From positions 1-55,891 of IMG/VR virus record IMGVR_UViG_3300009103_001352: a DNA stretch of 55,891 bases, one strand, 5' to 3'. The notes under the pieces are model-generated. The model did no database searches, was not told where the DNA came from, and saw only the letters and a program-made list of their open reading frames with translations. This document shows, in pieces, positions 1 to 55,891 of the stretch. Position 1 is the stretch's first letter. The number at the start of each line of letters is the position of its first letter. The position numbers were made by a program, and so were the translations under genes. This DNA comes from a virus.

Positions 1-151
1 GAATCAGATTAATGTTCAGCCTGGACAAGAACCGCCTCCGGAAGATGCGGACGCAGAACCAGCGCAACCTGAAGAAGTTAAACCAGAAATGCTCACAGGT
101 GGAAGGTTATATAGCGTTCCCAATATAAATAAAAAAGTAAAACATGGTTGA
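1..151 (+). CDS. 20: C-terminal end of an upstream gene, probably portal protein gp20 (partial)
   Basis: An open frame runs from the window edge (codons in phase from base 2) to a TGA at 149-151. The visible 49 residues are acidic and Pro/Glu-rich, then end in a basic tail (GRLYSVPNINKKVKHG). No domain can be recognised from so short a piece. The portal assignment rests on position alone: in T4-like phages gene 20 directly precedes gene 67 and gene 21, and that is the order here. It overlaps the next start by 8 nt. The C-terminus of another head gene is the main alternative. Confidence 0.45.
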   Translation, partial: NQINVQPGQEPPPEDADAEPAQPEEVKPEMLTGGRLYSVPNINKKVKHG

Positions 152-320
152 AAATAAAGGTAGAGAAATTATAGCAAATATGGTTGATGATATAATTCGA
201 GGACGACCAAATGATGCGCGAGCAAAGACATTTGATGTTCTAAAAGACAGAACAACTACTAAAATAGATGAACTAAAAAAAGAATATAATTCTGAACTGT
301 TTGATAAAGAAAATACTTAA
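144..320 (+). CDS. 67: Small prohead core protein, gp67-like
   Basis: A 58-residue ORF starts at ATG 144 inside the end of the upstream gene and stops at TAA 318-320. It is charged and probably helical (MVENKGREIIANMVDD at the start, DELKKEYNSELFDKEN at the end) and has no cysteine or membrane segment. Its size and its place between the presumed portal gene and the gp21 protease match T4 gp67, a small internal prohead core protein that gp21 later digests. The identification is from synteny and composition, since gp67 proteins diverge strongly. The alternative is an unrelated small head protein. Confidence 0.5.
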   Translation: MVENKGREIIANMVDDIIRGRPNDARAKTFDVLKDRTTTKIDELKKEYNSELFDKENT

Positions 321-338
321 TCATAACCATAGAAATTG

Positions 339-346
339 TATAAATA
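339..346 (+). promoter_or_regulatory. Late promoter (TATAAATA)
   Basis: An exact TATAAATA box lies 30 bases before ATG 376, in the short gap after the gp67-like gene. This is the -10 element read by the T4 gp55 late sigma, and a gp55 homologue is encoded at 8289-8879. It would drive the 376-642 gene and the protease. Confidence 0.75.
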
Positions 347-375
347 AACATAACAATTCGAATTAGGTTACAAAC

Positions 376-642
376 ATGAAAATACTGGCTGCGAATACTC
401 AGAGTACAGCAACAAATTTAAGTTTAGGAAATGCAACTGCAGTTGCGGTTACTACTACTGCTGTCACATTAATATCTATAATAGATAGTGACGGAACAGC
501 ATCAGGTACAGACGGAACTCTTGTTGGTTCTATTTCATTACCGGCCAATCAAGTACACATTATTCAAAAAGACGCTGATCAATTTATCAAAGCTAGTGTA
601 ACAAACGCGCAATACACACCAATTGCTAGATACGGTTATTAA
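376..642 (+). CDS. Small beta-rich putative virion protein
   Basis: This 88-residue protein is Thr/Ala/Val-rich with alternating hydrophobic segments (AVAVTTTAVTLISI, VGSISLPANQVHIIQKD), suggesting a small beta-sandwich. It has no charged helices and no membrane segment. It follows an exact late promoter and sits between the gp67-like gene and the protease, so a head or decoration role is plausible. The fold pattern recalls the 109-residue protein at 18314-18643, which also has a repetitive N-terminal strand region and a late strand ending near the C-terminus. I do not recognise it as a named T4 protein, since gp68 at this position in T4 is helical. Confidence 0.7.
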   Translation: MKILAANTQSTATNLSLGNATAVAVTTTAVTLISIIDSDGTASGTDGTLVGSISLPANQVHIIQKDADQFIKASVTNAQYTPIARYGY

Positions 643-651
643 GGACAACAT

Positions 652-1305
652 ATGAAACTCATGTGCGAATTAATGGAAGATGTGGAAATGCTCATAGAAA
701 AAGATGAGCATGATAAAAAAGAATACTTTATTAAAGGTGTATTTTTACAAGCAGAACAAAAGAATAGAAATGGAAGAGTCTATCCACTTAGCACAATGCA
801 AAAAGAAGTGGATAGATATTCCAAACAGTATATAGATACTAACAGAGCTTTTGGTGAATTAGGCCATCCGGATGGTCCTACTATTAACCTCGAAAGAGTT
901 TCTCACATGGTTAAGGAACTCAAACAAGATGGTCCAAACTTTGTTGGAAAAGCAAAAATCATGGAAACTCCTTATGGTAAAATTGTCAAAAATTTAATTG
1001 ATGAAGGAGCTAAATTAGGAGTGAGTTCAAGAGGAATGGGTTCACTAAAAACATTGGGTGGATCACAAGTTGTACAAGATGATTTTCATTTAGCAACAGC
1101 CGGAGACATTGTTGCAGATCCCTCCGCCCCTATGGCTTTCGTAGAAGGTATCATGGAAGGTAGAGAATGGATTTGGGATAATGGTATTTTAAAAGAAACG
1201 GATGTTCAAGAAATTAAAAACCAGATAGTTAAAGAATTTGCTAAGAAAACCAGAGACGAAACTGCTATTGTATCTTCGTTCGAAACGTTTTTATCAAAGC
1301 TTTAA
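652..1305 (+). CDS. 21: Prohead core protease gp21
   Basis: This 217-residue protein is the serine-type protease that matures the T4-like prohead by cutting the scaffold and the capsid protein N-terminus. The N-terminal strand region (YFIKGVFLQAEQKNRNGRVY) and the block FGELGHPDGPTINLERVSH carry the predicted catalytic His72. The block LGVSSRGMGSL carries the predicted nucleophile, Ser125 or Ser126. Length is close to T4 gp21. It lies between the gp67-like and scaffold genes, as expected. The start is preceded by AAGGACAAC. Family recognition is strong. The exact catalytic residues are inferred by motif position. Confidence 0.93.
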   Translation: MKLMCELMEDVEMLIEKDEHDKKEYFIKGVFLQAEQKNRNGRVYPLSTMQKEVDRYSKQYIDTNRAFGELGHPDGPTINLERVSHMVKELKQDGPNFVGKAKIMETPYGKIVKNLIDEGAKLGVSSRGMGSLKTLGGSQVVQDDFHLATAGDIVADPSAPMAFVEGIMEGREWIWDNGILKETDVQEIKNQIVKEFAKKTRDETAIVSSFETFLSKL

Positions 1306-1308
1306 TTT

Positions 1309-1316
1309 TATAAATA
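1309..1316 (+). promoter_or_regulatory. Late promoter (TATAAATA) for the scaffold gene
   Basis: An exact TATAAATA box lies just after the gp21 stop, 45 bases before the scaffold start at 1361. It fits recognition by the encoded gp55 sigma and would drive genes 22 and 23 together. Confidence 0.75.
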
Positions 1317-1360
1317 ATATAACAGTAACTATTATTCTATCATAGATGAGGAGAATGCAA

Positions 1361-2686
1361 ATGTCTGAACAAGAAACTGCCGCGGCTGAACAAGGTGTTG
1401 AGCAGCAGACTCTTGCCACAAGTGTGAACGAACTAGAAACATTAGCTCAACAAGCATTGGAATTAGACGGCGAGGCAAGGGAAGAGCTCGTTGAACAGAT
1501 TAAATCAAAATGCGAAGAAGAAGGGCTATCGGCCACTGAGACTGATGATTTGTTGGAAGAGATAGGTCTTGTTCAGGAAGCACGTAAGGTACAAGAGGAC
1601 AGTAAAAATCAACCCGGACCTGGAAAAGGTGGTAAAGACGGAGAAGGACCCGCTGCTCAAAAAGTTGAGAAAGCAGATCCTAAAGGTCATGCCGTTCCTG
1701 GTTCTGGTACCGCCATGGGTAATCCTGTTAAAGGTAAAGTAAAAAATGCCGATAAAGGTGAACCGATGGATAAAGTAAAAGAAGATAACGATTCAATGCC
1801 AAAAACCAAAGCTGGTATGATGGCTGCTGTCTACGAAAGACTCGGTAAACTGAAAAAAGATCAGATTGCTGACAATTACGAGACTATTCTCAAATCTCTA
1901 GCTATTCAAGAAAGTACAGACGAAGAAGCTTCAGATTCTAAGCCTTTAGATGTTAAAGATGATATTGACGCTTTAACTGAAGGCGAGGAACTTTCTGATG
2001 AATTCAAATCTAAAGCAAGTACAATTTTTGAAGCGGCTGTCCAAGCTAAAGTCAATCAAGTTATGATTGAAAGAGAGCAGGAATTAGAAGAGCAAATGAA
2101 TCAGCGCTTGACCGAAGAACTTGATTCTTATGTTCAAGAAATCGTAGAGAAAGTTGATAACTATCTCAATTACGTTTCCGAGGAATGGGTTAAAGATAAT
2201 AAATTGGCCATCGAAAAAGGAATTCGCTCAGAACTGACCGAAGGATTCCTCGTTGGACTGAAGAACCTGTTCACTGAGCATTACATTACTATTCCAGAAG
2301 AGAAAGTGGATGTAGTAGATGATCTGTTCGGAAAAGTCGAAGACTTGGAAAAAGAATTGAACGAACAAGTTCAGAAAAACGTTGATGCTCAAACAGAGCT
2401 CACACAAATGAAAAAAGATAAAGTCTTATCAACATTGACACAAGACTTAACTGAGACCCAGAAAGAAAAAGTGGCAGAATTAGCTGAAAATGTTGAAGCT
2501 GACGATGCAGAAGAGTACGAACAAAAAGTAGAAGTACTCAAAGAAAATTACTTTCCCGCAGAAGATAAGAAAGTTGCTCTGGTCGAAGACGTAGAAACAT
2601 CAAACAATGACGATGAAAGTGATACAGAAGCTGTTCCGCAAGGAATGGAAAAGTATATGTCAGCTATTTCAAGACATGTTAGATAA
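1361..2686 (+). CDS. 22: Prohead scaffold protein gp22
   Basis: This 441-residue, highly acidic, largely helical protein is the major prohead core scaffold, removed by gp21 during maturation. It is Glu/Lys/Gln-rich with long predicted coiled coil around residues 195-380 and a Gly/Lys/Pro-rich loose segment near residues 85-145. I place the start at ATG 1361 (MSEQE) because GAGGAG lies at the right distance just before it. An in-frame ATG 15 bases upstream overlaps that ribosome site and is unlikely. Position between gp21 and gp23 and the composition make the call firm, although sequence is poorly conserved in this family. Confidence 0.88.
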   Translation: MSEQETAAAEQGVEQQTLATSVNELETLAQQALELDGEAREELVEQIKSKCEEEGLSATETDDLLEEIGLVQEARKVQEDSKNQPGPGKGGKDGEGPAAQKVEKADPKGHAVPGSGTAMGNPVKGKVKNADKGEPMDKVKEDNDSMPKTKAGMMAAVYERLGKLKKDQIADNYETILKSLAIQESTDEEASDSKPLDVKDDIDALTEGEELSDEFKSKASTIFEAAVQAKVNQVMIEREQELEEQMNQRLTEELDSYVQEIVEKVDNYLNYVSEEWVKDNKLAIEKGIRSELTEGFLVGLKNLFTEHYITIPEEKVDVVDDLFGKVEDLEKELNEQVQKNVDAQTELTQMKKDKVLSTLTQDLTETQKEKVAELAENVEADDAEEYEQKVEVLKENYFPAEDKKVALVEDVETSNNDDESDTEAVPQGMEKYMSAISRHVR

Positions 2687-2705
2687 TATTAATTAATATT
2701 TTTTT
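2685..2705 (+). terminator. AT-only palindrome with T-run after the scaffold gene
   Basis: A perfect 16-base palindrome (AATATTAATTAATATT, 2685-2700) overlaps the gene 22 stop and runs into five further T residues. It could act as a weak terminator or pause site between scaffold and capsid genes. It has no G-C pair, so stability would be low. Confidence 0.3.
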
Positions 2706-2741
2706 AAAACAAATTTTATTGATAAACACAGGAGATTAACA

Positions 2742-4073
2742 ATGTTTTTATCTGAAAACTTACAAGAAAAATGGGGTCCCGTTCTTGACCATCCTGATCT
2801 TCCTCAGATAAAAGATTCTTATAGAAAAGCAGTAACAGCTGTTTTACTTGAGAATGAGGAAAAATCAATCATGGAAGAAGGTGGTTCTTCTATTTTATTT
2901 GAAGCAGCTCCTGCAAACGCTGTTGGTGCCGGTATGGGTACTACAGCCGGAAATATTAAAGGTTATGATCCTGTACTTATTTCCCTAGTTCGCAGAAGTA
3001 TGCCTCTCTTAATCGCATACGATGTGTGCGGTGTTCAGCCTATGACAGGTCCGACTGGCTTGATTTTCGCCATGAAGTCCCGTTATTCCAGTCAAACTGG
3101 TTCAGAAGCACTTTTCAGTGAAGCTGATTCTGGTATTTCAGGTGGAAAAGCTGGCGCTTCTTCAGCACACACAGCTAATGGTAACCCAGCAGCTGCCGCT
3201 TCTAGTTCAACTGCATATCTCCCAGGTCGTGGAATGACTACGGCACTTGGTGAAGCACTTGGCGATTCGGCTTCCAATGCTTTCGCAGAAATGGCCTTCT
3301 CAATTGATAAGGTAACTGTTACAGCGAAGACACGTGCACTCAAAGGTGAGTACACAATGGAACTCGCTCAAGACTTGAAAGCAATTCATGGTCTTGATGC
3401 CGAAACTGAACTTTCCAACATTTTGAGTTCAGAGATTCTGGCAGAAATTAACCGCGAAGTTATCCGCACAATTTACGGTAACGCCAAAACTGGTGCCCAG
3501 AACAACGTAGCCACTGCCGGTACATTCGATATGGATGTAGATTCAAACGGTCGTTGGATGGTTGAAAAATTCAAGGGTCTGATGTTCCAGATTGAGCGCG
3601 AAGCTAATGCAATCGGGCACGACACTCGTAGAGGAAAAGGTAATATCCTTATGACTTCTTCAGATGTTGCTTCCGCACTGCAAATGGCTGGTGTACTTGA
3701 TTACACACCTGCTCTTTCCGGTAACGATTCCATTAATGTTGACGACACTCAGTCAACTTTTGCTGGAACACTTAACGGACGTTACAAAGTATATGTTGAT
3801 CCATATGCAACTATTCAAGACACCAACTGGTTCGTTCTTGGATATAAAGGTTCCAGTGCTTATGACGCCGGACTTTTCTACTGCCCATACGTTCCACTAC
3901 AAATGGTACGTGCGGTTGGTGAGAATAACTTCCAGCCAAAGATTGGATTCAAAACACGATACGGAATGGTATCGAATCCTTTCTCCACAGGAACAGCTGC
4001 TTCCAGTGATGGATCACTCACTTACAACACCAACGTTTATTACAGGCGATGTCTCGTTACAAACTTGATGTAA
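2742..4073 (+). CDS. 23: Major capsid protein gp23
   Basis: This 443-residue protein is the HK97-fold shell subunit of T4-like heads. Recognisable blocks include the RRSMPLLIAYDVCGVQPMTGPTGLIFAMKSRY region near residues 86-117, the DKVTVTAKTRALKGEYTMELAQDL region, and the C-terminal ARVG-type end with VYYRRCLVTNLM. A gp21-type cleavage site (hydrophobic-x-Glu) occurs at LFE54-Ala55, which would remove a propeptide of about 54 residues; T4 loses 65. The ribosome site AGGAG precedes ATG 2742. No exact TATAAATA lies directly upstream, so it probably uses the gene 22 promoter. It ends 28 bases before a terminator. Confidence 0.96.
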   Translation: MFLSENLQEKWGPVLDHPDLPQIKDSYRKAVTAVLLENEEKSIMEEGGSSILFEAAPANAVGAGMGTTAGNIKGYDPVLISLVRRSMPLLIAYDVCGVQPMTGPTGLIFAMKSRYSSQTGSEALFSEADSGISGGKAGASSAHTANGNPAAAASSSTAYLPGRGMTTALGEALGDSASNAFAEMAFSIDKVTVTAKTRALKGEYTMELAQDLKAIHGLDAETELSNILSSEILAEINREVIRTIYGNAKTGAQNNVATAGTFDMDVDSNGRWMVEKFKGLMFQIEREANAIGHDTRRGKGNILMTSSDVASALQMAGVLDYTPALSGNDSINVDDTQSTFAGTLNGRYKVYVDPYATIQDTNWFVLGYKGSSAYDAGLFYCPYVPLQMVRAVGENNFQPKIGFKTRYGMVSNPFSTGTAASSDGSLTYNTNVYYRRCLVTNLM

Positions 4074-4094
4074 TTCTTGTATTAAATTAAGTGA

Positions 4095-4102
4095 TATAAA
4101 TA
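4095..4102 (+). promoter_or_regulatory. Late promoter (TATAAATA) abutting a terminator
   Basis: An exact TATAAATA box lies 53 bases before ATG 4156. It ends at the first base of the terminator stem at 4102. Transcription from it should start near 4108, inside the left arm of the hairpin, so its own transcript would lack part of that arm. Confidence 0.75.
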
Positions 4103-4138
4103 AGGGTAAGAGGTTTAATTACTTCTTACCCTTTTTTT
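4102..4138 (+). terminator. Rho-independent terminator after gene 23
   Basis: A 13-bp stem pairs 4102-4114 with 4121-4133. It includes the GGGTAAGA/TCTTACCC core and one G-T wobble, and it closes a 6-base loop (TTAATT). A run of T residues from 4132 to 4138 follows. This is a classic intrinsic terminator for the head gene transcript. Confidence 0.9.
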
Positions 4139-4155
4139 ATGCTCAACGAGGTATT

Positions 4156-4683
4156 ATGGCAACAGCATCACCAACCGGAAAACTCGGTTCAGATAATATA
4201 AATTACCTTTCACCCACCGGCTTTAGATTCATGTGTAATGCTCTGCCGGAAACTCAATTTTATTGTCAAACAGCTAATTTACCAGGTGTTTCAATATCAG
4301 AAATACCAGTAGCAGCTATGCATAGACAACATTATGTTGCTGGTGATAATGTAACATTTGATGAATTTATGATTACAATAATATTAGATGAATATTTAAA
4401 AAACTGGGAAGAAATCCAAAAATGGATACTTGGCTTAGGTAAACCTTTCGGTTTTGAAGAATATGAAAAACGTAAAACCGCAGGACTTGATACAAATGGT
4501 CAATTGTTTGTTTTGACAGGTTCTAAAAACCCTTCACTAAGATTTGATTTTTATAATCTATGGCCGAAATCTATAAGTTCTATTCAATTCGATATAATGC
4601 AAACCGATGTTGTATATTCAACATGTGATGTAACTTTTCAATATAACTATTATACAATGACAAGGTTAAACGACCCCACATAA
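4156..4683 (+). CDS. 3: Tail-tube-fold protein: tail completion protein gp3-like (or gp19-like)
   Basis: A 175-residue protein with the motif LSPTGFRFMCNALPETQFYCQTANLPGVSI near residues 17-46, typical of the tail-tube/gp19-gp3-gp54 fold group. Beta segments follow (FDEFMITIILDEYLKNWEEI) and a C-terminal strand (STCDVTFQYNYYTM). Length equals T4 gp3 (about 176), which caps the tail tube and stabilises the sheath. In marine T4-likes gene 3 commonly lies between gene 23 and uvsY, as here. The fold call is strong. The choice of gp3 over tail tube gp19 is from synteny. Confidence 0.65.
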   Translation: MATASPTGKLGSDNINYLSPTGFRFMCNALPETQFYCQTANLPGVSISEIPVAAMHRQHYVAGDNVTFDEFMITIILDEYLKNWEEIQKWILGLGKPFGFEEYEKRKTAGLDTNGQLFVLTGSKNPSLRFDFYNLWPKSISSIQFDIMQTDVVYSTCDVTFQYNYYTMTRLNDPT

Positions 4684-4689
4684 AACATT

Positions 4690-5133
4690 ATGAAATTAAG
4701 TGACATTCAAACAATGTGGCAAAAAGATTGCCAGGTTGATGATACAAAATTAGACGCAGAATTATTAAAGCTCCCTAATCTTCATAGTAAATATCTAGGA
4801 ATTTATAACGACGAATCTCTTGCTCAAAAGAAATTATTTTTTGAAAATAAAAGACTTTTAAAATTTAAAACTATTTGGTATGCCGGAAAGATGAGTGAGG
4901 AAGAATTAGAAGAGCTCGGTTGGGAACAATTCAGTATTAAAATCATTAAAGGATATGAACCTAAAATAGAAACATATCTAGCAGGTGATGATGATTTAAT
5001 CGAAGCAAATCAAAAATTCGAATATCAAAAAATTAAAGTTGAATTTTTAGAGTCAATTATTAAGTCCCTAAATACTAGAGGATATAATATTAAAGCAGCA
5101 ATTGACTTTTTACGTTTTACGATGGGACAATGA
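4690..5133 (+). CDS. uvsY: Recombination mediator UvsY
   Basis: This 147-residue protein resembles T4 UvsY (137 residues), which loads the UvsX recombinase on gp32-coated single-stranded DNA. The pattern matches along its length. The N-terminal MKLSDIQTMWQKDCQVDDTKL is followed by a SKYLGIYNDE segment. Next comes the basic helix KRLLKFKTIWYAGKMSEEEL, and the end is IKSLNTRGYNIKAAIDFLRF. It overlaps the uvsW start by 4 nt (ATGA), and UvsY and UvsW genes are neighbours in many T4-likes. No cysteine-rich or nuclease motif is seen. Confidence 0.88.
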   Translation: MKLSDIQTMWQKDCQVDDTKLDAELLKLPNLHSKYLGIYNDESLAQKKLFFENKRLLKFKTIWYAGKMSEEELEELGWEQFSIKIIKGYEPKIETYLAGDDDLIEANQKFEYQKIKVEFLESIIKSLNTRGYNIKAAIDFLRFTMGQ

Positions 5134-6578
5134 TATTAAAGAAAATTGATGATGTCCACTTATTAGTGGAATGTGATAGAAGTCAAGCAGCTGAATTAAA
5201 CGATTATTTTACGTTTGAAGTTCCGAATGCTAGATTTACACCATCTTATAAGAATGGTTTTTGGGACGGTAAGATTAGACTATTTGATGTAAGAACCAGG
5301 AGATTATATTATGGGTTGGCGGAATATGTTAAAAAATTCTGTGAAATCGGAGACTACGATTTACAAGTTGATAAAAGCTTTACGTTCGGTGATAGTGATT
5401 ACACTTATAATAATAGCACTGAATTATTTAAGCAATTCTCTTTAAGTTTAGAACCTAGAGATTATCAACTAAAAGCTGTAACTCATTGTATTCAGAATGA
5501 TAGATGTTTACTTATATCCCCAACTGCTTCTGGTAAATCTCTTATAATTTATTTACTTTTAAGGTATTATAATACAAGGAGTCTTATAGTGGTACCAACT
5601 GTATCATTAACACAACAGATGTATACAGATTTTCAAGAATATAGTAAAGACTGGGACGTAGAAAAACATTGTCATATTATAAGTGCTGGTGCGGAAAAAG
5701 AAACCGATAAACCAGTAGTTATATCAACCTGGCAATCAATATATGGCTTACCTAAAAGCTATTTTGAAAGGTTCGAATTCATGGTAGGTGATGAAGCTCA
5801 TCTATTTAAAGCCAAATCTTTAACCTCTGTAATGAGCAAATTAAAAAAATGCAGACGTAAATTTGGTACAACGGGTACATTAGATGATACTCAAACTCAC
5901 AAGTTAATTCTTGAGGGATTATTCGGTCCAATTTTTAATGTAACACAAACAAAAGATTTAATTGATGCAGGTTATCTTTCTAAATTTTCTATTAAAGCTC
6001 TGATTTTAACTTACACTGAAGAAGTGAAAGCTGAATGTAAAGGTTTTTCATATCAAGATGAAATGGATTATATAGTAACACATCCTAAAAGAAATAAATT
6101 CATTAGAAATCTTGCATGTGATCAACAAGGAAATACTTTACTTTTATTCCAATTCGTTGAAAAACATGGCAAAGTATTATATAATATAATAAAAGAAAAA
6201 GTGGGAGAGAATAGAAAAGTATTTTTTGTATATGGAGGAGTTGATGGATCAGATAGAGAAGAAATTAGAAAAATCACAGAAAAAGAAAAAGATGCAATCA
6301 TCGTTGCAAGTTTTGGTACCTTTAGTACTGGTATCAATATTAGGAATCTTCATAACATCATTTTTGCTAGTCCTACTAAGTCTAAAATAAGAAACTTACA
6401 ATCAATAGGAAGAGGATTAAGAAAAGGTGATAATAAAGAGGAAGCGACTTTGTTTGATATAGCTGATGATTTGTCTTATAAATCTTATACTAATTACACT
6501 CTCAAACATTTTAAAGAAAGAATCAATCAATATAATGAACAACAATTTAAATACAACATGTTTCACATTAGGATATAA
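5130..6578 (+). CDS. uvsW: Recombination helicase UvsW
   Basis: A 482-residue superfamily 2 helicase, close in length to T4 UvsW (503). The N-terminal domain (about 90 residues, with YKNGFWDGKIRLFD) matches the UvsW DNA-binding region. Walker A is ISPTASGKS near residue 131, the DEAH box (VGDEAHLF) is near residue 221, and motif III-like GTTGTLDD follows. The C-terminal helicase half carries SFGTFSTGINIRNL and the motif VI equivalent SIGRGLRKG. UvsW unwinds recombination and R-loop intermediates, helping switch origin to recombination-driven replication. It ends just before a 115-base gap containing a sigma-70-type promoter. Confidence 0.95.
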   Translation: MILKKIDDVHLLVECDRSQAAELNDYFTFEVPNARFTPSYKNGFWDGKIRLFDVRTRRLYYGLAEYVKKFCEIGDYDLQVDKSFTFGDSDYTYNNSTELFKQFSLSLEPRDYQLKAVTHCIQNDRCLLISPTASGKSLIIYLLLRYYNTRSLIVVPTVSLTQQMYTDFQEYSKDWDVEKHCHIISAGAEKETDKPVVISTWQSIYGLPKSYFERFEFMVGDEAHLFKAKSLTSVMSKLKKCRRKFGTTGTLDDTQTHKLILEGLFGPIFNVTQTKDLIDAGYLSKFSIKALILTYTEEVKAECKGFSYQDEMDYIVTHPKRNKFIRNLACDQQGNTLLLFQFVEKHGKVLYNIIKEKVGENRKVFFVYGGVDGSDREEIRKITEKEKDAIIVASFGTFSTGINIRNLHNIIFASPTKSKIRNLQSIGRGLRKGDNKEEATLFDIADDLSYKSYTNYTLKHFKERINQYNEQQFKYNMFHIRI

Positions 6579-6654
6579 TATATATTTTCCCGTTGGCATC
6601 AACATTAAATATTATAACATGTTTTTAAAAAAATGTCAACCCGTAAATTAATCC

Positions 6655-6683
6655 TTGATATTATTAAAGAAATTAGGTATAAT
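6655..6683 (+). promoter_or_regulatory. Sigma-70-type promoter TTGATA-17-TATAAT
   Basis: TTGATA at 6655-6660 and a perfect TATAAT at 6678-6683 are separated by 17 bases. The expected start is near 6690, only about four bases before ATG 6694, so the transcript would be nearly leaderless. No ribosome site lies before that ATG. Confidence 0.7.
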
Positions 6684-6693
6684 ATAGGCAATT

Positions 6694-7896
6694 ATGGATA
6701 AGTTCGAAACAGCAACAAAAGTTTTATTTGATGAAGGAAGGATACTTTTACCTACTAATAGGTGGGCGAAATATCATCAATTAGAACATGAATTATATCA
6801 CCATAATAGTATAGATTCTGTATTTTTAAATGAACTTAATGTAGATCTATCTAAAATGGTTAGTATTATAACCGATTATGGTTATGGTGATATTGTCTGT
6901 AATATGAATTATTGGATATGGTTAAACGAGATAAGACCCGTAAGATTGAAAATTTTATATGATGATACTCATGTGAAAAATGCATTTAGTAATAAAGAAA
7001 CCACTTTAGAAAAAATTGATTATATGGTTAAAGAGTGGGGTTCTAATATTGAATATAAATTTACTAAAATAAGAAGATCTTATGGAAATATCCTGAGAAC
7101 TTATAAAAGCGCTTTAAAAGGTAAAAGTCTTTTTCAACATATAGATAGGAACCATAGAAATATGTGGTACAAATATTGTCCAACTAATATGGAACAATAT
7201 GTGTTTAACCCACTTTCAACTCAAATGGAATGGTATCCTACTAAAACACAGTGGAAAAGACCTAAAAAAGATATCGTTTGTGTATACAGATATACTCCGC
7301 CAATTGGTTGGGATTTAATTTCAAATAATTCCTTTGCTAACATTGGCGACAAAATGATATCGCAGGATGAAAAAGTCGTTTCAAAATATTGGAATGATTT
7401 AGAAAAAGAATTGAAAAAAGCTAAACGTAGTATAGAATATCTTGATTATACTATGACACCTAAACAACTTATGGATAAGATTTCTAAGTGTTCTTATTTG
7501 ATATCTTCACGAGGTGGTTTTTCTTATCTAGCACAACTTATAGGTACTCCATCAGTAATTATTTTTCCTCCAGCTAATATGATTCCGGAAAGAGATTACA
7601 CCCCACAAAGCATTCAATTTCATCAAAAAACAATGAAGTTATTTGATCCTAAAGAAATAGCTAATGTTGATATAGATAAATTGGCTTCTCAAAATACTAT
7701 GCAAAAAACAAATTTGTGGCACAAAAAGAAATCATATCCTACTTTAGAATCAATGCAAAAATTAGAAAGAGATGTAAATAAATTTCAAGATGAAATAGTG
7801 AATGTTTATATAGAAGCATTAAAACAAGATAATGAAAATGAAAAAGCCGCGGCTAAGGAAGCGAAGGCTAAATCTAAAAAGAGAGGTAAAAAATAA
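6694..7896 (+). CDS. GT-B-like glycosyltransferase (heptosyltransferase/GT9-like)
   Basis: This 400-residue protein has the C-terminal nucleotide-sugar half typical of GT-B enzymes. The block MDKISKCSYLISSRGGFSY followed by LAQLIGTPSVIIFPP is the signature of ADP-heptose/GT9-like transferases, in which a conserved small-residue turn precedes the hydrophobic strand. The N-terminal half contains MVSIITDYGYGDIV, the usual glycine-turn start of the acceptor domain. The last 25 residues are Ala/Lys-rich and basic (AKEAKAKSKKRGKK), an added tail not expected for the family. It follows a sigma-70-type promoter, so it is probably early. The target, whether host surface sugar, DNA or virion, cannot be told. 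Confidence 0.7.
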   Translation: MDKFETATKVLFDEGRILLPTNRWAKYHQLEHELYHHNSIDSVFLNELNVDLSKMVSIITDYGYGDIVCNMNYWIWLNEIRPVRLKILYDDTHVKNAFSNKETTLEKIDYMVKEWGSNIEYKFTKIRRSYGNILRTYKSALKGKSLFQHIDRNHRNMWYKYCPTNMEQYVFNPLSTQMEWYPTKTQWKRPKKDIVCVYRYTPPIGWDLISNNSFANIGDKMISQDEKVVSKYWNDLEKELKKAKRSIEYLDYTMTPKQLMDKISKCSYLISSRGGFSYLAQLIGTPSVIIFPPANMIPERDYTPQSIQFHQKTMKLFDPKEIANVDIDKLASQNTMQKTNLWHKKKSYPTLESMQKLERDVNKFQDEIVNVYIEALKQDNENEKAAAKEAKAKSKKRGKK

Positions 7897-7909
7897 ATGA
7901 AAGGTAATT

Positions 7910-8107
7910 ATGGGCTGGTTTAGTAAGGTCAAAGAAAAATTGATGAAATCAACACAGGTCGCGAAAGAAGCACAAGAGAAGACTGAAGAAATATCAAAGC
8001 AGGTAAAGAAAAAAGCTACAAAAGCAGCAAAGAAGACAGTTAAAAAAGGAAAAAAAGTAGCGAAGAAAGCTGCTAAAAAAGTAAAAAAACAAGGTAATTT
8101 TAGTTAG
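7910..8107 (+). CDS. Lysine/alanine-rich H1-like basic protein
   Basis: This 65-residue protein is dominated from residue 34 by Lys and Ala in repeats of the type KKATKAAKKTVKKGKKVAKKAAKK, like bacterial histone H1-like and AlgP-type tails. The N-terminus (MGWFSKVKEKLMKSTQ) is amphipathic and the protein lacks acidic patches after residue 30. Such composition points to nucleic acid binding, perhaps DNA compaction or transcription effects. It lies 13 bases after a glycosyltransferase gene with a similar basic tail and abuts the next gene with no gap. No specific function can be assigned. Confidence 0.7.
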   Translation: MGWFSKVKEKLMKSTQVAKEAQEKTEEISKQVKKKATKAAKKTVKKGKKVAKKAAKKVKKQGNFS

Positions 8108-8296
8108 ATGTCAAACGCAGAAGAAAAATTAATATCAACTATTACATTAGTATCTTTTACATGTTTATGGTTTTTGGTAATTTCTATGTTTGTTTTATTA
8201 GTGTACCAATCAGTAGTACACCAAAATCAAATAGATGAGCTTTTAGAAGCTTTTGAATTCTTTAACAGTTTCAGAGAAAGACTACAGGATGGCTAG
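8108..8296 (+). CDS. Small single-pass membrane protein
   Basis: A 62-residue ORF whose ATG immediately follows the previous TAG stop. Residues about 9-37 (LISTITLVSFTCLWFLVISMF and onward) form one long hydrophobic helix. A short polar C-terminus (HQNQIDELLEAFEFFNSFRERLQDG) probably lies in the cytoplasm or periplasm as a helix. It overlaps the gp55 start by 8 nt, which supports real translation of both. The function is unknown; small membrane proteins next to gp55 are not a T4 feature I recognise. Confidence 0.6.
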   Translation: MSNAEEKLISTITLVSFTCLWFLVISMFVLLVYQSVVHQNQIDELLEAFEFFNSFRERLQDG

Positions 8297-8879
8297 AGCG
8301 AAATCAATACATTATGTAGATAATAAAAAATTTCATGAGGAAATGGTTAATTATAAAAACCATTGTGCAGAAGTAAAGAAAAAAGAACCTGATGCATTAG
8401 TACCTATTATACCAGATTATATCGGCGACTGCTTTATGAAAATTGCAGAGAGGTTAAGTCTAAGACCTAATTTTGTCAATTATACTTTTAGAGATGAAAT
8501 GATATCAGACGGAATAGAAAACTGTGTGCAATCAGCACATAATTTTAATCCAGAAAGATCTTCCAACCCGTTTTCTTATTTTACCCAAATTATATATTTT
8601 GCTTTTATCAGAAGAATTCAAAAAGAAAAAAAGCAACTATATATAAAATATAAAACCATTCATAACAATAGTATGTTGTCTGACAGTGTTGCAATATCTG
8701 AGCACGATGCAGACGAACACGCACTTAACGTTGAAGTTTTATCAGAAGAGCAAAAAGCAAATATGTATAAATTCGTAGGCGATTTCGAAGAAGCTAAAGC
8801 AAGAAAATCTAGAAAAACTACCGCAAGTGGAGCAAATACATTGGTACCTTACATGGTGGAGGCCGATACGAAGACATGA
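8289..8879 (+). CDS. 55: Late transcription sigma factor gp55
   Basis: This 196-residue protein is the T4-type late sigma factor that directs host RNA polymerase to TATAAATA promoters. The central block is diagnostic: DEMISDGIENCVQSAHNFNPERSSNPFSYFTQIIYFAFIRRIQKEKK, which corresponds to sigma region 2. I use ATG 8289 (MARAKSIHY). An upstream in-frame ATG at 8253 lies well inside the previous gene and would add residues not seen in the family. T4 gp55 is 185 residues. Several TATAAATA-like promoters in the window fit its activity. It overlaps gene 47 by 4 nt. Confidence 0.92.
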   Translation: MARAKSIHYVDNKKFHEEMVNYKNHCAEVKKKEPDALVPIIPDYIGDCFMKIAERLSLRPNFVNYTFRDEMISDGIENCVQSAHNFNPERSSNPFSYFTQIIYFAFIRRIQKEKKQLYIKYKTIHNNSMLSDSVAISEHDADEHALNVEVLSEEQKANMYKFVGDFEEAKARKSRKTTASGANTLVPYMVEADTKT

Positions 8880-9931
8880 AAACAGCTATACTTACGGATA
8901 CCCACTTTGGGGCCAGGAATGATAGTGTAGCGTTTTCTAGTTATTTTACCAAATTTTACGAAACTATATTCTTTCCTTACCTTAAAGAACATAATATAAA
9001 AAATCTTATACATATGGGAGATGTATTTGATAGACGAAAGTTTGTTAATTACAAATCTTTATATGATGCTAAGCATATGTTTTTTGATCCTCTGGCAGAA
9101 CATAATATAGAATGTCACATGCTAGCAGGTAATCATGATACATTTTATAAAACCACTAATGAAGTAAACTCTCCGGCACTTTTATTAAAAGAATATTCTA
9201 ATATTACAACTTATAGTGATCCATGTGAATTAACAAATAGTAATTCAACGTTTGTGATGATGCCGTGGATATGTAAGGGAAATTATGATGCTGCCGTAGA
9301 ATTAATTTCAAATACTAAATGTGATATAATGTTTGGTCATTTAGAAATAGATGGCTTTGAAATGATCAGAGGACAATTTTGTGCTGATGGTTTAGATCGT
9401 AAATTATTTGATAAATTTGATATGGTCTTTAGCGGACATTTTCATCATAAATCAGATAACGGTACTATCTATTATCTCGGAAATCCATATCAAACTAATT
9501 GGATGGATTTTAAAGATCCACGAGGATTTCATATATTTGATTTTGAAACAAGAGAATTAACATTTGTTGAAAATCCTAATGAAATGTTCCATAAGTATTT
9601 TTATAATGATTTAGAATGGACAACAGAGACAGCACAAGAATTAAATTTTGATGCATGGAAAAATTGTTATATTAAAATAATTGTTGAAAACAAAACTAAT
9701 CCATATTTGTTTGATGTAATATTAGATAAAATGTATAAAGCTGGAGTAGGAGATGTTACAATTGTTGAATCCTTTGCTGAGTTAGATAACGAAGAAACTA
9801 TTATTGATGAGGCGCAAGATACCATGACTATTTTGTCAACATATATAGAACAGATGGAGACTGTGGCAGATAAAAAAAGACTTGATATTTTAATGAGAAA
9901 CCTATATAATGAATCCTTAACCTTAGAGTAA
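8876..9931 (+). CDS. 47: Recombination nuclease subunit gp47 (Mre11-like)
   Basis: A 351-residue metallophosphoesterase, the Mre11-type nuclease partner of gp46. All phosphoesterase motifs are present: DTHFGARN near residue 8, MGDVFDRR near residue 48, LAGNHD near residue 81, GHLEIDGF near residue 155, and SGHFHHKS near residue 186. Length matches T4 gp47 (339). With gp46 it resects DNA ends to make recombination primers and degrades host DNA. It overlaps gp55 by 4 nt at the start. A small ORF lies between it and gene 46. Confidence 0.95.
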   Translation: MKTAILTDTHFGARNDSVAFSSYFTKFYETIFFPYLKEHNIKNLIHMGDVFDRRKFVNYKSLYDAKHMFFDPLAEHNIECHMLAGNHDTFYKTTNEVNSPALLLKEYSNITTYSDPCELTNSNSTFVMMPWICKGNYDAAVELISNTKCDIMFGHLEIDGFEMIRGQFCADGLDRKLFDKFDMVFSGHFHHKSDNGTIYYLGNPYQTNWMDFKDPRGFHIFDFETRELTFVENPNEMFHKYFYNDLEWTTETAQELNFDAWKNCYIKIIVENKTNPYLFDVILDKMYKAGVGDVTIVESFAELDNEETIIDEAQDTMTILSTYIEQMETVADKKRLDILMRNLYNESLTLE

Positions 9932-9932
9932 C

Positions 9933-10256
9933 ATGGGCGACACTGCAAGTTGGTGGTATAAAGATAGACTACCTGAATTACAAAGAGAACTGGAAGCTGA
10001 AAAAGATCCGGTAAAAAGAGAAGCGATTAAGAGGAAAATGAGAGGCGATTCAGAACCCACACCTATAAAAGAAAAAACAGAACAAATTGAACTTGATTTA
10101 CCTGAGAAACAATTATTTGATTTAATGATTATGGCTCATGAAAATGATATAACGTTAAATCAGCTTGTTATTCAAGTGCTAACGAATCAACTAAAAGATA
10201 ATGAATATACATTTGAAAATGGTTCAAAGCCTAAATTTTTAGTTGAGAACGAATGA
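9933..10256 (+). CDS. Hypothetical protein with ribbon-helix-helix-like C-terminal half
   Basis: A 107-residue protein between genes 47 and 46. The N-terminal part is charged and helical (WWYKDRLPELQRELEAEKDPVKREAIKRKM). The segment IELDLPEKQLFDLMIM, continuing through a helix to TLNQLVIQVLTNQL, has the strand-helix-helix spacing of Arc/MetJ-type ribbon-helix-helix DNA-binding domains. It overlaps gene 46 by 4 nt, so it is translationally coupled to the nuclease genes. T4 has unrelated small ORFs here. A DNA-binding or regulatory role is an inference from pattern only. Confidence 0.65.
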   Translation: MGDTASWWYKDRLPELQRELEAEKDPVKREAIKRKMRGDSEPTPIKEKTEQIELDLPEKQLFDLMIMAHENDITLNQLVIQVLTNQLKDNEYTFENGSKPKFLVENE

Positions 10257-11965
10257 TAACATTTAAATCCGTCCGTTACAAAAATTTTTTAAGTAGCGGC
10301 AATGTCTTTACTCAGATAGATCTTGATAGATCTAAAACAACTCTTATCATTGGAGAAAACGGAGCGGGCAAAAGTACTATGCTCGATGCGTTAACGTTTG
10401 GATTATTCGGGAAACCATTTCGAAGTGTTAATAAACCTCAATTAGTAAATTCAATTAATGAAAGAGAAGCGGTTGTTGAGGTTGAATTTTATGTCGGTAA
10501 AAAACATATTTTGGTCCGCAGAGGAATTAAGCCAAATATTTTCGAAATAGAAACAGATGGTTCTCAATTACAACAAAATGCAAACGTAAGAGATTTTCAA
10601 GAATTTTTAGAAAAAAATGTTTTAAAGTTAAATTATAAATCATTTACTCAAATAGTAATTTTAGGAAACTCTTCATTTGTTCCTTTCATGCAGTTGAAAG
10701 CAGCAGACAGAAGAGATATCATAGAAGACTTGTTAGATATTCAAATATTTTCTTCTATGAATAATGTTCTTAAAACATATGTATTAGAGAACAAAATAAA
10801 AATAGATGAAAATAAATCTTCCAGGGATTTGCTCCAAAATAAAATAGATTTAAAAGAAAATTATATTTCAAAATTAAAGCATAAAACTAAAACTCTTATA
10901 ACTGGCTATGAAAAAGATATTACAAAATCTTTAGAAGAAAAAGAATCTCGTTTAACACAAATTAGTGAACTTAATAAAACAGTTGAAGATCTTTTAAATG
11001 AAGTATCTGATGCTAACGAAGTAACAGAAAAACATGATAAACTTACAGAATATCAACGTTCCATTCTCAGAAATGTTGATTCCGAACAAAAGAATATCAC
11101 CTTCTTTGAGTCAAACGATGACTGTCCGACATGTAAGCAGAACATCGACCACGCCTTCAAACACAAAGAAATTATACAAAAGCAAGAAAAGATCAAAGAA
11201 TTTAAAAATGCAGTCAATAAAATTGATGGAGAACTTGAATCAACCAGAGCACGATTATCTGCTATACAATCAATTCAAGGAAACATACAAAACCATCAAA
11301 CGTCCATACAAACAATCAATAATGATATAAGTGTAATTGATCAGTATGTTAAAAAACAACAAGATAATATTGAACAGTTAGAACAGGATACTGGTGACAT
11401 AAAAGAAGAGAAAAAATTATTAAAAGAATACGCAGAAGAATTTAAAGAGATAGAGGCCAAAACAGAAGAATTGATTGATGAAAAATTTATACATGAAACG
11501 GCCAGAAATATCTTGAAAGATGAAGGAATAAAGTCTAGAATAATAAAACAATATTTGCCAATCATGAATAAATTGATTAACAAATATTTAACTCAAATGA
11601 ACTTTTTCGTATCTTTCAATCTTGATGAGAATTTTAACGAAGAAATAAAATCAAGATATAGAGATGATTTTACATATGATTCTTTTAGTGAAGGCGAAAA
11701 AATGAGAATTGATTTAGCATTATTGTTCACATGGAGAACAGTTGCGAAATTAAAAAATTCAGTTAATACTAATTTATTAATATTAGATGAAGTATTTGAT
11801 AGTTCTTTAGATGGAGAAGGCACTGATGAATTTATGAAGATAGTCAATGAACAAGGAAACAACACAAATGTTTTTGTAATTTCTCACAAAGGAGATACCT
11901 TATATGACAAATTTAGAGTACATATGAAATTTGAAAAACGAAAAAACTTTAGTGTAATATTATGA
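10253..11965 (+). CDS. 46: Recombination nuclease subunit gp46 (Rad50-like ATPase)
   Basis: This 570-residue SMC/Rad50-type ATPase is the partner of gp47. Walker A is GENGAGKST near residue 38. A Q-loop-like region follows (YKSFTQIVILGNSSF). Two long coiled-coil arms flank a zinc hook CPTC at residues 291-294. The signature SFSEGEKMRIDLALLF is near residue 480 and Walker B is LLILDEVFDSSLD near residue 507. A D-loop and switch His follow (FVISHKGD). Length equals T4 gp46 (560). All ATPase motifs are intact. It overlaps the peptide deformylase gene by 4 nt. Confidence 0.96.
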   Translation: MITFKSVRYKNFLSSGNVFTQIDLDRSKTTLIIGENGAGKSTMLDALTFGLFGKPFRSVNKPQLVNSINEREAVVEVEFYVGKKHILVRRGIKPNIFEIETDGSQLQQNANVRDFQEFLEKNVLKLNYKSFTQIVILGNSSFVPFMQLKAADRRDIIEDLLDIQIFSSMNNVLKTYVLENKIKIDENKSSRDLLQNKIDLKENYISKLKHKTKTLITGYEKDITKSLEEKESRLTQISELNKTVEDLLNEVSDANEVTEKHDKLTEYQRSILRNVDSEQKNITFFESNDDCPTCKQNIDHAFKHKEIIQKQEKIKEFKNAVNKIDGELESTRARLSAIQSIQGNIQNHQTSIQTINNDISVIDQYVKKQQDNIEQLEQDTGDIKEEKKLLKEYAEEFKEIEAKTEELIDEKFIHETARNILKDEGIKSRIIKQYLPIMNKLINKYLTQMNFFVSFNLDENFNEEIKSRYRDDFTYDSFSEGEKMRIDLALLFTWRTVAKLKNSVNTNLLILDEVFDSSLDGEGTDEFMKIVNEQGNNTNVFVISHKGDTLYDKFRVHMKFEKRKNFSVIL

Positions 11966-12534
11966 TTAAACCTTTGTTACCAGAAGGTCATATTGATTTA
12001 GAAACAGAAACTATTCCATTTAGTTTCTGGAGTCCTCCTATTAACCCTACTGAATTCCAGGATGAATTAATAGAAAATATGCAACACTATAAAGGAGCTG
12101 GTTTAGCTGCTAATCAATTAGGTTATAAGTATAGTGTTTTTTCTATGAATCACGAAGGAAATAATATGGTATTGTTTAACCCTCAAATTATTGAAGAGTC
12201 TGAAGATTATGTTTGGGAGGTTGAAGGGTGTTTAACATATCCCGGACTGTTCATTAAAATTAAGCGACCTAAAAGTTTATCGGCGTCATGGGAAGATGCA
12301 AATGGAGAAAATTTTTCAGGTTATTTTTCCGACTTATCCGCTCGGATTTTTCTACATGAGATGACCCATATAAAAGGGGAAATTTTTTATGAAGAAGCTA
12401 GTCGGTTTCATATACAAAATGGAAGAAGAAAAAGAAGAGCAAATCTTAAAAAAATAAAATACTCGAGTCCAGCATTATGGCAAAGTCATTTAAACAACAA
12501 AAAACAAGAGAGAATTTTAGCAAAGACGTTTTGA
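11962..12534 (+). CDS. def: Peptide deformylase
   Basis: A 190-residue metal-dependent enzyme removing the N-formyl group from nascent proteins. The three family motifs are present in order: GAGLAANQLG (residues 45-54), EGCLTYPG (residues 88-95, metal ligand Cys90), and LHEMTHIKG (residues 131-139, metal ligands His132 and His136, catalytic Glu133). The usual Asp in HEMDH is Thr here and the usual EGCLS is EGCLT, variations compatible with activity. Phage deformylases are known in marine T4-likes, where they probably sustain turnover or translation of phage proteins. It overlaps gene 46 by 4 nt. A basic C-terminal extension (residues 150-190) is unusual. Confidence 0.9.
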   Translation: MIKPLLPEGHIDLETETIPFSFWSPPINPTEFQDELIENMQHYKGAGLAANQLGYKYSVFSMNHEGNNMVLFNPQIIEESEDYVWEVEGCLTYPGLFIKIKRPKSLSASWEDANGENFSGYFSDLSARIFLHEMTHIKGEIFYEEASRFHIQNGRRKRRANLKKIKYSSPALWQSHLNNKKQERILAKTF

Positions 12535-12539
12535 AAAAA

Positions 12540-12647
12540 ATGTCAAAAAAGGAAAGGCGATTCAATAAGGAATTGGCCAATCAATATGTCGATGATGAAG
12601 TCGACGACTTCGAAGAAGAGGAATATGAGTACAGTAACCGAGAGTAA
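12540..12647 (+). CDS. Short acidic ORF between deformylase and queD
   Basis: A 35-residue ORF starts at ATG 12540, five bases after the deformylase stop. It has a basic start (MSKKERRFNKEL) and a very acidic end (VDDEVDDFEEEEYEYSNRE). It overlaps the queD start by 23 nt. It has no clear ribosome site of its own. Coupling to the upstream stop and the charge pattern make it plausible. No function is evident. Confidence 0.45.
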   Translation: MSKKERRFNKELANQYVDDEVDDFEEEEYEYSNRE

Positions 12648-13152
12648 TCAACCCAGAATATACAAATATAACAGTACAAAGGAATACGTAGATAAGTTTC
12701 CGTGTGCATATAGACAATGGAAAGCAGATAGTCATTGTAATGTTATTCACGGATATAGTTTTAGTATGAGATTCTTTTTTGGTACTGATCATTTAGATGT
12801 TAGAAACTGGGTTGCTGATTATGGTGGTCTGGGAGAACTTAAAAGTTTCTTAGATGAAATATTTGATCATACATTGTTAGTAGCAGAAGATGAGCCACAC
12901 ATGGATCTTTATAAACAATTGGAAGCAGCGGGTATAGCAAAACTTACTGTATTACCAAAACTTGGATGTGAAGGTCTTTCTTCAATGTTATACAAATATA
13001 TGAATGGAGTGTTTATTCCTGATATGTGGGGGCCAGGTGAAGCGGAAAGACTTTGGTGTTACAGAGTAGAAGTTCGTGAAACACAAAGTAATATGGCTTG
13101 GCGTGAAGGTCATAGAGAATGGAATGAAGATTTATTTAATGTAGACGGATAA
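12625..13152 (+). CDS. queD: QueD-like 6-carboxytetrahydropterin synthase (PTPS fold)
   Basis: A 175-residue member of the PTPS/QueD family, which converts dihydroneopterin triphosphate to 6-carboxy-tetrahydropterin on the way to 7-deazaguanines. Family signs are FPCAYRQWKADSHCNVIHGYS (catalytic Cys four residues before the zinc His), DYGGLGELKSFLDEIFDHTLLV and the C-terminal VEVRETQSN glutamate. Two positions that are zinc-binding His in E. coli QueD look replaced by Tyr (CAYR and HGY). I use ATG 12625 because AGAGGA precedes it; an in-frame ATG at 12586 has no such site. QueE follows directly. FolE and QueC are not in this window. Confidence 0.8.
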   Translation: MSTVTESNQPRIYKYNSTKEYVDKFPCAYRQWKADSHCNVIHGYSFSMRFFFGTDHLDVRNWVADYGGLGELKSFLDEIFDHTLLVAEDEPHMDLYKQLEAAGIAKLTVLPKLGCEGLSSMLYKYMNGVFIPDMWGPGEAERLWCYRVEVRETQSNMAWREGHREWNEDLFNVDG

Positions 13153-13154
13153 AA

Positions 13155-14015
13155 ATGTCAAAAATTAGATATTCAGAATACTTTTATAGTATTCAAGGTG
13201 AAGGTAGATTTGTAGGTGTACCAAGTGTATTTTTAAGATTGTTTGGATGTAATTTTGAATGTCCGGGATTTGGACAGCCCAGAGGACAATTAATTCCACG
13301 TGATGATATGCCTTGGAAAAATCTTGACATTAGTCAATACAAAAGCATTGAGGAATTGCCTGTAATGAAAATAGGATGTGATAGTTCTGCTAGCTGGGCA
13401 AAAGAATATATGCATCTAACAACATTTGTAGAACATTTTGCTTTAGCTGAAATGCTAACCGAAATGCTTCCTGATAATAAATGGTTTTATGAAGAAAACA
13501 ATCAGGATATTCATTTAGTCATTACAGGTGGTGAACCAATGATGTGGCAAAAACAATTACCAGATTTATTGGATCATCCTTTACTTGAAAATATTAAAAA
13601 TATTACATTTGAAACAAATAGTACATTTGCTTTGACTGATAAGTTTTTTGAATGGTTATATAGATACAGTTTATATGATCATCACATTACGTGGTCATGC
13701 AGTCCAAAATTAAGTATAAGTGGTGAGGATTGGGATAAAGCAATTAAACCTGAAAATTGGGAACAATATAAAGAAATTCCTAATTCTCATTTATATTTAA
13801 AATTCGTAGTTCAAGATGAACAAGATATCGAAGAAATTAAATCAATAGATTTCGGACCATCTTGGAAGAATGATATTTATTTAATGCCATGCGGTGGAAC
13901 AGCTGAAATGTTAGATAACACTAAATTTAATGTTGCAGAAATCGCGATGAAACACGGTTTTAAATATTCACCCAGATTGCATGTAGATTTATTCGGAAAT
14001 AAGTGGGGTACTTAA
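13155..14015 (+). CDS. queE: QueE-like 7-carboxy-7-deazaguanine synthase (radical SAM)
   Basis: This 286-residue protein carries out the radical-SAM ring contraction that makes 7-carboxy-7-deazaguanine. The N-terminus (YSIQGEGRFVGVPSVFLRLFGCNFEC) is the QueE signature, and ITGGEPMMW is the SAM-binding GGEP motif. The iron-sulfur cysteines are unusual: Cys32 and Cys36 fit CxxxC, but the third ligand seems to be Cys75 in GCDSSASW, displaced by a 38-residue insertion instead of two residues. The CDS-type context after Cys75 matches what follows the last Cys in ordinary QueE. Paired with QueD, it suggests deazaguanine modification of phage DNA or of tRNA. Confidence 0.85.
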   Translation: MSKIRYSEYFYSIQGEGRFVGVPSVFLRLFGCNFECPGFGQPRGQLIPRDDMPWKNLDISQYKSIEELPVMKIGCDSSASWAKEYMHLTTFVEHFALAEMLTEMLPDNKWFYEENNQDIHLVITGGEPMMWQKQLPDLLDHPLLENIKNITFETNSTFALTDKFFEWLYRYSLYDHHITWSCSPKLSISGEDWDKAIKPENWEQYKEIPNSHLYLKFVVQDEQDIEEIKSIDFGPSWKNDIYLMPCGGTAEMLDNTKFNVAEIAMKHGFKYSPRLHVDLFGNKWGT

Positions 14016-14035
14016 TATTATGAATATATAATTTT

Positions 14036-14043
14036 CCTAAATA
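14036..14043 (+). promoter_or_regulatory. Probable late promoter variant (CCTAAATA)
   Basis: CCTAAATA matches the TATAAATA late box at six of eight positions and lies in the only gap before the tail-fibre block. AAGGAGA follows and then ATG 14062. The placement at a late structural gene supports it; the sequence match is weaker than at 339 or 1309. Confidence 0.45.
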
Positions 14044-14061
14044 ATGTATAAGGAGAATTAT

Positions 14062-14445
14062 ATGGCTTCCATTGTTAATATATTTGCAGATCAAGGTTCA
14101 GATTATACTTTAACTTTAACCGCCAAAGATGGTGTCGGTAATGTTACTGATTTAACTGGTTATACAGCTGAAGCATATTTTCAAAAATGGTCTGGTTCAA
14201 ATAAAGTATATAAATTTACCACAACTATAACAAGTCCTACAACAGGCGCTCTTCAATTAAAATTGTTGGGATCTGTTTCTGATGATATTCCTTCCGGTCG
14301 TTATAATTACGATGTAGTTATTCACAATTCAACATATGATATAACCAGGCGTATAATAGAAGGCCAATTACACTTACGACCAACCGCGAGTCCTAAAGGG
14401 GCAACTTTACTAGAAACCGGTAACAAATTACTACTTGAAAGTTAA
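14062..14445 (+). CDS. Small tail-fibre-associated structural protein (BppU-like N-terminal domain)
   Basis: This 127-residue beta-rich protein starts MASIVNIFADQGSDYTLTLTA and contains DLTGYTAEAYFQKW, then GRYNYDVVIHNSTYDITRRIIEGQLHL. This pattern matches small structural proteins beside tail fibres in marine T4-likes, and the immunoglobulin-like N-terminal domain of baseplate upper proteins (BppU type). I place the start at ATG 14062 since AAGGAGA precedes it. A further in-frame ATG at 14044 sits before that site. It leads the fibre gene series. Its role is probably to attach or trimerise fibre parts. Confidence 0.7.
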   Translation: MASIVNIFADQGSDYTLTLTAKDGVGNVTDLTGYTAEAYFQKWSGSNKVYKFTTTITSPTTGALQLKLLGSVSDDIPSGRYNYDVVIHNSTYDITRRIIEGQLHLRPTASPKGATLLETGNKLLLES

Positions 14446-14447
14446 AG

Positions 14448-15410
14448 ATGACTTTACTGTACGAAGATGGACGACAAGGAGAAGTTAACTTAATTGCATC
14501 ACGGGATAGCATAGTTCATTTAGGAAATGTTGATTTCGAAAATTTAACAGTTAACTTAAAACCTAAAGCGGTTGCTGCTGGAGAAAAGGCAGTTGGATTA
14601 GGTACCACTAAAGCACCGTTCGGTGATTTATATCTTCAAGGAAACACTCTCACAATATCAACAAAATCCGTTGGAATAACAGAAATATCTGGAACAGAAT
14701 ATTTGAATTTTGGTTCTAATGTTATGATAGGAACATCTGTTATCACTGGCGATAGATTATTAGCTTTTCAAGATGAATTAAATACTTCTTCATTAACCGA
14801 TGTTAATATTGTAGGAATTGCAGACGATAATTGTATACAGTGGGATGCGGATACTTCAAAATGGGTTGATGCTGAATATACTCAACCGGAAGATTTAGAT
14901 CTTTCAGCTAGCCCGATTACAGAATTACTTGATATTCAACCTGATTCTTATCAAGCTGGTCAGATGTGGCAATATAGTCCGTCAGTTGGTAAATGGAAAG
15001 CTTTTAATTCAAACGCACTTGAATGGACAGATTTCAAAGCCACAGGTAGTTTTACAGTTAATTCCGAAGCAGTATGGACAACAACACGAACAATTCAAAT
15101 TAATGCGGGAGAGGTTGTATGCGATAGTTTTAGCATAAATACCTATAATTCCGCTAAATATTTTATCTCCTGCGAAGATTATACTACGGATAATAAAGGT
15201 TACTGGGGTGCCCAGGTAACTTTAGTTCATGATGGCGTTTCAGATACTAGTTTCTCAGTTTATAGTGAAGTAGAATTAGGATCAATTTCAATGTTCCCCG
15301 GAATCGCAGCAGATGTATCAGGAGGAAACGTTCGATTAAAAATTACCACTACTTCAGATCAACAAGTAGTAACTTCTCATCGGACTAGTATAACGAAATA
15401 TACTTCGTAA
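14448..15410 (+). CDS. Tail fibre protein, first tandem copy
   Basis: A 320-residue beta-rich fibre protein. The N-terminal half contains FENLTVNLKPKAVAAGEK and FGDLYLQGNTLTISTKSVGITE, a pattern of short repeated strands. The middle has a tryptophan repeat (KWVDAEYTQPEDL, MWQYSPSVGKWKAFN). The C-terminal domain begins near residue 193 (TDFKATGSFTVNSEA) and contains YFISCEDYTTDNKGYWGAQVTLVHDG. The next gene is a clear paralogue over nearly its whole length. It lies two bases after the small structural gene and was probably transcribed late. Receptor specificity is not predictable. Confidence 0.75.
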   Translation: MTLLYEDGRQGEVNLIASRDSIVHLGNVDFENLTVNLKPKAVAAGEKAVGLGTTKAPFGDLYLQGNTLTISTKSVGITEISGTEYLNFGSNVMIGTSVITGDRLLAFQDELNTSSLTDVNIVGIADDNCIQWDADTSKWVDAEYTQPEDLDLSASPITELLDIQPDSYQAGQMWQYSPSVGKWKAFNSNALEWTDFKATGSFTVNSEAVWTTTRTIQINAGEVVCDSFSINTYNSAKYFISCEDYTTDNKGYWGAQVTLVHDGVSDTSFSVYSEVELGSISMFPGIAADVSGGNVRLKITTTSDQQVVTSHRTSITKYTS

Positions 15411-15425
15411 CATTTAAGGAATTTA

Positions 15426-16346
15426 ATGGCGCAAGAGTACGCAACCGTACAATTAGGTATAATTGATTTAGAAAATTTAACAGTTAATTTAAAACCAAAA
15501 GCCCCAGAACCCGGACAAAAACCTGCTGGTTTGGGAACTACTGATGCACCTTTCGGTGATTTATATCTTCAAGGAAATACTCTTACAATATCTACCAAAT
15601 CAATCGGTATCACAGAACAAGATGGTGTTGAATATTTGGATCTCGGTTCCAATACTAAAATCGGCGCAACTACTATTACTGGCGATAGATTATTAGCTTT
15701 TAATGATCAATTGAAATTAGGCACGATGACTGATGTTGCTATCGAAGGTGTAGCAAATGGTGATATTTTAAAATGGAATAAAGCACAAGAAAGATGGGAA
15801 CCCGGACAAGGCATAACTGCTGATAATTTAGATATATCTAAAAAGACTATCGGTGAATTAAGTGATGTTACACCATCAGTATATGCAGATGGAATGATGT
15901 GGCAATATAATGATTCTTTATCTACGTGGAAAGCCGTTGATACTAGTATGTTAATTTTTACTGATTTTCAAGTAAAGGGAACATTTACGGTTAATACTGA
16001 AGTAACATATTCCACTACTCGAAACTTTACAGTTACTGCTGGCGAGGTTGTTGCAGATAGTTTTGATATAAATACTTATCGAACTGCCAAGTACATTGTC
16101 TCCTGTGAAGATTATACGGTAGGTGCAAAAGCATACTGGACTGGAGAAATACTTTTAGTTCATGATGGAACGAATACAAGCCACACAGTATATGGCGAAG
16201 TGGAGATAGGGGCGATTTCAATGAGCCCCACTATTGCTTCAGATATAGACGGATCAAACGTTCGATTAAAAATCACCACTTCTTCAGACCAACAGATGGT
16301 AACTAGCCATCGGACAGTGTGTACTAATTATAGTGGTTATTCATGA
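15426..16346 (+). CDS. Tail fibre protein, second tandem copy
   Basis: This 306-residue protein is a paralogue of the upstream fibre gene, sharing LENLTVNLKPKA, FGDLYLQGNTLTISTKSIGITE, TITGDRLLAF, MMWQYNDSLSTWKAV and the C-terminal KYIVSCEDYTVGAKAYWTGE block. The copies therefore arose by tandem gene duplication and then diverged. The ribosome site AAGGAAT precedes ATG 15426. Together the two could form one heteromeric fibre or alternate parts. It ends 33 bases before the next fibre gene. Confidence 0.75.
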   Translation: MAQEYATVQLGIIDLENLTVNLKPKAPEPGQKPAGLGTTDAPFGDLYLQGNTLTISTKSIGITEQDGVEYLDLGSNTKIGATTITGDRLLAFNDQLKLGTMTDVAIEGVANGDILKWNKAQERWEPGQGITADNLDISKKTIGELSDVTPSVYADGMMWQYNDSLSTWKAVDTSMLIFTDFQVKGTFTVNTEVTYSTTRNFTVTAGEVVADSFDINTYRTAKYIVSCEDYTVGAKAYWTGEILLVHDGTNTSHTVYGEVEIGAISMSPTIASDIDGSNVRLKITTSSDQQMVTSHRTVCTNYSGYS

Positions 16347-16379
16347 TAACCAATAGTAGAACATTTAAGGAAATAACCT

Positions 16380-17687
16380 ATGGCACAAGCACAGTTTAGA
16401 GTAAGGGGTGGCTTACTATCAGATTCAGATTTAACTCTTAATAATACCCCTACCAATGGATCAGTAGCAACTGACGGTAAAATTTTACAAATAGACAATA
16501 GTTCTAATGTCCATAGCCGCACATTCGCTCAGGTAAAAGGTGATATAGATGCCGGCTTGTTAAATGGAGTCGTTGCTGGAGATGGTATAGGAGTTACCGC
16601 AGTACAGGGTGGTGGAATTGGAACTGATACACAAACGATTTCATTAGATACACCATCCCAAGTAACTACTGCTACCACAGATGCGGTCACAGCAGATTCT
16701 CATACTCACTCAATTGATCATTCCAATGATACCAGTGGTGCTAGCGCAGCGAAATTATTGTCAGCAAATACAACTGGTGGAGTAAAAGTACAAAATCTAG
16801 CGGCAGCCGGAGACGCAACGTTTTCCGCGAACGTAACCATTGATGGAAGTTTATTCGTTGATGGTGCCCTCACATATGTAAATGCAACAAATTTAAGTGT
16901 TAGTGATCCTTTAATTACCCTATCAGCAAATGGCGATGCCGTTGCACCAACACACGATCAAGGCCTTATGGTCAACAGGGGAACATCAGCAAACACCGCA
17001 TTTATATGGGATGAATCAGAAGATGAATTTACATTTATTACAACTACTGACGGTGGAACTTCAACAGGAAGTTTAACTGTTACGACTTATGCTAATGTTA
17101 GTTCTTTAGAATATCATGCACGAGGAACAGTTGATGCAACAAGTGGAACTACTGGTACCATCCGAACAGCTGGTGGTATAGGAGTCGCGCAATCACTTTT
17201 TGCCAATGTAGTACACGCAGACGGTACAGCAAATGCTACATCTAATACAACAGGACAATTACTATCATCTGGTGGATTAGGAGTTGCAAAAGCGGCCGTG
17301 ATAGGTGGAGATTTAACTACTTGGACAGATACGTATTCAAAAGATATATCACGAACTTTGACCGCATCTGCTACTATAGCGGACGGAGCGAACGCTTATT
17401 TATTTGAAGTTCCTATAGCCAGTTGGTCAGCAGGTGAATGTGCTTTAAAATTAAAAGCAAGTGCTAATGAAACCGAATTTCGTAAGTATCTATTTTGCGA
17501 AAGTGGAAGTGGAACAGTAGATAATAACCAATATGGTGGATTAGGCCATGATATTACAGCAACCATAACTTTTGAAACAACTGACGGTTCTGGTGGTTCC
17601 GGATCATCTCATATTGCAATGAAAGTCGCAAATGCGGATGGGGTCAGTATTACAGCAAAAGTAGAAGCAACCTTTTATAGTGTATAA
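16380..17687 (+). CDS. Tail fibre protein with HxH repeat motif
   Basis: A 435-residue fibre protein. Residues 1-145 (RVRGGLLSDSDLTLNNTPTNG, QGGGIGTDTQTISLDTPS, ADSHTHSIDHSNDTSGASAAKLLSANTTGGV) are shared with the next gene. The HxHxxxH segment resembles the iron-binding HxH motifs of T4 gp37-type fibre tips. The middle has gp37/phage-tail-type repeats (GTIRTAGGIGVAQSLFANV, GQLLSSGGLGVAKAAVI). The C-terminal domain carries CESGSGTVDNNQYGGLGHD. A role in receptor contact is likely; the exact position in the fibre is unknown. Confidence 0.75.
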   Translation: MAQAQFRVRGGLLSDSDLTLNNTPTNGSVATDGKILQIDNSSNVHSRTFAQVKGDIDAGLLNGVVAGDGIGVTAVQGGGIGTDTQTISLDTPSQVTTATTDAVTADSHTHSIDHSNDTSGASAAKLLSANTTGGVKVQNLAAAGDATFSANVTIDGSLFVDGALTYVNATNLSVSDPLITLSANGDAVAPTHDQGLMVNRGTSANTAFIWDESEDEFTFITTTDGGTSTGSLTVTTYANVSSLEYHARGTVDATSGTTGTIRTAGGIGVAQSLFANVVHADGTANATSNTTGQLLSSGGLGVAKAAVIGGDLTTWTDTYSKDISRTLTASATIADGANAYLFEVPIASWSAGECALKLKASANETEFRKYLFCESGSGTVDNNQYGGLGHDITATITFETTDGSGGSGSSHIAMKVANADGVSITAKVEATFYSV

Positions 17688-17692
17688 ACGAT

Positions 17693-18295
17693 ATGTCAGC
17701 AGTACCATTTAAAGCAGCGGGTGGATTGGATGTCGCCGGAGGTGATTTAAAGTTATCTAATATCGGAACAGGTACACCAGCCGGTGGTGGAAGAATTCTT
17801 TCACTAGCGACAGACGGTACAGCCCATTACAGAACATTTGGTAATTTAAAAGCAAATATAGATGGTGGTCGATTAGATCAAATTACCGCCGGTAATGGAA
17901 TGACAGTTACTGCCCTACCAGGTGGTGGTATAGGAGATGATAGTCAAACAGTTACATTAGGAACACCGGATACATGCACCGTAAGTTCTACAGATGCCGT
18001 TACCGCAGGATCACACACTCACGCAATTGGTCATTCTAATGATGTCAGCGGTGCTAGCATGGCAACATTGTTATCTGCGAATACGACCGGCGGAGTTAAA
18101 TTAGAATCTGCTCACGTTGCTACCACGTTAAAATTTACAGATCATGCATCGGCACCCGCAGTAAAAACTAATAAGTTATATGCCAATTCTACTTCATTAT
18201 ATTGGGGAACAACTGATTTGCAGGTCGGAAGTGATGCGAATAACCAAGCATTAATGCAAAGTCATGCAATTGTAATGGCGATTGCACTAGGATAA
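17693..18295 (+). CDS. Tail fibre protein, shorter paralogue with HxH motif
   Basis: A 200-residue paralogue of the N-terminal third of the previous gene: FKAAGGLDVAGGDLKLSN, PGGGIGDDSQTVTLGTPD and AGSHTHAIGHSNDVSGAS align with it. It lacks the gp37-like repeats and ends in a short region (TSLYWGTTDLQVGSDANNQALM). Such short fibres may be accessory or trimerising pieces. Five bases separate it from the upstream stop. Confidence 0.7.
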   Translation: MSAVPFKAAGGLDVAGGDLKLSNIGTGTPAGGGRILSLATDGTAHYRTFGNLKANIDGGRLDQITAGNGMTVTALPGGGIGDDSQTVTLGTPDTCTVSSTDAVTAGSHTHAIGHSNDVSGASMATLLSANTTGGVKLESAHVATTLKFTDHASAPAVKTNKLYANSTSLYWGTTDLQVGSDANNQALMQSHAIVMAIALG

Positions 18296-18313
18296 TTTAA
18301 AGGATACTTACTC

Positions 18314-18643
18314 ATGGCAAGTGCGTTTAAAAATAGAACATTAAGAGCAGTTGGCACATCTCCTACAGATATTGGAGCAGCCGTTGCGGCTAGTACAGAA
18401 GTGACTGTAATAGGCTTATCTTTAGCAAATATAACTGGCTCCGGTGCAAAAGCAACTGTTACAATAAATGATGGAACAAATACAACTCATATAGTCAAAG
18501 ATGCAGCTGTCCCTGCCGAAGCTAGTTTAGTAGTGGTCGGAGGAGATATGAAAGTGGTTATGATGACAGGAGATAAACTTATCGTCACTAGTGATACAGC
18601 ATCAAGTCTTGACGTCCACATGTCTTATTTGGAGATAACATAA
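18314..18643 (+). CDS. Small beta-rich structural protein
   Basis: This 109-residue protein lies between fibre genes. It is Ala/Thr/Val-rich with paired strands (EVTVIGLSLANITG, KATVTINDGTNTTHIVKD, DKLIVTSDTASSLDVHMSYLEIT), suggesting a compact beta-sandwich. The pattern recalls the 88-residue protein at 376-642. AAAGGATAC precedes the start. It lies one base before the giant fibre gene and may be a fibre cap, decoration or chaperone; none can be chosen from sequence. Confidence 0.65.
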   Translation: MASAFKNRTLRAVGTSPTDIGAAVAASTEVTVIGLSLANITGSGAKATVTINDGTNTTHIVKDAAVPAEASLVVVGGDMKVVMMTGDKLIVTSDTASSLDVHMSYLEIT

Positions 18644-18644
18644 A

Positions 18645-21600
18645 ATGCCTTATATCGGATCAGTACAGGGAACAACTAAGGATCCGCGCATTCCAGACGC
18701 ATCCGCAACGACAGGCCACGTTTTAACAAGCGACGGTACTTCTTGGCAAACTCAGGCAGTTCCAACCGAACTTCCACAGTCCGGAATGACCGCAGATCAA
18801 GTTTTAAAATATGATGGTTCAGCTTGGACTTATGGCGAAGGTGGAGGTGGCGGCGGATCAATGAAAGCTACCGCTTCTGGAACATTATCAAATGGTGATA
18901 AAGTAATTCTTCAAAATGACGGAACAGTAAAAAAAGTAGGAGCCGGTGCAGGAACATGGGATGTATCAGATACACTAGTAGATGATAATAACACCCAAGC
19001 TATGTCTCTTCGGTCATGGGCTTTCATTACTTATGATCCAAATAATGTAAATAAATTTGTTATTGCTTATGTAGATTCATCTAGTGAGTCTCCCGATCAC
19101 AAAATAACAATAGAAGTAGGTTCTATATCTGGTACGACCATATCATTTGGATCTCCACAAGAACTTTCTTCATCAACTTTGAATAGTGGTGCTAGCATTA
19201 GTCAAAGAATTGGTGCCCATTTTCATCCTTCAATTGCGAATTTAATAATATTTGCTTGGGGTGATCAAAACGGTGTACAGGTGGTCGCGGGTGAGGTCGG
19301 AGCTTCCTCAATAACCCTTGGAACTCAACGAACCATGTCTCCATCTAGCACAGATAGCAATTCCATGTATAGTGTAGATCTTAGTTGGGATAAAGAAGGT
19401 TCAATAGCTCGAAGATTTGTATGTATCTATGCACGGTTTCAGCCAGGAAATCCACCGCTCTCTGAAAATGGTGAAGAAGTAGGAGTATTTTCAGGAATGG
19501 TAAGTTCTGATGCCGGCGCAGATATAACGTCTGATGGTTCAAGTGCTGGACTGGGTACAAATGTTTTAGTATGGGCCACAAGCGACCCAGCACCACCCGG
19601 CGAAGCTGGAATGACGGCACAAAACCCATGCGTAAGATGTGATCCTTTACAAGAAGGAAGATTTGTAATAATGTGGACTGAAAATCCGGGAATGCCCGGC
19701 GGTACAATGGTTAACGTTTGTTCATTAAACTCCACCACTACAATTACTAAAGAGGCAAATCGTACATTAAGTTCAGATGGTGGAACAAATGTTAACTGGG
19801 TGGAATTTCTTGGTGCAACTTCAGAAATGATTTTCGTGTATAAAAATAACAGTTACCAATCTTGTTTACGACATGCTTCATTTAATTTACCTGATAATTT
19901 TACTTTTGGAACTGAAAAAATCTTTGATACGAGTACATCTTATTCTCTCGGGCGACCATTAATGTCACCGCTTTCCAATACAAAGTTTCATGCTGTTTAT
20001 TCATATGATAATAAAGTTCATGTAAGAGGATTCGGTATTTCTGGGACCGCTCCCTCCCCTGTAGTAATTGCTAATAGTGCCGGAGCATCAGTTGAATTAG
20101 ATACCGGATGGATAATGAATGATTTATATGCTGCCAGTGATTTGCAATCTACTGAACCAAGAATTATGGTAGTAGGTAACGCCGGTGGAGCACCATCGAA
20201 TTATTCTACCTTTACTACAGCAAAAATAGGAACTGAAACACCGGGTTCATCAAATCTTACCGAAGAAAATTTTATAGGAATTTCTGACGGAGCATATGCA
20301 GATGCCGCCGAAGCAACTATTCAACTCGCAGGAGCAGTTGATGATGCACAATCGGGTCTAACAGTTGGAGCAACATATTATGTTCAACCCGATGGAACTT
20401 TATCTACCACAGCACATGCAGAAACCAAAGTTTTAGCAGGTCAAGCTGTTTCAGCAACAAAATTATTGATTGCTGATAGTTTAGCCGAACAAAAAGCACG
20501 TGTACAAGCAAATGCTTATGCTATAACTGTTAATACGTACGCTGCGTCTGTTAATACAGCGGCTCATGCTTATACCGATGCGGAAACACTCACTGTTAAT
20601 AATTATGCGGCTTCTGTTAACACTGCCGCTCATTCTTATGCTGACACAAAACATGCCGAAGCACTTGCCGCGGATACGCCTGCAGTAATTGGTGGTCAGG
20701 TTGAAGCAACAGCAAATGGTGCAATAACTGACGGGCAATGTTGTATTATTGAATCAGATGGAAAAGTAACCGCAGTAGCAAATTCAGGTACAGCACTCGA
20801 TACCGTTACTTCAGATAATAACGCCGCAGACTTAGGTATAAGATCTCAAGATTCATGGTCTTTTGTAGATTATTGTGGTACCGACAATACAAAATTTGCA
20901 ATAGTATACGAAAATGCAACTGGACAAAAACTTGTCGCAAAAATTGGAACAATAGGCGCCGGAGATGCCATAACATACGGAACTGCCGTAGATGTTACCG
21001 CAGCGATCTCTAATAATACTCAACCAGTAATTAAGTTTCATCCAAAAAAATCAAATTTAATAGGAGTTTTTTGGGGAGATGAGAACGGAGTATTCTTTAA
21101 GTGTGGAACTGTTTCAGGGACAGATATAACTTGGAATGAAACAGGTCAATCTGCTGCCATGGCAGCCGAAGCAGGATGTAACGGTGGTCAAGGAGCAACT
21201 TTTTTTGATTGGGATCCTTTGCATACAACAACTAATAGAGCGGTCCTGTCATACCAATGGACGATTTCGGAAGGAGATAAAACTTCCAAAATAATTGCTT
21301 GTACTTGTGGTGATGACGGAACTTCCATTACTTTCGGATCAGAGGTTGATATACATACTGCCAGTAATCAGGCACCTTCAACTCAATTCACTTTAACTAT
21401 GTCTCCAACCACGGAAGGTAAGGGTTTAGTTTCATATAAACTTAATGATAGTGGTGGTGGAAAAAACCCAGCCATGAAAATTTTCACAGTATCAGGAACT
21501 ACTGTTACTCTAGGTTCTGAAATTCATTTAGGATATAATGGAAACGATTACTTCAGAGAGAGTGATGGTTCCGTTTATTCAGCATGGAATCCCGCTGTAA

Positions 21601-24176
21601 CAGATCAATTTGTTTTCTCAGGAAGAAAATCTAGTGATCCACGCGTTGCAATTGGAAATGTTTCAGGTACTTCAGTAACTTGGGGAGCTTATCTTGAATT
21701 TGGATCTGGACAGTCAGAGCCCGCATTTATTCCATTTTTCGGAAATGATGGATCTAATAGATTTTATGTAGCAGGAACTGTATGGAAGAGTCTCGGAGAC
21801 AGATATTTAAATGTTGTCGGAATGAATATTAATCAATCAACATATGCAATAACAATGGAAGGATCCATGGTTGAATGTCAAGTACATGATTGGATCAATA
21901 ACAGCGTTGCATGGCCATGGTACGCCACTGCGTCTCCTAATGGAGCAAAATGCTTACTTCAATCACTTGCTTTAAGTAGTGGAAATGTAATGACTTCTAC
22001 CGTTGATATTGGCGCTGAGGGTTCAGCAAATCTTACTGAAACTAATTTCATTGGAGTTGCCGCTAATACTGTTGCAGATGGTGCTACCGTAACCATTCAG
22101 ACCGCCGGAGGAGTTTCAGATGCACAATCCGGTTTAACAGTTGGAACAAAATATTATGTTCGAGAAGATGGTTCATTAGCTATAACACCGGGAACGCCTT
22201 CAGTTCTATTAGGTACCGCGATAGCCGCAACAAAAATTTCAATTGCGGATCCGTTTGCGCTTCCTCCGGCTGCCGGTGGTGGTGGAGGTGGTGGTGGTCT
22301 ACTTTCAGCTACTGCTGATGGAGCACTAGCAGACGGTGATAGAGTTATTCTTAAGAGTGATGGAAAAGTTGCAAAAATTGCAGCTACTTCATCCGGATCC
22401 GATTCTGTTACCGATAATGGACAAGACGAATCTACTGGAATAAGACAGGATAGTTGGCCAATGAGAATAGCAGCCGACCCTTTTGATGATACTAAATTTG
22501 CAATACTTTATACAAATTCCGGTGGTTATCTATCGGCTAAAATTGGTACTGTAACAGCAGGAACAAATGCAATTTCATTTGGAACTGAAGCAACATTTGA
22601 ATTAGCAACTGGTGGTGAAGGCGCTGAAAATCATTGCGAAGCCGAAATTGTATGGAATACAAAAGCTGCAAATTTATTCGGGGTAGTTTCTGGTAATACA
22701 ACTGGTCCATGTATAAATTTTGGAACAGTTTCAGGCACAACTATTACCGCAGTAGGTTCAGGTGCTGTGTTAAAATCACAAGACTGGTCATCAGACGGAA
22801 AAATTACTTTGGCTTGGGATAAAAACTATTCCGGAGCAGGTAATAGATTCATTTGTGCTTATACACTTAATGATCAGATGAGCATGGCAGTTTCTAATAC
22901 TTATCTACGTTGTGGTACTGTTACCGATGCAGCCGGAAGTTATGCTGTAGGAACTGAGGTAGATGGTTGGAACAACGGAGGAGGAAGTGATTATCCGCAG
23001 TATGGTCATATGCCTATGATAGAAGATCCTGGAACCGAAGGTAAAGGTGTTTTCACGTGGATTGACGGTAATGATGGTTCAAAACCAAAATGTGCAACTT
23101 ATAGTTTAAGCGGAACTACTGTTTCTGTGGGAACAACCGCAACAATAGATGCTTCAAATGGTTCATCTACATCTTATCTGGATTGGATGCCAGGTACTCA
23201 AAATTTTATATTTGGATGGCGTAAAGCATATTATCCAAATTTAATTATAGGTACAGTATCAGGTACTACTGTTTCTATGGGAACAGCTTTTGAAGTACAT
23301 AGCTCACAAGATGAAGCTTATATACCCAAATTTGGATTAAATCCAACAACAAAAGTTTACGGATTTGGAAATAAAAATCAGCAACTTTACGGCCGCGCAT
23401 TCACCATATCCGGTACAACTATTTCTAGTTTGCAGGCCGATCCAGGAACTGCTTTATATGGATTGAATCAAATGGGGATGCATTATAGAGCCACAGTACA
23501 AAAAGATGGTGTATCAGCGGTATTCTATGGTGTAAATGGTAGTAATGCTTCCGATTATAATGTTTTTGGAACTGCTACAATTGGTGAATCAGGAGCTTCA
23601 AATCTCACAGCTTCTAACTTTGTAGGAATTGTTTCCGGAGCAGTCGCAGACGGCGCAACAGCTAATGTTCAAACGTCTAGTTCAGTTGATGATGCTCAAT
23701 CTGGATTAACACCCGGTTCCGATTATTACGTACAATCGGACGGTACATTAGCAACAACTCCAGACTCAACGCTTGGAGCAATATTGGCTGGTAAAGCAGT
23801 GGCTGCTACAAAGTTGTTAATCGCAGATCCACGGCCACCTGAACCCGTTAAACCAGGTGAATTTGAAATAGTCGCAGATGGAGCGCTTACTAAAGGAAAA
23901 CCAGTTATTGTAACTTCCGGTGGAAAAGCAAAAGCAATTAGTAGTAATCTTACCACGGAGAATTTTGTAGGATTTGCAACAGATACATATGCGGATGGAG
24001 CAACAGCTAAAATCTTAACATTCGGAAATGTTGAAGCAAATCAAACCGGCTTAACACCAGGTGAAATGTATTATGTCCAAAATGATGGGACATTAGCAAC
24101 AGGATCAGATCCTGGAGTAACAGTTATTGCCGGAACAGCAATTGCCGCTACTAAATTAGTAATTTCTAGAGGATAA
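18645..24176 (+). CDS. Giant modular tail fibre / adhesin (1843 residues)
   Basis: A long fibre protein. After a 72-residue N-terminus with a polyglycine linker (GEGGGGGGSM) it holds repeated modules. Each starts with a strand pair of the type A(T/D)G-L-x-GD-x-VIL-x-x-DGKV. Each ends NLTEENFIGIS, then VDDAQSGLTVG, YYVQPDGTL and KLLIAD. Starts are near residues 73, 685, 1218 and 1739; the fourth lacks the long middle. Middles have WSFVDY-type and TVSGTT repeats like a beta-propeller or beta-helix. A second linker (AAGGGGGGGGLL) precedes module 3, and an Ala/Asn heptad-like repeat joins modules 1 and 2. It probably binds the host receptor. Confidence 0.85.
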   Translation: MPYIGSVQGTTKDPRIPDASATTGHVLTSDGTSWQTQAVPTELPQSGMTADQVLKYDGSAWTYGEGGGGGGSMKATASGTLSNGDKVILQNDGTVKKVGAGAGTWDVSDTLVDDNNTQAMSLRSWAFITYDPNNVNKFVIAYVDSSSESPDHKITIEVGSISGTTISFGSPQELSSSTLNSGASISQRIGAHFHPSIANLIIFAWGDQNGVQVVAGEVGASSITLGTQRTMSPSSTDSNSMYSVDLSWDKEGSIARRFVCIYARFQPGNPPLSENGEEVGVFSGMVSSDAGADITSDGSSAGLGTNVLVWATSDPAPPGEAGMTAQNPCVRCDPLQEGRFVIMWTENPGMPGGTMVNVCSLNSTTTITKEANRTLSSDGGTNVNWVEFLGATSEMIFVYKNNSYQSCLRHASFNLPDNFTFGTEKIFDTSTSYSLGRPLMSPLSNTKFHAVYSYDNKVHVRGFGISGTAPSPVVIANSAGASVELDTGWIMNDLYAASDLQSTEPRIMVVGNAGGAPSNYSTFTTAKIGTETPGSSNLTEENFIGISDGAYADAAEATIQLAGAVDDAQSGLTVGATYYVQPDGTLSTTAHAETKVLAGQAVSATKLLIADSLAEQKARVQANAYAITVNTYAASVNTAAHAYTDAETLTVNNYAASVNTAAHSYADTKHAEALAADTPAVIGGQVEATANGAITDGQCCIIESDGKVTAVANSGTALDTVTSDNNAADLGIRSQDSWSFVDYCGTDNTKFAIVYENATGQKLVAKIGTIGAGDAITYGTAVDVTAAISNNTQPVIKFHPKKSNLIGVFWGDENGVFFKCGTVSGTDITWNETGQSAAMAAEAGCNGGQGATFFDWDPLHTTTNRAVLSYQWTISEGDKTSKIIACTCGDDGTSITFGSEVDIHTASNQAPSTQFTLTMSPTTEGKGLVSYKLNDSGGGKNPAMKIFTVSGTTVTLGSEIHLGYNGNDYFRESDGSVYSAWNPAVTDQFVFSGRKSSDPRVAIGNVSGTSVTWGAYLEFGSGQSEPAFIPFFGNDGSNRFYVAGTVWKSLGDRYLNVVGMNINQSTYAITMEGSMVECQVHDWINNSVAWPWYATASPNGAKCLLQSLALSSGNVMTSTVDIGAEGSANLTETNFIGVAANTVADGATVTIQTAGGVSDAQSGLTVGTKYYVREDGSLAITPGTPSVLLGTAIAATKISIADPFALPPAAGGGGGGGGLLSATADGALADGDRVILKSDGKVAKIAATSSGSDSVTDNGQDESTGIRQDSWPMRIAADPFDDTKFAILYTNSGGYLSAKIGTVTAGTNAISFGTEATFELATGGEGAENHCEAEIVWNTKAANLFGVVSGNTTGPCINFGTVSGTTITAVGSGAVLKSQDWSSDGKITLAWDKNYSGAGNRFICAYTLNDQMSMAVSNTYLRCGTVTDAAGSYAVGTEVDGWNNGGGSDYPQYGHMPMIEDPGTEGKGVFTWIDGNDGSKPKCATYSLSGTTVSVGTTATIDASNGSSTSYLDWMPGTQNFIFGWRKAYYPNLIIGTVSGTTVSMGTAFEVHSSQDEAYIPKFGLNPTTKVYGFGNKNQQLYGRAFTISGTTISSLQADPGTALYGLNQMGMHYRATVQKDGVSAVFYGVNGSNASDYNVFGTATIGESGASNLTASNFVGIVSGAVADGATANVQTSSSVDDAQSGLTPGSDYYVQSDGTLATTPDSTLGAILAGKAVAATKLLIADPRPPEPVKPGEFEIVADGALTKGKPVIVTSGGKAKAISSNLTTENFVGFATDTYADGATAKILTFGNVEANQTGLTPGEMYYVQNDGTLATGSDPGVTVIAGTAIAATKLVISRG
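18861..24173 (+). repeat. Four intragenic fibre modules
   Basis: Module starts lie near 18861, 20697, 22299 and 23859, giving spacings of about 1836, 1602 and 1560 bases. The shared ends carry the YYVQxDGTL and TKLLIAD motifs. The fourth module is cut down to about 315 bases and keeps only the start and end motifs. Confidence 0.75.
20526..20652 (+). repeat. Short heptad-like Ala/Asn repeat inside the fibre gene
   Basis: Two copies of about 22 residues of the form TVN-x-YAASVNTAAH-x-Y-x-D follow each other between modules 1 and 2. They look like a trimeric helical connector. Confidence 0.6.
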
Positions 24177-24198
24177 GCTAAAAAAATTATATAATGTA

Positions 24199-25641
24199 AT
24201 GTGTGGATTTTTTGGTATAAGCGATAGATCTCTAATTGATACAGATTTAAATGACGTAAATGAGAGAGGCGAATTTAGCTTCTCTTATTATGGTCATGAC
24301 CGGTCATTTTTTCATCAAAGTGTTCTCCCCGTTACTGGAACTTTTCCAGGCCAACAAGTATTTAATGTAGATGATTATTATTTTACTTACACAGGTGAAA
24401 TATATAATGCTCCTACAAAAGGTTATGCCAATGATACAGAATGGTTAGCAGAAAAAATAAGAAGACAAGATTATAATTTTGATGATGTAAACGGCCAATA
24501 TGCTATTTCTGTTTATGATAAGAAAAATTCCACTATAACACTAATTAGAGATCCTATAGGTCAAGTACCTCTTTTTTATTATAATAAAAATTGTTTGATT
24601 TTTAGTAATACAATAAAATCTATAGCAACAACTGTTAAAACAAAATTAGATAAGGATTTCCTTAAACGTTGGCATCAATTACGGCATTATACATTAGATA
24701 AAACTCACTATAAAGATATTAAGTTATTTCCTAAAGGTTTAATAATAACTTATAACATGCGCGGTAAAGCCCTTAAATCGCGCATTATTAAGCCAAAACG
24801 AATATATGATGGTAATATATTGAAACTATTAAAAAACATGAAACAACCGTATTTAAGCCATCGAGTTAATTGCGGAATAGTTTCAGGCGGAGTAGATAGT
24901 TCTATTGTATCGGCTCTTTTTAAAGATAAATTAGATTGTTATGTGACAACGATCAATAAAGATAAATGCTGGGCTTCAGCCGATGTTGAAAAATATGGAT
25001 TTCCAGATTCTTTAAAAGAAGTTAAAAATGATGAAAAACAATGGTGTGAAGCCGCAATAGAATATATTCAAAAATCTTATATGATTCCTTATACGTGGAG
25101 TTATGTTGGTTATTATATAATGGGTAAAGCAATGAAGCCTTATGCAAAAGTAATGGTGACAGGTGAAGGAGCAGATGAAATATTTGGAGGATATGATTTA
25201 TATAAAAGTAATAAACTTTCCAAATATTCTAAAGTAACTGATGGAAAATTTTTAAATGCTAAATATAAGCAACAAATCGGAAAACAAATCTCAAAATTTA
25301 ATAATGTAGCACAAGCAAATAAGTATTTGGATCAAAGATCCTTTCTCCCCTGTGCGGCAATTGGTGCAAATTTAGCATTAGGAATGAATTGTATAGAAGC
25401 CCGGAATCCCTTTTTAGATCATTCTGTATTCTATAATGATGCTTTTATAGAAGATGTTGGAAAAGAAAGATTAGTAAAAATATTTAAAGATGTATTTGGT
25501 TTTGATCCACCAAAAAAACAAGGTTTTTCTGGTTATATGAATGAATTATACAATTACTTTAATAGTTCATATGAGGAGATTGATTCAAAAGATATAGGTC
25601 TTTGGAAAGATGCTTGTTATCAAATTATGGAAAACACATGA
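24199..25641 (+). CDS. asnB: Asparagine synthetase (glutamine-hydrolysing), AsnB-like
   Basis: A 480-residue two-domain enzyme. The N-terminal class II glutamine amidotransferase begins MCGFFGISDR, with nucleophile Cys2 after Met removal, and continues with YYFTYTGEIYN and DDVNGQYAISVYD. The synthetase domain has the PP-loop ATP motif VSGGVDSS (residues 228-235) and VTGEGADEIFGGY near residue 323. Usual AsnB is about 550 residues, so this is compact. Related phage enzymes are often cited as amidotransferases modifying sugars rather than making free asparagine. It overlaps the following glycosyltransferase by 4 nt, which favours a surface or glycan role. Confidence 0.85.
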   Translation: MCGFFGISDRSLIDTDLNDVNERGEFSFSYYGHDRSFFHQSVLPVTGTFPGQQVFNVDDYYFTYTGEIYNAPTKGYANDTEWLAEKIRRQDYNFDDVNGQYAISVYDKKNSTITLIRDPIGQVPLFYYNKNCLIFSNTIKSIATTVKTKLDKDFLKRWHQLRHYTLDKTHYKDIKLFPKGLIITYNMRGKALKSRIIKPKRIYDGNILKLLKNMKQPYLSHRVNCGIVSGGVDSSIVSALFKDKLDCYVTTINKDKCWASADVEKYGFPDSLKEVKNDEKQWCEAAIEYIQKSYMIPYTWSYVGYYIMGKAMKPYAKVMVTGEGADEIFGGYDLYKSNKLSKYSKVTDGKFLNAKYKQQIGKQISKFNNVAQANKYLDQRSFLPCAAIGANLALGMNCIEARNPFLDHSVFYNDAFIEDVGKERLVKIFKDVFGFDPPKKQGFSGYMNELYNYFNSSYEEIDSKDIGLWKDACYQIMENT

Positions 25642-26306
25642 TAGATTTTTTTGTTGGTTATACACCAGGTAGAGAAGTCGCTAATAGAAAATGTAGACAA
25701 TCTTTAGCGCAATTTGGAGTAGTTACTCACGATGTTCCACATTATTGGGTACCTAAAACAAATAATCCCTTCGCGAGAACTAGATATTTAGTTCCATTAA
25801 TAGATTATAAAATAGAACATCAATGGGTTGCTTTTGTAGATGATGATTTCTTGTTTTTCAAGAATCCGTTGTCTTTATATGATAAATTAGATGATAGTAA
25901 AATATTATATGTTGCTAAACACCCTGAATATGTATCTGTAACTACTGTGAAAATGGCAGGGAAGGAAAAACGTAAAGGTTGGCGAAATATTAATTATCCT
26001 AGAAAGAATTGGTCTAGTTTAATGATATTTAATAAAGAGGTATTTCCTTTAACAGTTGAGGAAATTTTTCATTCTCCTATGAGTTACCTACACCAGTTAG
26101 AATGGGCCGGCTCAGAGGAAAATATAGGATCCATTCCTTTGGAATGGAATTGGTTGGTTGGGGAAGAACATTGCCCTGACCGTAAAGATATTAATGCCGC
26201 TCATTTCACTTTAGGTGGTCCTTGGTATGAAGAGTGGCCAAAGTCAATTTATGATAAACCATGGTTAGAAATGGAAGAATATGATTACAGTAAAGATTGG
26301 TCATAA
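25638..26306 (+). CDS. GT-A-type glycosyltransferase
   Basis: A 222-residue protein with a GT-A core: N-terminal strand FFVGYTPGREVANRK and a metal-binding DxD-type motif in AFVDDDFLFFKNP near residue 75. Downstream are WSSLMIFNKEVF, SIPLEWNWLVGEE and HFTLGGPWYEEW, typical of GT8-like or GT32-like retaining enzymes. I place the start at ATG 25638, which overlaps the asparagine synthetase stop (ATGA); an earlier ATG at 25602 lies inside that gene. Pairing with AsnB suggests both act on the same sugar product. Confidence 0.75.
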   Translation: MIDFFVGYTPGREVANRKCRQSLAQFGVVTHDVPHYWVPKTNNPFARTRYLVPLIDYKIEHQWVAFVDDDFLFFKNPLSLYDKLDDSKILYVAKHPEYVSVTTVKMAGKEKRKGWRNINYPRKNWSSLMIFNKEVFPLTVEEIFHSPMSYLHQLEWAGSEENIGSIPLEWNWLVGEEHCPDRKDINAAHFTLGGPWYEEWPKSIYDKPWLEMEEYDYSKDWS

Positions 26307-26523
26307 GGATTCGGACCAGCGAAATATTATTAAAGCCTTACAAAAATTGAAACAAATAGTATCTCGAGAAGGCACTCTTAATGAGATAAAAAAACGAAGA
26401 TATTTTCAAAAACCTTCAATGAAAAAAAGGATAAAACGTGAGGAAGCAGAAAGGCAGCGGATAAAGGATTTTCGCAAAGAACTTAAACAGGTCGAAAGGC
26501 TAGAACAACAAATGTGGGGATAA
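26281..26523 (+). CDS. rpsU: Ribosomal protein bS21
   Basis: This 80-residue basic protein matches bS21: NIIKALQKLKQIVSREGTLNEIKKRRYFQKPSMKKRIKREEAERQRIKDFRKEL follows the usual helix, loop (RRYFQKPS) and Arg/Lys-rich tail. It overlaps the upstream glycosyltransferase by 26 nt, and the start MITVKIGH gives the normal length. bS21 sits at the mRNA exit platform of the 30S subunit and affects initiation. Phage-borne bS21 is known from marine phages and is thought to bias translation to phage messages. It has no nearby ribosomal operon. Confidence 0.9.
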   Translation: MITVKIGHKDSDQRNIIKALQKLKQIVSREGTLNEIKKRRYFQKPSMKKRIKREEAERQRIKDFRKELKQVERLEQQMWG

Positions 26524-26527
26524 ACAT

Positions 26528-26704
26528 TTGAATTATACAGACAAACTAGAAAAAAATCCAAAAAATAAAAGAAGGTATAGAGATAGTCTTATGAGTTATG
26601 TAATGACTCAATTACCTTTAGATCACGAAAAAACCATTGCATTATTTGCGGATAGGGCTCTTCTTGAGGCCTATCAAAATGGACTACAGGATGGTCGCAA
26701 ATAA
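26528..26704 (+). CDS. Small ORF downstream of rpsU
   Basis: A 58-residue ORF with a TTG start at 26528, or 37 residues from ATG 26591. The C-terminal part (MSYVMTQLPLDHEKTIALFADRALLEAYQNGLQDGRK) looks like a folded helical peptide. There is no ribosome site before the TTG. It ends just before the sigma-70-type promoter at 26708. No function is recognised. Confidence 0.5.
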   Translation: MNYTDKLEKNPKNKRRYRDSLMSYVMTQLPLDHEKTIALFADRALLEAYQNGLQDGRK

Positions 26705-26707
26705 AAC

Positions 26708-26736
26708 TTGATTTATTATATAATTTAGTATATAAT
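26708..26736 (+). promoter_or_regulatory. Sigma-70-type promoter TTGATT-17-TATAAT
   Basis: TTGATT at 26708-26713 and TATAAT at 26731-26736 are 17 bases apart. The expected start near 26743 gives an 18-base leader to ATG 26761, with no Shine-Dalgarno sequence in it. Confidence 0.7.
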
Positions 26737-26760
26737 AAAAACTTTAAATTTAAATATATT

Positions 26761-27009
26761 ATGCCAGTTAGACCAACACAGAGTTATTGGCAATCTAACA
26801 TTCCTCCCGAATACGCAGATTCCAGACACTCATATACAACAGAAATTTTATATCATTTTACATGCGGCTCTTGCCAGGAATGGTGGAGTTACGCGCATTC
26901 TCCAAGTAAAATGGAAATGGATTTAACCCTCCCAGATAATGAAAAATTCTGGTGTCCTCATTGTGGACATTCTCAAACCTTAAAAATAAAAACAGGATTT
27001 CCGATATGA
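26761..27009 (+). CDS. Zinc-ribbon protein
   Basis: An 82-residue protein with CGSC near residue 37 and CPHC near residue 63, the paired Cys arrangement of a zinc ribbon. The N-terminus is Tyr/Trp-rich (QSYWQSNIPPEYADSRHSY) and the middle has WWSYAHSPSKMEMDL. It may bind nucleic acid or protein. It is the first gene after a sigma-70-type promoter and overlaps the next gene by 4 nt. No family name can be given. Confidence 0.75.
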   Translation: MPVRPTQSYWQSNIPPEYADSRHSYTTEILYHFTCGSCQEWWSYAHSPSKMEMDLTLPDNEKFWCPHCGHSQTLKIKTGFPI

Positions 27010-27362
27010 ATGAAACGCATGACGCCGCATTATCCAAGGCGGTTTTCGAACATGAGATAAAAGTAATTAAATTAACTACCGGAGAAGAGTTAGTTTCTAA
27101 AGTTAGAGATTTAGATGATAAATATGAATTAATAGAAGCTATTCAGTTTCGTTGGGGTTTTGAATATGATGCAGATATGGGCCGTAATGTTGAAAGATTA
27201 CAACCTACACCATTTCCTACCAACGCTAATTTAGGTAGATATGAAATAGATAAGAAATTTGTAATGGTTATGGCTAGTCCTCGAACCGATGCACTCGGAG
27301 TTTATCATACATTTGTTGCCTCATTATTAAACTATAATGCCCAGCCTAATCCAGAGGCATAA
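27006..27362 (+). CDS. Sm-like / Hfq-fold small protein
   Basis: This 118-residue protein contains IKVIKLTTGEELVSKVRDLDDKYELIEAIQF near residues 18-48. It has the strand order and TGEE turn of Sm-like (SH3-barrel) proteins of marine phages. The remainder (GRNVERLQPTPFPTN, KFVMVMASPRTDALGVYHTFVA) is predicted beta plus helix. I start at ATG 27006 in the 4-nt overlap; an in-frame ATG at 26952 lies inside the upstream gene. An RNA-binding role is a family-based inference. Confidence 0.65.
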   Translation: MNETHDAALSKAVFEHEIKVIKLTTGEELVSKVRDLDDKYELIEAIQFRWGFEYDADMGRNVERLQPTPFPTNANLGRYEIDKKFVMVMASPRTDALGVYHTFVASLLNYNAQPNPEA

Positions 27363-27365
27363 TTT

Positions 27366-27373
27366 CATAAATA
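27366..27373 (+). promoter_or_regulatory. Late promoter (CATAAATA)
   Basis: CATAAATA differs from the TATAAATA box at its first base. It lies between the Sm-like gene stop and ATG 27389, with AAAGGCG before that start. It would drive the IscU gene. Confidence 0.6.
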
Positions 27374-27388
27374 AATTGAAAGGCGATT

Positions 27389-27769
27389 ATGGCATATTCA
27401 AAAAAGGTAGTGGACCACTATGAACAACCGAGAAATGTGGGTTCTCTTAATTCCTCTGACAATAGTGTTGGTACTGGTCTTGTTGGAGCGCCTGAATGTG
27501 GCGATGTAATGAAACTTCAAATTGAAGTTAAAGATAATAAAATCGTTGATGCAAAATTTAAAACATTTGGGTGTGGCTCTGCTATAGCGGCGTCGTCATT
27601 AGCAACGGAATGGGTTAAAGGTCAATCTATTGATGAAGCTATGACAGTTAGCAATGTAGAAATTGTTGAAGAATTATCACTCCCACCAGTAAAAATTCAC
27701 TGTTCAGTTCTTGCGGAAGATGCTATTAAAGCAGCAATTGCAGATTATAAGGAAAAGCAGGCACTATGA
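27389..27769 (+). CDS. iscU: IscU-like iron-sulfur cluster scaffold protein
   Basis: A 126-residue scaffold on which Fe-S clusters are built. The three cluster Cys are present at Cys37 (PECGDVM, with the usual Asp39), Cys62 (FGCGSAIAASS) and Cys105 (KIHCSVLAEDAIKAA). The LPPVK motif at residues 98-102 is the site that the HscA chaperone binds. The length equals E. coli IscU (128). It is preceded by a late-type promoter and overlaps the next gene by 4 nt (ATGA). Together with two A-type carriers 1.6 kb downstream, it forms a phage Fe-S assembly set. No IscS or chaperone is in this window, so host partners are implied. Confidence 0.93.
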   Translation: MAYSKKVVDHYEQPRNVGSLNSSDNSVGTGLVGAPECGDVMKLQIEVKDNKIVDAKFKTFGCGSAIAASSLATEWVKGQSIDEAMTVSNVEIVEELSLPPVKIHCSVLAEDAIKAAIADYKEKQAL

Positions 27770-28965
27770 AAAAATTTAAAGAATATTTTAAACCAGTTCA
27801 GGAAAAAGAAGAACTTAAAGAAGAAGTTCTTGAAGAGGCTGTTTATTGGCAAGTATTAATTCCTGGTATATCAACTCCTGTTTTTATTGAAGGACCTGCA
27901 AAGTCAGGTATTAAAATGGAATTGAGAACGCAATTAAAACCGGAAGCTTGGAAGAATCTAATCATTAATAGAATCACGAAGCCTCAAATACGAAAAATAT
28001 ATAGGGATATGGCGAAAGATCCCGAAATGTATGATGATGCATCAGATGGTGTTAGTGAAGCTCTTGAAGAATCTACTGCATCATATGCAAAGTCTTTGGA
28101 AAAGATTGCTAGAGATAGACAATTAAAGATGCTCTCTAAATCTGAAAGACAAAATTTACTTAAAATAGCGGCACTCTTAGATAAAGAAAAAAAAGAAGAA
28201 GTTGAATTTGATGAGGGTATTATGGATACTGCGGGATTTCATAATTATCCAAAAAGAAATAAAGTGGGAGATGAAATAGAAAAAATTGCAAGTAAAGGTG
28301 GAACAGATAAATTCAACCTTTCAAAAGTTGCTTCTGAATTACAGAAGGGTAGAATCCCACATAAGTTTATTAAAAAACTCAGTCCAAAAGGTAAGAAAGC
28401 AGTTCATGATATTATGAAAGATTTTGGATGGAAAGAATTACCAGAAGATAATGAAGTAAATGAAGTTCCGTTCGTCCCGTTAGCTTTAGGAGCTGCGAGA
28501 ATAGGTGGAGCAATCTTAAAAGGTGTAGGGCGCGGAGCAGGCAGAATCGGCACAGCCGGAGCAGGATTTGGTTTAGGGCAAGCAGCGAATGCAATATCAA
28601 AAATACCAAGCTCTGTAGGTAAGGCAGTCGCAGGTGGTGTTGCAGCAGGGGCTACAAAAGCGGCAATTAGTCATCATTTATCAAATAAGGCTAAAGAGAA
28701 AGCAAAAAAAGATAAAGAAAAAAAAGAAGAGAGTAGAGAACCTAGAATTCATATGAAAGCAATTGATGAGAAAATGGCTGATAAGTATAAAGCAATGAAT
28801 AAAGCCGGTGATCAGATAATGAAACTCGCAAAAAAGTATAAATCATTTGATTTAACGAGTATCGCTTCTGAATTAAGAAAAGGCAAAATTCCAAAAATTA
28901 ATAAGTTAAAACCGAATGATTTTAAAGAAGTAGGTGCAATTTACGATAAACTGGGGTTGAGATAA
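27766..28965 (+). CDS. Large alpha-helical protein with duplicated domain and Gly/Ala-rich segment
   Basis: A 399-residue protein that I do not recognise by name. It begins MKKFKEYFKPVQEKEE, like other window proteins with a FK-x-F start. A helical domain near residues 165-220 (EIEKIASKGGTDKFNLSK, IPHKFIKKLSPKGKKAVHDIM) recurs near residues 345-399 (QIMKLAKKYKSFDLTSIASELRKGKIPKINKLKP). Between them a Gly/Ala-rich stretch of about 75 residues (residues 240-310, VPLALGAARIGGAILKG) could be membrane-inserting. A Lys/Glu tract follows. It may be an internal head protein ejected with DNA. It lies between IscU and the A-type carriers. Confidence 0.6.
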   Translation: MKKFKEYFKPVQEKEELKEEVLEEAVYWQVLIPGISTPVFIEGPAKSGIKMELRTQLKPEAWKNLIINRITKPQIRKIYRDMAKDPEMYDDASDGVSEALEESTASYAKSLEKIARDRQLKMLSKSERQNLLKIAALLDKEKKEEVEFDEGIMDTAGFHNYPKRNKVGDEIEKIASKGGTDKFNLSKVASELQKGRIPHKFIKKLSPKGKKAVHDIMKDFGWKELPEDNEVNEVPFVPLALGAARIGGAILKGVGRGAGRIGTAGAGFGLGQAANAISKIPSSVGKAVAGGVAAGATKAAISHHLSNKAKEKAKKDKEKKEESREPRIHMKAIDEKMADKYKAMNKAGDQIMKLAKKYKSFDLTSIASELRKGKIPKINKLKPNDFKEVGAIYDKLGLR

Positions 28966-29339
28966 TGAAATCATTTCGAACATTTATAAAAGTTGAAGGT
29001 TTAAATCATGATCGTTATATGAGATCTCATGGTAAAAAAGCCAAAGGTACAGGAAAGTGGGCATTTACCACTAAGAGAATGGGTGATGTAGATATGGGTA
29101 ATGATAAAGAGTTTTGGACGTCAGGCCCAAATCAATCTTTATCTAAAGCCGCTAAAGATGCTCAAAAAGCTTTACACACAAAAGATGTTTATGTAATGGA
29201 AAAATTAGGTAAAGATTCTACTATGGGCGATTATATTGATGATTTTAAAAAATCTGATGCACCACAATTTAAGGGTAGATCTAAAGAAAAACGAAAGCAA
29301 ATGGCTATTGCTGCCAAATTATCCGCAGACGAGAAATGA
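28965..29339 (+). CDS. Small head-type protein with FK-x-F start motif
   Basis: This 124-residue basic protein starts MKSFRTFIKVEGLNH, sharing the short FxxF motif with other proteins here. Its C-terminus (DDFKKSDAPQFKGRSKEKRKQMAIAAKLSADEK) is a motif I associate with small structural or head-packaged proteins of T4-like phages. The middle includes KWAFTTKRMGDVDMG. Its stop is followed one base later by the next start. A role as an internal or head-completion protein is possible but not shown. Confidence 0.55.
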   Translation: MKSFRTFIKVEGLNHDRYMRSHGKKAKGTGKWAFTTKRMGDVDMGNDKEFWTSGPNQSLSKAAKDAQKALHTKDVYVMEKLGKDSTMGDYIDDFKKSDAPQFKGRSKEKRKQMAIAAKLSADEK

Positions 29340-29699
29340 ATGATATCGTTTACAGAGAGGGCCGCCAACGTGGTACTCAAGATTATGGGCGAACAAAATG
29401 TTAGTCAAGAGACGTTTTGCAGAATAGGTGTAAAAGGTGGCGGATGTTCGGGATTTACTTATACTGTAGATTTTGATAGTAGAAAAAGTAAATTTGATTT
29501 AGAATTTGAAAGCCACGGGCTCACTTGCGTGGTAGATAAAAAAAGTCATTTATATATAAAAGGAACAGAAATAGATTGGTCTAATGATTTAAATGATCGC
29601 GGACTAAAGTTTAATAACCCATCTGCGAAAGGCAGTTGTGGTTGTAGAACATCATTTATGCACGAGGGAATGAATGCAGGAACACCAAGTTGGATGTGA
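29340..29699 (+). CDS. iscA: A-type Fe-S carrier (IscA/HesB-like), copy 1
   Basis: A 119-residue carrier that passes Fe-S clusters to target proteins. The family Cys are at Cys36 (GGGCSGFTY), Cys100 and Cys102 (GSCGCRTSF). The overall length and strand pattern match IscA, ErpA and HesB. It starts at ATG 29340 directly after the upstream stop. It overlaps the second carrier by 26 nt. It keeps all three cluster ligands. Confidence 0.92.
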   Translation: MISFTERAANVVLKIMGEQNVSQETFCRIGVKGGGCSGFTYTVDFDSRKSKFDLEFESHGLTCVVDKKSHLYIKGTEIDWSNDLNDRGLKFNNPSAKGSCGCRTSFMHEGMNAGTPSWM

Positions 29700-30075
29700 A
29701 CTTAAAATAACATTAAAAGCAGCAGTTGAATTTAAACAAATGTGTATTGCTGAAGATAAGCATTGGGTGGATTCATATTTAAGAGTAGGTGCCAAAGAAG
29801 GTGGTTGCTCAGGTTGGAAATATAGTTTAGATTACGAAGATACAGTTGACCCTACAGATGCGGTTTTTGAGCAACACGGAGTTAAAATGGTTGTTGATAA
29901 TGAGTTGCTAAATAATATAATGGGTGATGTTGAAGTAGATTATAAAATAGGAAATTTAGTTGAGCAGGGTTTTGTATTTAATCGCCTCAAATTCGGACAT
30001 CAATGTGGTTGTGGAGAAAGCTTTACACCACTTAAAGATATGAAAAACGGTAAAGAACAATTAGGCTGGCAATGA
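29674..30075 (+). CDS. A-type Fe-S carrier (HesB-like), copy 2
   Basis: A 133-residue protein with the same core as the previous gene: Cys45 (EGGCSGWKY), Cys111 and Cys113 (QCGCGESF). It has a longer N-terminus and a C-terminal extension (LKDMKNGKEQLGWQ). It differs markedly from copy 1 in the body, so it is a paralogue rather than a recent duplicate. It overlaps copy 1 by 26 nt and the next gene by 4 nt. It may serve different apo-protein targets than copy 1. Confidence 0.9.
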   Translation: MQEHQVGCELKITLKAAVEFKQMCIAEDKHWVDSYLRVGAKEGGCSGWKYSLDYEDTVDPTDAVFEQHGVKMVVDNELLNNIMGDVEVDYKIGNLVEQGFVFNRLKFGHQCGCGESFTPLKDMKNGKEQLGWQ

Positions 30076-30308
30076 GAATAACTAATAAAGCAACGGCTCA
30101 AAGGCCACTTGGGGTTTACAGAGGCCCAAATATAGTAAATCCAGCAGAAGAAAAACAAAAAGCTGATGCTGTCGCTGGTAACACTGAAGTGAGACATTTT
30201 AAGTGTTCTTCTTGTAATTTGCCTTTTTCTCAAAATATGCCGCCCGGTTCTGAAAAACACCAATCTAAAATAATATGCCCTAATTGTTATACTGAACAGG
30301 TTGGATAA
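30072..30308 (+). CDS. Small zinc-ribbon protein
   Basis: A 78-residue protein whose C-terminal half has CSSC near residue 45 and CPNC near residue 70, a zinc-ribbon layout. The N-terminus (NKATAQRPLGVYRGPNIVNP) is unstructured. It overlaps the second A-type carrier by 4 nt and ends 12 bases before the next gene. It may be a nucleic-acid or protein-binding adapter; the function is unknown. Confidence 0.7.
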   Translation: MRITNKATAQRPLGVYRGPNIVNPAEEKQKADAVAGNTEVRHFKCSSCNLPFSQNMPPGSEKHQSKIICPNCYTEQVG

Positions 30309-30319
30309 AAAATGTAATA

Positions 30320-30970
30320 ATGTATTTTATGCACGTGATTGAGGGTAATTCTATATCTGAAGAATATGCCCGTGAAGGTAATAAACATTTCAAACAAGAA
30401 TTCAATATTGATCTAGAATTCTTTCCCGCATGTTCACCCGGAATGTTGTCTCCGGAGTTACGTTTTCAAAAATATAAAGTATCGACTCACGGTCGTAAAT
30501 TTAAACGTGAGATTCATGAGACGGAAAAAGCTTGTTTTTGTACTCATTTTGAATTATGGAAGAGGTGTGCAAAACTGGGAAGGTCAATAGTTTGTTTTGA
30601 ACATGATGCTCGTAAAAATCCCGATATAGAGGATTATTACGATTTAAAATTTAAATTTGAAAGATTTGTATCAAAAGGTAGTGATTATAAAAAAGATGAT
30701 GGAATAGCGATTCTAGGCCAACCGCCATGTACGGCATATATGATGTCACCTGAATTTGCCGAAAGTATTGTAAAGGCAGTTTATAAGTACATGGAATTAA
30801 ATGATGGTTTAAATATGCAAGCAGATACATTTTTAATGTATTATATAGAATTAAAAAACGGACATGAACCGGTAAGAAGAACAGTATTTAAGCAATCTAA
30901 AGAATATGGTCAAATTATAGATCACGGGCCTAAAGATGAGGCTCTTCTCAATGAACCTATAAATAAATAA
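30320..30970 (+). CDS. GT25-like glycosyltransferase (LPS modification type)
   Basis: A 216-residue protein with the arrangement of family 25 transferases: CFCTHFELWKRCAKLGRSIVCFEHDARKNPD near residues 72-103, where the FEHDA segment stands at the acidic metal and donor-binding motif. Later it has TAYMMSPEFAESIVKAV and NMQADTFLMYYI. It could add sugars to surface polysaccharide. The start may be ATG 30320 or ATG 30329. A late promoter box overlaps its 3-prime end. Confidence 0.7.
   Translation: MYFMHVIEGNSISEEYAREGNKHFKQEFNIDLEFFPACSPGMLSPELRFQKYKVSTHGRKFKREIHETEKACFCTHFELWKRCAKLGRSIVCFEHDARKNPDIEDYYDLKFKFERFVSKGSDYKKDDGIAILGQPPCTAYMMSPEFAESIVKAVYKYMELNDGLNMQADTFLMYYIELKNGHEPVRRTVFKQSKEYGQIIDHGPKDEALLNEPINK
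30958..30965 (+). promoter_or_regulatory. Late promoter (TATAAATA) for secreted protein and protease
   Basis: An exact TATAAATA box lies within the last codons of the GT25-like gene. AAAGGATGG and ATG 30982 follow. It would drive the secreted protein and the HtrA-like gene as a late unit. Confidence 0.75.
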
Positions 30971-30981
30971 AGGATGGAAGC

Positions 30982-31548
30982 ATGAGAAAAATTCTAATTT
31001 TAATATTTGTGTTAATTCTTTCTTCTGCGAAATTTTCAATGAGCCAAGAACAGAATCCGTGGTTCAAAGGATTTCCAGGAATATTAGAAAAAGAAAAGTG
31101 GTCAACCCAGCTTTTATACGATACAACAAATGCGTGTTTTCAAGGAACTTTAAAATGGATAGTGATAACACATCCGGGCCTTATAGGACAAGCACCGACA
31201 CCGTGGGCCCAACGACAAATGTTAACTCATTGTTTTTGTGTGTTAGATAAAATTAGACGTGAACATAATGCTGAACAATATAAAGCAAAAGTCTTTGATC
31301 AATCATGGGCTGGCCAATTATTCATGGGTAAAGCGATAGAATGTGTATCTGAATATAAAACTCTTCCTCAATTCTTTGCAATGGAGGATAATAAAACACG
31401 AGAAGATTTAGATAGACTTAAAAATAACTTAAAAAATCTAGATAATGAAACTTTAGTGCCACTGGTACCGGAAGATTCACAAGAAGAGTCACCAGACCAA
31501 AAACAGAAAGAATCAGAAGAGGTACCGGAAACAATTTTTCAAGGATAA
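30982..31548 (+). CDS. Secreted hypothetical protein
   Basis: This 188-residue protein starts with a cleavable type I signal: basic MRK, hydrophobic ILILIFVLILSSAKF and small residues before SQEQ. The mature part has two Cys pairs (NACFQGT, THCFCVLDKI) and AIECVSEYK. The C-terminus is Glu/Pro/Gln-rich and flexible (VPEDSQEESPDQKQKE). It lies four bases before the HtrA-like gene, under the same late promoter, so it may be its partner or substrate. No family is recognised. Confidence 0.65.
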   Translation: MRKILILIFVLILSSAKFSMSQEQNPWFKGFPGILEKEKWSTQLLYDTTNACFQGTLKWIVITHPGLIGQAPTPWAQRQMLTHCFCVLDKIRREHNAEQYKAKVFDQSWAGQLFMGKAIECVSEYKTLPQFFAMEDNKTREDLDRLKNNLKNLDNETLVPLVPEDSQEESPDQKQKESEEVPETIFQG

Positions 31549-31551
31549 TAC

Positions 31552-32676
31552 ATGAAAAGCTTCAAACACATGAGTTTGATGTGTTTTGTTTTGTTATTGT
31601 TATCTTTTGGATGTAGTAATTCTACTTTTTTAAATAAACCATCAACTCAAACAGATAATGAACTGGTTGAAGTTAAAAATACATCAAACTTTCAATCGAT
31701 AGTAGAAAGGGCCAAGCAGGCTATAGTTCTGCTTTCTACAAGTGCCAATATAGACCCAACTACAGATCCTACTAAAAACGGATTATGTGCTGGAGTTGCT
31801 ATCGATGATAAAGGACATATTCTCACAAATTATCATTGTGTTCATAAACAAAATTTTATTAAATTAATCTATTATAATGAAAATGATTATGATATGTATG
31901 ATGTCAATGTAATCGGATTAGATCCATTAGCGGATTTAGCATTACTTGAAGTCATAGGAGATGTGAAACCAAAATCTTATGTTAAAATATCTGAAGACAC
32001 TCCTAATATAAAAGAAGGAGATGAAGTATATGCAATGGGCCATCCAATGGGAATGGCTTGGACTTTAACTAAAGGGATTATTTCTAGTAACGAAAGATAT
32101 GCAAGGCATCCTTATATTAAAGTACTGCAAACCGACGCAGCTATCAATAAGGGCAATTCCGGAGGACCTCTTTTAAATATGAAAGGTGAAATTATAGGAA
32201 TTAATGCGATGATTTTGTCCAGAGGAGCTGGAAGTAGTGGAGTAGGGTTAGCAATTAGGGGAGATATTGTATTAAAATCTGTAGAATCTATGCTAGCTAT
32301 AGGTAAAGTTGAAAGACCAGCAGTTGGAGTAACGATTATGAGTTTACTCGGTCTTAAAGCCAGAGATAAAATAATAAAAGAATTTCCTGATCGCAAATCA
32401 GAATATATTCCAAATACTTTAGGTTTGTATATAAAACCAGATGGTGGAGTCCCGGAACCGTTAAAACCACATGATACAATTATTGGAGTAAACGGTGTTC
32501 CAACAAATGATGGATTAAAATTTTCTGATGAATTAGGAAAATATGAGGTTGGGGATACAATTACAATATTAATTATTCGAAAACGAGCACTTCGCGAAGT
32601 GTCGGTAACATTAAAGGCATTGCCAGTGGATGTGGAAAAATTGTATCCTAAAAATCCAATGCAGATAAGACCTTAG
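31552..32676 (+). CDS. HtrA/Deg-like serine protease lipoprotein
   Basis: A 374-residue secreted protease. The N-terminus is a lipoprotein signal ending in the lipobox SFG-Cys21. The trypsin-fold triad is intact: His95 (NYHCVH), Asp128 (DPLADLALLEV) and Ser203 (NKGNSGGPL). Residues about 245-374 carry a PDZ-like domain with carboxylate-binding GLYIKPDGGVPEP. HtrA enzymes degrade or refold misfolded envelope proteins; length is shorter than DegP because it has one PDZ. It follows the secreted protein and a late promoter. In a phage it may help release, exclusion or envelope damage; this is inference. Confidence 0.85.
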   Translation: MKSFKHMSLMCFVLLLLSFGCSNSTFLNKPSTQTDNELVEVKNTSNFQSIVERAKQAIVLLSTSANIDPTTDPTKNGLCAGVAIDDKGHILTNYHCVHKQNFIKLIYYNENDYDMYDVNVIGLDPLADLALLEVIGDVKPKSYVKISEDTPNIKEGDEVYAMGHPMGMAWTLTKGIISSNERYARHPYIKVLQTDAAINKGNSGGPLLNMKGEIIGINAMILSRGAGSSGVGLAIRGDIVLKSVESMLAIGKVERPAVGVTIMSLLGLKARDKIIKEFPDRKSEYIPNTLGLYIKPDGGVPEPLKPHDTIIGVNGVPTNDGLKFSDELGKYEVGDTITILIIRKRALREVSVTLKALPVDVEKLYPKNPMQIRP

Positions 32677-32689
32677 AAAGATTCTCTTG

Positions 32690-32697
32690 AATAAATA
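32690..32697 (+). promoter_or_regulatory. Probable late promoter variant (AATAAATA)
   Basis: AATAAATA differs from the consensus at its first base and lies between the protease stop and the AAA+ gene, whose start 32725 follows TTTGAGGTG. Confidence 0.5.
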
Positions 32698-32724
32698 TAA
32701 CATAAATTAACTTTGAGGTGAATT

Positions 32725-34182
32725 ATGGAATCTTTTAAAAAGTTTATAGTTGAAGCAACATTTAGTGCTAAATCTATACAACCAGTTGTTGATAGGATAA
32801 GGGCCGTCTTAGAAAGAAAAGCCGGCCTATCCTTTTATCAATATGGCGGTGAAGGTGTTGGTCAACAGTTTCAAAAAGCTAAAACCGGCGCAGGTGTAGG
32901 TATTTTATTTCTTATTGGTGATAAGGGAAAGGCTATCAGATTAAACTGGGAAAAGAAAAATGCTAAGCAAACCAGTATCACTTCTTGTGATTATTGGGAT
33001 AGTTGGAATATAGATTTTCCTTGGCCTACACGAACCGTTCACGGTTTACATCATCTTAATTCTATTCAACTAGTAGACACCCTTTCAAATTTTATTAAAT
33101 CCCCAAAAGCTCGAGAACTTAAAATTACAATTAATGAAGCTTCTGGTGAATTAGATCTTGCTAGCGTTGCAAGAGCTGCTTATCATGAATTAGGTAGTTC
33201 CGAAGTTAAAGTATCTGAATTAAAAGATATATCTCGCCGATTAGGAAAAAAAGTAAATCAATATCAGTTATCAAAATTACCTAGAGGAAAACGCGGGACT
33301 GTTAATATAACAATGTTATTAGATACTGATGTAGGTGAAAAAGAAACTGTTCAAGATGATCCATCTCAAAAGAAAATAGAAGCTGCTGCAGATAAAGTTC
33401 CAGTAGATGAGTTATTTAAAGATTTATCCGATTTAGTTGACCTAGTTATTAGAGATGCTCGACCAGCTCTTTTGATAACAGGTGGCGGAGGAACAGGAAA
33501 ATCCTTTACTGTGAAAGAACGTATAAAGAAAGCTGGAATAACAAAAGCAGATTATAAAATTAGTAAAGGCGCAACATCGGTATTTGGATTATATACTGAA
33601 TTTTTTATGGCGAGAAAAGGAAAATTAATTGTATTTGACGATAATGATGATGTATTTAAAGATATGACCTCCCAAAATCTTTTAAAAGCTGCTTTGGATA
33701 GTTATGATGAAAGAGAGATATCGTGGTCTTCAAAATCAACTGTACCAATTGATCAATCTTTACCTCGTGCTGCAATCATACAAATTGAAGATGGAATTGA
33801 ACAAAATTTGGTAGCAGGCGGAGATCCAGAAACTGGTAAGTTACCACGATTACCGAACACTTTTGAATTTAATGGTAGAGTTATTTTTATATCAAATCTT
33901 CCAAAAGATAAAATACCTCAACCTGTTATATCAAGATCTTTAACTATTGATATTTCATTATCTCCCGGAGAATTAATGGAAAGAATGGAAGCAGTGGTTC
34001 CAGTTATTGCTAAAGAAACAGGTGTATCGGAAGGTCAGGCGGAAATGGTATTGAGAAAATTAAAAGAGTTAGCGGAAGCAAAGAAAATATCTCAACCCAC
34101 AATGAGAACTTTACCTGCCGCAATAAATATTATGAAATCAGGAATGCCTAGATGGGAAACCTTATTGAAATATGCTGCATGA
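32725..34182 (+). CDS. AAA+ ATPase with head-protein-type N-terminus
   Basis: This 485-residue protein has an AAA+ C-terminal half: Walker A GGGGTGKS at 253-260, Walker B KLIVFDDNDD near residue 306, and the sensor-like VIFISNLPK near residue 390, then a second-region ISRSLTIDIS. The N-terminal half (FYQYGGEGVGQQFQKAKTG, FLIGDKGKAIRLNW) is a separate domain I cannot name. The start MESFKKFIVEATF has the FK-x-F-I pattern and an IVE-Ala site resembling gp21 cleavage, which suggests packaging in the prohead. The function is otherwise unknown. It ends with a 4-nt overlap to the next ORF. Confidence 0.8.
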   Translation: MESFKKFIVEATFSAKSIQPVVDRIRAVLERKAGLSFYQYGGEGVGQQFQKAKTGAGVGILFLIGDKGKAIRLNWEKKNAKQTSITSCDYWDSWNIDFPWPTRTVHGLHHLNSIQLVDTLSNFIKSPKARELKITINEASGELDLASVARAAYHELGSSEVKVSELKDISRRLGKKVNQYQLSKLPRGKRGTVNITMLLDTDVGEKETVQDDPSQKKIEAAADKVPVDELFKDLSDLVDLVIRDARPALLITGGGGTGKSFTVKERIKKAGITKADYKISKGATSVFGLYTEFFMARKGKLIVFDDNDDVFKDMTSQNLLKAALDSYDEREISWSSKSTVPIDQSLPRAAIIQIEDGIEQNLVAGGDPETGKLPRLPNTFEFNGRVIFISNLPKDKIPQPVISRSLTIDISLSPGELMERMEAVVPVIAKETGVSEGQAEMVLRKLKELAEAKKISQPTMRTLPAAINIMKSGMPRWETLLKYAA

Positions 34183-34331
34183 AGGATTGGATTGCTAGAA
34201 AACTTCAAGAATTAAGAGGTCCCGCAAAAGTAATTCCCTTCCCTTTGAAAGATGAGAATATATATAGATTACGAAATTCTCAATTAGATAATAATACAGA
34301 GAAACGCGATGAACATATCGAGGTATCCTGA
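34179..34331 (+). CDS. Short basic ORF after the AAA+ gene
   Basis: A 50-residue ORF whose ATG overlaps the AAA+ stop (ATGA), which supports translation. It is basic at the start (MKDWIARKLQELRGPAKVIPFPLK) and mixed after. It overlaps the next ORF by 23 nt. The start resembles a small regulatory or accessory peptide. No family. Confidence 0.5.
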   Translation: MKDWIARKLQELRGPAKVIPFPLKDENIYRLRNSQLDNNTEKRDEHIEVS

Positions 34332-34521
34332 ACTAGAACAACACACTGATTTTCTAGCCCAATCACGACAATATCAAATTAGAATATTTAAAAAAACCGG
34401 TAATTTTGTGGTTTTAGATGAGGATGGAGATTTCGTAGTGGTAAATAGAAGTGAAGCAGAATGGGTTTCATCCATTATGCTAGAAAACCTTATGGAGCAC
34501 AATGAAGTCATGGTCTCTTGA
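34309..34521 (+). CDS. Small hypothetical protein
   Basis: A 70-residue protein, ATG 34309. Beta-strand-like YQIRIFKKTGNFVVLDEDGDFVVVN is followed by a helix (SEAEWVSSIMLENLMEHNEVM). It overlaps the next gene, a 2OG oxygenase, by 20 nt. It has no known motif. Confidence 0.5.
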   Translation: MNISRYPELEQHTDFLAQSRQYQIRIFKKTGNFVVLDEDGDFVVVNRSEAEWVSSIMLENLMEHNEVMVS

Positions 34522-35128
34522 TAAAGATTTAGCGTCAAGCTGTTTAGAAACTCTCGAAGGAATTAAAGATTGGAAAACTTTTGAGAGAAATAATAGTTTA
34601 ATGTTTGAATACTATGATTGGGAACAGCACGACGACCTTAGAGAAGTTTATAATCAACTTCATTCACAACGTACAATTAAAAATTTAGAAGAGGAAACTA
34701 ATACTAGTGGATTATTATTTGATCCGTTAGGTGTTGGTGAGGGTATATCTAAAATGGTTAAAGGGTGTAAACTCGATCCTCATATAGATTTTAATTGGAA
34801 TAACAGAGTTAAACTAAACAGGGTTTTTAGTTTAATTGTTTATCTTGGATATTGTAAAGGAGGTGAATTTCAAATCTGGGATAAAGAAAGAAAAAATATT
34901 ATGTGGAATCATACGCCGGATCATAATACATCAGTATTATTTAAAAATAATGATTCGGTTCCACATAGTGTAACTGAAATAACAAATGGCACCAGATATG
35001 CTATAAGACAATTTTATTATCAAAGTAATAGCACTCCTATCGAAGACCCTCATCAATCTTTATATTATTATGACGGTGAAAAAGCTTATAACATTGAAAA
35101 GAAAATGCCTACAAATTCTATAGATTAA
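34502..35128 (+). CDS. 2-oxoglutarate/Fe(II) oxygenase
   Basis: A 208-residue dioxygenase with the facial triad: His94 and Asp96 (LDPHIDFNW), His155 (SVPHSVTEI), and the 2OG-binding Arg165 (NGTRYAIRQF). The jelly-roll strands VFSLIVYLGYCKGGEFQIW and TSVLFKNND fit the prolyl-4-hydroxylase type. The substrate is unknown; such enzymes hydroxylate proteins, sugars or small molecules. It opens the accessory island. It stops one base before the CDGSH gene. Confidence 0.85.
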   Translation: MKSWSLDKDLASSCLETLEGIKDWKTFERNNSLMFEYYDWEQHDDLREVYNQLHSQRTIKNLEEETNTSGLLFDPLGVGEGISKMVKGCKLDPHIDFNWNNRVKLNRVFSLIVYLGYCKGGEFQIWDKERKNIMWNHTPDHNTSVLFKNNDSVPHSVTEITNGTRYAIRQFYYQSNSTPIEDPHQSLYYYDGEKAYNIEKKMPTNSID

Positions 35129-35129
35129 T

Positions 35130-35510
35130 ATGAACGCTGAAGAAGAAGAGATAGCTATACAAAAAGCTATCGAAGACGGAATTCCTATAATAAATGTCGG
35201 ACAGGAAGAAGATTATCAAATCGCCTTAGAAGTGTGGGGGAAATTTAAAGTTGTTTATCCAGATGGAAGAGAAGAGATTGTAGAAGGAAAGCATGCTTTT
35301 TGTACATGCGGTCTTTCTAGAACTAAACCATATTGTGATCAAACACATCAATGTTTTAGATCCGACCCAAGTGATCCAAGTAGATCTAAAGAAGTAAAAT
35401 GGGAATTTTTAACAAATAAAGAACGACACGATATAATGAACGGCATAAAAATTGACCATCTCAAAATTAAAGCTAGAGATGATGATCCCACATTTGATAG
35501 AGAAGCATGA
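35130..35510 (+). CDS. CDGSH-type [2Fe-2S] protein
   Basis: A 126-residue protein with one CDGSH iron-sulfur motif: Cys58, Cys60, Cys69 and His73 in FCTCGLSRTKPYCDQTH, spaced exactly as C-x-C-x8-C-x3-H in mitoNEET. The usual Gly in CDGSH is Gln here. The N-terminal acid region (AEEEEIAIQKAIED) and a beta segment (KFKVVYPDGREE) precede it. Such proteins transfer electrons or Fe-S clusters. It would be a natural target of the IscU/IscA set. It sits directly after an oxygenase that could need electrons. Confidence 0.88.
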   Translation: MNAEEEEIAIQKAIEDGIPIINVGQEEDYQIALEVWGKFKVVYPDGREEIVEGKHAFCTCGLSRTKPYCDQTHQCFRSDPSDPSRSKEVKWEFLTNKERHDIMNGIKIDHLKIKARDDDPTFDREA

Positions 35511-36331
35511 TATATCTTTTTGGTGATAGTTTTGTAGAGAATGAACCCGCAGAAAGTTTAGGAGTTGAGGAGCATGAACGTTGGTATCAAATGCTTTCCA
35601 GTAACCTCAATGAAGAACATAAGAATTATGGTAAATGCGGTGAAGGTCCCTCAGCATCGTTGAAAAAATTTCATCGACTTTACGAGGACCATAAATTCAA
35701 AGAAAATGATAAATTTGTATTTGTATTATCAAGTCCATATAGAATCCCATGGACCTGGCTTAAAGACGAATCGCATGCCTCTCAGGTATATGAGGATTGG
35801 CAGGAAGATAAAGATATTCGAGAGCGTTATCCCGACTTCAAGTCTAAGCGAGATTCTGCTTGTAAGATTCGTTGGGCAAAATGTGTAAATGCAATTTATG
35901 ATAGCATGCGCGATGAATTCGATCATTTAAATTTAAAGAATATTTCATATCTTTCTACTATATCTAAACAGAATAATTGGCAGATGATTGTTTTTCGAGT
36001 ATGGGGAATGAATCCTAATCCCTATAGTAAAGTATATGAAGAAAATTTATTTGATTTTTCAATACTTAATGATGATTTATTTTATTTTTATCCAATTCCA
36101 TTATATGAACATTCAAAAAAAGAATGGGTTGATGAATCATTAGAATTTCAAGGAACTCTTAATCATTTTACTTATCGTAATCATATAATATTGAGTAATA
36201 TTATGATAAACCATTTTAAGAAAACAGATTTGCCTACTAAATTTCATGAGCATTTTATTCGCGGTGTAAAAAATGTAGAAAGACGTTATGCTGAAGATCC
36301 AAATCAATTAGTAGACTTTATATACGAATGA
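35507..36331 (+). CDS. SGNH/GDSL-hydrolase-like protein, copy 1
   Basis: A 274-residue protein beginning MIYLFGDSFVENEP, the block I signature with Ser8 following Asp7. The distal Asn/His segment is LNHFTYRNH near residue 222. The body includes DKFVFVLSSPYR and WQMIVFRVWG. SGNH enzymes remove acyl groups from sugars or lipids. It overlaps the CDGSH gene and the next gene by 4 nt each. A paralogue lies at 37821. The substrate is unknown. Confidence 0.7.
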   Translation: MIYLFGDSFVENEPAESLGVEEHERWYQMLSSNLNEEHKNYGKCGEGPSASLKKFHRLYEDHKFKENDKFVFVLSSPYRIPWTWLKDESHASQVYEDWQEDKDIRERYPDFKSKRDSACKIRWAKCVNAIYDSMRDEFDHLNLKNISYLSTISKQNNWQMIVFRVWGMNPNPYSKVYEENLFDFSILNDDLFYFYPIPLYEHSKKEWVDESLEFQGTLNHFTYRNHIILSNIMINHFKKTDLPTKFHEHFIRGVKNVERRYAEDPNQLVDFIYE

Positions 36332-37227
36332 AATTTATAATTGAACCACCCACCGTTAACGATCCAGATTTAACACCTTTATTAGATATAGAGGGCCCGA
36401 TAGAAGTATATGATGTATTCGAAGTAGATAGAGAACCGATTATTACATTTTTAGAAACATTGCCTAATGAAGTAACTTATTATACCGCCGATGGGAATTT
36501 GAAAAGTGATAAACTCAAAATAATATACGATCCTTATTCTTTTTTGACTGAGATCAGTCAGCGCAGTAGAGACGTATATTATCATAAGCCTGTTATACAT
36601 GGTCCTATAAAATATAATTTTATTAGTTTATGTTCGGCACCTAGAAAACATAAGTATGATTTGTTAGATAACTTCTATACTAATAAATATTTTATATATT
36701 CGAATTATCCTTATTCTATGGTTAATGAAACAGATTATAAGTGGCATCCGAATAAGCCCTTGAAAGAATATAAGGGTAAGAACGGATTTTCTAATTTAGA
36801 CATAAAAAGTCTTACGGAAATAGAATCTGATCATCACGGATTTCAAGAATTGGTCCCCGTTGAATATTATCAATCTAATTGTGATTTGGTATTAGAATCA
36901 ACAGTTGAGACTCTTTTTATTACAGAAAAGACATGGAAACCCATAGTATATAAAAAACCATTTTTGGTTTGGGGTGGAAGTGGAATTCATGCTAAGTTAA
37001 AAGATTTAGGTTTTAAATTATTTGAAGAATTGTTTAATTATAATTTTGACAAATTTAGAAATAATAAAAAGCGATTAGATAAGTTGTGTGAGACAGTAAA
37101 ACCTTACATGAATATGGAACCTAGTACATTAGAACATTCTATAAAATTATCTATTAAAGATAAAATAGAATATAATTATAATCTTTATTGTGAAAAATTT
37201 AATGTGGAACAAAGTAGAAGAATTTGA
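36328..37227 (+). CDS. Glycosyltransferase-like protein, GT10-type, copy 1
   Basis: A 299-residue protein whose C-terminal half contains VPVEYYQSNCDLVLESTVETLFITEKTWKPIVYKKPFLVWGGSGIHAKLKDLGFKLFEELF. The TEK-x-x-K-P-x-x-x-KPF-x-V-x-G-x-G pattern matches the donor-binding site of alpha-1,3-fucosyltransferase-like (GT10) proteins. Two paralogues lie at 39321 and 43147. The N-terminal half is a separate acceptor domain. It overlaps both neighbours and is in the SGNH/2OG operon. The real sugar is unknown. Confidence 0.7.
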   Translation: MKFIIEPPTVNDPDLTPLLDIEGPIEVYDVFEVDREPIITFLETLPNEVTYYTADGNLKSDKLKIIYDPYSFLTEISQRSRDVYYHKPVIHGPIKYNFISLCSAPRKHKYDLLDNFYTNKYFIYSNYPYSMVNETDYKWHPNKPLKEYKGKNGFSNLDIKSLTEIESDHHGFQELVPVEYYQSNCDLVLESTVETLFITEKTWKPIVYKKPFLVWGGSGIHAKLKDLGFKLFEELFNYNFDKFRNNKKRLDKLCETVKPYMNMEPSTLEHSIKLSIKDKIEYNYNLYCEKFNVEQSRRI

Positions 37228-37828
37228 AAAATTAATTGCTGAGTTTGCAGGATCTAAGTACGCCATAGCAACAGATAGTTGTACTAACGCAATTTTCATA
37301 TCAGCATTATGGAATAAAAAAACTAAGCCATTTGACATATATAATAATATAGCTGAGGTACCCAAACAAACATATGTGAGTGTCCCTCAAGCTCTTCGAC
37401 AAGCTGGATATAGGTTGAAATTTAAAGATATTAAATGGAAAGGATATTATCCAATAGAGCCGTTAAATATTGTTGATGGTGCTTGTCGATTCACTAGGGA
37501 TATGTATTTTCCGGGAAGTTATCATTGTCTCAGTTTTCATCATAGAAAAACAATATCTACTGTTAGAGGGGGTATGATATTAACAGATGATAAGGATTTT
37601 GTTAAATGGGCACGACCGATGATTTATATGGGTCGAAATAAAGATGTTAAATATGTAGATGATGAACTTATGGCAGATGGTTATAACATGTATATGACAC
37701 CTGAGACAGCCGAACTAGGATTATTTAAATTTGATATGTTTATGAGAGGAGAACAAAAAGTAGAAGATATAGATATAGCTGATAGTAATCATTATAAAGA
37801 TATTAGTATTTTAAATTGGAATGATTGA
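37202..37828 (+). CDS. Short DegT/DnrJ/StrS-like PLP aminotransferase
   Basis: A 208-residue protein with DegT-family features: SKYAIATDSCTNAIFISAL, VPKQTYVSVPQALRQAGY, VDGACRF and CLSFHHRKTISTVRGGMILTDD, where Lys116 is the likely Schiff base. Usual members have about 370 residues; this one ends in a short C-terminal half, so it is truncated and may be inactive or partner-dependent. I start at ATG 37202; an ATG at 37190 lies in the upstream frame. It overlaps the second SGNH gene by 8 nt. It would aminate a keto-sugar or inosose. Confidence 0.7.
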   Translation: MWNKVEEFEKLIAEFAGSKYAIATDSCTNAIFISALWNKKTKPFDIYNNIAEVPKQTYVSVPQALRQAGYRLKFKDIKWKGYYPIEPLNIVDGACRFTRDMYFPGSYHCLSFHHRKTISTVRGGMILTDDKDFVKWARPMIYMGRNKDVKYVDDELMADGYNMYMTPETAELGLFKFDMFMRGEQKVEDIDIADSNHYKDISILNWND

Positions 37829-38630
37829 TATATACGGAGACAGTTTCGCAGATCCTAATTGGAAAATAGGAATGCCGGTTCACGAATCGGTTGATACAAA
37901 TTTTACATCATGGTATGAAAGATTAGGAGATGAACCGATGCATCGAGGAAGAAATTTTGCTAAGTCTGCAACAGGGCCTCATTATTCGTTTCGCGAGTTA
38001 TATAAACGTTATAAGAAATATACAAAAGATGATCATATAATTTTTATTATTTCAGGTCGCGATAGAATTCATTTTCATGTACCGAGAGAATTTCAACGGG
38101 AAGATAGATACCAACAAATTTGTCCAGAAGACGTTTTTTGGGATGAACGTAAAAATCAAACTACTCTTCCGGATTTGTTTCGAAAAAATTCAAAGAATGC
38201 CGAGATTCCTCTTACAGCGTGGTATGAGAAGTATAGATTACACATGGATTATGCTTATAAAACATTTAAAGCAGAAATAGATAATTCGACTGTCAAATGT
38301 GAATCTTTTCTCTATATGATATCTAGAATTCAACAATGTAAAGTAACCGTATTTTTATTACATGCTAATGATTCGTATATGGGTGATAGGTTAAATGATG
38401 ATTTATTTTATTTGCATAACTATAGCCTATTGAGGGCTAGTAATGAAGAATTTATTAATTATAAAGAAAATAGATTTCCAAGATGGGAACTAAGACAGAA
38501 CCATCTTTCAAAAGAAAATCATGATGTGATGGAAGAAATTATTCGGACAAGAACTTTTAAACCATTCAAGAAAAACTTTGTAGATCCAACACCATTCGAA
38601 CAAGACGAAGAAAGATTTATATATGATTAA
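37821..38630 (+). CDS. SGNH/GDSL-hydrolase-like protein, copy 2
   Basis: A 269-residue paralogue of the 35507 gene: MIDIYGDSFADPNW with Asp7-Ser8, IIFIISGRDR, VFLLHANDSY and the distal NHLSKENHDV. The two copies share the layout but little exact sequence. It overlaps the aminotransferase by 8 nt and the oxygenase by 8 nt. It probably deacylates a sugar or lipid intermediate. Confidence 0.7.
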   Translation: MIDIYGDSFADPNWKIGMPVHESVDTNFTSWYERLGDEPMHRGRNFAKSATGPHYSFRELYKRYKKYTKDDHIIFIISGRDRIHFHVPREFQREDRYQQICPEDVFWDERKNQTTLPDLFRKNSKNAEIPLTAWYEKYRLHMDYAYKTFKAEIDNSTVKCESFLYMISRIQQCKVTVFLLHANDSYMGDRLNDDLFYLHNYSLLRASNEEFINYKENRFPRWELRQNHLSKENHDVMEEIIRTRTFKPFKKNFVDPTPFEQDEERFIYD

Positions 38631-39324
38631 GATAATCAGATATGATGTAAAGAAATATAATTTTAGGAAATGGTTTGAAGACTGCTTAGGTCGACTTGAA
38701 GATATACATTTAAATCATGATATCAAACCAGTGACATATAGTACTGCTGGAGGAATACATCTACCTGAAGAAGATACACAATATGGATTGATTGAAAAAC
38801 TCTTTAAAGAGGTTGTAAATAAAGCATATGCTTTTAGACATATGTGGTGGGATTTTCAGAAAGAAGTAATTAAACCGTACTTCGGTGAAGACACAGTTAT
38901 TCAACGCTTACCATCAGTAAAAATATTTCCATCTGGATATGATTGGAAGTTTGTTGAAAAAACTACAAAGGTAAATGGTAGAAAAGCTAATTTACATTAT
39001 GAAATGGATCACCCTTTTCATCATCCAGAGTTTGAGACAAATTTTATAGTGCCGTTAATAGATATGGATGAAGATAACGGTATATTTGTAGATGGAGAAA
39101 TGTGCGCTTGCAATGAAGGTCAGGTATTAGTATTTGATCAATTATTACATGGTGGATATGTTTATAATAGATCTCCCAATACTAGAGTTTCTATAGATTT
39201 TAAAGCATGCGCGTATAGTCAATATGATAGAGAGGTGCTCACTGATATAAAAGTAAGAAAAAGAGGTGAGTGGACAACACAAAAAGAATTATTTAAAATT
39301 GGTAATTATTATAGTATGGTATGA
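38623..39324 (+). CDS. StrG-like 2OG/Fe(II) oxygenase
   Basis: A 233-residue cupin-type oxygenase. The block LHYEMDHPFHHPEFETNFIVPLIDMDEDNGIFVDGE (residues about 124-159) followed by GQVLVFDQLLHGGYVYNRSPNTRVSIDFKA (about 166-195) matches the StrG-like group of streptomycin clusters and their phage relatives. Metal ligands are probably His125, Asp129 and His176, with Arg188 binding 2OG. It overlaps the copy 2 glycosyltransferase by 4 nt. Together with an amidinotransferase and an aminotransferase it recalls aminocyclitol chemistry. Confidence 0.7.
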   Translation: MIKIIRYDVKKYNFRKWFEDCLGRLEDIHLNHDIKPVTYSTAGGIHLPEEDTQYGLIEKLFKEVVNKAYAFRHMWWDFQKEVIKPYFGEDTVIQRLPSVKIFPSGYDWKFVEKTTKVNGRKANLHYEMDHPFHHPEFETNFIVPLIDMDEDNGIFVDGEMCACNEGQVLVFDQLLHGGYVYNRSPNTRVSIDFKACAYSQYDREVLTDIKVRKRGEWTTQKELFKIGNYYSMV

Positions 39325-40331
39325 TTGTAAGGTATGATGATTCATTTGTATTACCTGATGATGATGTAATATTAATAGATTATGAAGTTGATAGGTCACA
39401 ATTCTTTGAAGAATTATGTGGTCAATATAATAAAAAATATAAACTAACTTATATCAGTCCCGACTGTAAAATAAGATATTATAATGAGAATATTGAATGC
39501 TTATCTTATCCTTTTGTAGTATGGGATATATCTTTCCCAGAAATATTAAATCCAGACGTTAAATATAATTTCATATCTCTTAATAGTTCTCCAAAATCCT
39601 TTAGATTATTGTTAATTGCTGATCTGAGGAAATATGATTATTTTGAATATTCATTCTTTCCATATCCTCATGTACAAAATATAGAACCAGGATTTAATTT
39701 TGGTCCGAAGATACCAGAAATACAGAAACGTCTTAAAACAGAAATTATTCAGCCCAGAGTTTTAACAGAAAATAATGGCTTCCCTTTAAAGTTTGAATCT
39801 TTTGAAGAAAAAGATTTAGATAGATCCAAATGGTATTTAAATAACACAGTGCCGTTAGAATATTATGAAAGTAATATTGATATTGTAACAGAATCGTATA
39901 TTAAAAACGGAATATATTTTACAGAAAAAACTTTAAAGGCTCTCTCAAACAAGAAACCGTTTTTAATCTTAGGAGATCAACATATAAACAAAGCATTAAA
40001 ACATTTAGGCTTTGAAATATTTGAGGAATTGTTTGATTATGAATTTGACGAACAAGCTGATTTTCTTATCAGATATAAGAAGATGAAAGAACAAATCTTA
40101 CGATATATAAATGAGGATCCAATAAAAATACGACAGATTATTAAAGGAATAGGCAGCCCGTGGAATATAAAAGATAAGTTAGATCATAACTATGAGTTAT
40201 TAAAAAAGATCCAGAGAGAAAGAGAAACCTTATTTGTAGATTTATGGGGTAGTGAAGAAGAGCGGACAATTTCTGATAATGAATTACTTGATATACTAAG
40301 AAGTAAACAAAATGAATATACAATCAAATAA
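39321..40331 (+). CDS. Glycosyltransferase-like protein, GT10-type, copy 2
   Basis: A 336-residue paralogue of the 36328 gene. The donor block VPLEYYESNIDIVTESYIKNGIYFTEKTLKALSNKKPFLILGDQHINKALKHLGFEIFEELF is the same as copy 1 in spacing. It carries a longer Glu/Arg-rich C-terminus (residues 290-336). It overlaps the next gene by 20 nt. The donor sugar is unknown. Confidence 0.7.
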   Translation: MIVRYDDSFVLPDDDVILIDYEVDRSQFFEELCGQYNKKYKLTYISPDCKIRYYNENIECLSYPFVVWDISFPEILNPDVKYNFISLNSSPKSFRLLLIADLRKYDYFEYSFFPYPHVQNIEPGFNFGPKIPEIQKRLKTEIIQPRVLTENNGFPLKFESFEEKDLDRSKWYLNNTVPLEYYESNIDIVTESYIKNGIYFTEKTLKALSNKKPFLILGDQHINKALKHLGFEIFEELFDYEFDEQADFLIRYKKMKEQILRYINEDPIKIRQIIKGIGSPWNIKDKLDHNYELLKKIQRERETLFVDLWGSEEERTISDNELLDILRSKQNEYTIK

Positions 40332-41364
40332 TGGTTGGGATCCGCTAAAAGAAGTAATAGTTGGTGACGCATCTAATGCTATAATTCCTTCATTTGAATT
40401 ATCCATGAAAAATTTCATGTATGCAAATTTAAGTGAAGAGCAAATTAATTCCATAACAGGTCCATATGATAAGCAAGTTATAGAAGAAACTAATGAGGAC
40501 TTGGAATTATTATGTAGAGTTTTAGAAAGTCAGGATATAAAAGTTTATAGACCAAAAAAGATTAATCATAAAAGAAGGTCTATGACTCCTCATTGGATTG
40601 CGCAGGGGTGGTGTACTTATTGTCCGCGTGATATATTTTTAGTACTAAATGATTGTATAATTGAAACGCCCAATGTTATGCGTAGCCGATATTTTGAGAT
40701 GCATGCATATAGACATATTTTGAATCAATGTAAAGGTAAATGGTTCTCCGCGCCTAGGCCTCAGTTATTAGATGAATCATTTAATTTTGATGATTTATCA
40801 AAACCAACATTGATGAATAAAGAAGCTCTTTTTGATGCTCCAAATGTTGTAAGAATGGGTAGAGACTTAATATATCAAGTGAGTAATAGCGGTAATGAAA
40901 AAGGAGGTGAATGGCTCCAATCAATGTTTCCGGAATATAAAATACATATAGAAAGAGAATCATATTCAGGAGCTCATTTTGATAGCACGGTGATACCATT
41001 AAGACCTGGATTAGTATTATTAAACGGTCAACGATGCACTCCAAAAAATTATCCGAAGATATTTAAGAATTGGGATAAAATATTCTTTACTGATATAGTA
41101 GATCAAGGTATCCCAAGTGCCGGCGGATCATCCAATGCCAGTGCAGCTATCTCATCACCTGCAATAGGATTAAACTTATTAAGTATTAATGAAAAAGTAT
41201 GTATTGTAGATGAAAATCAACTCCCTCTTATTACGAAATTAAGAGATCACAACATTGATGCAATCCCTATGCGTTTAAGACATGCAAAAACTTTAGGCGG
41301 AGGCTTTCATTGTGTAACATTAGATTTAAACAGAACTGGTACTTTACAACAGTATGACTTCTAA
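40312..41364 (+). CDS. Amidinotransferase (glycine/inosamine type, StrB1-like)
   Basis: This 350-residue enzyme transfers an amidino group from arginine to an amine. It starts GWDPLKEVIVGDASNA. The catalytic triad residues are Asp175 (LFDAPNVVRMGRD), His222 (GAHFDSTVIPLRPGLV) and the nucleophile Cys334 (LGGGFHCVTLDL). Length and motifs match glycine and scyllo-inosamine-phosphate amidinotransferases. The amine acceptor is unknown but the neighbouring DegT aminotransferase could supply an amino sugar or inosamine. It overlaps the radical SAM gene by 11 nt. Confidence 0.88.
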   Translation: MNIQSNNGWDPLKEVIVGDASNAIIPSFELSMKNFMYANLSEEQINSITGPYDKQVIEETNEDLELLCRVLESQDIKVYRPKKINHKRRSMTPHWIAQGWCTYCPRDIFLVLNDCIIETPNVMRSRYFEMHAYRHILNQCKGKWFSAPRPQLLDESFNFDDLSKPTLMNKEALFDAPNVVRMGRDLIYQVSNSGNEKGGEWLQSMFPEYKIHIERESYSGAHFDSTVIPLRPGLVLLNGQRCTPKNYPKIFKNWDKIFFTDIVDQGIPSAGGSSNASAAISSPAIGLNLLSINEKVCIVDENQLPLITKLRDHNIDAIPMRLRHAKTLGGGFHCVTLDLNRTGTLQQYDF

Positions 41365-43150
41365 ACGTATTGCGTTCGTAGAACTCTCACATATTTTTAC
41401 TAATCAGATTAAATTACCCTATTCTACGGGTTGTATCTGGAGTTATTGTAAAACTGATAAAGAGATTACCGATAGTTACTCTTTTGATGTTCATGATTGG
41501 ATATATGTTCTAGATGAAAATTTAGATATCAATAAAACTGCTAAACAATTATCAAAATGTGATGTTGTAGGTATTTCGTATTTTGTATGGAATACTCATG
41601 TTAGTGATAAGTTAGCTAAACAAATAAGATACATAAATCCTAAGTGTGTGATCATATATGGTGGATTAGGTATACCAAAATACGGTCGATGCGAAAAGTT
41701 TCTCAAAGACAGGCCTTATATCGACGTTATAGTACATAATGAAGGCGAGATAGTATTTAAGAATATATTGAAAGCTTTACATCGAAAAGAGGATTTAAGA
41801 AATGTTAAAGGAATCACAACACCTTTCTTTTCAACACCCTTAGAAGAAAGAGTAAAAGATATATCATCTATGCCTAGTCCATATCTTGATGGATTATTTG
41901 ATGATCTCCTAGCAATTAAAAATCATTCATATGAGTGGGAGAGTTTAGTAGAATTAGAACGAGGTTGTCCTTATACATGCACATTCTGCGAAGTTGGAGA
42001 TAGGCATTGGACGAAGATATTTAAACAGGATTATAATAAGTTAGTAAGAGAAATTGATTGGGTATCAGATAAGAAGATAGAGTATCTACATCTAATTGAT
42101 AATAACTTTGGTATGTATAAAGAGCAAAAAGTTATATCCGACTTACTTATAGATAAGTATAAATTGACTGGTTATCCTAATGCTCTTAATATAACGTGGG
42201 CAAAGCATAAGAAACCATTCTTATTTGATATAGCAGAAGATTTATGGAAGGTAGGGCTCAATAAGAGTGTTACGATCGCTCTACAGTCGATGAATTCTTC
42301 TACATTAAAAGCGATCGAAAGAGCAAATGAAAATACTAATTTAAGAGAGGTATTAGCAAATTTAAAATGGAGAGGTATGCCTGCTTATATAGAAACTATT
42401 CTCGGCCTACCAGAGGAATCATTAGATAGTTTTAAAGAAGGAATATATAGATTGATTGACGATATAAATTATCATAATTATATCGGCATATATGTAATGG
42501 TTGCATTACCTAATACTCCATTTGGCGATCCTGAATATCTCAAAAAATATAATGTACAAATAAAGCAAACATCCCCCGCATTTTTTCATCATGAAAATCC
42601 CCCAGATCAATTATTAGAAGAAGTCAATAACGTAGTCGTTGGATCTAACAGTATGACATTTGATGATTACTTAGAAGCAACAGGGTGGAAGTGGTTTATG
42701 ATATCTCTACATTTTTTAGGATGGCTTAGAATATTAGCATTAGAATTAAAAAATAATCATAACATATCAATGAGAGAGTTTTATAACGGATTATTCGAAT
42801 GGTTTATTAATAATGATCAAACATTATTGTATAGAGAATATACAATTACAATGAGAATGTTAAAGAAAGTGTTTAATAGAGAGATTCCATGGGGTCGTAA
42901 AGTATCGGATGTTTCTAATATATACTGGGAGTATGAAGAAGCCACAGCAATACACATTGCTAAAGAAAAGAATCGTTTCTATGGAGAGATAGAAGATTAT
43001 TTAAAAGAAGAATATGGATTTAATTATTCTATAACAACGAATCAATATAACAAGATGAAAGACCCTTACGAAGTCTATAACGGCGATTTAGAAAAATGGG
43101 CTCGTGAATGCATGTGGTGGGGTCGAAGAGCGGAGAGGTTTTTCGTATGA
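41354..43150 (+). CDS. B12-binding radical SAM enzyme
   Basis: A 598-residue protein with an N-terminal cobalamin-binding Rossmann domain (IAFVELSHIFTNQIKL, VVGISYFVWN, VIIYGGLGIPKY). The radical SAM core has Cys205, Cys209 and Cys212 in RGCPYTCTFCEVGDRHW. YLHLIDNNFGMY and the ETILGLPEES strand follow. The B12 His motif is not certain. Such enzymes methylate or rearrange unactivated carbons, or modify sugars. It overlaps the copy 3 glycosyltransferase by 4 nt and the amidinotransferase by 11 nt. Its substrate is unknown. Confidence 0.85.
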   Translation: MTSKRIAFVELSHIFTNQIKLPYSTGCIWSYCKTDKEITDSYSFDVHDWIYVLDENLDINKTAKQLSKCDVVGISYFVWNTHVSDKLAKQIRYINPKCVIIYGGLGIPKYGRCEKFLKDRPYIDVIVHNEGEIVFKNILKALHRKEDLRNVKGITTPFFSTPLEERVKDISSMPSPYLDGLFDDLLAIKNHSYEWESLVELERGCPYTCTFCEVGDRHWTKIFKQDYNKLVREIDWVSDKKIEYLHLIDNNFGMYKEQKVISDLLIDKYKLTGYPNALNITWAKHKKPFLFDIAEDLWKVGLNKSVTIALQSMNSSTLKAIERANENTNLREVLANLKWRGMPAYIETILGLPEESLDSFKEGIYRLIDDINYHNYIGIYVMVALPNTPFGDPEYLKKYNVQIKQTSPAFFHHENPPDQLLEEVNNVVVGSNSMTFDDYLEATGWKWFMISLHFLGWLRILALELKNNHNISMREFYNGLFEWFINNDQTLLYREYTITMRMLKKVFNREIPWGRKVSDVSNIYWEYEEATAIHIAKEKNRFYGEIEDYLKEEYGFNYSITTNQYNKMKDPYEVYNGDLEKWARECMWWGRRAERFFV

Positions 43151-44361
43151 GAGAATGGATACATCTATCACATGGTGAGCGCGTATTTAAGGACTCAGAA
43201 TATTTTCGAGAAGATGAGTGGAATACTTCACAACCAAATTGGGAAGATACGCTTGAATTATTATCGAAAAAAACAGATAAACGTATATGCATATGGAATG
43301 CGAATGAAGCAGGTGGTTATTATCCACATCAGGGAGTTAGTGAAGGCGTACACGATAAGTTATTATATTTGATACATTCAAATATTCATCCCGAAAATGC
43401 TCCTAACACGTGGTATGTTAGTTGTGATTTAAATTTGCCTCAAAATTATTCTGAATGGCATAATCATTTTTATTCTAGTAGTCCACAAATTAATGTAAAG
43501 CCTTATCCATTTGCTGCAGTTAACTGTTTCTTTTCTCGATATAGAAAATACGATCATTGGACCATCCCTGATCATTCTAAAAAATATAAATTAATATGTT
43601 TAGTCAATCAACCCAAAATAAATAGAATATTAACTTTGAGAGAATTAGCAGGTAGAGAAGGATTTATATATTCATTTAAGGTTGTTGAAATTGGAGAATT
43701 ACATCATGATGGTTCTAATGATACATCGTATTTTGAAAAATTAGTTAACAAATGGAAAGGTTACGGTAGAGCTCCGTGGAAATGGTCAGACTGTGGTAAT
43801 TTAGTACATCTTTTTTCGGACACAGAGCAATGTGATAATCAATCGCCTCGAGATTTTAGTAATGAAAATTTTGATCAATTTAAACAAATTAGAATGACTG
43901 ATGCATTTCATTTACCAAAACAAGATAACGATCTCGATGATTACCATGATTTTTTTGTGCCTTTGGAATGGATGGAATCTCATGTTGAATTGATTCATGA
44001 ATCTTATTGTACGCGCGGTTTTATGTGGAGCGATAAAGTATGTAAAGTAATATGGTATTTAAAGCCTTTTCTCGTAGTAGGATGTCAGGGATGGTATAAG
44101 CACTTCGAGGATCTTGGGTTTAAATTATATGATGAAATATTTGATTATAGTTTTGATAAAATTAAACCGTATAATGAAAGATGGAAAGCAATATTAGAAG
44201 AATGCGATAAAGTTTTAAATATGTCACATAAAGAATTAATCCAGAAAACACAAGATATACGAGAAAAAATGATTTTTAATAAAGAACTAATGGAAAAGAA
44301 GAATGTGAATATGGATGTGTTTAGCATTGCCGAAATAATAGATAATGACCATTATATATAA
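43147..44361 (+). CDS. Glycosyltransferase-like protein, GT10-type, copy 3
   Basis: A 404-residue paralogue of the 36328 and 39321 genes. The donor block is VPLEWMESHVELIHESYCTRGFMWSDKVCKVIWYLKPFLVVGCQGWYKHFEDLGFKLYDEIFDYSFD. I place the start at ATG 43147 in a 4-nt overlap; ATG 43108 lies inside the upstream gene. Its N-terminal half (NTWYVSCDLNLPQNYSEWHNH) is the acceptor domain. It ends with a 17-nt overlap of the next gene. It is the most diverged of the three. Confidence 0.68.
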   Translation: MREWIHLSHGERVFKDSEYFREDEWNTSQPNWEDTLELLSKKTDKRICIWNANEAGGYYPHQGVSEGVHDKLLYLIHSNIHPENAPNTWYVSCDLNLPQNYSEWHNHFYSSSPQINVKPYPFAAVNCFFSRYRKYDHWTIPDHSKKYKLICLVNQPKINRILTLRELAGREGFIYSFKVVEIGELHHDGSNDTSYFEKLVNKWKGYGRAPWKWSDCGNLVHLFSDTEQCDNQSPRDFSNENFDQFKQIRMTDAFHLPKQDNDLDDYHDFFVPLEWMESHVELIHESYCTRGFMWSDKVCKVIWYLKPFLVVGCQGWYKHFEDLGFKLYDEIFDYSFDKIKPYNERWKAILEECDKVLNMSHKELIQKTQDIREKMIFNKELMEKKNVNMDVFSIAEIIDNDHYI

Positions 44362-44836
44362 ACCTGAGATGAAGCTAATTCGCATGGATGAAATGGATGA
44401 AATGAATGACAGGGAAAAGGTAAGACGAGATTTACGTTATGCTATGGAAACACAATTTCGTTATAAATTTTATAATTCAATAGAATTTCCCTTTCTTCCT
44501 GCTATGGGAATAAAACATGTTTTACAAGGATTTGAAGCTCCACCGGAAGTAGGATTTATTGGAATGTTACATCTTTGGTGGGGCCCAGAAGATTCCGGTA
44601 TTGTATATGATAATCCGCGATCAGGTACTGTTGTACCTAAAGGAACATGGCATGCTGAATGGTTTGATAATCCGGAAGATGCAATTGAAGTAGCAGTACA
44701 GATACAACAAGAAAAAAATTATGATGAAGTTAAACTCATAGAGATTCATATGCAACATCTTAGAGATGCCGTAAAGAAGAGAAAACTGCTAGAACAACCA
44801 GAGAAAAAAGAAAAGAAAGACATAGTCTACAATTAA
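44345..44836 (+). CDS. Hypothetical protein after copy 3 glycosyltransferase
   Basis: A 163-residue protein. The conserved-looking centre is FYNSIEFPFLPAMGIKHVLQGFEAPPEVGFIGMLHLWWGPEDSGIVYDNP, with helical ends. Its C-terminus is Lys/Glu-rich (KKRKLLEQPEKKEKKD). The start may be ATG 44345 or a later ATG (44369, MKLIRMDEMD). It has no motif I recognise. Confidence 0.55.
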   Translation: MTIIYKPEMKLIRMDEMDEMNDREKVRRDLRYAMETQFRYKFYNSIEFPFLPAMGIKHVLQGFEAPPEVGFIGMLHLWWGPEDSGIVYDNPRSGTVVPKGTWHAEWFDNPEDAIEVAVQIQQEKNYDEVKLIEIHMQHLRDAVKKRKLLEQPEKKEKKDIVYN

Positions 44837-44842
44837 TAAATA
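44835..44842 (+). promoter_or_regulatory. Possible late promoter variant (AATAAATA)
   Basis: AATAAATA differs at the first base from the consensus and overlaps the preceding stop. It lies only four bases before ATG 44847, so if used it would give almost no leader for that start; this lowers confidence. Confidence 0.35.
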
Positions 44843-44846
44843 TAGT

Positions 44847-45143
44847 ATGTACAAACCGCTTCCACACAATATTACAATTAAAGAATCTCCCATTGAAGGC
44901 TTAGGCCTTTTCGCAACAGAAAAAATTACAGCACAAACATTGATTGGAATCACTCATCACGCTGATGAGCGAGCGGAAGATGGGTGGATTAGAACTCCTT
45001 TAGGCGGCTTTGGAAATCATTCGGACGATCCCAACTGCTTCAAACTTTTAATGGACCCCAAAACTTTTTGGATTGGAGCTAATCGAGATATTAAACCTGG
45101 AGAAGAACTGACGTGGAGCTATACATTATATAAATGTGACTAA
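44847..45143 (+). CDS. SET-domain protein methyltransferase (minimal)
   Basis: A 98-residue protein built of SET-domain blocks only: EGLGLFATEKI (residues 17-27), GGFGNHSDDPNCFKL (residues 53-67, matching the NHSCxPN motif), and GEELTWSYTLY (residues 85-95, with the catalytic Tyr). It lacks pre-SET and post-SET cysteines and most of the SET-I insert, so it is among the shortest possible forms. SET enzymes methylate Lys of proteins. A target could be the Lys-rich protein at 7910, but that is conjecture. Confidence 0.8.
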   Translation: MYKPLPHNITIKESPIEGLGLFATEKITAQTLIGITHHADERAEDGWIRTPLGGFGNHSDDPNCFKLLMDPKTFWIGANRDIKPGEELTWSYTLYKCD

Positions 45144-45165
45144 ACATTTATACGGAGAAAAGAAG

Positions 45166-45666
45166 ATGCCGATACACAAGCATTTACTTGTCCGCGCAGA
45201 AGTAAAGCGCCCGATCACAGAAGAAAAAGAAATTAAAAAATGGTTAAAAAAATTAGTAAATAAAATTGATATGAAAATCATTAAGGGTCCTTTCGCAGGC
45301 TACGTTCATAAGGATGGAAACCGCGGATTGACAGGCGCCGTAATGATAGAAACAAGTCATATATCAATACATATTTGGGATGAACCAGACCCAGCATTAG
45401 TACAATTTGATGTTTATTCATGCGCGGAATATTCTACTAATGAAGTTTTAGCAGAACTTATAATAATGGAACCAGTTAAAGTTGAACACATGCTTATAGA
45501 TAGAGATAGTAAACCAGAGGACATTAAACCAGGTCTTTATGGTAGTTGTTTTAAAATGACAAATCATTCAGTTTCTGAACACAAATCACATCCAAAAATA
45601 CAAAAATATGATGATGAAGAGCGAAAAGAAATAATCAGAAAAGGTTATATATCTAGTTACGAATAA
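45166..45666 (+). CDS. speD: S-adenosylmethionine decarboxylase (SpeD) proenzyme
   Basis: A 166-residue proenzyme-type protein. The motif VMIETSHISIHIWDEP (residues about 59-74) matches the self-cleavage site, where Ser64 becomes the pyruvoyl group; the preceding Glu is Thr here. VQFDVYSCAEYSTNEVL carries the conserved Cys86. I place the start at ATG 45166, after GGAGAAAAG; a GTG at 45136 is in frame but would start inside the SET stop overlap. The product, decarboxylated SAM, feeds spermidine synthesis. No spermidine synthase is visible in the window. Confidence 0.8.
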   Translation: MPIHKHLLVRAEVKRPITEEKEIKKWLKKLVNKIDMKIIKGPFAGYVHKDGNRGLTGAVMIETSHISIHIWDEPDPALVQFDVYSCAEYSTNEVLAELIIMEPVKVEHMLIDRDSKPEDIKPGLYGSCFKMTNHSVSEHKSHPKIQKYDDEERKEIIRKGYISSYE

Positions 45667-45677
45667 AGGAGAATAGT

Positions 45678-45872
45678 ATGGAATCTTGGAGTATAATTGA
45701 TATTAAAAATATGTCAACAACAGAAATGAGACAATTGATGGCTCAGTTACAAAAAGAAATTAGTTTTAGAGAGGGGATTGGTGAAGAGATAAGAGCTCAG
45801 AAAGATCCTCAATTTTTATCAGAGGCTGGGTTACACACAGCTGAAGACGACGATCCAGTGGCGGGAATATGA
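45678..45872 (+). CDS. Small helical protein
   Basis: A 64-residue helical protein (DIKNMSTTEMRQLMAQLQKEISFREG) with an acidic C-terminus (TAEDDDPVAG). AAAGGAGAA lies before ATG 45678. It overlaps the next short ORF by 4 nt. No function is evident. Confidence 0.55.
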   Translation: MESWSIIDIKNMSTTEMRQLMAQLQKEISFREGIGEEIRAQKDPQFLSEAGLHTAEDDDPVAGI

Positions 45873-45946
45873 AAAAAACCAGACATGAAGGTGATGAAGG
45901 TACGGTGGCTTTTTGGTTATATATGAAGGCATTGTATAAAGATTAG
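45869..45946 (+). CDS. Very short ORF
   Basis: A 25-residue peptide (MKKTRHEGDEGTVAFWLYMK at its start) begins in an ATGA overlap with the previous stop. Such overlap supports translation, but the short length makes it uncertain. Confidence 0.35.
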   Translation: MKKTRHEGDEGTVAFWLYMKALYKD

Positions 45947-45951
45947 ATTAT

Positions 45952-45959
45952 ACTAAATA
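45952..45959 (+). promoter_or_regulatory. Probable late promoter variant (ACTAAATA)
   Basis: ACTAAATA matches TATAAATA at six of eight positions, like the CCTAAATA before 14062. It sits in the only small gap here, 20 bases before ATG 45979. Confidence 0.4.
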
Positions 45960-45978
45960 TAGAAAAGAAAGGTTTTAC

Positions 45979-46611
45979 ATGGCACGAATAAAATCGAAGT
46001 CTACACATATCGGTAGAGAACACTCTCGCAAAGAGAAACATCACGAACCAAAATCAGATATTGGTTTGATGTTTGATAGATTTGCTAGCGCTGCTGAAAA
46101 AGCAGAAGAAATGGTTGAGGACGTTAAACAAAAACCCGTTGATGCAATTGAAGAAGCTCAAGATGTTGCTACAAGACTTTCAGTTGAATTACCGGATCGT
46201 ATAAGAGAAGCTCAAGAGTTAGCAGATGCTCATATTGCTGCCGCACAAGCAGAAGCGGATAAAGTAAAAGAATTAGCAATCGCCGGAGTTAAAGAGGCTC
46301 AAGCGAGAGCAAAGGAAATTGAAAGAGTCGCTGCAGAAGATGCACATGCCAGAGCAGTTAAAATCAGAAAACAGTTTGTTAATGCTAAGAATTGGGAAGG
46401 AAAAGCAGTTCTCCCTAATTATAATGAGAAAAAAGCTACGGTAGAAGGTAATGCTGATAAAGCCCATGAAGAAGCAAAACGAATGCGCTCAGAAGAATCA
46501 GAAATAAAAGCATTACACGAAACACATAAAGTCGCAGCAGAAAGTGCCGCAAAAGCTGCCGAGCAAGCTGCCAAAAAAGTTGAACAAATGCTCCAAAAAC
46601 TCGGAAGGTAA
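45979..46611 (+). CDS. Ala/Glu/Lys-rich coiled-coil protein
   Basis: A 210-residue protein with almost continuous predicted helix from residue 30, rich in Ala, Glu and Lys repeats (AEKAEEMVEDVKQKPV, AAQAEADKVKELAIAGVKEAQARAKEIERVA, AAKAAEQAAKKVEQML). The basic N-terminus (ARIKSKSTHIGREHSRKEKHHEPK) may bind nucleic acid. Composition resembles head-packaged or structural helical proteins. It lies two bases before the next start. No named family. Confidence 0.6.
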   Translation: MARIKSKSTHIGREHSRKEKHHEPKSDIGLMFDRFASAAEKAEEMVEDVKQKPVDAIEEAQDVATRLSVELPDRIREAQELADAHIAAAQAEADKVKELAIAGVKEAQARAKEIERVAAEDAHARAVKIRKQFVNAKNWEGKAVLPNYNEKKATVEGNADKAHEEAKRMRSEESEIKALHETHKVAAESAAKAAEQAAKKVEQMLQKLGR

Positions 46612-46613
46612 TT

Positions 46614-47450
46614 ATGTCAGAAAATCTTCAAGAAAAACCCGCATTTTGCGATATACCTGGCGGTCCTAGGGATCCAAATCTTAAAGCACGATGTGCAAAG
46701 CCTGATGCTCCCGCCGCGCCTAAAAAACCTGCTGACATTAGATCTAAAGCTCTAACGGACACGGAAAAGAAAAGAAAAAGAATACAGAGTTTGGGTCTTA
46801 CACATGAAAGTGAAAAGAAAGAATCTTTCAAGCAATTCAAAGATAGAATTACATTGGAAGCAAATTTAAATGATTACGTTAAAAAATATAAAATGAAAAT
46901 GGGTGATAAAACTTCTACAGTAGATAAAGATAAATGGGTTGAAGGTATTGGTGGATTAACTAAGAGAGAGCAAGCAACCCTAAAACGTGTATTACAAGGA
47001 CATACCAGAGAAGGTGTAAAGGAAGACGCTGAATTTGCTGATGAGTTAGAATTAGTAGAATTAGCTCCGGTAATAGGTCTTGCAATAAGGGGTGCCGCGG
47101 CTGCTACAAAAACACCGATTAGACGAGCAATTACGAAGCATGTAGTAAAAAAAGCAGTAAACAAAGCAACCTCACCTCCTCCACCTTCAAATAATGAAGA
47201 AGTAGTAAATGAGAGTAAGGAACTTCAAGCTAAGATGGCGTTAGATGATGCAAAGATTAAGTATAAAGTAGAAGATGGTAAGATATATGTGGATAAAAAA
47301 GATCTTATGAAAGCTGAAAAGACCGTAGCAAAATCATTTAGAGTTAAGCCTAGAAACTTAGATGGGAAAAAATATCCCGCATTATATTATCACGGCGGAA
47401 GTTTAGGCATATGGAATAAGAAAAGACCTATAACAGGAATGGGTAGATGA
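46614..47450 (+). CDS. Head-type protein with FK-x-F motif and Ala-rich hydrophobic segment
   Basis: A 278-residue protein. A Pro/Ala-rich N-terminus precedes ESFKQFKDRITLEANLN near residue 69, which contains a gp21-like TLE-Ala site. A short domain follows (YVKKYKMKMGDKTSTVDK). Near residue 150 a hydrophobic Ala-rich segment (LAPVIGLAIRGAAAATK) resembles that of the 27766 protein. The C-terminal domain has IYVDKKDLMKAEKTVAK and YPALYYHGGSLGIWNKKRP. The architecture recalls the 399-residue protein. A head-packaged, membrane-active role is possible. It overlaps the next gene by 4 nt. Confidence 0.55.
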   Translation: MSENLQEKPAFCDIPGGPRDPNLKARCAKPDAPAAPKKPADIRSKALTDTEKKRKRIQSLGLTHESEKKESFKQFKDRITLEANLNDYVKKYKMKMGDKTSTVDKDKWVEGIGGLTKREQATLKRVLQGHTREGVKEDAEFADELELVELAPVIGLAIRGAAAATKTPIRRAITKHVVKKAVNKATSPPPPSNNEEVVNESKELQAKMALDDAKIKYKVEDGKIYVDKKDLMKAEKTVAKSFRVKPRNLDGKKYPALYYHGGSLGIWNKKRPITGMGR

Positions 47451-47737
47451 GAACGTTTATAGAACATGTAATAATTGAACAAGAATTACGTATGGATAGA
47501 GAATTGCAAAATATTCTTATGATTCATGCTAAAGATTATAAATTATTCAGAGAAGGTAAACAGGAACTATCAGAGTTACCTCATTTGTATAATGATTTAG
47601 TAAAACATTGGCAAACAGATATGCCGTACGGAGTAACAAAAGCCCGTGAGGGCGACCCCTATGAATGGATTGCGAACAAATTGAATAGTATTGAAGAACA
47701 CGGTGAGCCAATGCCAAAGTCATTAGTTCACAATTGA
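47447..47737 (+). CDS. Small hypothetical protein with FxxF-like start
   Basis: A 96-residue helical protein beginning MRTFIEHVIIEQELRM. The middle (MIHAKDYKLFREGKQELSEL) and the end (GDPYEWIANKLNSIEEHG) are acidic. It stops at TGA 47735-47737, after which the same frame stays open to 47944. It could be a truncated or readthrough gene with the next stretch. No family is known. Confidence 0.55.
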   Translation: MRTFIEHVIIEQELRMDRELQNILMIHAKDYKLFREGKQELSELPHLYNDLVKHWQTDMPYGVTKAREGDPYEWIANKLNSIEEHGEPMPKSLVHN

Positions 47738-47761
47738 GCTACACACGTTAAACATCCAAGT

Positions 47762-47944
47762 TTGGGTGATGAAGAATTAGAAGTAATAAGTCACAGTTTA
47801 GATGAAGATGGTAGAATAGAACAATACAGAGTTAAACCGCCACGCAATGCTCAAATTGGTTCAACAGTAGTTCTGCAAGCAGAAGAAGTTACTGTAACTA
47901 GAGAGCACAGTCACAAACACAAGGTAAAACCCAAAATTAAATAA
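47762..47944 (+). CDS. Open frame after an in-frame TGA
   Basis: A 60-residue stretch in the same frame as the previous ORF, 24 bases after its TGA, that begins with TTG. Its content (MGDEELEVISHSLDEDGRIEQY, PRNAQIGSTVVLQAEEVTV) looks like a real folded domain ending in a His/Lys tail. No ribosome site lies before the TTG. It may be read through the TGA, or be a separate gene with a rare start. The first is less likely since no redox motif is near. Confidence 0.4.
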   Translation: MGDEELEVISHSLDEDGRIEQYRVKPPRNAQIGSTVVLQAEEVTVTREHSHKHKVKPKIK

Positions 47945-47948
47945 TGAA

Positions 47949-48119
47949 ATGAAGACTTTTAAAGAATTTGGAGCATTCTTCGATGCAACTTTGTCGCAAG
48001 ATGAAAAAGAGGACATTCCCGTTTTTTCAGATGAGAAGCTTTCAGACACTTCTTACGCAGCCAAAGTTCGACCAGCTTATAAAGACAAGCAAAAGAAGAA
48101 GCAAGTCGATAAATCTTAA
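47949..48119 (+). CDS. Small ORF with FKEF start motif
   Basis: A 56-residue protein starting MKTFKEFGAFFDATLSQDEK. The end is basic and flexible (KDKQKKKQVDKS). The FK-x-F start matches other proteins here that look like head-targeted ones, but it lacks a clear Glu-Ala cut site. ATG 47949 lies four bases after the previous stop. Confidence 0.5.
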   Translation: MKTFKEFGAFFDATLSQDEKEDIPVFSDEKLSDTSYAAKVRPAYKDKQKKKQVDKS

Positions 48120-48138
48120 TATATATCATAAATTTTGA

Positions 48139-48678
48139 ATGGATTTATTAAAACATACATACAGCAATCTATCCCCTTATAAAAATCACGAGCAAAAATT
48201 ATATAAGAAGGGCGACAACTGGTATAAAGAAGTCCGTGAAGGATATTTCGATGATTTTGATATTGAAGCCTTACGTACATATATCGAAGTATATGATTTT
48301 ATAGACCCTCCAATAACATTGGAATTGGAAGACGGTGTTTTTAAATATGAATGTAGAGACTTATCTAAGACACATAAACAACTCATAGATATCCCATATA
48401 ATCGTCAAATCAAAATTCTCGGTAAATTGTTATCAGAGGTAATGCATTCTTTTTTAGAGTTCTCTGAAGCAAGAGGGAAAGTAGATATTCCAACGCCCAG
48501 TAATCCAACAGGAAAAAAAATTTTTTGTCACAGAGACTTAGCTTTTCATAATATCTATGTCGCTGGTGATGATATTAAACTAATAGATATTGATTCGTTT
48601 ATGTGGACTAACAGAGGCGATTTCAAATCCTACTATCAATATACTCTTTTAAGATTGGCACAGCATTTTGATCACTAA
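48139..48678 (+). CDS. Compact APH/choline-kinase-like phosphotransferase
   Basis: A 179-residue kinase-like protein. The catalytic motif is CHRDLAFHNIYV (His131, Asp133, Asn138), and LIDIDSF carries the metal-binding Asp near residues 150-152. The N-lobe is shortened to about 90 residues, whereas aminoglycoside phosphotransferases are near 270. It may phosphorylate a sugar alcohol or small molecule, or be a pseudoenzyme. It overlaps the next radical SAM gene by 11 nt. Confidence 0.75.
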   Translation: MDLLKHTYSNLSPYKNHEQKLYKKGDNWYKEVREGYFDDFDIEALRTYIEVYDFIDPPITLELEDGVFKYECRDLSKTHKQLIDIPYNRQIKILGKLLSEVMHSFLEFSEARGKVDIPTPSNPTGKKIFCHRDLAFHNIYVAGDDIKLIDIDSFMWTNRGDFKSYYQYTLLRLAQHFDH

Positions 48679-49798
48679 ACCTTGCCTAGCACCTTTTAAC
48701 TCAATTTTTCATAATTATGATGGTGCTACTTCTGTATGCTGTCACAGACCTGTTGAGATCACAGGTAAGACCCTACACGAGAGCATGCACGATGAGAAAC
48801 TACAAGCAATAAGAAGAAGTTTCGCTAAAGGAGAGACACCTCCAGAGTGTCGGTTATGTCCTAAGCAGATGAGAGAGTATCATACTGAGAATATCTCTAA
48901 GAATATTAAAAGTATTTCATTAGAAAATAAGTTCACTCCAGTAGCTGTAGATTTCTTCTGGTCTAATAAGTGTAATTTCGCATGCTTAGGGTGTGATAGT
49001 TATAAGAGCTCAACAATTGATAAGAATTTTAGAGAGATATATGAGATAATAGATCATCAGAGGCCTGTTCCTAATATAGGATATGATAAGCAAGAGAGAT
49101 TTGATTATATACTAGAAAATTCCGACAGTATTAGAATAATGCATTTATCGAGTTCCGGAGAACCATGGATTGAAGATAATATCTATGAGTTATTAGAGCT
49201 CTTAGTAGAGCATAAGTTATTTAACATTGAAATAGCGACCCATACTAATGGAAGTATATTGAATTATAAGAATAAGAGTATGATTGATATATTAGATAAT
49301 TGGAATGGTAACGCACATGTTATAATGAGTAATGACGGTACAGGAAAAAGAGGAGAGTATGTCAGATATGGTTATAAAGATAAAATGTGGTTAAGGACGT
49401 ATAATAAACTAAAAGAATCTAGCATTAACGTATATGTTCACTACTGTATGAACTTATTCAATATAATGTATCTCAGAGAAGATGCGGAATGGTTTAAAGA
49501 GAATTGTGATGATACTGATATACTCTTAAGATATTGGGAATGGCCTTCTTTATTAACGTCTAAGTTTTTAAAATATTGGGGTGATTTGTATGACGAATCA
49601 ATTGATTCATTCAATAGCGCGAAATCCTATTATAAGGATTCGGAGTATGCTGAAGATTACCTAAATACTATAGGGAGAGGAAATAATTTTAAAGATGATG
49701 TTTCGCGATTTAGTTCATTTATACAGAAGATAGATGAAAAAAGAAATACTGATTTTGTAAAAACTTTTCCAAAGTTGAATGAGATTGTTTTATGGTAG
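48668..49798 (+). CDS. Radical SAM protein with N-terminal Cys-rich SPASM-like segment
   Basis: A 376-residue protein whose start is TTG 48668 (read as Met). The N-terminal part carries CLAPF, VCCHRP and CRLCPKQM, Cys clusters of the SPASM or twitch type. The radical SAM CxxxCxxC is Cys102, Cys106, Cys109 in NKCNFACLGCDS. LSSSGEPWIE and THTNGSIL follow. Such proteins often modify peptides or sugars. The upstream gene overlaps it by 11 nt and the nitroreductase overlaps its end by 7 nt. The substrate is unknown. Confidence 0.75.
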   Translation: MITKPCLAPFNSIFHNYDGATSVCCHRPVEITGKTLHESMHDEKLQAIRRSFAKGETPPECRLCPKQMREYHTENISKNIKSISLENKFTPVAVDFFWSNKCNFACLGCDSYKSSTIDKNFREIYEIIDHQRPVPNIGYDKQERFDYILENSDSIRIMHLSSSGEPWIEDNIYELLELLVEHKLFNIEIATHTNGSILNYKNKSMIDILDNWNGNAHVIMSNDGTGKRGEYVRYGYKDKMWLRTYNKLKESSINVYVHYCMNLFNIMYLREDAEWFKENCDDTDILLRYWEWPSLLTSKFLKYWGDLYDESIDSFNSAKSYYKDSEYAEDYLNTIGRGNNFKDDVSRFSSFIQKIDEKRNTDFVKTFPKLNEIVLW

Positions 49799-50472
49799 AT
49801 AATTTAAAAGAGATTATTCACAAATCTCAAATATGTCAAAGAAATTGGGATTTGAGTGAAGAGATCCCTCAAGAGCATGTTGATTTAATTGTAGAAGCAG
49901 TTACACAAAGCCCCACCCGTCAAAATATCCCGTTCTATAATGTAGATGTTGTTACAGACAGATCTTTAATCAACAGTATCCATAATAATTCTGCTTTTTT
50001 TAAAATTAAACCAGGTATGGAGTTATCAGAATATTCTCACGCTGTCGTTAGGGGTTCAGATGTAGAGAAGGATGAAGATGGTGTTATCACAAAAACTAAT
50101 CCTCAAGTGCTAGCTCCCTTATTACTTGTTTTTAGTGCTAATGAAGAGACTTATTACGATAATCAGTTACGACATGGTAAAGACTCTGCGGAACGTGTTA
50201 AGTGGGAAAAAGACGTAAGCCTTTCTATAGGCGTAGCATCTGGATTTGCAAAACTAATATCTACACAATTAGGATATGTAAGTGGTTTTTGCGCTTGTTA
50301 TGGTGAAGAAATAGATAAACTAATAGGATCTTCGGTACGGTTATTTCTTGGGATAGGAAAGCCTGATAAAAACAAGAAATATACAGAGAGTCATATTGAG
50401 GAATTTGAATATCCCAGCTTTAAAGATGTAAAGAGATTAAAACCTGTAAAAGTAGAGTGGCATAATGGCTAA
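49792..50472 (+). CDS. Nitroreductase-family flavoprotein
   Basis: A 226-residue FMN-type oxidoreductase. The start RNWDLSEEIPQEHVDLIVEAVTQSPTRQNIPFYNVDVVTD is the nitroreductase N-terminal signature, with the R-x-x-D and S-P-T binding turns. Later SLSIGVASGFAKLISTQLGYVSGF forms the dimer helix. It overlaps the next small selenoprotein-like gene by 8 nt, so the two are translationally coupled. A shared redox role is plausible. Substrate unknown. Confidence 0.85.
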   Translation: MVDNLKEIIHKSQICQRNWDLSEEIPQEHVDLIVEAVTQSPTRQNIPFYNVDVVTDRSLINSIHNNSAFFKIKPGMELSEYSHAVVRGSDVEKDEDGVITKTNPQVLAPLLLVFSANEETYYDNQLRHGKDSAERVKWEKDVSLSIGVASGFAKLISTQLGYVSGFCACYGEEIDKLIGSSVRLFLGIGKPDKNKKYTESHIEEFEYPSFKDVKRLKPVKVEWHNG

Positions 50473-50698
50473 ATGGAAAATCAGATATTGTAGTTCTTGA
50501 AACTACAAACCGAACGCAGAAAGTCTTTCTGCTGAAATGAAAAAATTAGGTTATGACGTTGAAATTGAACAAGGAGATACTGGACAATTTGAGCTATTTA
50601 AATGGTCCACCACATTGTGGATGTCATTTATGAAAGGTGGACATGGAAAGTTCTTTGGAATACAGGAAGTGACGGAGGCATTAACTAATACGGAGTAA
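50465..50698 (+). CDS. SelW/Rdx-family selenoprotein with in-frame TGA (Sec)
   Basis: The frame runs ATG 50465 to TAA 50696-50698 (77 residues plus stop) with one in-frame TGA at 50498-50500, codon 12. Around it is IRYCSS-TGA-NYKPNAESL, the Rdx/SelW pattern in which a strand is followed by C-x-x-U. Downstream GDTGQFELF and MKGGHGKFFGIQEV match the family G-x-F-E and S-K-K-G-x-F-P positions. The TGA replaces the second redox Cys exactly, so Sec is the natural reading. The frame then stays open for 65 more codons. It overlaps the nitroreductase by 8 nt. A thiol-redox role is expected for the family. A Trp or stop reading is the alternative, but TGA is used as stop throughout this window. Confidence 0.88.
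50516..50532 (+). promoter_or_regulatory. Candidate bacterial SECIS hairpin
   Basis: Within the selenoprotein-like gene, 15 bases after the TGA, GCAGAA (50516-50521) pairs with TTCTGC (50527-50532) around the loop AGTCT, or with one more A-T pair around GTC. The loop resembles the GGUCU loop of the E. coli fdhF element, has a G among its first two bases, and lies 21 bases after the TGA. This fits the spacing reported for bacterial SECIS elements. Confidence 0.7.
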
Positions 50699-50700
50699 AT

Positions 50701-51129
50701 ATGGTTTTTGGACTTGGAGATCAAGAAGAACAGAGAACTAAAGAATTATTTGTAAGTAAGAATTTTAAATCACATTCAGGATTAGACTTAACATGGAAAA
50801 TAGAGATGGACGCGTTAATGGATTCCGAATGGTTTACGATCAAGAAAATGATCATGGAGATAACACCTCCTTTTAGAGAAGCAGTCGGTATTCCACGTGG
50901 TGGAGTTAAGCTCGGCAATCTTCTCAACGAACACGCAACAGGGAAAAAAGAAGATCCTATTTGTATAGTAGATGATGTATTAACTACAGGTGAGTCAATG
51001 GAAGAATTTTTAACACAATATCAACGTAATCGCGAACCATTTACAGCGATCGGTTGGGTAGTATTTGCGAGAACACAATGTCCGTCATGGGTAAACGCGG
51101 TATTTCAAATGCCATATTTAGCTGTATAG
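50701..51129 (+). CDS. pyrE: Orotate phosphoribosyltransferase-like protein (PyrE-like)
   Basis: A 142-residue PRTase. The PRPP-binding motif ICIVDDVLTTGESM lies at residues 87-100, and VGIPRGGVKLGNLL at residues 62-75 fits the PRPP loop. The N-terminal KNFKSHSGLDLTWKIEMDAL resembles the F-x-L-x-S-G substrate turn of orotate PRTase. Usual PyrE has about 210 residues, so it is compact. The neighbouring PyrD and PyrF homologues support orotate as substrate. It ends inside the lipoprotein gene region (43-nt overlap). Confidence 0.78.
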   Translation: MVFGLGDQEEQRTKELFVSKNFKSHSGLDLTWKIEMDALMDSEWFTIKKMIMEITPPFREAVGIPRGGVKLGNLLNEHATGKKEDPICIVDDVLTTGESMEEFLTQYQRNREPFTAIGWVVFARTQCPSWVNAVFQMPYLAV

Positions 51130-51497
51130 TATTAATGATTACCAGTTGTACTATGTGGAAGCATATTCAAGATAGTAGTGATTATTTAGAAACTGGATAT
51201 ATGCCATGTCCAGAAGGCGAGAAGTGCTTAGACTTGACATCAAGAATGGGTGGATTAGAAGGAGATATTTTTAAAACACTACCACCCATAAAAGGTTGGA
51301 AACAAATGGGATGCGTGCATTCTAAGCAAATAGATTATGAGATGAAAGAAGAATTTATGTATTGTGAATATTGTAATGGAAAACATCAGATGTGGATGAT
51401 ATATGATTATGACTGGGAGGGTAAATACGGAGTTCCAGATTGGTATCCTCATACACCAGATAATACAGAATGCGGCGATCCACCATTTATTAAATGA
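51087..51497 (+). CDS. Putative lipoprotein with Cys-rich domain
   Basis: A 136-residue protein with a lipoprotein signal: MGKRGISNAIFSCIVLMITSC, with lipobox ITS-Cys at residue 21. The mature part has CPEGEKCLD, MGCVHSKQ and MYCEYCNGKHQMWM, which suggest disulfides or metal binding, then WYPHTPDNTEC. I start at ATG 51087 (or 51078), which lies inside the PyrE-like gene by 43 nt; the frame is different. It overlaps the PyrD-like gene by 4 nt. The function is unknown. Confidence 0.6.
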   Translation: MGKRGISNAIFSCIVLMITSCTMWKHIQDSSDYLETGYMPCPEGEKCLDLTSRMGGLEGDIFKTLPPIKGWKQMGCVHSKQIDYEMKEEFMYCEYCNGKHQMWMIYDYDWEGKYGVPDWYPHTPDNTECGDPPFIK

Positions 51498-52189
51498 AAA
51501 TATATATCGCGGCTCCATTCGGGAACTATATACGAATCAAAAATACTATTAGTGTCAAGGGAACTTTCACGTTAAAGCGTCGTCGTGGTCTCATTCTTCA
51601 AATCTTAAAAACTCTACGATATAGCTTTAAAGACAAGTGTTGGTATAATAGCTTAGGACTTAGAAATCCAGGAATTACAAAAGGCATTCACAGAATAAAA
51701 AAAGACGACTATATATCTATCGCTGCTGTAGAACCAGGTGATTGGATTGAACTAGATAAACATATTCCTCAACAGGTTCCAATTGAACTCAATATTTCAT
51801 GTCCTAACATAACTCACTTCGATGACTACATCAGAGATATACACATATATGCTAAGCGCAATCCGATTGTTAAAATATCAGCGGAAACCAACTTCGCGGA
51901 AATAGACAGATTAATAGATATGGGCTTCGCTAGATTTCATTGTTGTAATACACTCAAAACAGATAAGGGAGCTCAAAGCGGTAAGGTATTACAAGAATAT
52001 GTATTTGAGAAAATCAAGTATATAAAGAACAAAAATCGACATATCGAGTGCATAGCAGGAGGAGGAATAGATTCGATAGATGATATGATGTATTACGCTA
52101 CGTTAGGAGTTCAGGGATTTTCACTAGGATCTGTTTGTTTTAATCCATTTAAATTACGTAAAATTCTCCTTGATTTTTTCGGAAAATAA
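51494..52189 (+). CDS. pyrD: Dihydroorotate dehydrogenase-like protein (PyrD, class 1)
   Basis: A 231-residue TIM-barrel flavoprotein. The motif NSLGLRNPGI near residue 52 and PIELNISCPNITHF near residue 97 are diagnostic; Cys103 in NISCPN is the catalytic base of class 1 enzymes. HCCNTLKTDKGAQSGKVL and the FMN-phosphate block IAGGGIDSIDDMMYYATLGVQGFSLGS follow. Normal length is about 310, so the N-terminal barrel part is shortened. It overlaps the lipoprotein gene by 4 nt. It would oxidise dihydroorotate to orotate. Confidence 0.85.
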   Translation: MKIYIAAPFGNYIRIKNTISVKGTFTLKRRRGLILQILKTLRYSFKDKCWYNSLGLRNPGITKGIHRIKKDDYISIAAVEPGDWIELDKHIPQQVPIELNISCPNITHFDDYIRDIHIYAKRNPIVKISAETNFAEIDRLIDMGFARFHCCNTLKTDKGAQSGKVLQEYVFEKIKYIKNKNRHIECIAGGGIDSIDDMMYYATLGVQGFSLGSVCFNPFKLRKILLDFFGK

Positions 52190-52198
52190 TCGTATAAT
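52170..52198 (+). promoter_or_regulatory. Sigma-70-type promoter TTGATT-17-TATAAT
   Basis: TTGATT at 52170-52175 and TATAAT at 52193-52198 are 17 bases apart and overlap the end of the PyrD-like gene. The start near 52205 would lie about three bases before ATG 52208, so the message would be nearly leaderless. Confidence 0.7.
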
Positions 52199-52207
52199 AA
52201 CTTCATT

Positions 52208-52621
52208 ATGAGATCGAACAAGTGGAATATTAGTTGGCAGGTTGCTCGAGTCAGAGCAAAGAAAATTAAAGACATTCAGATGAGAGTGGATTTCATGCAC
52301 GAGTGGTTGCTGATTCACAATTATAGAGTTAATATCGATAGGATAGCAAATTGGTTACGAATGTCTATAATGAGTGCTAACTATGAATCAAAAGAGATTT
52401 ATAAAAAAGCTTTTCGCAGGCTCTTAGAAGTGCAGAATCTCGAAGAAGGAGATATGCCGAACGATGTGAAAGCTTACGTGCGCGATCCGATAATAGAAGA
52501 CGTTCTCAAAGATCTAGAACAACGAACATACAGTTTTCAATTTAAAAAACTGCCACCAGGACACTATGAATTTATTAAAAGGATAAAAGATGTACTCGGC
52601 CCAAATCAAACAATCAATTGA
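52208..52621 (+). CDS. Hypothetical protein, helical, basic
   Basis: A 137-residue protein. The N-terminal half (WNISWQVARVRAKKIKDIQMRVDFMHEWLLIHNYRVNIDRIANWLRMSIM) is basic and helical, maybe a winged-helix-like region. The C-terminal part (RDPIIEDVLKDLEQRTYSFQF, LPPGHYEFIKRIKDVLG) is mixed. It sits between PyrD- and PyrF-like genes under its own promoter. It overlaps the next gene by 32 nt. No name can be given. Confidence 0.55.
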   Translation: MRSNKWNISWQVARVRAKKIKDIQMRVDFMHEWLLIHNYRVNIDRIANWLRMSIMSANYESKEIYKKAFRRLLEVQNLEEGDMPNDVKAYVRDPIIEDVLKDLEQRTYSFQFKKLPPGHYEFIKRIKDVLGPNQTIN

Positions 52622-52937
52622 AAAACTAGCACAGACAACATCTGATGCATTTGACATAATCATGTATAGGATGCTAGACGCACCGGAAAAACCGTCTCAG
52701 GATGACTTGATGGCGATGATTATGGGTGCTAAAGAATTACACGAATCACACTGCATGCGTGTGATGGAGACTATCAAAGAATGGCCTGGAAAGTCCGCAA
52801 GGAATATATTAGCGACTACGCCGGTGAAGGAAGACAAGAAATATACAGACGAAATCGAAGAGGAAATGTTCTCTAAGCCGCTTAAAAAGATGCCTATAGA
52901 TAAGGCTGAACAAGCAATCGACTATCAGTCTATATGA
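52590..52937 (+). CDS. Hypothetical helical protein
   Basis: A 115-residue helical protein (QSIEKLAQTTSDAFDIIMYRM, MIMGAKELHESHCMRVMETIKEW) with an acidic C-terminus. It overlaps the upstream gene by 32 nt and the PyrF-like gene by 4 nt. No motif is recognised. Confidence 0.55.
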   Translation: MYSAQIKQSIEKLAQTTSDAFDIIMYRMLDAPEKPSQDDLMAMIMGAKELHESHCMRVMETIKEWPGKSARNILATTPVKEDKKYTDEIEEEMFSKPLKKMPIDKAEQAIDYQSI

Positions 52938-53623
52938 AATTAATTCTATCATTAGAACAACCAAAGCACTTTCTAGTAGCAGAAAAAATACAAGACTATG
53001 TAGATGGATGGAAAATAAATCACATAGGATATAGCATAGCAGATCGCGAACGCTCTCACGACTGGTGGGCTAGATTAGAACGCTATAGACTAGCTAGAAA
53101 GAAGGAACTATTCGTCGACTTCAAGCTTTGGGACACACCAAACACGATGAAAATGGTCTTAGAACACGTCCTCAGAATGGGCGCAACAATGACCACTATA
53201 AGTACGTACAACAATCCCGCAGCTTTAGAAGCAGTCTCCGAATTCAAGGATGACATCAAACTACTAGGAGTTACATATCTCACATCTTGGTCAGATCAGG
53301 AACAGTACAACGTGACACGCGATATGGAACCCATTATGTGGAGAAGAGCTATAGAGAGAATGCTAGAATATAAATTCGCAGGAGTTATTTCAAGTGCTCA
53401 CGATATTCATTACATTAGACAGTGGGGAGATCCGGACAAAAAACTACTAAACATCTGTCCAGGAATAACAGTAGAAACACCAGATGGATTACCGTTCCAT
53501 TCAGGTCAAGTTCGCACAACTAGCATTCAGGAAGCAAAATCACTAGGAGCAGATTATATAGTATTAGGACGAGCAGTAACAGAAAGCCATGATCCAGAAT
53601 TGACAATCAAAGCCATGTTATGA
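52934..53623 (+). CDS. pyrF: Orotidine-5-phosphate decarboxylase (PyrF)
   Basis: A 229-residue TIM-barrel enzyme. The catalytic D-x-K-x-x-D is Asp62, Lys64 and Asp67 in LFVDFKLWDTPNTM. KLLNICPGITVETPDG and the phosphate-binding ADYIVLGRAVTESHDP complete the signature. It decarboxylates OMP to UMP. Length is normal. It overlaps both neighbours by 4 nt. With the PyrE- and PyrD-like genes it supplies the last steps of pyrimidine synthesis. Confidence 0.92.
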   Translation: MKLILSLEQPKHFLVAEKIQDYVDGWKINHIGYSIADRERSHDWWARLERYRLARKKELFVDFKLWDTPNTMKMVLEHVLRMGATMTTISTYNNPAALEAVSEFKDDIKLLGVTYLTSWSDQEQYNVTRDMEPIMWRRAIERMLEYKFAGVISSAHDIHYIRQWGDPDKKLLNICPGITVETPDGLPFHSGQVRTTSIQEAKSLGADYIVLGRAVTESHDPELTIKAML

Positions 53624-53883
53624 TGAATCCTTTTCGCATTGTTTGGGAACTAATAGAGTTCGCAATACAAGCGTTATTTCTCTATATACTCGCAATAATC
53701 ATAGTAATAGGCGTCTTAGTATATGGTATCGCTAGTCTAGAAAACAAGGCAGAAAAGATCATATATAAGGACAGAATAATAATAGAGCAAATGACCGTTC
53801 CAGCAGAACCCGAACCAATACCACCAGCATGCGAACGCATTGCCGGATGCCGAGTTTTAGAAGACGGATCAATTGAATACTAA
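53620..53883 (+). CDS. Membrane protein, single TM
   Basis: An 87-residue protein with one long hydrophobic segment near residues 8-39 (IVWELIEFAIQALFLYILAI and onward), then a Lys-rich turn and a Pro-rich domain (VPAEPEPIPPACERIAGCRVL) with two Cys. It overlaps the PyrF gene by 4 nt. It may be a spanin-like or holin-like part, but no class-defining motif is present. Confidence 0.55.
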   Translation: MMNPFRIVWELIEFAIQALFLYILAIIIVIGVLVYGIASLENKAEKIIYKDRIIIEQMTVPAEPEPIPPACERIAGCRVLEDGSIEY

Positions 53884-53909
53884 TCACCACCATTAATAGG
53901 AGTAATACA

Positions 53910-54062
53910 ATGGAATGTATAGACTTAGTTAATAAAGTACAAGAAATCTATTCCCCTCAACCAATAGTAATATTCCTACTATTCGGACTTATATTCATGG
54001 GAGGAATGATGTTCGAAATGTGTAGAATAAGCGAATCAACCCATAATAAAAAACAACAATGA
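53910..54062 (+). CDS. Small membrane protein 1
   Basis: A 50-residue protein with a hydrophobic segment near residues 19-35 (VIFLLFGLIFMGGMMF). AATAGGAG precedes ATG 53910. It overlaps the next small gene by 4 nt. Its size suits a holin or an accessory membrane peptide. Confidence 0.55.
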   Translation: MECIDLVNKVQEIYSPQPIVIFLLFGLIFMGGMMFEMCRISESTHNKKQQ

Positions 54063-54169
54063 AACCATGGTTTAATACAGCATTAATACTCATGCTTACG
54101 TTAATATGGATAGCAATAGGGATACAACTGCACCAGAGATTAAGTCATCTAGAATCCCTTATATTATGA
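54059..54169 (+). CDS. Small membrane protein 2
   Basis: A 36-residue peptide with a hydrophobic segment (FNTALILMLTLIWIAIGIQL), beginning in the previous stop (ATGA). It overlaps the next gene by 4 nt. It was too short for ordinary gene calling but is supported by both overlaps. Confidence 0.5.
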   Translation: MKPWFNTALILMLTLIWIAIGIQLHQRLSHLESLIL

Positions 54170-54408
54170 AGAAGTATATACACGTAAATCAGGGAAACAT
54201 TAAAGGTAATCTAAAGACACGTAGAACCGGAAGAAATAAGGAACTCATGCCAGTGATTACTATTAAAGAAGGAAAGAAGAATGAATACTGTAATGCAGTC
54301 TCTATACTAGGACCATCAAAAGTAATATATGGACACGATAAACCCCTGTTATCTTGTGGTGCTAGAGTAATAATAGAGACTGAAGCAGAGATAAAAATAT
54401 TGGAGTAA
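54166..54408 (+). CDS. Small conserved phage protein
   Basis: An 80-residue protein whose start MKKYIHVNQGNIKGNLKT and end GHDKPLLSCGARVIIETEAEI match a small protein family widespread in marine T4-like phages, with the SCGARV block near residue 63. The function is unknown. I start at ATG 54166 in a 4-nt overlap; an earlier in-frame ATG at 54106 lies inside the upstream ORF. Confidence 0.65.
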   Translation: MKKYIHVNQGNIKGNLKTRRTGRNKELMPVITIKEGKKNEYCNAVSILGPSKVIYGHDKPLLSCGARVIIETEAEIKILE

Positions 54409-54411
54409 ACA

Positions 54412-54504
54412 ATGATTTGGATAGAATTACCTGTATTAATCATACCAATAGCTATAGTAGTATGGTCATATGTAGTGATAACGTATAGTGGATGGGGAAG
54501 TTGA
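54412..54504 (+). CDS. Tiny hydrophobic peptide
   Basis: A 30-residue peptide with a hydrophobic centre (LPVLIIPIAIVVWSYVVI) starting at ATG 54412 just after the previous stop. It is too short to be sure of but is consistent with the membrane-peptide cluster. Confidence 0.4.
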   Translation: MIWIELPVLIIPIAIVVWSYVVITYSGWGS

Positions 54505-54756
54505 ATAGTAATAGGGTAAAAATCGACCCCGTTTAAAAACGGTTAATTAATATGGTTTAAGTGAGTGATAAGGCGCATTAATGTCTGTAGAGAGTGGATA
54601 TAAACGGCGCCTCGCGCAGCAAACGCAAATTTTTTTAAAACGCGCCAAAAATTTCTATATAAAAGCACACTTTTAATTCGCGATAGAATTAATCAATAAA
54701 AGTACACAATTAACTCTATATAGAATCAAAGCCGTTATGAATCGCGATATACAAAA

Positions 54757-54844
54757 ACAGAGACTCACTGTGCGAGAGCAATGTGCTCGGGAGAGGGTGG
54801 GGAAGCAACGGCAGCAGGGTCTCGTTTCGCGAGCAGGTTTCTGT
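54757..54844 (+). ncRNA. Candidate structured RNA
   Basis: ACAGAGAC (54757-54764) pairs with GTTTCTGT (54837-54844) with one G-T wobble. Inside are hairpins GAGCA-ATG-TGCTC (54776-54788) and CTCG-TTTCG-CGAG (54821-54833), and a G-rich stretch 54789-54819 with four runs of three or more G. No T-loop is present, so it is not a tRNA. The strand is not certain and no transcription start is seen for it. Confidence 0.35.
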
Positions 54845-54921
54845 GAAAAAAATAAAAAAAGATTTGCAATGATTTCAGCGGGTTAGCGTTAACGCGTTGT
54901 TATTATTACGAAACAAAACCG

Positions 54922-54950
54922 TTGACATTTCTCTCTCGTTGTGATATAAT
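54922..54950 (+). promoter_or_regulatory. Consensus sigma-70 promoter TTGACA-17-TATAAT
   Basis: TTGACA at 54922-54927 and TATAAT at 54945-54950 match both hexamers perfectly with a 17-base spacer. It is the strongest promoter in the window. The start should lie near 54957, upstream of ATG 54999 with GAGAGAG before it. Confidence 0.85.
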
Positions 54951-54998
54951 ATATATAAAGAAATTGAGAAAATCATGAAACAATCGAGAGAGAATATT

Positions 54999-55358
54999 AT
55001 GGGAAATGCAGTTCACGTTACTACGGCAGTAAGAGAAAACTACGGCGCACACGACTGGGATGGCGTCGGTGAATGTCCGCAGTATTGGAAGTGCAAAGGT
55101 GGTGATGACTACATCATCATTGACGCCCCTTCGGTTGATGATGCCGTTGATTTCGTATATAGTTATATTGTAGGGGATCCTAGCGTATACGTTGAGGAGA
55201 CCATTTTAGGTGGCGTTGAAGTCGCTGCCGATTTCAAGACGGAACTGGAGGAGTATGCTTCCGAGAGTTTCGCAACTCGCGTCGAATGGTCTAAACGATT
55301 CGACAAGTTTCCAACCAATAAACTTTCAACATATAATATAAATTATGAAGCCGCTTGA
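54999..55358 (+). CDS. Hypothetical early protein
   Basis: A 119-residue protein (MGNAVHVTTAVRENYGAHDWDGVGECPQYWKCKGG) with acidic composition and a central SVDDAVDFVYSYIVGDPSVYVEE segment. I start at ATG 54999 because GAGAGAG precedes it; an in-frame ATG at 54975 is possible. The consensus promoter directly upstream suggests an early host-takeover protein, but no function is known. It overlaps the next gene by 14 nt. Confidence 0.65.
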   Translation: MGNAVHVTTAVRENYGAHDWDGVGECPQYWKCKGGDDYIIIDAPSVDDAVDFVYSYIVGDPSVYVEETILGGVEVAADFKTELEEYASESFATRVEWSKRFDKFPTNKLSTYNINYEAA

Positions 55359-55596
55359 ACCGCTAGCAGAATCACAAAGTCACTGTAATGAATTCGGTGA
55401 AAAAATCGTCAATGAAATCACACAGTTAGAAGCAGACATAGCAGCTTGGAAAGCATCAGACCGGACAGACATAGCTCTCTATAATACACTAGAAAAAACC
55501 ATAGAGAAGCTGTCCGGCGCTGTATCGATATATGAACAGGACGTAGCAGAACACGAATACTTAATTAACGTACATGACGGCGAGCTACTCAACTAG
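55345..55596 (+). CDS. Hypothetical acidic helical protein
   Basis: An 83-residue protein, predicted helical and acidic (EFGEKIVNEITQLEADIAAWK, LYNTLEKTIEKLSGAVSIYEQDVAEHE). It overlaps the upstream gene by 14 nt and shares its early promoter. No family is known. Confidence 0.55.
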   Translation: MKPLEPLAESQSHCNEFGEKIVNEITQLEADIAAWKASDRTDIALYNTLEKTIEKLSGAVSIYEQDVAEHEYLINVHDGELLN

Positions 55597-55605
55597 CTGC
55601 CGCAA

Positions 55606-55648
55606 CAGGTGCAACGCGCTTCCATCTCTCTCGCCGCCGTTGCACCTG
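55606..55648 (+). repeat. Perfect 11-bp inverted repeat
   Basis: CAGGTGCAACG (55606-55616) pairs with CGTTGCACCTG (55638-55648) around a 21-base loop. It follows the last gene but lacks a T-run, so it is not a textbook terminator. It is the first of four hairpins here. Confidence 0.65.
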
Positions 55649-55675
55649 CCTTATTAACTAAGAGAGGTATTGCTA

Positions 55676-55732
55676 AGCGCCTATACGATAGAACAGGACT
55701 GATCGTAATCAGCTGTTACGGATATAGGTGTT
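55676..55732 (+). repeat. Extended stem-loop 1
   Basis: A stem of AGCGCCTATA (55676-55685) with TATAGGTGTT (55723-55732), with two G-T pairs. Inside, AACAG/CTGTT and CTGAT/ATCAG (55692-55717) pair around a CGTA loop with a 2-base bulge. No protein gene covers it. Confidence 0.6.
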
Positions 55733-55735
55733 ATG

Positions 55736-55794
55736 TGAGCTGAGATGATATATGGTGCGCTTAATCTCTATGGACATATTATAGGCTCAGCTCA
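55736..55794 (+). repeat. Extended stem-loop 2
   Basis: TGAGCTGAG (55736-55744) is a perfect complement of CTCAGCTCA (55786-55794), with inner ATATG/CATAT pairing. Overall 59 bases. Confidence 0.6.
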
Positions 55795-55815
55795 TGCTAC
55801 TATATATAATAGACA

Positions 55816-55879
55816 TGGCGGTCTTAGGCTTGCGAGAAATGCAGGAAGTCACATCAGACGTACCTATAATAGACCGCCA
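55816..55879 (+). repeat. Extended stem-loop 3 at the window edge
   Basis: TGGCGGTCT (55816-55824) is a perfect complement of AGACCGCCA (55871-55879), with TAGG/CCTA pairing inside. A decamer TATAATAGAC occurs at 55804 and again at 55864. The window ends 12 bases later. Confidence 0.6.
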
Positions 55880-55891
55880 CCCGATTAGGGC

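Follow-up and report, generated by a model that had tools for sequence, protein, structure and literature searches.

The stretch of viral DNA analysed here, 55,891 nt long and hereafter termed the window (positions 1 to 55,891 of IMG/VR record IMGVR_UViG_3300009103_001352), carries a selW-like gene of the Rdx family with a single in-frame TGA that almost certainly codes for selenocysteine (Sec). Taken together, the results make it very probable that the gene specifies a phage selenoprotein of the Rdx/SelW type with a redox role, decoded with the help of a hairpin resembling bacterial SECIS elements (bSECIS) and of Sec machinery from the host, which is most probably a bacterium of the SAR324 type. 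This supports the sequence-only reading of the window, which had proposed a phage-encoded SelW/Rdx selenoprotein. The record is considered to represent a T4-like phage of marine type, the T4 affinity being assigned because it encodes the major capsid protein gp23, which matches 2505 phage records with a best identity of 66.6%. The features on which the argument depends are collected in Table 1.

Table 1. Coordinates, within the window, of the selW-like gene, its predicted recoding signals and the genes used to place it.
Feature	Coordinates	Strand	Remarks
T4-type major capsid protein gp23	2742..4073	+	marks the record as a T4-like phage
Radical SAM protein, upstream	48668..49798	+	NCBIfam NF033640, 190.5 bits, cut-off 170
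Upstream gene	49792..50472	+	weak nitroreductase match only (phrog_18935, E 0.0037)
selW-like (Rdx) gene	50465..50698	+	77 codons plus stop; one in-frame TGA, predicted to be read through
In-frame TGA, codon 12	50498..50500	+	predicted selenocysteine in C-S-S-U
Bacterial-SECIS-like hairpin	50516..50532	+	arms 50516-50522 and 50526-50532; loop GUC 50523-50525
Downstream gene	50701..51129	+	starts 2 nt past the selW stop; its phosphoribosyltransferase matches are weak and sub-threshold

In bacteria, SelB acting on a SECIS hairpin brings Sec-tRNA(Sec) to UGA codons. In the mechanism proposed here, a ribosome would reach the UGA at codon 12 of the phage selW mRNA, where the downstream hairpin of the same transcript, serving as a bacterial SECIS element, would recruit host SelB with its Sec-tRNA(Sec); selenocysteine would then enter the C-x-x-U motif, allowing completion of a thioredoxin-like fold. 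The phage would supply the selW gene and its hairpin and the host the Sec machinery, the product being a small selenol/thiol oxidoreductase active during infection.

The gene forms a single frame of 78 codons, MAKWKIRYCSS-U-NYKPNAESLSAEMKKLGYDVEIEQGDTGQFELFKWSTTLWMSFMKGGHGKFFGIQEVTEALTNTE, closed by a TAA at 50696-50698. The sequence-only reading had given this frame, its coordinates and a U at position 12 of 77 residues, had placed the TGA in the Sec/Cys column of the C-x-x-U motif, and had excluded general recoding of TGA; each of these points was borne out, the lone TGA being codon 12, the motif reading C-S-S-TGA and the Rdx match persisting even with this residue masked. TGA serves as a regular stop in the window: on the plus strand, 60 ORFs reach 100 codons or more (a few lie across larger ORFs and could be spurious), and these end in TAA (32), TGA (25) or TAG (3), with 270 TGG codons. 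A sequencing error at the TGA is unlikely because an identical gene (234 of 234 bases) is found in IMGVR 3300009104_000009, an 83.9 kb contig from a near-twin phage; across 10.2 kb, the two show only 13 mismatched positions and 3 gap openings. The selW start codon precedes the end of the upstream gene by 8 nt, and on account of this overlap the two are probably co-translated; with the 2 nt gap on its other side, selW is spaced as in a tightly packed set of genes. Neither the overlap nor the hairpin had featured in the sequence-only reading. The upstream gene itself has no hit in Pfam or NCBIfam.

With Cys at residue 12, the protein matched the Pfam Rdx family (PF10262) at 31 bits (E 3e-7), and with that residue masked as X at 23.9 bits (E 5e-5), in both cases above the gathering cut-off of 22.6; a Pfam search of the whole record returned Rdx at 22.8 bits. 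The match covers residues 5-68 of the whole protein, such that the Rdx layout originally recognised before and after the TGA was recovered as a single similarity spanning the codon, and the segment after the TGA, searched alone against Pfam, gave no hit. Other members of the window subtype straddle the cut-off at 19.5-23.4 bits, with three of them (L006, L034 and L045) falling below it at 19.5-20.9 bits. The NCBIfam cut-offs for the SelT/SelW/SelH families were missed by the window protein (24.4 against 34.2 bits for TIGR02174, and 40.1 against 88 for NF041051), and for this reason it is classified here as a divergent subtype within Rdx rather than under these models. The window SelW protein had no PHROG family at E values up to 0.01, and its model no match in a library of viral structures at E values up to 0.001.

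Rdx/SelW proteins are characterised by a C-x-x-U or C-x-x-C redox motif following the first strand. In the AlphaFold model of the window protein, built from a 16-sequence alignment with a mean pLDDT of 91.2, C9-S-S-U12 directly follows a strand at residues 3-8, and both C9 and U12 are invariant in alignments A1 and A6. The top Foldseek match was 2fa8 (E 7e-4), and re-alignment of 996 chains (VIA) ranked 3dex, 2ojl, 2fa8, 2oka, 2obk and 2p0g highest, at Z scores of 9.2-10.1, followed by a next row at 7.2 and with mouse SelW (2npb) at 6.2. Two of these six structures are titled SelW-related (2fa8 and 2p0g) and one putative Se-binding (2obk); the others, 3dex, 2ojl and 2oka, presumably belong to the same family. 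The predicted fold is thioredoxin-like and closest to those of solved SelW-related proteins.

The likely origin of the Sec machinery is suggested by cellular relatives of the gene. A genome scan with the part of the protein following the TGA, using one narrow pattern, found a single such relative, on contig CACIWU010000065.1 from the single-cell genome of an uncultured SAR324 bacterium. That gene is of the same subtype, has the same TGA and an identical 17 nt hairpin, and encodes a protein 53% identical to that of the window in alignment A6 (44% over the post-TGA part), but is cellular whereas the window gene is phage-borne. Searching the single-cell genome with Pfam families missed it (0/1), but an alignment profile found it at 90.4 bits; as a protein it scores 23.2 bits against Pfam Rdx. 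The contig fits a SAR324 chromosome, since a neighbouring gene on it shares 83% and 82% identity with genes from two further genomes of this phylum. Among 52 genomes in the phylum of the single-cell genome, here the SAR324 phylum, a search with the A1 profile that did not require TGA found matches in 35, with one TGA inside each of the 36 matches listed; in all 25 of the matches inspected, the TGA occupied the C-x-x-U position, and most had a similar hairpin.

These genomes also appear equipped to decode such genes. Matches to selB over the cut-off were present in 48 of the 52, against 2 of 14 controls, and to tRNA-Sec in 42 of the 52, the latter a soft tally given that 5 of 14 controls also passed; full-length 95 nt tRNA-Sec matches consequently carry more weight, and the SAR324 single-cell genome contains one (56.4 bits) as well as selB. 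By comparison, neither selB nor a tRNA-Sec over the cut-off was found in any of 22 phage records, many of which are fragments. Seven of the 22 had weak tRNA-Sec candidates of 72-82 nt (best 41.9 bits, cut-off 47), which were taken to be ordinary tRNAs, and ARAGORN found no tRNA in the window. In a tree of 40 SelW proteins, based on 74 columns and with many forks lacking resolution, the window subtype, comprising 13 phage sequences and that of the single cell, formed one side of a branch with 100/100 support, while the phage genes L004 and L032 grouped with ordinary SAR324-phylum SelW. As far as these sequences indicate, this would fit at least two transfers of selW between phages and cells.

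That the selenoprotein is as proposed but the host is some other Sec-decoding bacterium is possible, though we consider it rather unlikely. The phage capsid gene gp23 was found in none of the 52 SAR324-phylum genomes, in a search that had no positive control; the second phage subtype, represented by L032, passes the NCBIfam SelTWH_Campy cut-off (100 against 88 bits), such that phages of several hosts may carry selW; and the cellular relative came from a scan of narrow scope. Set against this, the only cellular gene of the same subtype to emerge from that scan was the one from the SAR324 single cell, on the well-supported branch with the 13 phages. We infer that a SAR324-type bacterium is the likely host. 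Relatives of the window OMP decarboxylase were present in 10 of the 52 genomes, at only 29-33% identity, and neither this search nor that for the capsid protein added weight to the SAR324 assignment.

The codon at position 12 proved to be uniform among viral relatives. A DNA pattern accepting TGA, TGC or TGT at this position recovered 44 stretches of viral contigs, of which the 17 judged by reading to be Rdx-like all had TGA, and a profile scan using peptide patterns without a TGA requirement likewise found TGA in 17 of 17 viral relatives. When two patterns of the same form were compared, classifying stretches as Rdx-like with a profile in which the codon-12 residue was masked, the TGA version yielded 87 stretches, 78 of them Rdx-like, and the TGY (TGC/TGT) version eight, none of them Rdx-like. 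The 78 IMG/VR contigs, which include the near-twin of the window and were found by a pattern that itself fixed TGA, encode 58 distinct proteins by their last 60 residues. Alignment of phage relatives had been suggested as a means of finding Cys in this column, and a plain stop there had been named as counter-evidence; neither was seen in the 78 contigs, in the 17 loci of the profile scan that left the codon open or in the 36 listed matches from the SAR324 phylum. The selW genes of the 78 contigs terminate in TAA (48), TGA (17) or TAG (11), with two cut short, so that UGA keeps its function as a terminator among them. The accompanying suggestion that selenoproteins are rare in phages needs qualifying: among viral contigs, genes of this type cannot be called rare, but no phage selenoprotein was described among the matches listed in a literature search covering few subscription journals and no preprints.

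The viral status of many of these 78 contigs rests on the call made by IMG/VR itself, as gp23 was present in few records: 7 of 23, one of the 23 being a bacterial genome and one of the hits weak, and 1 of 26 further records. For some contigs, viral origin is supported by a baseplate wedge match (L209) or by matches to phage-family ribonucleotide reductases (RNRs; L129, L136, L158 and L159); of 19 large ORFs tested from the neighbourhood of selW, 8 lacked any match in PHROGs. Neither three SelW variants (by tblastn) nor 10 kb of the window found a counterpart in a set of 50,697 phage records, the former giving no match and the latter no near match. A third phage SelW subtype, SIRYC-x-x-U-NYLPHATRL, has its own version of the hairpin (L145:410-451 and L146:9622-9663). 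The TGA pattern also matches a recurrent arginine-rich frame that is not Rdx-like, in L102, L116, L119, L120, L149, L150, L156, L160 and L168.

The hairpin, GCAGAAA-GUC-UUUCUGC, is a perfect 7 bp stem beginning 15 nt past the UGA, with 22 nt from UGA to loop. Perfect hairpins of 7 bp with 3 nt loops number eight on the plus strand of the window (shuffle mean 5.9), and this is the only one of the eight to begin 15 nt after any TGA. In an alignment of 15 viral rows, pairing was seen in 97.1% of the 105 cells and double changes numbered 10, compared with 1.4 in shuffles; adding 25 rows from the SAR324 phylum gave 96.1% of 259 cells paired and 50 double changes against 14.5, and 48 different rows of exclusively viral origin gave 90.2% of 336 and 70 against 21.1. 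In all three tests, sliding the partner column by 1-3 positions reduced pairing to 27-67%. Two cruder measures did not rise above the shuffles, namely how many pairs showed a double change, a value reached by 69 of 500 shuffles with 40 rows and by 498 of 500 with 48, and the further pair types, reached by 254 of 500 with the 48 viral rows. Judging by the double changes, the hairpin is kept by compensatory substitution. The codons GAA AGT CTT within it are constant in ten genes compared, despite high synonymous divergence elsewhere, and the loop, by alignment column, starts with G followed by U or G in all 78 viral contigs.

Limits for bSECIS elements are set out in the accessible portion of a 2026 review as a loop of 3-9 nt, an upper stem of 4-16 bp, a G in the first two loop positions, 16-37 nt from UGA to loop and a minimum free energy of -7.5 kcal/mol or lower (PMC13188914). 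The window hairpin resembles these published elements in stem length, small loop with an early G and UGA spacing, falling within four of the five limits, but differs in its energy of -7.3 kcal/mol, which falls 0.2 short. Of the 40 viral and SAR324-phylum rows, 34 lie within the first four limits, 30 within that on energy and 26 within all five; in L004, the hairpin is not the best fold of its piece. Folding of the window piece alone is modest (z -2.25, with 5 of 200 shuffles equally good). From its geometry, the hairpin would act like a bSECIS, though outside the energy limit of the published model. A covariance model of the hairpin (R1), run against 22 sources at E values up to 1, returned 24 matches, of which 22 lay at SelW sites and the other two were weak (E 0.33 and 0.82), giving no convincing second element of this kind in those sources, and Rfam found nothing in the window at its gathering score.

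The sequence beyond the TGA evolves as a coding region. Estimates of dN/dS downstream of the codon were 0.23-0.49 in eight of nine pairs involving the window gene, the ninth being saturated, and 0.12-0.59 in seven of nine for codons past the hairpin, values of 0.0 representing saturated pairs that were left out; selection after the TGA is, by this estimate, purifying. Such constraint would also be expected if UGA stood for a different amino acid, for instance Trp, whether by ordinary near-cognate readthrough or under a code altered throughout the phage, since plain readthrough likewise yields the full protein. This is nevertheless very improbable, as TGA terminates 25 of the 60 long ORFs in the window and 17 of the 78 selW genes, and here lies in precisely the Cys/Sec column of the family and is followed by a covarying hairpin of SECIS geometry. 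Least credible of all is a degenerate gene copy in which the TGA is a true stop and the similarity beyond it a remnant, or in which a short protein is made from the ATG at 50537, because, despite a 53-residue ORF beginning there and the lack of a Pfam hit to the post-TGA part alone, TGA is found in 17 of 17 loci of the profile scan that left the codon open, a second contig has the identical gene, dN/dS is low both after the TGA and beyond the hairpin, and alignment A1 has invariant residues on either side of the TGA, including upstream of that ATG. Selenocysteine is the reading of codon 12 preferred here.

Other genes of note are found elsewhere in the window. Pyrimidine-type genes occupy 50701-53623, consisting of the weak phosphoribosyltransferase match, a dihydroorotate-dehydrogenase-like protein and an OMP decarboxylase, the latter two also occurring together in L003 and L051. 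Iron-sulphur genes are found at 27389-30075 and 35130-35510 (NifU_N, two Fe-S_biosyn proteins and a CDGSH protein), and relatives of the NifU_N and both Fe-S_biosyn genes lie near selW in several other phage contigs; one short phage contig has two relatives of the NifU-like gene (L054:68-463 and 4571-5017). A SET-domain protein at 44847-45143 has relatives 61-75% identical in L003, L014 (two copies), L051 and L058; an S-adenosylmethionine decarboxylase is encoded at 45136-45666. A radical SAM protein at 41354-43150 has a sub-threshold B12-binding match, and peptide deformylase, QueD-like and QueE-like genes lie in a row at 11962-14015, all scoring under NCBIfam cut-offs.

A thiol/selenol redox role is implied by the fold and motif, and phage SelW might act either as the reductant for an enzyme, the best candidate being a B12-dependent RNR, or in protection from oxidants. 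In 18 of the 78 contigs, several of them near-copies, selW is preceded within 4 kb, on its own strand, by a gene belonging to one RNR cluster, and it is this arrangement that makes SelW a candidate reductant of the phage RNR, proximity being weak evidence. Among the cluster members, those in L129, L136 and L159 have matches to the RNR family of PHROGs; the Pfam B12-dependent insertion domain is present in those of L129 and L159 and in the more distant RNR of L158, all three of which score under the NCBIfam RTPR cut-off. None of the window proteins that were scanned was identified as an RNR. A part in protection from oxidants would be equally possible. As a broader and distinctly tentative proposal, selenium-dependent phages could be widespread in the sea, with a strictly Sec-containing SelW that has no Cys versions, carried by several T4-like and other lineages infecting Sec-decoding hosts, serving as the phages' own source of electrons for making DNA precursors with a B12-dependent RNR; if true, replication of such phages would depend on the selenium supply of the host.

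Phage selW genes are easily missed because standard gene callers end them at the TGA; once recognised, the combination of TGA and hairpin narrows the hosts of unassigned phages to Sec-decoding bacteria. The viral selenoproteins in the literature found are poxvirus enzymes of animal cells. If bacteriophages do have a selenoprotein family, some of them would rely on the selenium metabolism of their hosts, and selenocysteine would join what phages take from the host translation apparatus.

The words 'phage', 'virus' and 'viral' are absent from the main text of the 2026 bSECIS review (PMC13188914). Molluscum contagiosum and fowlpox viruses are described, in the available part of one article, as encoding glutathione peroxidase selenoproteins (PMC8310308); like the window selW, these would be selenoprotein genes acquired by a virus, but they belong to a different protein family and to eukaryotic viruses using eukaryotic SECIS elements. 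A link between phages and selenocysteine is shared with reports of phage tRNA-Sec genes, for which the available excerpts describe no accompanying selenoprotein (PMC6145125, PMC10747093); those concern predicted tRNAs, whereas here a selenoprotein gene is found with no phage tRNA-Sec over the cut-off. A viral L-seryl-tRNA selenium transferase has also been reported, according to an excerpt of a further article (PMC5513705). SelW-like proteins are a leading marine selenoprotein family in the accessible part of a survey of the GOS data, which counted 427 Sec and 56 Cys forms (PMC2398784). With the Rdx (PF10262) or bacterial SelW-like selenoproteins, the window protein has in common a C-x-x-U motif at the start of a predicted thioredoxin-like fold, and it differs from them in being phage-encoded and of a divergent subtype (IKYCGSUNYKPQAESLSAEM...GQFELF).
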